Shown: positions 1 to 27,101 of the stretch, one piece after another
Layout: every line of letters starts with the position of its first letter
Numbering within the stretch: position 1 is the stretch's first letter
Virus record (IMG/VR): IMGVR_UViG_3300030331_005113
Location: 1 to 27,101 of that record
Direction: 5' to 3' (one strand)
Source: a virus
DNA: 27,101 nt
The notes under the pieces: model-generated
What the model was told of the DNA's origin: nothing
The model's database searches: none
The model's input: only the letters and a program-made list of their open reading frames with translations
Translations under genes and position numbers: made by a program

Positions 1-75
1 TTCTGGCATATCCTTTATTGATGTTATAACCCTTCCCTGGTAAGTCCAGGTAGCGGTTGTTGGCATATGTTTCAT
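1..75 (-). CDS. Start of a phage gene cut by the window edge
   Basis: An open frame begins with ATG at 75, three bases after the stop of the preceding gene, and stays open for 25 codons to the edge of the window. The visible peptide is MKHMPTTATWTYQGRV followed by ITSIKDMPE. A second in-frame ATG at 66 is an equally possible start. The tryptophan-tyrosine-glycine opening followed by a 'DMPE' element resembles what I remember of N-termini of phage GIY-YIG or Seg-like nucleases that continue 'GFIYKI...YIGKK'. The diagnostic part lies outside the window, so the function is a guess. The position directly after a fibre-like gene fits an operon member. Confidence 0.6.
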   Translation of the reverse strand, partial: MKHMPTTATWTYQGRVITSIKDMPE

Positions 76-78
76 ATT

Positions 79-1392
79 TTATGTATCAAAATTCACTACA
101 AAAGTAGTATCCGTTTGAAGGGATATTGGTATAGGCCTTGATAATTTACCTACGGCAACCAATTGATATGCTTCATTATATAACCCTATTTGAGTTACAT
201 AAGGACTAAAAATAGATCCAGTAACAAAATCATAATATACTTCATTTGGATTTTCTTCAAATGTAGTAGCCATTAAATCTCCTACTGCAAATGTAATTGT
301 TACTGTGTTGTTACCCCCTATTAATGAACCCGGAAATGTTACTACATCTCCATAATTAAACCCTCTACCTGGACTTGTAGCTGTTATGGTAGATATTTTA
401 TTATCAGCACCTATTACTACGGTTAATATTAATCCTGACCCTTGCCCTGTTACTGTTGTTATTACTGAAGCTCCTGCTCCATTACCAATATTTGTATAAG
501 TACCTTGTACTGGTGATACATTTGTTATATCTGTAGAGGATAATAATGCATTTTCAGCTAATGATACTTCACCTGAAGGTCTAAGTGCTGATGGGTTTGT
601 AGTAAATGAAAACTCATTATCTCTAATTACACATTTATATTGATTTTCTCTTATTGTTATTGATGAGGAAAATTGTACTGATGATGAATTTATTTGAGAT
701 GTCATACTACCATCAGTACCTACTTGTGATCCTAATAATCTTAATTGACCAGGGTCATCTGGTCCTCCTGTTAATACTGCTATTCCCTGAGAATAAAATA
801 TTTGACCCACACTATGTGTTACACTAAATCCTCCTGCTGCATCTGTTTGCTGTGCTAGTAAATTCCCTTCACCATCATCTTTAACTAAACTATGAGTGAA
901 ATCAGATGATGTATACTCAAATTGAAATTGTTCACAAGGTATTTTTTCACCAAATAATTTAGATGGTATTGAAATAACTGAGGGACCATTTACAGCTGTT
1001 GATGCTGAGAATTGTGCAAAAAATCTCGATTGTGTAACTGATGATTGTAAAAAGTTATCAAATCTAGGACCTGTAGTTATACCTACATCTCTATTAAATT
1101 CTGTAGATGCCCCTGGTATTAAACTTTGGGTAGGAAGTTGATCACCTGTAGATGCCGTTAAAAAATTAGAGTAATATAATTGTTTAGCACTATTAAATAC
1201 TAATACTTTATCTAATACACTAGTAAACCCTGTTGGATTTGACCCTGAGGTATAGGGACCTTGTAAACCTTGATAATATTCAATCCCTACATCTGATGCA
1301 GAAACTTGACTACTGCTAAAATGAAATAATTTATTAGCTGAGAAAGGAGTTATTACTACCTCATTCGTATTAAATTGTTTGAATACTGCCAT
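79..1392 (-). CDS. Fibre-like virion structural protein with an inserted glycine-rich module
   Basis: This 437-residue protein is rich in Ser, Thr, Gly and Asn, has no signal peptide or membrane segment, and looks like a beta-rich tail fibre or baseplate-attached protein. Its last 40 residues (GLYNEAYQLVAVGKLSRPIP and onward) match the C-terminus of the 367-residue protein encoded just upstream, so the two genes are paralogous at least there. Residues about 287-356 form a module with GQGSGL, then GRGFNYGD, of the kind repeated in the 2858-residue protein. It lies between 'NEFSFTTNPSAL' (about 259-270) and 'EVYYDFVTG' (about 382-392), which in related phage proteins I recall as nearly adjacent; this suggests an insertion. 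The start ATG at 1392 follows the previous stop by five bases. The exact role is not known. Confidence 0.85.
   Translation of the reverse strand: MAVFKQFNTNEVVITPFSANKLFHFSSSQVSASDVGIEYYQGLQGPYTSGSNPTGFTSVLDKVLVFNSAKQLYYSNFLTASTGDQLPTQSLIPGASTEFNRDVGITTGPRFDNFLQSSVTQSRFFAQFSASTAVNGPSVISIPSKLFGEKIPCEQFQFEYTSSDFTHSLVKDDGEGNLLAQQTDAAGGFSVTHSVGQIFYSQGIAVLTGGPDDPGQLRLLGSQVGTDGSMTSQINSSSVQFSSSITIRENQYKCVIRDNEFSFTTNPSALRPSGEVSLAENALLSSTDITNVSPVQGTYTNIGNGAGASVITTVTGQGSGLILTVVIGADNKISTITATSPGRGFNYGDVVTFPGSLIGGNNTVTITFAVGDLMATTFEENPNEVYYDFVTGSIFSPYVTQIGLYNEAYQLVAVGKLSRPIPISLQTDTTFVVNFDT
320..510 (-). repeat. Glycine-rich GTG/GY-GD module in the 437-residue protein
   Basis: This stretch encodes a GTYTNIGNGAG opening, GQGSGLILTVVI in the middle and GRGFNYGDVVTF at the end. 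The order and spacing match the modules in the 2858-residue protein. It is a protein-level repeat; the DNA copies have diverged. Confidence 0.7.
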
Positions 1393-1397
1393 CCATC

Positions 1398-2501
1398 CTA
1401 GAAATCAAGTTTAACTCTTACTAGTAGTTCTTTAGTAAAATCTTTTTGTAATGGTCTAGATAATTTAGCTACTGCTAATAATTCTTGTGCCTCATTATAA
1501 AGTCCTACTGATGTAATAAAAGTTGTTGGGTTATCTATGAATGAATCGAATAATATTGCTCCAGTTGAGCTTGATATAAATGATGGATTAGATGAATAAT
1601 TATATTCTTGTGATTTTGCTCTACAGAAAATAAAATCAGATGATAAATCTTCTTTTGAATTTAGTGTAAATCCTTTTGTAGCTGTTCCAAATTTACCTGC
1701 TACACCTAAAGCATTTACTATTTTTGCTGAATTATCATCCCAAGATCCATTTGATCTACCTGTACCTAGAGCTATACCTCCATCTGCAGCTGCTCCATCT
1801 AAAGCTTCTCCACTTAAAATTAATAAATCTACGTCTGGTAAGATCCAGCCATATGATCCTGAATTGATTGTCCAACCATTAGCATCCATAGCTGTTGTAG
1901 CACCACCTGGTGTTATAACACCTGCCGAACCTGATATAATATTATAATATCTTCCTGCATCTGAGAATTGTGCTACTGTATTTACTTTACTATCATCTGT
2001 TAATACTAATTCAGCAGCGGATGTTGATATGTTCATTGTCCAAGTTCCTGGTAGTATAGACTGCTTATATCTTGCTCTTTCAATTGGTAAGCAATAAAAA
2101 TATGATGATGATTGATTTCCAAATATAAATGAAGCATTTTCATCACCTAATACTAAATTTCTATATGAACCATAATTTATTCTTGAAGGAGTAGTTCCTA
2201 CTACTAATGGATTTAATGGTGTACTACCACTACCTTTTATATCATTATAAGCTATATCAAATTGAATTGCTGCTGTTACACCTGTTGAAGCCGTTTGATA
2301 TACTTCAGTATAATATTCCTTAACAGCACTAGTTACTTGAGCTGAGCTTGTTTGAAATACTTGTAATGTTGGGGTATTATCACTCCACATTGCTGCAGTT
2401 ACAGAATCAGTACTTATTACTTTATCTGTGGCATCTAGTGGAATAAAAGCTCCTCTTAAACTAGCTATTGAAGTTGTTCTTGATGTTATTTCGTCTGCCA
2501 T
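1398..2501 (-). CDS. Fibre-like virion structural protein, paralogue of its downstream neighbour
   Basis: This 367-residue protein shares its C-terminal 40 residues (GLYNEAQELLAVAKLSRPLQ and onward) with the 437-residue protein that follows it. The composition is again Ser/Thr/Gly/Asn-rich with no membrane segment, as expected of a secreted-free, particle-bound beta structure. Unlike its paralogue it has no glycine-rich G-Y-x-x-G-D module, so it may approximate the uninterrupted form. A 'FDSFIDNPTTFITSVGLYN' element occupies the place of 'YDFVTGSIFSPYVTQIGLYN' in the paralogue. The start ATG at 2501 has the A-rich leader AAAAATATAAACT and no Shine-Dalgarno sequence. I infer a tail or baseplate fibre role from context; no enzymatic motif is visible. 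Confidence 0.85.
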   Translation of the reverse strand: MADEITSRTTSIASLRGAFIPLDATDKVISTDSVTAAMWSDNTPTLQVFQTSSAQVTSAVKEYYTEVYQTASTGVTAAIQFDIAYNDIKGSGSTPLNPLVVGTTPSRINYGSYRNLVLGDENASFIFGNQSSSYFYCLPIERARYKQSILPGTWTMNISTSAAELVLTDDSKVNTVAQFSDAGRYYNIISGSAGVITPGGATTAMDANGWTINSGSYGWILPDVDLLILSGEALDGAAADGGIALGTGRSNGSWDDNSAKIVNALGVAGKFGTATKGFTLNSKEDLSSDFIFCRAKSQEYNYSSNPSFISSSTGAILFDSFIDNPTTFITSVGLYNEAQELLAVAKLSRPLQKDFTKELLVRVKLDF

Positions 2502-2512
2502 AGTTTATATTT

Positions 2513-3196
2513 TTAAGATGTAGTTGTTGTTTTAGTTACTTGAATTGGAACTGACGCTCTTGCCCCTGAATCTAATCCTACTACTACCAAGGTAGCATAT
2601 AAAATATTATTAGATCCAAATAATGTATTAACTCCTGTAGCTACAATAGTACAACTAGTACCTATAACAGTTTGTGATGTTGAAGTACCATTTGTTATTG
2701 TTTGGTTTGCATTTTGTGTGGCTAATGCTCTTGCAGCTGCTGTAGCAACTCCACTACCAAAGAATTGTGAAGTAACTCTTACATCTGAAATTGTAAATGA
2801 ATATCCTGATGGTTCAAATTTTGTACCATTTAAATAATTTAAGGTTTCTGGGGTAATTGTTTCAGATGATAATTGTGGAATTTTTAGTAATGGTCCAATT
2901 CCTGATCCAGCTAATATAGGCATTTTAGCAGTTTGTCTTGGTAAAGTAACTAGTTTATACTTCATCATTTGTGCTTCATCTGGAAATGCTTCTAATAAAG
3001 GCATGTTTTCAATTGCTTCCCCATAAAAAGCCGATCCTGAAGGATGGTTTGGGTTGTATAGTGTATAATCTACTTCATCATCAGATAAAGCAAACTGTGT
3101 TATGTTAAAGGATCCATCACCTTTTGCAAGTAATTCTCTCCCTTTTTTAGTTAATATTGCATCAACCGTTATGATCTGATTATTTAAATATCCCAT
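2513..3196 (-). CDS. Conserved phage structural protein (AILTKKGRELLAKG type)
   Basis: This 227-residue protein opens with MGYLNNQIITVDAILTKKGR, followed by a 'LLAKGDGSFNITQFALSDDEVDY' element. I recognise this N-terminal signature from uncharacterised structural proteins of T4-like aquatic phages, where it usually sits among baseplate or fibre genes. The C-terminal third (NQTITNGTSTSQTVIGTSCT onward) is Thr/Ser-rich, probably beta-structured. It lies between the 2858-residue protein and the two paralogous fibre-like proteins. Its upstream gap of 72 bases is one of the few larger gaps in this region and holds a candidate late promoter, so it may begin a transcription unit. The leader before ATG (AACACAGTA) has no Shine-Dalgarno sequence. 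The molecular role is unknown. Confidence 0.85.
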   Translation of the reverse strand: MGYLNNQIITVDAILTKKGRELLAKGDGSFNITQFALSDDEVDYTLYNPNHPSGSAFYGEAIENMPLLEAFPDEAQMMKYKLVTLPRQTAKMPILAGSGIGPLLKIPQLSSETITPETLNYLNGTKFEPSGYSFTISDVRVTSQFFGSGVATAAARALATQNANQTITNGTSTSQTVIGTSCTIVATGVNTLFGSNNILYATLVVVGLDSGARASVPIQVTKTTTTS

Positions 3197-3206
3197 TACT
3201 GTGTTA

Positions 3207-3224
3207 TTTTATTTATAAATATAT
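3207..3224 (-). promoter_or_regulatory. Candidate late promoter, copy A
   Basis: The minus strand reads ATATATTTATAAATAAAA and contains TATAAATA, the exact T4 late promoter box. It lies in the gap before the 227-residue gene, 13 bases ahead of its ATG when counted from the end of TATAAATA. If the T4 spacing holds, the leader would be only about eight bases. A gp55-like sigma factor encoded in the same window makes late-promoter use plausible. Such strings also occur by chance in AT-rich DNA. Confidence 0.5.
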
Positions 3225-3268
3225 AATTTTTTAATTTCCATTCCAAGCTATAGTAAATATTCTACATC

Positions 3269-6200
3269 TTATGATGAAGTATTATCACTACTTGGGAATG
3301 CGTTTTTAGCTCTTAATTGGTTTATAATATTAAGTGCATTTTCTTTTTGTTGTAATGTTAAGTCATTAGGTATAATGTACCCACCACCAGATTGAGTTTC
3401 AACTCCTCTTGATCCTGTAGGTGCTGTTATATTTCTAATCATTACTCTATTATCTTGTTCTACTTCTCTTCTTACTGTAAATTTAGTAATAGCCCCTCCT
3501 GCTAATCCATTTAATGCTACTAATGGATCAGGTGTTACCTTTAAGAATGTAGGTGTAACAGTTTCAATTGCTCCCTGTGTTTGTTGTCTATATCTTTCTG
3601 TACCACCATTCCAACATTGATCATCTACTTTTAGTGTAAATCCTGTAGCTCCAAAAGCTCCTCCTCCTTGAACATTAGCAGATGATAGTGTAAGTGTTAC
3701 TGCACCAGTAGTACTTCCAAATGCTGAGGCATCTAAAGTTGCATCTGTTATTGTAATTGTATCTCCAATTGCATAACCTGTTGATGTACCTGTTGTTAAA
3801 AATGCACTATCAATAGAAACAAAGAATTTACTAGTTGCTGTTGATGTTAGTGTTACTGATCCACTTACACCTGCTCCACTTGTTTGAAATGCATCATTAT
3901 TTGGGTTTGTTGCATTAAATGGGAATGTTACACTAGTTGCATTTGCAGTAGTACGGAAAATATCTATTACTCCAGCAGAATTATTTATAAATGCTCCCCC
4001 AGTTACAGTAGTTGCTGAGGCTGAATTTCTAAAGTTTTGTACTTCTTCTACTGTAAAATCTTTACTAAATTTTAGTGATTGGGATGGTTCGCCATTTGCA
4101 ATAAATACTTCTCTTAATCCTTCTGCTCTTATTACATCACCCCTATTTATTAAGAATGGTTCTTGATAATCTTGATAATTTAAACAATTAGAACCTGATG
4201 GATACCATGAATAATAATTATCTTTATCTCTTGGGTCTAATCCACTTTTAATCCACACTGTTGATTGTGATATAGGATTTATTAAACATGTAGGATCTTG
4301 TCTTGTAGATCCACTTTCTACTAATTTATTATAAGTATGATATAATGCTAATTGTGGGCCTGCCATTTCTAATCTATACTCACTAGGAATTTCTACTTCA
4401 CCTGCTGATGAAGTAGCAAATGGTAAAAACTGATTTCCTGCATTTGCTATGCTTTCTACTTCAACTTGTCCACTAGTAACACCTGTTACATCACATACAT
4501 CTCCAACAGCATAACCAGATCCTCCAGCATCTAATGATATAGTAGCCATTCCATCACCACCAGTAAGAGTTAAAACATTTATTCTTAATCCACTTCCTTG
4601 ACCACCTGTAGTATTTTTTACTCCTGTAGATCCACCATTACCTGCTGCTTTTATAGAAACAGAAGTTACAGCACCTGTTTGTTCTTGGAATGTGTTACTA
4701 CCACTTAATAAGAATCCATTACTTTGTACTGGTGTTCCTCCTACCTCTGTAATATTACTAGCTGTTACCATTTGAATAGTTCCTGGGGTATCAAATTGTA
4801 CTCCTGCAGCAAATGATGATGAAACTGGATCTCCAGCTAATTGATATTGATATTGAAGAGATTCACTTGCAAAGTTTCTAGCATTAGAATTTATTGTTTT
4901 AAATACAGTAGCTGAATTTAATATTTTAAAGGGACCTGCTCCTAAAGCTCCATATTGAATGCCATTAAATGTTATTTCATCAAATGTCATTTGTAATTGT
5001 CTATTTGGTTCAAATATACTTGCTACGAATTTTTTATTTTCATTATCACCTCTAACTTCAATTGAATTAGGAGTTATTTCTTCTCCTGCAATTGACTCCA
5101 TTGGGATTTCAATTAATTGATCAATATTAAATTGCATTGATTGATAAAAATCAGTTGGTGAAAATGAAGTTTGGAAATGAGCTATGTATTGTGGGTTTTT
5201 ATTAATACATGAGGTTTGTCCATAAGATAAATCACCAGTGTAACTACCAGTTGCACCATCAAGGAATTCTTCAGCTACACTTGAAGAATAACCATATCCT
5301 ATATTATAAGGAGCCGTTGGTTGAGCTTGAATAGGTCCTACTGTTCCTGAAGGTGTAAAGAAATTATAATCTAAACTTTTTAATTTACTACCTCTATATC
5401 TAGGTAAAGTATATGCCTGTTGTGTATAATTACTATCTTCTAAAATTGCTGGGTTAGGTCTACTAGCTGATGGGCTTGTATTATCATATGACCATGTTAC
5501 TACTGTATCAAATTCAGTTGGTTGGTCTTGTGATTGATCATAAGTTAAAGCATATCTAAAACTACTTGATCTTTGGGGCATTATAAAATTATTCAGTGGA
5601 TTGTAATCTGAATTATTAAATAGTATACTTTGTGTGTTTAATATTTGAAATTGATCCTGTTGTAATGGATTAAAAAATATTGGAGCTACTTGTTTATCAA
5701 ATTCACCACCAACACCCTCAACTTTAAAATTAGTTAAAGTTGCTTCAATGCCAATTCCAGCTTGAAGTGATAATGATTGATAATCTAATGGGGCATCTGG
5801 AGTAGGGAATGCCATAAATGAATGAGATACTACAAAGTTACCTGTTGATGATAAAGAAATATTACCAGCATTAGTTAAAGTAATTTCTCCACCTGAAGAT
5901 CCATCATTTCCTAATACTCTTAATACATCTCCTTGTTGATATCCTGTTCCATTTGTTGCTATTGTTGAAAAACCTGATATTTGTCCAAGAGAAACTACAA
6001 CATTTAATGTTAACCCCGTTCCTATACCTGTTATTGGTGTGGTAGGATAAGTTCCAGCAACATACCCAGAACCTACAGATGTTACTGAAAATGCATTTGC
6101 CTGACCTGTTGCGTTTCCAAACCCAGCACCATTTCTTACATTAACCCCATCTTGTATACCAAATGAAGATAACCCTACAGGATTACCAAAATCATTTACA

Positions 6201-9200
6201 GTACAATTCATATCAAACGTAACTAAATAATTTTGTAATGGGATTAGAGATTGACTAGCTGCAAATTCCATTCTTGCACCAGTTATTGTTCCTGATTTTG
6301 TATCTATTGTTACACCATTAGATGTAAAACTTGAAAATGCATTACCTGTACCACCAGTTTTACTTTGTGAAGCAAATGTTGAAAAATTAACAATAGGTAG
6401 ATCTTCCTGGAATGCAGCTGATGATGTTGAGTTTTTAGGAACTCTAGCATATGGGTTGTAAGGACTTACATATGATGATGAATATGCAAATGTATTAAAA
6501 TTACTACCACTTAATTCTCCCGTATAAAATTGTTCTTGATTGTCAATAAATGATGATGTAATTGTTCCTAATGTCGTTACTTGATTTGCAAAAAATCCTT
6601 GTTGTGACATTGGTAAATTAATTGATGCAGAATTAACTAATGGAGTCCCATCATATAAATTAAATATATCTGCACTATTACCAAATGATACTACTGCTTG
6701 ACCTCCATCATTTTCTATTTCTGCTGCACCACCAAATGTAACAAATAATCTTAATCTTTCGCCTGGGTGCATTTCTGCATATACAATTTGAGTTCGGAAC
6801 CTATCTGTAAATAATAATTGTCCCGGAGGATTAGCTGATGAAATTCTATCTGCAGCTGTATAGATTAAACCTCTCTTATCTGAATATATTTCAACTGTAA
6901 AATCAGTTGTTGGGTTACTTGCAAATTTTGGGTTCCAATATAATGGAGTTCTTAGTGATTTTTCAACTGTAAAGAATGGACCATCATCTACATCAGAGGT
7001 ATTAGCATTACCAAACAAATCAACATGAACATTTGTATTAGCTGCATCTAATAGGAAAAAAGAACCTGCTCTATATAATAAGTTTGTTCGTACTCCTGCT
7101 CCAAATGTTACATTAACAGCTGGACCATCAAGTTGAAATAGTACAGATCCTGTTTCTAAAGTATTATATTGGTTATAAGGACCACCGGCACCACCATCAA
7201 AATCAACTATTACAGATTGTGAGTAAATTGATCCTGATAGCATTAAGTTTTTATATGTTAAAGGAACGTTAGTCGTAGCGTAGGACTGTGTAGTCACTAT
7301 GTCCATTTGTGGCTCTCGGTACCTGTTACGTTCTAGTAAATTTTGTTTTATTACAATACCTGTAGACACACTTGTACGAGCAGGTACATAGTTCTTAATA
7401 GCTCTAAATAATGAATCATCAAAATATTTTATTAATCTTATATATGCATAAGGATCACTACCTATATATTTTTTAAAGTAATCATCTGCAATTTTTCTTA
7501 AACCTGGATAGACATCATCTGAGGATGATCTAAATCTAGGATCTGCTATTACTTCTTGTATAGCACCAAAACCTAATGATTGAATTATATCATCATCAAT
7601 TTCTGAAGTAGGTGAGAATGCTACTTCTAATGTATTAATATTTTCAGTATAACTTTGACTTATAAATGGATCTTTTTGTATACTTACTTGGTTTGATAAT
7701 ACATTACCAAAATTTAAATTACTTGTAGCTTGTATTTTACTAGAAATTCTATTTCTAATTCCTATTGCAGGTTGGTCTAAGAAGTATGTTTCTGTGTTGG
7801 TTTCACTAAAAGTTCTTACTGTAGGGTTTTGATATTGTATCCAACTATATCTATCGTAGGTATCTAAAGCCGTATCAATAAATGAAGCTGTTATAAATTC
7901 AGGTGCTGAAGCTGTAACTGCTGGGTGTGAAGATGTTAAAAATGTAGTTACATCTGATGATGTTACACCTTGTGATGCTGTAAAGAAATTTTCTAATTCA
8001 TTACCTAATGGTGCTCTAAAGTTAACTATATCAAATGATGATTCTGACCCTGTTATAAAATTACCTTCAATTGATTCTGGGTTCATTACAAAATCATTAA
8101 ATACAGATTCACTTATATCATGTGAATAATATCTAAATTCTTGGAATGACCCAGAAAATATTTTTCCTGGTTCTTGTGCTAGGAAATTATTAGTTCCTAT
8201 ACTTGCTATTTCAACTCCAGTTAATGCTCCTCCTATGTGAACCCCATCTGGTTCATTTATACCTCCAAATGTATTCCATGCTTTATTAATTGATGAAGAA
8301 ATATAAGTACCATATACTGCTGATCCATATAAACCAGACCCATAAATTCCTCCTGTTCCTTCTACACCAGTATTTATACTAGCTGACCCTTCAAATCCTA
8401 TACTATTACCATCATTACCATCATATAATTTATTTTTAGCAAATAAAGTATAAGTAGTTGGTTGACCATTATCTCCATTAGCTAAATCAGCTGCTGTTAA
8501 TACTATTGCAGCTGCGTCAGAAGTAGCATTAATATCACTTGCTTGTAATGTTATAGTTATTTCTTCTGAATTAGCTGATATTGCTGTTGACGGAACAGAT
8601 ACATTTACTGCTGAGTTTCCTACTACTGCATTTTGTGCAATTTGAAATGTACAATTTCCAGCATAATTAAACCCTGGTTGGAGTACTGTAACTTCAGCTG
8701 GTAGTGTATTTGGTACACTAACTGTAAATTGAATTTGTAAGTTATCTCCATCTGTACCTGCTGTTTGAGTTAAAGTACCACCTGATGTATCTTCATAAGT
8801 GTAAGTTCCTACTGGGAATAATGAACCTGCACCTGCGTATGATAATGGGGTTTCTAAAGGACCAATTACTGTTCCCCCTCCTAAAGCACCTGCTGTTATT
8901 CTTACTTGATTGCCAGTTGCATAACCTGATCCTGCTGTATCTACTGTAATACTAGTAATTCCACCTTGATCATTTGTTACTACGTTAACATCTCCTCCTG
9001 TACCTGTACCTGTTACTGTATTTAATGGAACTGATGGGTAATTACCTCCACCATTTGGACCTGGAAATCCCGCTGTAGTGTATGTTCCAGCAGGTATGGT
9101 AATTGAACCTACTGCAATTGTAGGTGCTAATGTTTGTGATCCTAAAGCACCAGCTGCTATATTTAATTGATCATTTAGTGCATATCCCGTTCCTGTTTTT

Positions 9201-11845
9201 GTTAATGTTATTTCTGTAATAGAAACTGGGTCTGGAGTACCCGAACCTGATTGAGCACAAACTATAGTAGCAAATGCTCCTGTTCCAGTACCACCAGTTA
9301 AAGGAACATTATTATAAGTACCAGCTGTACAATCTGTTGGGTTTGAATTTGCACCTACTCCTGAATTTAAAGTGGCTAGTAAGGAATTAAATTCTGAACT
9401 TAAACCTACTGCATTTGGGTGTTTATCTCTTTGTACTAATACTGACCACCAACCTTCATCAAAGAAAGGTAAATAAATATCCTCTGATTTTGCGAGCCCA
9501 CCATCTAAAGCAGAACCAGACATAATTAAATTCATTACACCATATTGATAAAAATCACTGTTACCAGATCCGGAATATGATCCTGATTCTGATCCTGTCC
9601 AAAATAAATTTACTGTCCAGTCAAATTCATTATCTGCAGCTCCATTAGATTTTTTAGCTATTAATGACTGGCTATAATAATTTCCATCAAAAGATGATGA
9701 AGGGTGTCCTGTTGTTTTAAATCTAAACCCAACTCCATCAGGTACAATAAATGAACCAGATTCTGCAATATGATTTCTATTTAATGGTAACCAAGGTACT
9801 ACTATAGATGAACTCGCATTATAAGAATCTGCTACGGGTTTAAATGCATAACTATATCTATTATACCATAGATCATAGTCATCTGTTTGATCTTTGTCCT
9901 TACCACCAAATTCATTTATTCTTAATATTGTACTTGGTATCCCCCAAATATTAATTAATTGTCTTAATCCTGCAATTGTTCCTTTTTTCTTAACAAGATA
10001 AGCCATATTATGATAAAGACGTTTATATATTTCTTTACTTACCTTATCAATAGGGTATGGGAAACCTGATGTTTCTAATTGTTGTACATAATCTAAGAAT
10101 GAATAATTAGGATTCCAGTAATTAGCTATTTGACCGTTGTTAATAGCAATATATTGAGTAATTAATTCACTACCTGTTGGAGGAACGTATACACCATTAT
10201 CTTCACCTGTTAAACCTATAAAATTATCTTGATTATTAAAATTATTTCCAAAACCAGCGTAACCTAAAGATGTAATAACATCATCAGCTAATGACAATGG
10301 AACTCCCTTATCTAATTGATTTGTAGTATTTAATTTTTCAGTTACTGCTTTTGTATACAACCACAATTCATCAAATGATTGACCAGCCATATTTATGAAA
10401 TCTATATATCTGTCATTATCCCCATTTTCTCTGATAAATTCAGGGACTGTAAAATATAACCAATTTTGATTATCAAAATCATATAAAGAGGCTGTTAGTA
10501 AAGCTCCACCATAATATTGACTATTTTCTACATCACTACCTAACCAAGTTAATGCTTCTACAGAACTAGTAGATAATAATTCAAGGGGAAATTTAGATCC
10601 TGTTTTAGGATATGTATCTGATCCTGTATTATAATATTGGTAATATTCAAATCCATCAAAATTAGCTATTTCATTTTCTATTTTTGTATATAAAGAAGCT
10701 ATACTAGATGATATTTGAGTTACATTAGAATTTGAACCTGTTGTTACACTTAATGCAGTTATATCTGCCTCAAAAGCTTGTATATTACTTACTTTTTCGT
10801 AGAAATTTTGTACTCTAGATTTTGCTGATGAAAAGTTAACAAATTCATCAAATGAACCTGTAGAATAATTAGGTGTTAAAGTAATACCATCACGTTTTAA
10901 TTTATTTAATACCTGATCTTTTGAGCTAGAGGATTGTGTATTTAATAATTCATCTTTATTTTTATAAGTAGTTGAATTATTTATAAAATCCTTTATTTTA
11001 AGGTTAGTATTTGGTCCTCTTAATTGTATTAAATCATCTATATTACCTAAATCTTCTATAAAATCTACTTTATATGCTTTACTTTCTGCGGTTTTAGTAG
11101 CTATATATAATTCATCTAATAATTGATATTTTAAAGGTAATGGATCGAATAATTTTATTAAAATAGAATTTTGTTGATCTTCACTATCTTGGGGTGGTAT
11201 TGATAATAAAACATTAACTCCTATATGATATTCATTTTCTCCAAATGAAACATAAAACTCATCGAAAAATTCTGCTTGTTCTAATTTTCTAGCTAATGAT
11301 AAGTAACCACTTCTTATTTCATTATTTGTTTGGAAATTTGATTTTAATCTAATTTCTGTTCTACTAGGTGAAATTTCTGATAGATAAAAAGGATTATCTA
11401 TAGAAGAACTTAATTCATAATTAACAAAATTATAAACACCATATAAAATACCTTGTGTATAGCCTGCATTATATATATCTTCTTCTGGGGATAAAGATAT
11501 TGTATCTGTTGTTGTTTGAAATTGAGTAGGGTCGTTTTTTTCAGACTCATACGAATTTACTCTTTCATATAAATTAGTATTAGTAGTACGTGGTTCTGAT
11601 ACTTTACCAGCTGGGGATGCTCCTGGTGTGTTATTTGATATTATAGAATAATTGGAAAAATTATAATCAGAATATTGAACTACTTTATTAGCATCATATA
11701 TATAAAACTCTATGTTATTTAAATCCTGAGTAAAAGACCCAGAAAATTGTTCCATAGGAATTACTTTTTGATCTTGTAATTCAAATCCATCAGCAGTTAA
11801 TTCTGATGGTTCAATTTGTGATATAGATGATGATATTGATATCAT
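3269..11845 (-). CDS. Giant modular tail/baseplate protein (2858 residues)
   Basis: A single open frame with no sign of frameshift encodes a very large virion protein. Visible regions in order: a baseplate-like N-terminal part with 'WLYFTVPEFIRENGDNDRY' (about 458-530); 'KRLYHNMAYLVKKKGTIAGL' followed by 'INIWGIPS' (about 606-647), which recalls the tail-tip gpI family of P2-like phages; a LamG/concanavalin-like fold (about 683-810 and 1128-1240) apparently split by three glycine-rich modules; a segment with 'YFKKYIGSDPYAYIRLIKYF' and 'YVPARTSVSTGIVIKQNLLE' (about 1438-1513); a jelly-roll-like region split by another module near 1917-1983; further modules near 2387-2455 and 2658-2728; and a C-terminus with 'IPNDLTLQQKENALNIINQL'. 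Its place after gp25 and gp6 fits a gp7-like wedge or tip position. No catalytic site is visible. The leader ATTAAAGTAAATT has no Shine-Dalgarno. Structural role likely, exact homology uncertain. Confidence 0.9.
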   Translation of the reverse strand: MISISSSISQIEPSELTADGFELQDQKVIPMEQFSGSFTQDLNNIEFYIYDANKVVQYSDYNFSNYSIISNNTPGASPAGKVSEPRTTNTNLYERVNSYESEKNDPTQFQTTTDTISLSPEEDIYNAGYTQGILYGVYNFVNYELSSSIDNPFYLSEISPSRTEIRLKSNFQTNNEIRSGYLSLARKLEQAEFFDEFYVSFGENEYHIGVNVLLSIPPQDSEDQQNSILIKLFDPLPLKYQLLDELYIATKTAESKAYKVDFIEDLGNIDDLIQLRGPNTNLKIKDFINNSTTYKNKDELLNTQSSSSKDQVLNKLKRDGITLTPNYSTGSFDEFVNFSSAKSRVQNFYEKVSNIQAFEADITALSVTTGSNSNVTQISSSIASLYTKIENEIANFDGFEYYQYYNTGSDTYPKTGSKFPLELLSTSSVEALTWLGSDVENSQYYGGALLTASLYDFDNQNWLYFTVPEFIRENGDNDRYIDFINMAGQSFDELWLYTKAVTEKLNTTNQLDKGVPLSLADDVITSLGYAGFGNNFNNQDNFIGLTGEDNGVYVPPTGSELITQYIAINNGQIANYWNPNYSFLDYVQQLETSGFPYPIDKVSKEIYKRLYHNMAYLVKKKGTIAGLRQLINIWGIPSTILRINEFGGKDKDQTDDYDLWYNRYSYAFKPVADSYNASSSIVVPWLPLNRNHIAESGSFIVPDGVGFRFKTTGHPSSSFDGNYYSQSLIAKKSNGAADNEFDWTVNLFWTGSESGSYSGSGNSDFYQYGVMNLIMSGSALDGGLAKSEDIYLPFFDEGWWSVLVQRDKHPNAVGLSSEFNSLLATLNSGVGANSNPTDCTAGTYNNVPLTGGTGTGAFATIVCAQSGSGTPDPVSITEITLTKTGTGYALNDQLNIAAGALGSQTLAPTIAVGSITIPAGTYTTAGFPGPNGGGNYPSVPLNTVTGTGTGGDVNVVTNDQGGITSITVDTAGSGYATGNQVRITAGALGGGTVIGPLETPLSYAGAGSLFPVGTYTYEDTSGGTLTQTAGTDGDNLQIQFTVSVPNTLPAEVTVLQPGFNYAGNCTFQIAQNAVVGNSAVNVSVPSTAISANSEEITITLQASDINATSDAAAIVLTAADLANGDNGQPTTYTLFAKNKLYDGNDGNSIGFEGSASINTGVEGTGGIYGSGLYGSAVYGTYISSSINKAWNTFGGINEPDGVHIGGALTGVEIASIGTNNFLAQEPGKIFSGSFQEFRYYSHDISESVFNDFVMNPESIEGNFITGSESSFDIVNFRAPLGNELENFFTASQGVTSSDVTTFLTSSHPAVTASAPEFITASFIDTALDTYDRYSWIQYQNPTVRTFSETNTETYFLDQPAIGIRNRISSKIQATSNLNFGNVLSNQVSIQKDPFISQSYTENINTLEVAFSPTSEIDDDIIQSLGFGAIQEVIADPRFRSSSDDVYPGLRKIADDYFKKYIGSDPYAYIRLIKYFDDSLFRAIKNYVPARTSVSTGIVIKQNLLERNRYREPQMDIVTTQSYATTNVPLTYKNLMLSGSIYSQSVIVDFDGGAGGPYNQYNTLETGSVLFQLDGPAVNVTFGAGVRTNLLYRAGSFFLLDAANTNVHVDLFGNANTSDVDDGPFFTVEKSLRTPLYWNPKFASNPTTDFTVEIYSDKRGLIYTAADRISSANPPGQLLFTDRFRTQIVYAEMHPGERLRLFVTFGGAAEIENDGGQAVVSFGNSADIFNLYDGTPLVNSASINLPMSQQGFFANQVTTLGTITSSFIDNQEQFYTGELSGSNFNTFAYSSSYVSPYNPYARVPKNSTSSAAFQEDLPIVNFSTFASQSKTGGTGNAFSSFTSNGVTIDTKSGTITGARMEFAASQSLIPLQNYLVTFDMNCTVNDFGNPVGLSSFGIQDGVNVRNGAGFGNATGQANAFSVTSVGSGYVAGTYPTTPITGIGTGLTLNVVVSLGQISGFSTIATNGTGYQQGDVLRVLGNDGSSGGEITLTNAGNISLSSTGNFVVSHSFMAFPTPDAPLDYQSLSLQAGIGIEATLTNFKVEGVGGEFDKQVAPIFFNPLQQDQFQILNTQSILFNNSDYNPLNNFIMPQRSSSFRYALTYDQSQDQPTEFDTVVTWSYDNTSPSASRPNPAILEDSNYTQQAYTLPRYRGSKLKSLDYNFFTPSGTVGPIQAQPTAPYNIGYGYSSSVAEEFLDGATGSYTGDLSYGQTSCINKNPQYIAHFQTSFSPTDFYQSMQFNIDQLIEIPMESIAGEEITPNSIEVRGDNENKKFVASIFEPNRQLQMTFDEITFNGIQYGALGAGPFKILNSATVFKTINSNARNFASESLQYQYQLAGDPVSSSFAAGVQFDTPGTIQMVTASNITEVGGTPVQSNGFLLSGSNTFQEQTGAVTSVSIKAAGNGGSTGVKNTTGGQGSGLRINVLTLTGGDGMATISLDAGGSGYAVGDVCDVTGVTSGQVEVESIANAGNQFLPFATSSAGEVEIPSEYRLEMAGPQLALYHTYNKLVESGSTRQDPTCLINPISQSTVWIKSGLDPRDKDNYYSWYPSGSNCLNYQDYQEPFLINRGDVIRAEGLREVFIANGEPSQSLKFSKDFTVEEVQNFRNSASATTVTGGAFINNSAGVIDIFRTTANATSVTFPFNATNPNNDAFQTSGAGVSGSVTLTSTATSKFFVSIDSAFLTTGTSTGYAIGDTITITDATLDASAFGSTTGAVTLTLSSANVQGGGAFGATGFTLKVDDQCWNGGTERYRQQTQGAIETVTPTFLKVTPDPLVALNGLAGGAITKFTVRREVEQDNRVMIRNITAPTGSRGVETQSGGGYIIPNDLTLQQKENALNIINQLRAKNAFPSSDNTSS
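3660..3870 (-). repeat. Glycine-rich module in the 2858-residue protein, copy f
   Basis: It encodes SVTLTSTATSKFFVSIDSAF, then GTSTGYAIGDTITITDATLD. The G-Y-x-x-G-D element and the following short hydrophobic strand match the other modules, but the first half is less typical, so this is the weakest copy in the protein. Confidence 0.55.
4470..4690 (-). repeat. Glycine-rich module in the 2858-residue protein, copy e
   Basis: It encodes GGQGSGLRINVLTL followed by GGSGYAVGDVCDVTGV. Both the opening G-x-G and the closing G-x-G-Y-x-x-G-D elements are present with typical spacing. Confidence 0.7.
5895..6090 (-). repeat. Glycine-rich module in the 2858-residue protein, copy d
   Basis: It encodes GTYPTTPITGIGTGLTLNVV and then GTGYQQGDVLRVLGNDGSSG. 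This is one of the clearest copies. It lies between residues that together look like one carbohydrate-binding-type jelly roll. Confidence 0.75.
8615..9330 (-). repeat. Three consecutive glycine-rich modules (copies a, b, c)
   Basis: Copy a (about 9139-9330) carries GTYNNVPLTGGTGTG and GTGYALNDQLNIAAGALG. Copy b (about 8880-9095) carries GTYTTAGFPG, TGTGTGGDVNVV and GSGYATGNQVRITAGALG. Copy c (about 8615-8815) carries GTYTYEDTSGG and GFNYAGNCTFQIA. Copies a and b share the AGALG ending and nearly the same DNA there (plus strand CCTAAAGCACC), which suggests a tandem duplication. Confidence 0.75.
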
Positions 11846-11853
11846 AATTTACT

Positions 11854-12732
11854 TTAATATTTAGGTGTTCCTGGGTTAATAACTCCACTATTATCAGTTC
11901 CTCCTAAACCAGATCCTCCTGGTAATGGATCTCCTCCTGTTCCTTGTTGGAAAGCATTAGTAAAACCAAAAGTTACTCCTGGGATGCCGCCTCCGCCGCC
12001 TCCACCGCTTCCACCGCTTCCACCACCTTGAGATGGAAGTGTATTTCCTGCACTATCAATTCCTAAACCTGAGCCTACTAAATCACTACTTGAATTGGAT
12101 TGTTCTGCTCCTAAATTGGCTTCTTGTTCTAATAAATCTTCTAAATTAGCCCCTTCACCTGATTGTCTAATTGCTTGATCTAATGTTGTTTTAACCCCTA
12201 ATAATTCATTTATATCTAATTGTAATTGCAAATTTTCTTCTCTTAATTCTACTATTTCTTCTAATAAAGCATCTATTTGTTCTTGATTTTCTATAACTTT
12301 AGAATACTCTGTACTTTCAAGTACTAAAAATTCATGAGAATTAGTTTCTCCATATTTTGGTATTTGAAAAAATAGATTTTGATATATAGTAAAAAAGTCT
12401 CCTACAGTAGCCAAGTTAGGATCAAAAAAGCTTAAATCAGGGGGTAATTGATCTAATTCTGAAAAATTAGTATCAATAGTATTATTAAAGGCTACTTTAT
12501 CAAAAACATCTCTATTTAATACTAAAGTTTCATCATTTTGGGTACCTCTAAAATTAGTAGCTGGTAGTTTAAACCCTTCTTTAGTAAGAGATATTATATT
12601 TTGAGGTTTAAGTCGTGATTGTAAGTCACTTAATAAGCTAGACTGGGGTTTAGTAGTAGCACTCAAAGGTTTAGTAATAGCCTTTGATACTGATGGGGTT
12701 GATTTAGTATTTGTGCTTACTCCGTATGCCAT
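11854..12732 (-). CDS. Coiled-coil structural protein with a glycine-linker tail
   Basis: This 292-residue protein has a Ser/Thr/Lys-rich N-terminus, a globular middle, a strong coiled coil at about 144-188 (EEIVELREENLQLQLDINEL), and a disordered tail with a run of Gly and Ser at about 235-249. The shape suggests a homo-oligomeric (perhaps trimeric) connector between the DNRLRE-like protein encoded before it and the giant tail protein encoded after it. Its ATG overlaps the preceding stop as TAATG, so it is probably translationally coupled. I do not recognise a named family; the role is inferred from coiled coil and position only. Confidence 0.8.
   Translation of the reverse strand: MAYGVSTNTKSTPSVSKAITKPLSATTKPQSSLLSDLQSRLKPQNIISLTKEGFKLPATNFRGTQNDETLVLNRDVFDKVAFNNTIDTNFSELDQLPPDLSFFDPNLATVGDFFTIYQNLFFQIPKYGETNSHEFLVLESTEYSKVIENQEQIDALLEEIVELREENLQLQLDINELLGVKTTLDQAIRQSGEGANLEDLLEQEANLGAEQSNSSSDLVGSGLGIDSAGNTLPSQGGGSGGSGGGGGGGIPGVTFGFTNAFQQGTGGDPLPGGSGLGGTDNSGVINPGTPKY
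11986..12027 (-). repeat. GC-rich glycine/serine codon repeat
   Basis: The plus strand reads GCCGCCTCCGCCGCCTCCAC and continues with two CCGCTTCCA units. On the coding strand this is a run of GGT, GGA, GGC and AGC codons giving Gly-Gly-Ser repeats. It is far more GC-rich than its surroundings and is a likely site of slippage length variation. Confidence 0.8.
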
Positions 12733-14606
12733 TATCCATTTATTACTTTAAACATTATATCTTCATCAAATATTTGAGTAGTACCATCTAATTTTGTTTT
12801 AATTAGTATAGTATAAAATCTTTCTGGTTCTAAACCATTCATATACACATCAAAATAACTAGATGTTGAATCAGCACTAATTTGAGTATATGTGTCATCA
12901 AATTCAATTACAAACTCATTTGTATCAGTATCTTTTATTGCATATGAAGATGAGTTTTCTGGTAAATAAAAATTTGTTGTATACAAAGAAGCTGTTTGGA
13001 ATACTACATCTGGGTATTTTGGTATAGCTGCAATTCTAAATCTAGCTACACTTCCAGAATAATAAGTACCATCATTATTATATACTGACATAAATGATTC
13101 TTGTGAACCTAATATTTTATTATTTGAAGATCCAGTGTCAAAATAATAATCATTCCACTTCATATTTAATAGTGGAGGATAAATTGTATTTGTATCAATT
13201 GAAAAATACCTGAATGTAGCAGTTGTATTTAGATTATTTACAAATTCTTTAGAACTTGATTGTTTAACTATTAACCCATCATTAGGGAAACCTTTAGCAG
13301 CATCAACTAATGAAGCTGTGTACCAGTTTTTTACTATATTAGTTATATCAACTTTAAAATCTACATCATTACCATATGAAAATGTTTTTCCAAGTTCTAT
13401 ATCTAATCCTAAAGCTGACCCTGTATACCAATTTCCTCCCCCAGCGTCATCTGATGATGAAAAGGAAGCAGTAGCAAAATCTCCAAAAGTTCCTGTGGTT
13501 TGCCATGTTACAGCTCCATCAGCAGCTGATCCAGAATAATTTCTAAATATCCAACTACAACCATCTGTTGTAACTGGGTTGTTGGCAAATTTACCTGTTC
13601 CCATATTCCAGCTACCTGAGACTGCATATACTTTTAAGCGCTGATCCATTCCTAAACCTGTAACTACTGCTGCAGAATTTAATAATTCATATTGTGCTTC
13701 TCTATCATGCCAATTAGATGATGAAACTGCAGGAGATGATAAGGTTATTGTTATATTATCTGAAAGTGGGTGTTCTCCAAATGATTCCGATTTAAATACT
13801 AATGTATCTCCTGCATTATAACCAATACCATAGGGTTGTATTGCTCTTATAACATCAACAGTTGTTACTAAATCATCAGCTCCAATTTGAAAATAAAAAG
13901 TATTATTAGGATATGCTTGATCAAATGTAAATACACCTGCTCCTACTGTTGAGTCAATTGCTGCAGGTGTTAAATAAAGATCTTTATTACTTAAATATGA
14001 AAAATAACCTTGGCTTACATATGATGCAGATCCATTATTTACTATAGGTGCTGATATTACTTTATTATCCTTAACTACTAAATTTATTGAGGCACTTAAA
14101 GAAGATGTAGTAACAGTATTTTCTACATCATCAGTTGATACAATAAAAGGGCCATAAGTACCATTATTTGCTGTAAATGTAGGAGTAATTACTAAATCAT
14201 CAACTATGTCTCTATTTGGTATAAAATAAGACCCATTTAATCCTATTTCAAATTTTTGACCTCTACCCGTACCTGTTGAAGATGAAGGTATTAAATCAAT
14301 TTCAATATTACCTACACCATCAGAAGATGTAGGATAATTAGGTCCAGCTGCCATTGTTTGGTCAAATAAAAAATCTGATTCTCCTAGATTAGTATTTAAT
14401 ACTGTAACTCCTGATCCCGAGATATATGTTGTTACAAAATTATTAATTTCGGTTTGAGAAAATTGCATTAAATATCTACTAACTTGAGGTTTAGTATCTT
14501 GTATAGCAGTAGATGCCTCTAAAATTTCATCTAATCCAGTATTCATACTTTGAGATATAGTATAAAGTGAAGAATCTTTTGAAGGAAAAATTTTATATAT
14601 TGCCAT
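12732..14606 (-). CDS. DNRLRE-like virion structural protein
   Basis: This 624-residue protein begins MAIYKIFPSKDSSLYTISQS and continues to a 'RYLMQFS' strand. From about 296 it has features I associate with DNRLRE-type beta sandwiches: 'VYAVSGSWNMGTGKFANNP', 'DITNIVKNWYTA' (about 417-430), 'LIVKQSS', and 'TIYPPLLNMKWNDYYF' near 475-495. The last 40 residues look like a small immunoglobulin-like strand pair. The two halves of the sandwich are separated by about 230 residues (roughly 66-295) that include a G-Y-N-A-G-D module. It follows gp6 in the operon and precedes the coiled-coil protein, so I infer a tail or baseplate periphery location. The leader (AATAAAAAGAAATT) lacks a Shine-Dalgarno sequence. 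Confidence 0.85.
   Translation of the reverse strand: MAIYKIFPSKDSSLYTISQSMNTGLDEILEASTAIQDTKPQVSRYLMQFSQTEINNFVTTYISGSGVTVLNTNLGESDFLFDQTMAAGPNYPTSSDGVGNIEIDLIPSSSTGTGRGQKFEIGLNGSYFIPNRDIVDDLVITPTFTANNGTYGPFIVSTDDVENTVTTSSLSASINLVVKDNKVISAPIVNNGSASYVSQGYFSYLSNKDLYLTPAAIDSTVGAGVFTFDQAYPNNTFYFQIGADDLVTTVDVIRAIQPYGIGYNAGDTLVFKSESFGEHPLSDNITITLSSPAVSSSNWHDREAQYELLNSAAVVTGLGMDQRLKVYAVSGSWNMGTGKFANNPVTTDGCSWIFRNYSGSAADGAVTWQTTGTFGDFATASFSSSDDAGGGNWYTGSALGLDIELGKTFSYGNDVDFKVDITNIVKNWYTASLVDAAKGFPNDGLIVKQSSSKEFVNNLNTTATFRYFSIDTNTIYPPLLNMKWNDYYFDTGSSNNKILGSQESFMSVYNNDGTYYSGSVARFRIAAIPKYPDVVFQTASLYTTNFYLPENSSSYAIKDTDTNEFVIEFDDTYTQISADSTSSYFDVYMNGLEPERFYTILIKTKLDGTTQIFDEDIMFKVING
13735..13940 (-). repeat. 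Glycine-rich module in the DNRLRE-like protein
   Basis: It encodes a strand-rich stretch ending in YGIGYNAGDTLVFKS and DNITITLS. The G-x-G-Y-x-x-G-D element matches the modules of the giant protein; the opening G-T-G element is weak here, so the copy is divergent. Confidence 0.55.
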
Positions 14607-14618
14607 AATTTCTTTTTA

Positions 14619-16481
14619 TTATAATGGTACTACTCTACCTTTTATATCCTGATTTGGGTTTTTTAATTCAAATATCATTGGGTCAATAGATGGATAAATT
14701 ACGTTATCTACTTCAGCTCCACTTACATCATATGAAAAATCACTATATCCTAAACTAGTACCAGCTAAATTAACTATTTCAACATTTTGTACTGTTTGAA
14801 CTCCTTGTACCTTATCTAGTAAAATAAATAAATCTTTTATTAAAATGGGTTGATTTATTTGCCATTTACTTATATCAAAATAATCAGTTATGGAATCTAT
14901 ACATTTAGTAATAGTTTCACTATTATTAAAATTAGGAGCTACTATAATATCAAAATTGACCCCAATATTAATTATGTAAGCATCCTTTATAAGAATAGAA
15001 TCATTTATCATTCTGAATTCTGATAAATAAGTTTGTAAATTTCTTTTTAATAATGAAGATGCTGTTCTTAATTTTTTATTTATATCATAAGATAAAATAT
15101 ATAAACATAATACAGTTGGTAACTCACCTGCTTGATAATCTCCTATTTTTTGAGGTTCAGCGTGTGCTTTAGCTATAACACCCAGATTAGCAGGCATTGA
15201 TAAAGCTCTAACTAAATAATCTTGTGTTGTTACAGTTCTTAATTGGTTTTGAAAATTACCTAAAGCATTTTGTCTAATTTCTTCAACAGTATCTCCATCC
15301 ATTCCCCCATCAGCTGCTAATTCATTATTAGTAGCTACAGAATTAAATATTTGATTAGCTAAAGAAGTATTTGATAAATTAGGATTTATAAATTTAATAT
15401 TAGTATCATCAATTTGGGTTAATGAGCCTGCTTCTACATTAGCTGCTGCTCCCCCACCAGTTAAATATCTTACTGATAATGTTGTATTAAATGGAGCTAT
15501 TCCATAAGTGTTTGTGAATACAAAGTTAACAGGTGAAAATGCTGTAGTTAATTTTGTTTTTTCAAACGGTAAACCTAAACCTACATTATCTGGGTTAGGA
15601 ATAATTTCTTCTGTTGTAGATTGAGTACTACCAGCCCCAAATTGTAATTGTAAAGAGCCTGAGTCTAAAAAACGAGTTGCAAATCTTCTTTGTACTGTTT
15701 TTAATTCTAAAATATAAGGTACTTCAGTATCTATACTGTAATTGGGATCATTTACATTAGTATTTCTAATTGAATTAAATATATTTTCTTGTGCTAAATT
15801 AGGAACTTCATACCATTCATTACCATTAGTATCAACACAATCTAAAACACCTACTATATTAGCTGCTCTAATTGTTCTTGTATCAAATTTTATTGCATTA
15901 GTAAATGTAAAACTTTCTGTATTAACAGTAGCTGATATAGCTTTTCTTGTCTTTTTTAATAAATAAAATGTTGGATTAATTCCTGATATTTGATATACAG
16001 ACACTGTTGTTGGGTCTAAAGAACTAGAAGCTGAAAAGTCGATAGCATCTTCTATTATAAATTTTTGAGTACTATTTGTGTTTGAAGTTATTTGTGTATT
16101 TTCTGGTATTATTAAGGAATAATCAAAATCAGGTACATAAACACTACCACTTAATATAGCTGGTACTTGTTGAAAAAAATCAATATCTACCGTTGCTACT
16201 GTTGTTACTTTTGGAACATAACCTAAGGAATAGGCTAAAGCATATAAATTTGTAGTTTGTCTAGCTTTTTGTATAAAAGTTTCTTGGATTTGATTATCTA
16301 AATAAAAAGATAAAACATCACCTACATAAGCTGCCATTTCCATAAATAACATACCAGTTGATGTTTCAGTAAAATCGTTAAACGTATTAGGAAAATACGT
16401 TTTAGAATATTGTATAAGGGAATTTCTAAGTGTATTAAAATCCCTATCAATATATCTTATGTCTCTTTCTAATTTAGCCAT
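14619..16481 (-). CDS. Baseplate wedge protein, gp6-like
   Basis: This 620-residue protein matches the T4 gp6 / P2 J-like wedge family that forms the inner ring of the baseplate. The N-terminus has 'RDIRYIDRDFNTLRNSLIQY' and a typical 'GMLFMEMAAYVGDVLSFYLDN' element (about 43-63), followed by 'QKARQTTNLYALAYSLGYVP'. The middle contains 'DGDTVEEIRQNALGNFQNQL' and 'TQDYLVRALSMP', which are characteristic of the baseplate J-like core. Length is close to that of T4 gp6. The ATG overlaps the stop of the gp25-like gene as TAATG, the conserved gp25-gp6 order. I see no truncation. The family assignment is firm; the exact contacts are inferred from T4. Confidence 0.92.
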   Translation of the reverse strand: MAKLERDIRYIDRDFNTLRNSLIQYSKTYFPNTFNDFTETSTGMLFMEMAAYVGDVLSFYLDNQIQETFIQKARQTTNLYALAYSLGYVPKVTTVATVDIDFFQQVPAILSGSVYVPDFDYSLIIPENTQITSNTNSTQKFIIEDAIDFSASSSLDPTTVSVYQISGINPTFYLLKKTRKAISATVNTESFTFTNAIKFDTRTIRAANIVGVLDCVDTNGNEWYEVPNLAQENIFNSIRNTNVNDPNYSIDTEVPYILELKTVQRRFATRFLDSGSLQLQFGAGSTQSTTEEIIPNPDNVGLGLPFEKTKLTTAFSPVNFVFTNTYGIAPFNTTLSVRYLTGGGAAANVEAGSLTQIDDTNIKFINPNLSNTSLANQIFNSVATNNELAADGGMDGDTVEEIRQNALGNFQNQLRTVTTQDYLVRALSMPANLGVIAKAHAEPQKIGDYQAGELPTVLCLYILSYDINKKLRTASSLLKRNLQTYLSEFRMINDSILIKDAYIINIGVNFDIIVAPNFNNSETITKCIDSITDYFDISKWQINQPILIKDLFILLDKVQGVQTVQNVEIVNLAGTSLGYSDFSYDVSGAEVDNVIYPSIDPMIFELKNPNQDIKGRVVPL

Positions 16482-16888
16482 TATTGTATTAATATATTTA
16501 AATTATCTGTTACTCCTAAATTTATAATTTCATATGTAAGAGTAAAATTAACTTCATTCCTATCGGGGTCATTATTAAATTGTAATTGTTGTACAACTAC
16601 ATTTGGAAACAATATAGCAATGTCTGATTGTATTTTTGTTTCTAAATCTTCCATTGTAGAATCTACTATATTTTCAAATAATAAATTCCTTAAATTAGCC
16701 CCAAAATTAGGTCTAAATACTCTTTCTCCCTTATTTGTTAGCAAATAATTTAACAGATTTGCTTTTGTTTGCTCCCTGGTTGTAAACGTAGGTATAAATA
16801 CAGCATCCCCATCTAGTGGGAAACCAAATCCAACTGCTCTACTAGGTTGGAGATCTATAGGATTTTTACTTTGTATTAACCTTGCCAT
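16481..16888 (-). CDS. Baseplate wedge protein, gp25-like
   Basis: This 135-residue protein belongs to the gp25/lysozyme-like baseplate family found in contractile tails and type VI secretion, where it joins the wedge to sheath and tube initiation. The family motif is visible as GERVFRPNFG at about 54-63, followed by 'LRNLLFENI'; the C-terminal strand pair 'VNFTLTYEI' is also typical. Length is normal for the family (T4 gp25 is 132 residues). Despite the family name it is not expected to be an active lysozyme. It precedes gp6 with a TAATG overlap. The leader GTAAATAAAAATA lacks a Shine-Dalgarno sequence. Confidence 0.92.
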   Translation of the reverse strand: MARLIQSKNPIDLQPSRAVGFGFPLDGDAVFIPTFTTREQTKANLLNYLLTNKGERVFRPNFGANLRNLLFENIVDSTMEDLETKIQSDIAILFPNVVVQQLQFNNDPDRNEVNFTLTYEIINLGVTDNLNILIQ

Positions 16889-16893
16889 TATTT

Positions 16894-17247
16894 TTATTTA
16901 CGAGACATTAAACTTGTTATTTGACTCATGTCAACTTCTCCTGGGGGTAAAGTACCATTAGCTGTATCCATACCTGCTTGAGGTACAAATGTTTGGGCAT
17001 TACTACTATTAAAGCTAGCTGCTGTATCACCTAATATATTTTCATATGCTGCTCTTTTAGCTTCTGCAGTCATAGTAGGCGTTTGTGGAGCTTTTGGAGT
17101 AGCACTTTCTACTATTGGAGGAGTATAAGTTGGTTGAGTTATAACTTTTGGAGTTTTAACAGCTTCCAATAAAATTTCCTTCAATTCTTCTTGAATTGCC
17201 TCTTTTACGGCTTCTTTTATTATTGTTTTTAATGCTGATGTCTTCAT
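16894..17247 (-). CDS. Small helical protein of the baseplate operon
   Basis: This 117-residue protein starts with an amphipathic helix (SALKTIIKEAVKEAIQEELK) continuing to about residue 31, followed by a Pro/Thr-rich and probably disordered stretch and a short C-terminal segment. There is no membrane helix or enzymatic motif. It lies between the 581-residue structural protein and gp25, with five bases before gp25, so a minor virion or assembly role is likely. The ATG at 17247 is fused to a TATAAATAAA element, leaving almost no leader if that element is a promoter. I do not recognise the family. Confidence 0.75.
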   Translation of the reverse strand: MKTSALKTIIKEAVKEAIQEELKEILLEAVKTPKVITQPTYTPPIVESATPKAPQTPTMTAEAKRAAYENILGDTAASFNSSNAQTFVPQAGMDTANGTLPPGEVDMSQITSLMSRK

Positions 17248-17263
17248 TTTATTTATAAATATT
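17247..17263 (-). promoter_or_regulatory. AT-rich upstream motif, copy B (doubtful promoter)
   Basis: The minus strand reads AATATTTATAAATAAAA, whose last base is the A of the ATG of the 117-residue gene. It contains TATAAATA. With T4 late-promoter spacing transcription would begin inside or after the start codon, so it may instead act as an A-rich translation-initiation element or drive the next gene. Confidence 0.3.
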
Positions 17264-17277
17264 AAATTATTAAGTTT

Positions 17278-19023
17278 TTATTGTGCTTCTATTTCAAATT
17301 TCGAATAGTTTCCTGAGCTGCCATCAAAATTACCATCATAACTAATTAATTCTAATTCGTATTGGAATATTCCTAAATTGCTAGCTACGGTTCCATTTGC
17401 AAATGTTGGGTTTATAGGCCAATATTCTGGTTTTGGTCCTATTGTACTTGCGTAATATCCTTGAGGGTTATTTTGGGTTGTTATAAACTCACCATCATCT
17501 GCTATTTGTTCTTCCATAAAGAAACTATACCCAGGAACACCTTGTTTGTATATTCTTAAAAATGCCCTTGAATTTCCATCTAGAGGGAAGCTACCTCCAT
17601 ATGTTTCCATTCTTATTTTAACAGGTCTACTAACTACAAATGATCCTGATGCTATTAGTCTATTAGGGTTTACTGTTGTAATTGGGGTTGGTGATGAAAA
17701 ATAAAAAGCAGGTGGTAAAGGTGGATCTTGGCTACCAGTCGGACTTGGTGGATCATCGCTTCCTCCTACTAAATCTACATCTACTGTACCAAAAGCTCCA
17801 GGAGGTGCTATTTGTGGGTTTGGTCTTGTATTAAAATATTCCTGTGTTCCAGATTCTGGTTTTCCTCTTACTTCAGATGAATCCGTTACTGTTGGTAAAG
17901 CAAGTAAATTTATACCTTTTAGATAATTATCTAATTTAAATTTCATTTCTTTTACTAATATACTAACAGAAGTTGAAAAAGAATATCTAGCTTGACCTCC
18001 AGGATCATTATATAATATTATTTCACCTACAGGTTCATTAAATTTTCCTCTTACAAAGATGCTACCTTCATTAACTTCTGGATCTGATGTAAAATCTCTT
18101 GTTGCCCTTATTTTTCTTGAAGGAAAAGGAAATTCATTATTAGGATTATTTACTAATTCTAGTAAAAAACCTTTATAAAAGAATGGAAAACTTGCTATTA
18201 ATGCTTCCTCATCCTCTATATTAATTAATTCAAGTGAATTATCTCCTGATGATAGTAGAGCTGCATTTAACTCTCCGGCTACTTGATCATTTATTTCATT
18301 AATATCATCTTGTGTTACATCGGGACATAAAGGACCTAATTCTAAAGTTGATTGTACCAATGTTAACATTGATAATGCAGGCCCTATAGCAGATTCTAAA
18401 GATCCTACGGCTTGAATTGTTTGATTTAATGTACCAGATACCTCTTTTACCATGGGTCCTATAAAACTAATTGTACCCTTACCAGTTTCAACTATTTTAT
18501 CTAATCTAATCAAAGAACTAGATAAAATTGTTAATACTTTTACAGGTAAAGCTACTGCAGGTGCTCCAAAAGCTGTTGGTATCGGAATTGCTTTAATTAC
18601 TTTTATTGCATTACTAACCGAGTCTACTACTCCTTCTAAGGATTGACCTGTAGCTGATATTTGTTGTAGGGGTGATTGTAAGTCTACTAAAGCTGATTTT
18701 AGTTTATTTGAGTTTTCAATAATACCTGTTAGATTTGATTTTGTATTATCAATTGCACCTAAAGCTGCATCTCGTCTATTTGGTGGAATAGGTGGAACAC
18801 TACAAACTACTTCAGGTACAGTTATACTAGCAGGATCAATTGTACCATTTAACACTGCTAATGGGTCAAAAGGCAAGGCAGCAGGATCAATACCTGATTT
18901 TTTAAGGGTATTTAAAGATTCTTTTATTATTTTATCTTTCATTTCAATAACAGAAGACTGTACTCTACCAGAGTCTTTAACCATACCAAAAATTTGTTTA
19001 CCTATTAATTTTGCTACACTCAT
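17278..19023 (-). CDS. Large structural protein between the spike and gp25 genes
   Basis: This 581-residue protein has an alpha-helical N-terminal half with hydrophobic, Ala/Ile/Val-rich stretches (for example 'AIKVIKAIPIPTAFGAPAVA' near 140-160) and a beta-rich C-terminal half with Pro-rich linkers (DDPPSPTGSQDPPLPPAFYF near 430-450). The final 100 residues look like a small beta sandwich. Its ATG overlaps the stop of the spike-like gene as TAATG. Position beside hub genes allows a tail-hub, tape-measure-associated or spike-accessory role, but it is short for a tape measure and I do not recognise a family. Virion location is inferred from context. Confidence 0.85.
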   Translation of the reverse strand: MSVAKLIGKQIFGMVKDSGRVQSSVIEMKDKIIKESLNTLKKSGIDPAALPFDPLAVLNGTIDPASITVPEVVCSVPPIPPNRRDAALGAIDNTKSNLTGIIENSNKLKSALVDLQSPLQQISATGQSLEGVVDSVSNAIKVIKAIPIPTAFGAPAVALPVKVLTILSSSLIRLDKIVETGKGTISFIGPMVKEVSGTLNQTIQAVGSLESAIGPALSMLTLVQSTLELGPLCPDVTQDDINEINDQVAGELNAALLSSGDNSLELINIEDEEALIASFPFFYKGFLLELVNNPNNEFPFPSRKIRATRDFTSDPEVNEGSIFVRGKFNEPVGEIILYNDPGGQARYSFSTSVSILVKEMKFKLDNYLKGINLLALPTVTDSSEVRGKPESGTQEYFNTRPNPQIAPPGAFGTVDVDLVGGSDDPPSPTGSQDPPLPPAFYFSSPTPITTVNPNRLIASGSFVVSRPVKIRMETYGGSFPLDGNSRAFLRIYKQGVPGYSFFMEEQIADDGEFITTQNNPQGYYASTIGPKPEYWPINPTFANGTVASNLGIFQYELELISYDGNFDGSSGNYSKFEIEAQ

Positions 19024-20258
19024 TATTTACTTTTACTTACTACAGATTTATATTTTCTTATGCTGTTAACCATTTTATTTGCTTGAATAACTACTTTTGC
19101 TGATTTAGGAATTAATTTAGAATTTGGTTTTTTAGGAGGAAATTCGGACATAGGTACAGTACATGCTTGAGCCATAGATTTTATTGTTTTTAATAAATCT
19201 TCAAAATCATTTAAAAATGTATCTCCTAAAATAATAGGTTCTGTTGCATATTTATCTCCTAAATATATTTCTTTTGATTGTATAACTGTTTTAGGAGTAT
19301 CTATATTTACACTATTTAAAGAATTTAAATTAATAGTATCAAAGGAACTTAATAAAATATTATCATTTTTAGCATTAAATAATATTCTGCCAGAATTAAT
19401 AACTACTTGTTCACTATCAAATTCATTGGTTGAAACGGGGGAACTAAAATATGAATTATAACTTTTACTAGCCACTTCAATAGGTAAAGCTTGTGTTGAA
19501 GTTAAGTAAATGCTTGATAAATCTGTATTTATATCTTCAACTTGAGGCACCCAAGGTTCTGTAGATTCATCATGTTGTCCATTTTTTAAAATCATAATTG
19601 GATCCCCGTCTTCTCCAGTTTTAGACCATGTATTAGGTATAGGTGCATTTAATACTGTTGATCCTAATCTAATAGTATTACCCCATCTACCTTGATAGAT
19701 GTAATCACCTTCATAGGGTACTAAATTTCTTATATCTAATTTTTCTTGAAATGTGTCTCCTAACTCAATTTCAGTACCACCATCAGTTACTCTTCTAACA
19801 TTCCCTGTTGAAGTTTGTTGATAATCTTGTTGTTGTGATTCTGGTACTGTATCTGGGTTATTTATAGGGTTAGGTATAGCATTATGATGTGTACTGCTCC
19901 AAATATTTACAGATTGAAAATAATAATATGTTACCTCATTTACATCTGCCTGTATATTACTATTAGGCATAGTCATAACATAAACAATTTCATTTTTTAA
20001 AGGTATAGCTGACACACTAGGAAATAAGGGCCGTGCAAAATTATCTGTCTCAAAACTTGGATTTGGGTTTGGTTCATTTATTCTATCAAAAAAGATACAT
20101 CCTATAGAACTCCAATCTCCATATTTATTAAAAACTTCTGTTTCTGTTGTATCATCAAGTATAGGATGAATTACCCTAGCCGCAAAAATATTAGACTGGG
20201 CTACATTAACACCCGCTTGAGGGGTTATAGATGTTAATCCTGTGGGAGATTTTAACAT
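19023..20258 (-). CDS. Baseplate spike/hub protein, gp5-like without lysozyme
   Basis: This 411-residue protein has 'YEGDYIYQGRWGNTIRLGS' at about 183-200, typical of OB-fold hub or spike proteins. From about 290 to 345 it has short repeated strands (ILFNAKNDNILLSSFDTINL, then SVNIDTPKTVIQSKEIYLGD) ending in 'ATEPIILGD', which fits a beta-helical or gpV/VgrG-type spike. A Lys-rich C-terminal tail follows. T4 gp5 carries a lysozyme domain between these parts; none is seen here, since the connecting segment is short and Ser/Thr/Asn-rich. It is coupled by TAATG to both neighbours. I infer the central spike at the tail tip; another hub protein is an alternative. Confidence 0.75.
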   Translation of the reverse strand: MLKSPTGLTSITPQAGVNVAQSNIFAARVIHPILDDTTETEVFNKYGDWSSIGCIFFDRINEPNPNPSFETDNFARPLFPSVSAIPLKNEIVYVMTMPNSNIQADVNEVTYYYFQSVNIWSSTHHNAIPNPINNPDTVPESQQQDYQQTSTGNVRRVTDGGTEIELGDTFQEKLDIRNLVPYEGDYIYQGRWGNTIRLGSTVLNAPIPNTWSKTGEDGDPIMILKNGQHDESTEPWVPQVEDINTDLSSIYLTSTQALPIEVASKSYNSYFSSPVSTNEFDSEQVVINSGRILFNAKNDNILLSSFDTINLNSLNSVNIDTPKTVIQSKEIYLGDKYATEPIILGDTFLNDFEDLLKTIKSMAQACTVPMSEFPPKKPNSKLIPKSAKVVIQANKMVNSIRKYKSVVSKSK

Positions 20259-20599
20259 TAGTCTTCTTTTTTATTTTGTATTTTTTCCATTTCAGCAAGT
20301 AATTCTTCTTTTTCGGCTTCGGTAATACCTAAAGCATCTTCTCCAGCACTATTATTAACTACTCTTTGAATAATAGTAGCCATTTTAATTAAGGCATCAT
20401 CATTTTTTACTCCTATTTCCATGTATTCCTTAATAAGAGGTACTATAAGAGTAGCATCTCCTATTTCTTGTACTAAAGGTTTTAATTCCGAAATTAAAGC
20501 TGTTACTTGTTCTGATTTTTTCTTTTGGTTTAAATAAATTTCTTCTAGAATATCAGAAAATTTTTTGTCCCCAAACACAATTGAATCTAGTTGGCTCAT
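20258..20599 (-). CDS. Small helical protein before the spike gene
   Basis: This 113-residue protein is predicted helical throughout and acidic/basic mixed, opening MSQLDSIVFGDKKFSDILEE and ending in a charged 'EKEELLAEMEKIQNKKED'. There is no membrane segment. Its stop overlaps the spike gene start as TAATG, so the two are probably co-translated. In T4 the hub genes are accompanied by small assembly proteins (gp26, gp28, gp51), and this could be a functional analogue, but I see no specific similarity. A candidate late promoter lies just upstream. Confidence 0.8.
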   Translation of the reverse strand: MSQLDSIVFGDKKFSDILEEIYLNQKKKSEQVTALISELKPLVQEIGDATLIVPLIKEYMEIGVKNDDALIKMATIIQRVVNNSAGEDALGITEAEKEELLAEMEKIQNKKED

Positions 20600-20602
20600 A
20601 AT

Positions 20603-20618
20603 TTTTGATTATAAATAT
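20603..20618 (-). promoter_or_regulatory. Candidate late promoter, copy C
   Basis: The minus strand reads ATATTTATAATCAAAA, sharing ATATTTATAA and the A-rich tail with the three other copies. It lies between the sigma factor gene and the structural block, exactly where late transcription might begin. Expected leader would be nearly zero with T4 spacing. Confidence 0.42.
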
Positions 20619-20625
20619 AATTGAA

Positions 20626-21444
20626 TTAACCCTTTGAGCCCGGAAAATATCCATGTTCCAAATAAAACATATATTTTTCTTTAAATATTTTATGTAAAAC
20701 GTTTGATATTTTAGTTATTTTAGGTGTTTTTACATCAATCATTTCTCTAATATAGATATAAAGTGCTTTTTTGTTAAATACATCTATTTTATCTCTTTTT
20801 CTAAATAATTCTAATATAGCGTCAGCTATTTGAGCATCATTTCCCTTGGGAAATAATTCATATATTCTTTCAGTACAATAATCTACATATTGATCTATAA
20901 AGATATAAAGTTTATCTTCATATTTATACCCCTTATTAGACATTTCATCCCCTTCAAATTCTCCCTGTGTTACTTTTTCAATATTATCTTCCATTTTTTG
21001 AGATGAAATAAACCCCGGTTCCGAAGAATCTAAATTTGAGTAATTTGCTAAATCGGTTATTTGAATATTTTTTATTTTTTTACCATAATTTTTAGTATTA
21101 TACACTATTAACCATCTTTTAACTATAGTTCCAAAATAGGAATAGGCCTTAGCTCCCTTTTCTGGTTTGAATAGATGAATTTTAGATAGTAAAAATACCA
21201 TCAACTCATGTTGTAGATCTTCTAAATTTTCTACTTCAGTATAATAAAACTTAAATGTATGAATTATGTTTTGAGTAAGTTTATAAAAAGGATAGTGAAT
21301 ATAATTTTGGTATATTTCACTTCTTTCTTCTGAATCTAATTTTGGATCTAAGCTATTATACTTAACTATAGCAGCTTCTGTTTCTTTTGAAAAATATACT
21401 CTCCCTTTTCTTTCCCTTTTATTTTTCTCAATTATGTAATCCAT
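20626..21444 (-). CDS. Late-transcription sigma factor, gp55-like
   Basis: This 272-residue protein carries a sigma region 2-like segment at about 52-118: 'YYTEVENLEDLQHELMVFLL', then 'FKPEKGAKAYSYFGTIVKRW'. The D-L-x-x-E and F-x-P-E-K-G-x-x-x-x-x-Y-F patterns are those of sigma-70 core binding and -10 recognition, and the Y-F-G-T variant resembles T4 gp55. Such proteins direct host RNA polymerase to TATAAATA-type late promoters, usually with a sliding clamp and co-activator. It is longer than T4 gp55 (185 residues), with an extra helical C-terminal part, where promoter or clamp contacts could lie. It sits just before the baseplate block it would activate. A general sigma-like factor is the alternative. 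Confidence 0.75.
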   Translation of the reverse strand: MDYIIEKNKRERKGRVYFSKETEAAIVKYNSLDPKLDSEERSEIYQNYIHYPFYKLTQNIIHTFKFYYTEVENLEDLQHELMVFLLSKIHLFKPEKGAKAYSYFGTIVKRWLIVYNTKNYGKKIKNIQITDLANYSNLDSSEPGFISSQKMEDNIEKVTQGEFEGDEMSNKGYKYEDKLYIFIDQYVDYCTERIYELFPKGNDAQIADAILELFRKRDKIDVFNKKALYIYIREMIDVKTPKITKISNVLHKIFKEKYMFYLEHGYFPGSKG

Positions 21445-21450
21445 TTATTC

Positions 21451-21726
21451 TTAGATTTTTTTTATATTAAAATCATTAAGAATATCTTGTATTTGTTTAA
21501 TTGTTTTAAAGAAAAATCCTATTTCATCATCACTTTCAAACGAACCCTTAATGTCTAATTTTTTAATTTTTTCATCTGAAACCTCAATTACTCTAGATAT
21601 ATTATCTAAATATTTAAGATACCCTAGTAGAATATCTTCTTGTTTTTCGTTTTTGCGTAGTAGATTAATAGTCGTAAATCCTAGGACTACGACTATTATT
21701 GATAGTATTACTATTGCTATTATCAT
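21451..21726 (-). CDS. Small single-helix membrane protein
   Basis: This 91-residue protein starts with a hydrophobic helix (MIIAIVILSIIVVVLGFTTI, about 2-23) followed by Arg-Lys, giving an N-out, C-in topology by the positive-inside rule. The rest is a charged helical or coiled-coil region facing the cytoplasm. There is no signal-peptidase site or catalytic motif. Its start overlaps the HD gene stop as ATGA. A spanin or holin role cannot be claimed: the tail is cytoplasmic by charge and long for a holin. The function is unknown. Confidence 0.8.
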   Translation of the reverse strand: MIIAIVILSIIVVVLGFTTINLLRKNEKQEDILLGYLKYLDNISRVIEVSDEKIKKLDIKGSFESDDEIGFFFKTIKQIQDILNDFNIKKI

Positions 21727-22496
21727 AATTTATCAAATAAGTTTTTAAGTCCTTCACTTTTTATAGTATTTAAGGCTTTGGACTTAGTACTAGATTTTTT
21801 ATTTGAACTTAAGGTATAATTCTTTTTTGGTTCATCCACGCTATTTTTAAATGTGTGCAGCCATTCTTTTTCAAATTCAATTCTTGATGCCATCATGTCA
21901 GCATGGTGTATAATGTATATTAATGAAGTTCTTGGTTTTGTTTCAACCATAAAACTCTTAAAATACGACTCATTTGCTGGGTCATATAAACCATCATGTA
22001 ATTTAATCGCTAGGTGTTCATTATAAGATAATTTAATTCCTGCTTGTGTTAATAAGAAAATAGATCTATCTGGTACTGACATGTATGGGATCTTTTTATT
22101 AAATTGGTACATTTCACCCATATTTTTTTTCCTCCATTCGTCTTTAGATGGTATGTGAGCATATTCCTCACCATCACCCATTTTACCTAAATCATGATTA
22201 ATAGCAGCAAATATTAATTCTTCTACAGTGTATGTAGTAGTGTCTGCTCCCATTTTACTCCATATATTATGTAATTCTAAAGCACATTCTACTACACGAT
22301 TAACATGATCAATATATCCTCCTGGAAAAGCATTATGATACGCTTTTTTATGTGAAGCAGGCATAAGAACTAATTCGTCTTGATGCTTTTCATAAAATTT
22401 AAATAATAATTTTTTTCTTTCTCCTTTAATGTATTTACCAATATATCCTGTAAATATTTCCCAATTTTGGGATATTTTTTCTGCTGGTATGCTCAT
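21723..22496 (-). CDS. HD-domain phosphohydrolase
   Basis: This 257-residue protein has the metal-binding pattern of HD hydrolases: His64 in 'GGYIDHVNRVVECALELH', His101-Asp102 in 'INHDLGKMGDG', a further His at 161 or 167 (NEHLAIKLHDG) and His198-x-Asp200 in 'YIIHHADMMASRIE'. These coordinate divalent metals and act on phosphomonoesters or phosphodiesters of nucleotides or RNA. The arrangement 'NAFPGGYIDHV' resembles YhaM-like and related HD proteins. The substrate cannot be told from sequence; nucleotide-pool or signal-nucleotide removal are options. The Lys/Ser-rich C-terminus (about 225-257) is probably disordered. It overlaps the downstream membrane-protein gene by four bases. The leader AATAAATAAAAGTT lacks Shine-Dalgarno. 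Confidence 0.88.
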   Translation of the reverse strand: MSIPAEKISQNWEIFTGYIGKYIKGERKKLLFKFYEKHQDELVLMPASHKKAYHNAFPGGYIDHVNRVVECALELHNIWSKMGADTTTYTVEELIFAAINHDLGKMGDGEEYAHIPSKDEWRKKNMGEMYQFNKKIPYMSVPDRSIFLLTQAGIKLSYNEHLAIKLHDGLYDPANESYFKSFMVETKPRTSLIYIIHHADMMASRIEFEKEWLHTFKNSVDEPKKNYTLSSNKKSSTKSKALNTIKSEGLKNLFDKL

Positions 22497-22512
22497 AACT
22501 TTTATTTATTTA

Positions 22513-22707
22513 TTATCCGTTTCTTAATGCTGAGTGTTCTCTTTCTAACTGTGTTTCTAAATCTCTTAATACTGATTCTGTATTTTCGATTCTTTTGATA
22601 AAATCCTCAACTGGTTGTTGGGTTTTTACCATCATTTTTAGATTAGTTAAATTGCCCTGGATCTTATTAGTAAGTCTGACAATTGTTTCTGGGTTGCGTA
22701 ATGCCAT
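22513..22707 (-). CDS. Small coiled-coil protein
   Basis: This 64-residue protein opens MALRNPETIVRLTNKIQGNL and forms one or two helices with heptad spacing (VEDFIKRIENTESVLRDLET). No membrane segment or catalytic motif is present. It lies before the HD gene after a 120-base gap that may hold a promoter. I do not recognise a family. Confidence 0.75.
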   Translation of the reverse strand: MALRNPETIVRLTNKIQGNLTNLKMMVKTQQPVEDFIKRIENTESVLRDLETQLEREHSALRNG

Positions 22708-22827
22708 ATTATATTTATTTAATTAATGTTAATGAGGTTTTTATCCCCCTTATCCTATATCCTTTATTTTCTTATTTCTTTAAATCCCTGTATATTGAAT
22801 TTAATAAAAGGACTTTGTGATTCCTAG
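22708..22827 (-). other. Intergenic gap with three GGATA repeats
   Basis: This 120-base gap has no start codon leading to a usable frame. On the minus strand it contains AAAGGATATAGGATAAGGGG followed by GATAAAAA, that is three GGATA units at short spacing, unusual for such AT-rich DNA. A short AGGA/TCCT pair followed by TTTTATT near 22805-22825 could be a weak terminator but is only four base pairs. I see no clear promoter. Confidence 0.35.
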
Positions 22828-23286
22828 TTATTTTTGAAGTTCTATTGATTTTTCTTTAATTTTTAATAGTAATGCACATCTTTCATATAATTCATCTTGA
22901 ATAAAAAATTCAATCCCTTTATCAAGAGTATCAATAAATTCATTGTCAGAATAATGTTTGATGGCGTCTATATAACCTTGATTATCTAAATCTACTTCAG
23001 ATATATAAGACCAAGCTCTATTGAATACAACAAATTCTCCTGCTTCTTTAATATCATCTACATCAAAATCTTTATTGCTTTCTTTAAAAAACTTAAGAAC
23101 TTTTATGTTAAAATTTAAATGATTTAATATTAACTTTTTATACATTCCCACATGAAATATAGGTTTTTCCTTTAATTCATTAAATGTTTTAGCAGTATTA
23201 GTCCCATCAAGTTGTTCTCCTGGGATGAATAAACCAAATATATTAGTTAAATCAATCATTTTATTATACATATTCTTTAACTTCAT
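22828..23286 (-). CDS. Unknown acidic helical protein
   Basis: This 152-residue protein opens MKLKNMYNKMIDLTNIFGLF and is mostly helical with many acidic residues ('FKESNKDFDVDDIKEAGEFV', then 'ALLLKIKEKSIELQK' at the C-terminus). No motif is recognised and no membrane segment or signal peptide is seen. It is the first gene after the tRNA, with 26 bases between, and is followed by the 120-base gap. The ATG at 23286 has an A-rich leader (ATATATTAAAA). It is likely expressed given normal codon use, but a function cannot be suggested. Confidence 0.8.
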   Translation of the reverse strand: MKLKNMYNKMIDLTNIFGLFIPGEQLDGTNTAKTFNELKEKPIFHVGMYKKLILNHLNFNIKVLKFFKESNKDFDVDDIKEAGEFVVFNRAWSYISEVDLDNQGYIDAIKHYSDNEFIDTLDKGIEFFIQDELYERCALLLKIKEKSIELQK

Positions 23287-23312
23287 TTTTAATATATTTA
23301 GGTATAAGTTAG

Positions 23313-23386
<74 letters not shown>

Positions 23387-23393
23387 TTATTAA

Positions 23394-23564
23394 TTATTCT
23401 TTATCCGTCTTATCACTATAATAATCAATTTCGGATTCCCTTATTTCATTATATAGTTTTTCTTTATCTTCATCTGTTAGACTTTCCCACCATTCATCAT
23501 GTAATTTATTTATTTCTTCCATAGTAACAGGATCCGGGCTTTTTTTCCATTTATTTTTGCTCAT
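23394..23564 (-). CDS. Small charged protein (56 residues)
   Basis: A short frame starts with ATG at 23564, 14 bases inside the end of the preceding gene, and ends seven bases before the tRNA. The peptide MSKNKWKKSPDPVTMEEINK continues with 'LHDEWWESLTDEDKEKLYNE' and is charged and helical. The biased composition, amphipathic pattern and tight packing support a real gene. The sequence has the look of a small DNA- or protein-binding factor, but no family is recognised. Confidence 0.7.
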   Translation of the reverse strand: MSKNKWKKSPDPVTMEEINKLHDEWWESLTDEDKEKLYNEIRESEIDYYSDKTDKE

Positions 23565-23988
23565 TATTATCTAATTTAATTTCTTGTTTATTACCATCTT
23601 TATCTACATACTCTGCTTTACCAATTTTTAATTTATCTTTAGCATTTTGTAGCATAGTTTCTTTAGCTCTATCTATAGCATATTTTACTCCCCAAGGATA
23701 CATTTGTAGAAACTTTTCTCTACCTTGTTGTCTATATTGTTTTTGTAGTAAGGCATTTAATTTTTGTCTTGTTTTATATTCTTCAAATGTTTCGTCTTTA
23801 CTACGTTTATTACTTAGATCTACTCCTGTAAATGGATTTGCTTGAGCTTCTTCATATTTTTCTCTATTTTCCTCCATTTGTTTTAACATTTTTTCTTTAT
23901 ATTCTTGAGTTCTAGGATCATCTTTACGCATAGTTAAAGCTTCTGAACCAAAAGTAACTAATGTGTCATTATTTTCTTTTTTAGCCAT
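23551..23988 (-). CDS. Unknown charged helical protein
   Basis: This 145-residue protein is Lys/Glu/Gln-rich, with 'MLKQMEENREKYEEAQANPF' and 'LLQKQYRQQGREKFLQMYPW' as typical stretches and a short strand pair near the end (KAEYVDKDGNKQEIKLD). It lies 16 bases after the ligase stop and overlaps the next small gene by 14 bases. No signal peptide, membrane segment or catalytic motif is visible. The leader is AATAAAAATAAA without Shine-Dalgarno. Function unknown. Confidence 0.8.
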   Translation of the reverse strand: MAKKENNDTLVTFGSEALTMRKDDPRTQEYKEKMLKQMEENREKYEEAQANPFTGVDLSNKRSKDETFEEYKTRQKLNALLQKQYRQQGREKFLQMYPWGVKYAIDRAKETMLQNAKDKLKIGKAEYVDKDGNKQEIKLDNNEQK

Positions 23989-24004
23989 TTTATTTTTATT
24001 ATAA

Positions 24005-25270
24005 TTATACTTCTCTTTTATCTCCGTGTATTACCTTAACAGTAGGGAATCTTAAACTAATTCCACCTTTATCATTTTTAGTTTCTTCAAAATATTGAAC
24101 TGTAATAATTTTACCTACAATAGAACCATCCATATATTGTAAACGTTGTTCTTGAGTCCAACCACTACCAACTTTAACTCTATGACCTTTATGTTCAATC
24201 CAAACTTGTGATAACATAGGTACTGTTTCTGATCTACCATTAACTACTATTTCATGATTATCAATATCAAAATCTAATACTTCATATTCAGCATCATGGA
24301 ATTTTTTTACTTTAACTAAGTTTTTACTACGTTTACCCTCATAACCTACATTTTTACGTAACATAAATCCTTCCCAACCTTTTTCAGCTGATATTTTATT
24401 CCATGTTTCAAAATGGTCATTATCATTTATTTGAACTTGATCTACATATTGTAATGTTTGAGTACATGTAAATCTACCACCTTGCCAAGCTCTTAAAGCA
24501 CGTAACCTTTCAGTTAATGGTGTATTACCTTTACCAGCATCAAATTCTGATTTATGTATCATGTCAAATATCATAAATCTAGGATTCTCAATTTGGTGAT
24601 CTTTACGTCTAAGTTCTTTCATTACACCTTGAAAATCTTCATTCCCATTTTCATCTAATAAACAAATCTCACCATCAAATACATGGTTAATAATACCTGT
24701 ATTTTCAATAGCTTCCTTTACTCTATTTAGTGTAGTTAATTCTTTACCCATTCTAGAATATAATGTACAATCTCCATTTTGATCTACCACAGCTAAACAT
24801 CTAACTCCATCTAATTTTCTTGAAGCATACCATCTATCATCCCAATCACATTTACCTTTATATTCTTGAGCTAATGCAACGGAGAAAGTAGGAACTAAAT
24901 TTGGTACTGCTTTATTAATAACTTTATCTCCAGCTCTAATATCTAGATTTTTATCAATAATTTTATAAATTAATTCCCCATCACTATTACTATAAGCGAA
25001 TCCATTTACTAAAGCAATAGCATCATGACCTGTAACTACTCTAGTATTTAACATATCTAATACACTAAATAAAGTGTGATGACTAATAAGATTAATTTTA
25101 TCTTGATTTTTAATACATGTTTTACTTGTAACATAGTATTGTTTAAAGGGATTATAAGTATATTCTAATACCTTATGAATAAATGGATCTGCATCCTTTA
25201 TTATTTGGACTTTTTCTGTACTACTACTTGTAGCACGCATATTATCTATAAAATTTTGTAATTCTGTCAT
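24005..25270 (-). CDS. ATP-dependent DNA ligase
   Basis: This 421-residue protein seals nicks in duplex DNA during phage replication and repair. All nucleotidyltransferase motifs are visible: motif I 'RKLDGVR' with the adenylated Lys at 152, motif III 'FDGEI' at 198-202, IIIa 'RFMIFDMI' at 231-238, motif IV 'EGFMLRK' at 300-306, motif V 'LVKVKK' at 318-323, followed by an OB fold with 'WTQEQRLQYMDGSIVGKIIT' and the terminal 'SLRFPTVKVIH'. An N-terminal helical part of about 140 residues precedes the catalytic domain. Length is a little below T4 gp30 (487). The leader AATAAAAAAATAAAGGTT contains a weak TAAAGG, the closest thing to a Shine-Dalgarno sequence here. An RNA ligase is unlikely given the motifs and the OB fold. 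Confidence 0.93.
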   Translation of the reverse strand: MTELQNFIDNMRATSSSTEKVQIIKDADPFIHKVLEYTYNPFKQYYVTSKTCIKNQDKINLISHHTLFSVLDMLNTRVVTGHDAIALVNGFAYSNSDGELIYKIIDKNLDIRAGDKVINKAVPNLVPTFSVALAQEYKGKCDWDDRWYASRKLDGVRCLAVVDQNGDCTLYSRMGKELTTLNRVKEAIENTGIINHVFDGEICLLDENGNEDFQGVMKELRRKDHQIENPRFMIFDMIHKSEFDAGKGNTPLTERLRALRAWQGGRFTCTQTLQYVDQVQINDNDHFETWNKISAEKGWEGFMLRKNVGYEGKRSKNLVKVKKFHDAEYEVLDFDIDNHEIVVNGRSETVPMLSQVWIEHKGHRVKVGSGWTQEQRLQYMDGSIVGKIITVQYFEETKNDKGGISLRFPTVKVIHGDKREV

Positions 25271-25302
25271 AACCTTTATTTTTTTATTGTTAATATGAGG
25301 TA

Positions 25303-25314
25303 AATATACGAAAG
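25303..25314 (-). promoter_or_regulatory. Shared upstream element before the ligase gene
   Basis: The minus strand reads CTTTCGTATATT, identical to a string before the GIY-YIG gene. It lies 32 bases ahead of the ligase ATG, and both leaders continue with A-rich DNA and AAGGTTA just before the start codon. The matched layout suggests an early or middle promoter class or operator; neither type is proven. Confidence 0.5.
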
Positions 25315-25335
25315 GTTTCCTGGGAAAACAAATTT

Positions 25336-25791
25336 TTACACATAAGATTCCCCTATTTCTTCAATAATTTCCTTAGCTTCTTCTAAGTCAACTTGAAAAA
25401 ATTCACGTTGGTTGCTTAAACGATATTCATCTAATCTTTCATGAACATCTTTTTCTAAATCATTACCATTCCAACAACTATAAGCAAATTCAACTTCATA
25501 AGGTAAAGCAACACCGGTTGCATTTGATAATTGTCTTGCTCTTTCTTCGGGGGTACTATTAGTATAACCTATTTTTAATATACCGGGTTGAGCAGGATTT
25601 GATAAAACATAAACCCATGAGTTATGATCATCATTTCTATTTGTGTAAGAAAGTTTTCTACGATTTGTAAAATAATTTACATTTTCCCAACCCTCACCTC
25701 TAGGAGAAGGGGTTAAAGTAAAATAAGAGGCATCTCGAGAACTTTTAGCAGGAAAAAATTCGTTTGATTTTTCAATTGTTATTCTTTGCAT
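25336..25791 (-). CDS. T5orf172 / GIY-YIG-like nuclease-fold protein
   Basis: This 151-residue protein has a C-terminal GIY-YIG-type fold of the T5orf172/MUG113 kind: 'WVYVLSNP' at 59-66, 'LKIGYTNSTPEERARQLSNA' at 72-91, an acidic helix 'DLEKDVHERL' at 111-120 and 'REFFQVDLEEAKEII' from 129. The tyrosines, Arg and Glu expected for catalysis are plausibly present, but members of this group are often uncharacterised and may bind rather than cut DNA. The N-terminal 55 residues are separate and include 'TLTPSPRGEGWENV', encoded over an imperfect palindrome. It is a stand-alone gene with its own 112-base upstream gap, as seen for phage-borne nucleases near replication genes. Confidence 0.8.
   Translation of the reverse strand: MQRITIEKSNEFFPAKSSRDASYFTLTPSPRGEGWENVNYFTNRRKLSYTNRNDDHNSWVYVLSNPAQPGILKIGYTNSTPEERARQLSNATGVALPYEVEFAYSCWNGNDLEKDVHERLDEYRLSNQREFFQVDLEEAKEIIEEIGESYV
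25689..25714. repeat. Imperfect palindrome inside the GIY-YIG gene
   Basis: The plus strand reads AACCCTCACCTCTAGGAGAA then GGGGTT. The outer AACCC/GGGTT arms are complementary and the inner arms partly so, around a TCTA centre. The encoded LTPSPRGEG resembles the translation of small dispersed bacterial palindromes that give 'LTPSPSPTGEG'. It is much more GC-rich than its surroundings. Confidence 0.5.
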
Positions 25792-25818
25792 GTAACCTTA
25801 ATTTTTGTTATTATACAT

Positions 25819-25830
25819 AATATACGAAAG
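25819..25830 (-). promoter_or_regulatory. Shared upstream element before the GIY-YIG gene
   Basis: The minus strand reads CTTTCGTATATT, 27 bases ahead of the ATG at 25791, followed by an A-rich leader ending AATTAAGGTTACATG. The same 12 bases precede the ligase gene at a similar distance. A further CTTTCG lies 31 bases upstream in the same gap. Confidence 0.5.
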
Positions 25831-25903
25831 ATAATTCAGAAAGCCAAGCTTCTCTCGAAAGTTCTCCCTTCTACATACATTTATATTTAAATACGTATAT
25901 ACT

Positions 25904-26299
25904 TTATGGAGCAATATCTACAGTATAATTACCGGTTGATTTTAGATAAGTTGTATTAGCAGATATAGTAGTGGAAGGTGTGAATTTAAATGTTCCAGTA
26001 CCACTAGTAAGAGAAAAGTAAGGTAAATTAATAGACCATTTAGTTGATGATTCAACTATTTTTTCAGAACCAGAAGCTAGGGCCATATTACCAGCAAATT
26101 CAGTTAGGGATCCCGTTACAGTAACAGTTGTTGAAAGGTTTGTGTTAGCACTAGCATTGCCTTCTAATGTTAGGTAGCTATTATTTGTAGCCACGCCGTT
26201 ATTTTTTATCGTAAATGTATAAGGCGTTCCTGACGTGAGCTGTTGTGTTACCAAACTACCCGAACCGTTGAGTGAGCCTGAATTAAATGATAGGGCCAT
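25904..26299 (-). CDS. Small beta-rich, probably virion-associated protein
   Basis: This 131-residue protein is Ser/Thr/Asn/Gly-rich with alternating strands and opens MALSFNSGSLNGSGSLVTQQ. There is no hydrophobic signal or membrane helix. The pattern (strand-turn repeats such as 'TPYTFTIKNNGVATNNSYLT' and 'FKFTPSTTISANTTYLKSTG') resembles a small immunoglobulin-like or decoration domain, so a capsid or tail surface role is possible. It stands apart from the structural block, between a nucleotidyltransferase and a GIY-YIG gene, and has its own candidate late promoter. Family not recognised. Confidence 0.75.
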   Translation of the reverse strand: MALSFNSGSLNGSGSLVTQQLTSGTPYTFTIKNNGVATNNSYLTLEGNASANTNLSTTVTVTGSLTEFAGNMALASGSEKIVESSTKWSINLPYFSLTSGTGTFKFTPSTTISANTTYLKSTGNYTVDIAP

Positions 26300-26306
26300 A
26301 GTATGA

Positions 26307-26324
26307 TTTTGTTTATAAATATAT
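26307..26324 (-). promoter_or_regulatory. Candidate late promoter, copy D
   Basis: The minus strand reads ATATATTTATAAACAAAA, matching copy A at 17 of 18 bases. It fills the gap before the 131-residue beta-rich gene, ten bases from its ATG counted from the end of TATAAACA. This supports late expression of that gene even though its neighbours look like metabolic genes. Confidence 0.48.
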
Positions 26325-26325
26325 G

Positions 26326-26736
26326 TTAGTTGTAGGTTCCGTTTATAATATTTGAAGAACTTAGTCCCTTATATCTCTCTACATATATAATCTCATTAAT
26401 ATACTCACTACCAATTATTGGTTTGTCTTTATAATCTTCTCCTATTACCATTAAGTCGGGTTCGAAGTTTTTAATGCAATTTCTTAAATCTTCATCCGTA
26501 TCAAAATGGTAAACACAATCCACGTATTTTATTGCACCAAGAAAGTCTGACCTACTCCACTCATCATTTACTGGCCTACTATCTCCTTTCAATTCTTTAA
26601 CTCTTCTATCTGTGTCAATTCCTACTGCTACTAACCCACCGCCTGCTTCAAAAGAAGCTCTTTCGAGTAGCTTAATGTGCCCCATGTGGAGCACATCAAA
26701 CGTTCCATTAACCCATACATTCTTTTTAGGCCGCAT
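26326..26736 (-). CDS. HIGH-motif cytidylyl/adenylyltransferase-like protein
   Basis: The protein (136 residues from the ATG at 26736) is a small nucleotidyltransferase: 'VWVNGTFDVLHMGHIKLLER' carries the HxGH site (HMGH), 'GIDTDRRVKELKG' and 'RPVNDEWSRSDFL' follow, then 'PDLMVIGEDYKD' and a terminal 'ERYKGLSSSNII' that stands for the family's R-T-x-G-x-S-T-T loop. This layout is that of glycerol-3-phosphate cytidylyltransferases and the RfaE/HldE adenylyltransferase domain, which activate a sugar or polyol phosphate with CTP or ATP. The exact substrate is unknown. An in-frame TTG at 26742 could add two residues, but ATG is preferred. It overlaps the end of the previous gene by 11 bases. A role in modifying glycans or nucleotides is inferred. 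Confidence 0.85.
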   Translation of the reverse strand: MRPKKNVWVNGTFDVLHMGHIKLLERASFEAGGGLVAVGIDTDRRVKELKGDSRPVNDEWSRSDFLGAIKYVDCVYHFDTDEDLRNCIKNFEPDLMVIGEDYKDKPIIGSEYINEIIYVERYKGLSSSNIINGTYN

Positions 26737-27101
26737 ACTCAATTGCTTTACTAAACATTTTTTTATTTACATCCATATCTTGCTTGAAATTTTTAATAAT
26801 TCTAGCTTGACGTAATTTACCACTTGGTGTTTTGTACTCAAAATTACCTTCAATAATGTTTTCCTGGATTCTATTAAATACCGTCCATAAATCATCATTT
26901 GTGTCTTCTTTACGTTGTGCAAAAGCAACTTCTTTAATAGCTTCAATTGGGTAAATATTTTTAGTTCCTTCAACTCTAATATCAAGTAACTCTTGAGCTA
27001 AATCTAAAATTTTTTGCTCTTCTAACTGAGTGTTTTTCATATTATTCATTGCATCAACTGTTAATGGTAATTTTTCAACCATATCTTTAATTAACACTTG
27101 T
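26726..27101 (-). CDS. DUF932-like protein, C-terminal part (cut by the window edge)
   Basis: The frame is open to the window edge, so the visible 123-125 residues are probably the C-terminal third of a longer protein; a GTG at 27097 is the only start-like codon near the edge, and the family is usually over 300 residues. The end carries 'DDLWTVFNRIQENIIEGNFE', 'RQARIIKNFKQDMDVNKKMF' and a final helix, which match my memory of the C-terminus of DUF932 (phage/plasmid-related) proteins, where a 'LW..FN..QEN.I.GG' and 'R..R.I.....D...N..L' pattern is typical. The biochemical role of this family is not established. Stop and the next gene overlap by 11 bases. Confidence 0.75.
   Translation of the reverse strand, partial: QVLIKDMVEKLPLTVDAMNNMKNTQLEEQKILDLAQELLDIRVEGTKNIYPIEAIKEVAFAQRKEDTNDDLWTVFNRIQENIIEGNFEYKTPSGKLRQARIIKNFKQDMDVNKKMFSKAIEYAA

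Follow-up and report, generated by a model that had tools for sequence, protein, structure and literature searches.

Tailed phages are known to carry Ig-like domains that are optional, occur in unrelated virion proteins and are exchanged horizontally (Fraser et al. 2006, cited in the accessible part of PMC9230969), and the same source proposes a weak interaction of these domains with the cell surface. The survey of tail sheath proteins in the accessible part of PMC9230969 likewise calls most of the extra domains Ig-like. Here we describe a glycine-rich module of about 65 to 80 amino acids that resembles the phage Ig-like domains in that the same domain is found in several unrelated virion proteins, and in that orthologues of these proteins exist with and without it. 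It differs from them in having no Ig sequence match and a weak structural match, and in being nested in-frame inside loops of its host proteins. As with the extra sheath domains, a copy in the gp18 sheath protein of S-PM2 (residues 209-292) precedes the conserved subtilisin-like core; neither the module nor its sharing with other virion proteins is described in the accessible part of the sheath survey. A search of the open full-text literature gave no description of the module either.

The window, by which we mean the whole stretch of 27,101 bases analysed here, is the entire IMG/VR record IMGVR_UViG_3300030331_005113, and the record is itself a fragment. It holds a contractile-tail region on the minus strand, starting with a baseplate wedge gene at 16481-16888 (minus strand, phrog_261/phrog_43), which we take to be gp25-like from gene order, and continuing with a gp6-like wedge gene at 14619-16481 (minus strand, phrog_219). 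Thereafter follow, in minus-strand order, genes for proteins of 624, 292, 2858, 227, 367 and 437 aa. The three module hosts of the original prediction are all present and on the minus strand: the 624-aa protein (12732-14606), directly downstream of the gp6-like gene in reading direction, the 2858-aa protein (3269-11845), a large baseplate or tail protein, and the 437-aa protein (79-1392). Annotated relatives of the 2858-aa protein were found in Flavobacterium phage immuto, Microcystis phage Mel-JY01 and one uncultured phage, and many closer relatives were taken from IMG/VR. The region has some further features: a tandem 9-base repeat at 11987-12028 encodes a stretch of glycine and serine towards the end of the 292-aa protein, and a tRNA-Ala (TGC) at 23312-23386 and an ATP-dependent DNA ligase gene at 24005-25270 are located close to the tail region.

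Eight copies, here named M1 to M8, had been proposed in these three proteins. Leave-one-out HMMs, where each profile is built without the tested copy and locally shuffled window proteins serve as controls, recovered five copies at 10-25 bits (M1, M2, M4 and M5 of the 2858-aa protein, M7 of the 437-aa protein), and 0 of about 1,400-1,800 hits in the shuffled controls scored as high. We further compared 90-residue slices with a 45-copy alignment by hhalign, for which 82 non-module slices of the same proteins set a null ceiling of at most 6.5% probability. The five recovered copies are firm. M1 (9101-9331, minus strand, residues 839-915) reached 16.3 bits with 0 shuffles as high and an hhalign probability of 98.6%, and M2 (8843-9094, minus strand, residues 918-1001) reached 21.7 bits and 98.5%. 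M4 (5858-6061, minus strand, residues 1929-1996) scored lowest with 10.2 bits and 92%, and also matches phrog_438. M5 (4433-4639, minus strand, residues 2403-2471, in an inserted stretch of about 2385-2466) scored 16.2 bits, and M7 (274-510, minus strand, residues 295-373 of the 437-aa protein) 25.3 bits.

The remaining three copies were missed by the leave-one-out HMMs. Two of them are divergent and supported by hhalign, namely M6 (3674-3898, minus strand, residues 2650-2724 of the 2858-aa protein; 93.6% and 93.8%) and M8 (13728-13955, minus strand, residues 218-293 of the 624-aa protein; 86-95%). The expectation that an HMM built from some copies should find the others therefore held in part: an HMM of the firm copies had no significant match to M6 or M8, but a deeper profile finds both. 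An iterated profile search of relatives, covering 1,739 of their open reading frames, collected 72 copies. The 56 proteins that carry them are without exception orthologues of the 437-, 367-, 2858- and 624-aa proteins, and shuffled controls stayed at E of at least 0.1. M3 (8594-8815, minus strand, residues 1011-1084 of the 2858-aa protein) is unsupported; it failed three tests, with an hhalign probability of 0.6-2%, and what speaks for it is limited to its tandem position and residue register. The 624-aa protein has a likely further copy, not listed before, around residues 150-205 (13992-14159, minus strand), where hhalign gave 25.6% and then 62-72%.

With 16.8% Gly and 15% Thr in the inserts and low pairwise identities, one might ask if the similarity is a mere by-product of a glycine/threonine-rich composition. 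The shuffled controls, which never reach the firm copies, and the low ceiling of the 82 non-module segments make this very improbable; it is refuted for M1, M2 and M4-M8 and possible for M3. The module is thus real and the seven window copies are of common sequence ancestry, so that the original observation was largely right, for seven of eight copies plus one likely extra.

AlphaFold2, applied to the copy of the 437-aa protein with 45 relatives, predicted a compact domain built of five beta strands and a short helical turn (pLDDT 83.6 and pTM 0.71 for M7). The structure model of the 624-aa protein has a confident scaffold and an insert with a mean of about 55; the divergent M8 keeps the strand order and spacing of the modelled module, as a common fold would demand, but at a confidence of only about 55-60. 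Among viral structure models the module matches cyanophage structural proteins at a probability of 1.00, with a best E of only about 0.004.

Could the module belong, as a divergent member, to one of the known Ig-like, Big or S-layer families? The domain is all-beta, the best structural match in a second look was to the Sap S-layer domains of Bacillus anthracis, which is weak (VIA Z 2.3-2.7), and one BFVD match is named Ig-like domain-containing. Against this, Foldseek found no relative in the PDB at E <= 0.001, and none of the 45 copies had a significant match when scanned against Pfam and NCBIfam, Ig and Big models included. A PDB sequence search with the module yielded no credible match, returning chance-level antibody light chains (E >= 0.019) over a short GSGSG stretch. 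Carbohydrate-binding-module profiles matched a single copy of 45, to CBM_X2 at E 0.0078, which is chance level. Membership in a known family seems accordingly quite unlikely, and would in any case be compatible with the function we suggest below. The profiles phrog_6005, phrog_438, phrog_460, phrog_4406 and phrog_5342 do contain the module and match up to 31 of the 45 copies; each of these families stands for a whole protein (head, gp8, gp14 or fibre) and does not describe the module. It appears to be an unnamed domain family in the libraries searched, although its behaviour is of a known kind.

The module had been thought of as one shared, optional unit inserted into several virion proteins, and this is borne out by module-less orthologues for all three hosts. 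Comparing orthologues with and without it, we found the inserts to be clean in-frame cassettes between conserved flanks. In the 2858-aa protein, the block with M1-M3 (8456-9412, minus strand, residues 812-1130) lies between WSVLVQRDKH and TTYTLFAKNK; it is present in the relatives L030 and L031 and missing in 12 orthologues that fall outside the nearest clade. The domain that hosts this block has a ConA/LamG-like look, of which we make no claim. M5 is absent in L030 between NGFLLSGSN and FLPFATS, where the flanks are 73% identical and the protein overall is 79% identical, while another relative (L052) holds a different module in the same loop. An alignment by eye of the DNA around the M5 insert gave no obvious repeat pointing to a mechanism. 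M4 is 41% identical to its L030 counterpart; with the preceding 150 residues divergent as well (60%), a replacement of M4 alone cannot be claimed from this comparison. One orthologue of the 2858-aa protein (L040:9884-18049) has at about residues 2083-2222 a Hint/intein-like domain (PT-HINT 2e-6, above cut-off; Intein_splicing 2.9e-5), and none was seen in the copy of the window.

In the 437-aa family M7 lies as a clean insert between NPSALRPSG and YYDF...FSPY, present in 18 orthologues and absent in 24, and in the family tree the carriers form one clade of 18 with a single gain. As judged from this tree, M7 is one old gain inherited by the 18 orthologues.

In the 624-aa protein the insert at site A (13707-14420, minus strand, residues 63-300) is absent from orthologues of 350-400 aa. 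Several dozen orthologues of 345-420 aa carry no module. One copy, around residues 90-161, is present in the orthologues of 479-491 aa, and those of 624-648 aa have, at the same site, the larger insert seen in the window; five orthologues of 864-870 aa have an additional copy at a second site. One contig with an extra site-B module (L077) was left out of the key evidence, as it ends inside the gene and may be chimeric. In a tree of the scaffold only, three changes are required to explain presence at site A, each of them forced by well-supported branches; a single clade of all carriers was rejected (AU p = 0.0024). The simplest reading would be repeated gain at site A, because the deepest branches are without the module; gain with later losses is the alternative.

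The scaffold of the 624-aa protein (residues 1-62 and 301-485) matches the chondroitin-sulphate-binding structure 8wab with Z 17.2 and an rmsd of 2.7 (171 of the 178 residues aligned). For the Mel-JY01 orthologue, Pfam gave a match to CBM96 at E 5.5e-5, narrowly short of the cut-off. Therefore the site A insert sits inside a carbohydrate-binding-module-like domain. The likeness to CBM96 and 8wab is to the host of the insert and not to the module, and glycan binding by the scaffold is putative. A PDB sequence search with two host scaffolds gave nothing useful.

A further suggestion had been that the high copy number reflects active spread within this genome, and this the data do not support: the window copies are mutually only 29-45% identical and the copy in the 437-aa protein is an old, inherited gain. 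Even the best pair of copies in different proteins of one contig (L053) is 53% identical. Recent copying inside this genome is thus not shown; the sequences show instead a turnover of copies between related phages, the relationships within the window being old. The GC3 of the inserts is 0.03-0.07 vs 0.10 for the gene, and their codon usage matches that of the gene.

The copies diverge much faster than their scaffolds. Identity in the 437-aa family is 0.31 for the module vs 0.61-0.80 for the scaffold, and in one clade of the 624-aa family it is 0.48 for the insert vs 0.85 for the scaffold. The conserved columns comprise a GxGxG turn, alternating hydrophobics, a glycine and a tyrosine found in 96% of copies, and a GD turn; these positions are structural only, the remaining ones vary freely, and no conserved candidate binding site was seen among the module columns. 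Lys+Arg make up 1.2% of the inserts of the 2858-aa protein vs 6.4% of the rest of the protein. The mean Lys+Arg content over 45 copies from many phages is 3.3%.

These observations bear on the possibility that the module is a structural stabiliser that reinforces subunit contacts in the manner of cement proteins and makes no contact with the host. A compact, glycine-rich, Lys/Arg-poor beta domain would suit such a role, as would its placement in neck, sheath, hub and head proteins and the retention of one old gain in 18/18 orthologues of the 437-aa clade. But single copies are missing in close relatives, the same loop has changed state repeatedly in the 624-aa family, and the copies diverge rapidly with no conserved surface. 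The faster divergence relative to the scaffold would fit an exposed domain better than a fixed cement interface, and we consider the stabiliser unlikely.

Judging from profile matches, the module is not limited to tail proteins or to this virus. In marine T4-like phages its carriers range over sheath, neck, hub, wedge, fibre and head proteins. Complete isolate genomes with matches are S-PM2 (12), MED4-213 (10), Syn9 (9), S-CAM1 (9), S-TIM5 (3), P-SSM2 (2) and HTVC008M (2), while the profile search found no module in T4, immuto, Mel-JY01 or LR756508. A tblastn search of annotated phages with a consensus-like module gave no match, because the module is too divergent for BLAST and profile searches are needed. 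Besides the gp18 sheath, the carriers in S-PM2 are gp5, a head protein, gp8 (weakly) and giant wedge or fibre proteins; with the profile mapped to genes, the module was not found in S-PM2 gp13, gp14, gp15, tube or terminase. The S-PM2 copies lie at residues 577-631 and 1214-1266 of a 3048-aa protein, at 2335-2393 and 3115-3183 of a 3338-aa protein, and at 338-389 of gp8. Syn9 carries it in the neck protein gp14, gp8 and two large proteins. Residues 22-191 of Syn9 gp14 match the neck core, and residues 206-307 are the shared module, which matches wedge, fibre and head families. HTVC008M carries it in gp8 and gp055. The latter (L158:8436-11486) is labelled as head closure Hc2, is located between gp6 and gp8, and has a match to the gp14 family phrog_460 that is confined to profile positions 220-362, where the shared module lies; its neck label was probably carried over by the module.

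One genome scan also found the module in two bacterial proteins. The first, from Acetobacter lambici (L160:3611-5038), is a Mu-type tail sheath (phrog_165, 3.9e-32) with the module at about residues 113-193, and represents a second sheath lineage with an insert. The second, a giant protein of Mucilaginibacter rivuli (L159:2-8158), has about eight copies. By eye, these copies alternate with Big_2-like stretches, none of which was named by Pfam.

A distribution this wide could also arise if the module were a near-neutral passenger, a self-folding domain that spreads with little harm and has no selected function. The unrelated host proteins, the occurrence inside bacterial proteins and the presence or absence among near relatives are all as such a passenger would have it. 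Yet compact phage genomes hold ten or more copies, the fold has long been retained at one position with only structural residues kept, and the module is absent from the tested tube, gp13, gp15 and terminase proteins. We therefore find the passenger improbable, a little more so than the stabiliser.

We rather suggest, with somewhat more confidence than doubt, that the module is an insertion-tolerant and rapidly evolving accessory domain on the virion surface which behaves like the Ig-like domains, adhesion being its likely function. It would constitute a single family of small five-strand beta domains that fold on their own, where the glycines, one tyrosine and the alternating hydrophobics hold the fold, and would be inserted in-frame into loops of virion proteins with the scaffold undisturbed. 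Recombination may exchange copies between phages at such tolerant loops, and copies may be kept where they face outward on the particle. There they would serve as an accessory decoration, weakly adhesive or shielding, with exposed residues free to vary; in this virus the decoration would be found on baseplate and tail proteins, one of them built on a carbohydrate-binding-module fold. Shuffled surface decoration, as first proposed, is accordingly a reasonable reading of the module.

Surface exposure is what the insertion sites and the tolerance of the loops would imply. Weak adhesion is then the most likely role by analogy with the phage Ig-like domains, and we favour it because other carbohydrate-binding domains are present in pelagimyophage baseplate regions (PMC7029224). 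Counting against adhesion, the module is also found in gp5 and gp14, two proteins with no obvious contact to the host, and the single gain and stable retention in the 437-aa family are compatible with a structural role as well. As described in the accessible part of PMC9910659, S-PM2d grown in a chemostat changed repeatedly in gp8 and in two giant proteins, 3048 and 3338 aa long; these are the lengths of two module-bearing S-PM2 proteins, the mutations being known by protein and not by module position. A published evolution experiment has in this way already altered proteins that match module carriers. Further, we speculate that an undescribed domain family circulates among several marine phage lineages and bacterial surface proteins and re-enters the same loops, giving one virion related and rapidly evolving patches from head to baseplate that would form a modular layer for adhesion or disguise and tune host contact; this wider picture is tentative, and we are more inclined to doubt it than to hold it.

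If the interpretation as accessory surface decoration is true, many of the large unknown structural proteins of marine T4-like phages would be partly explained as scaffolds with optional copies, and database labels carried by the shared module, such as the neck label on HTVC008M gp055, could be corrected. Phage surfaces would then change by gain, loss and replacement of cassettes in fixed loops, and not through the receptor-binding protein alone.
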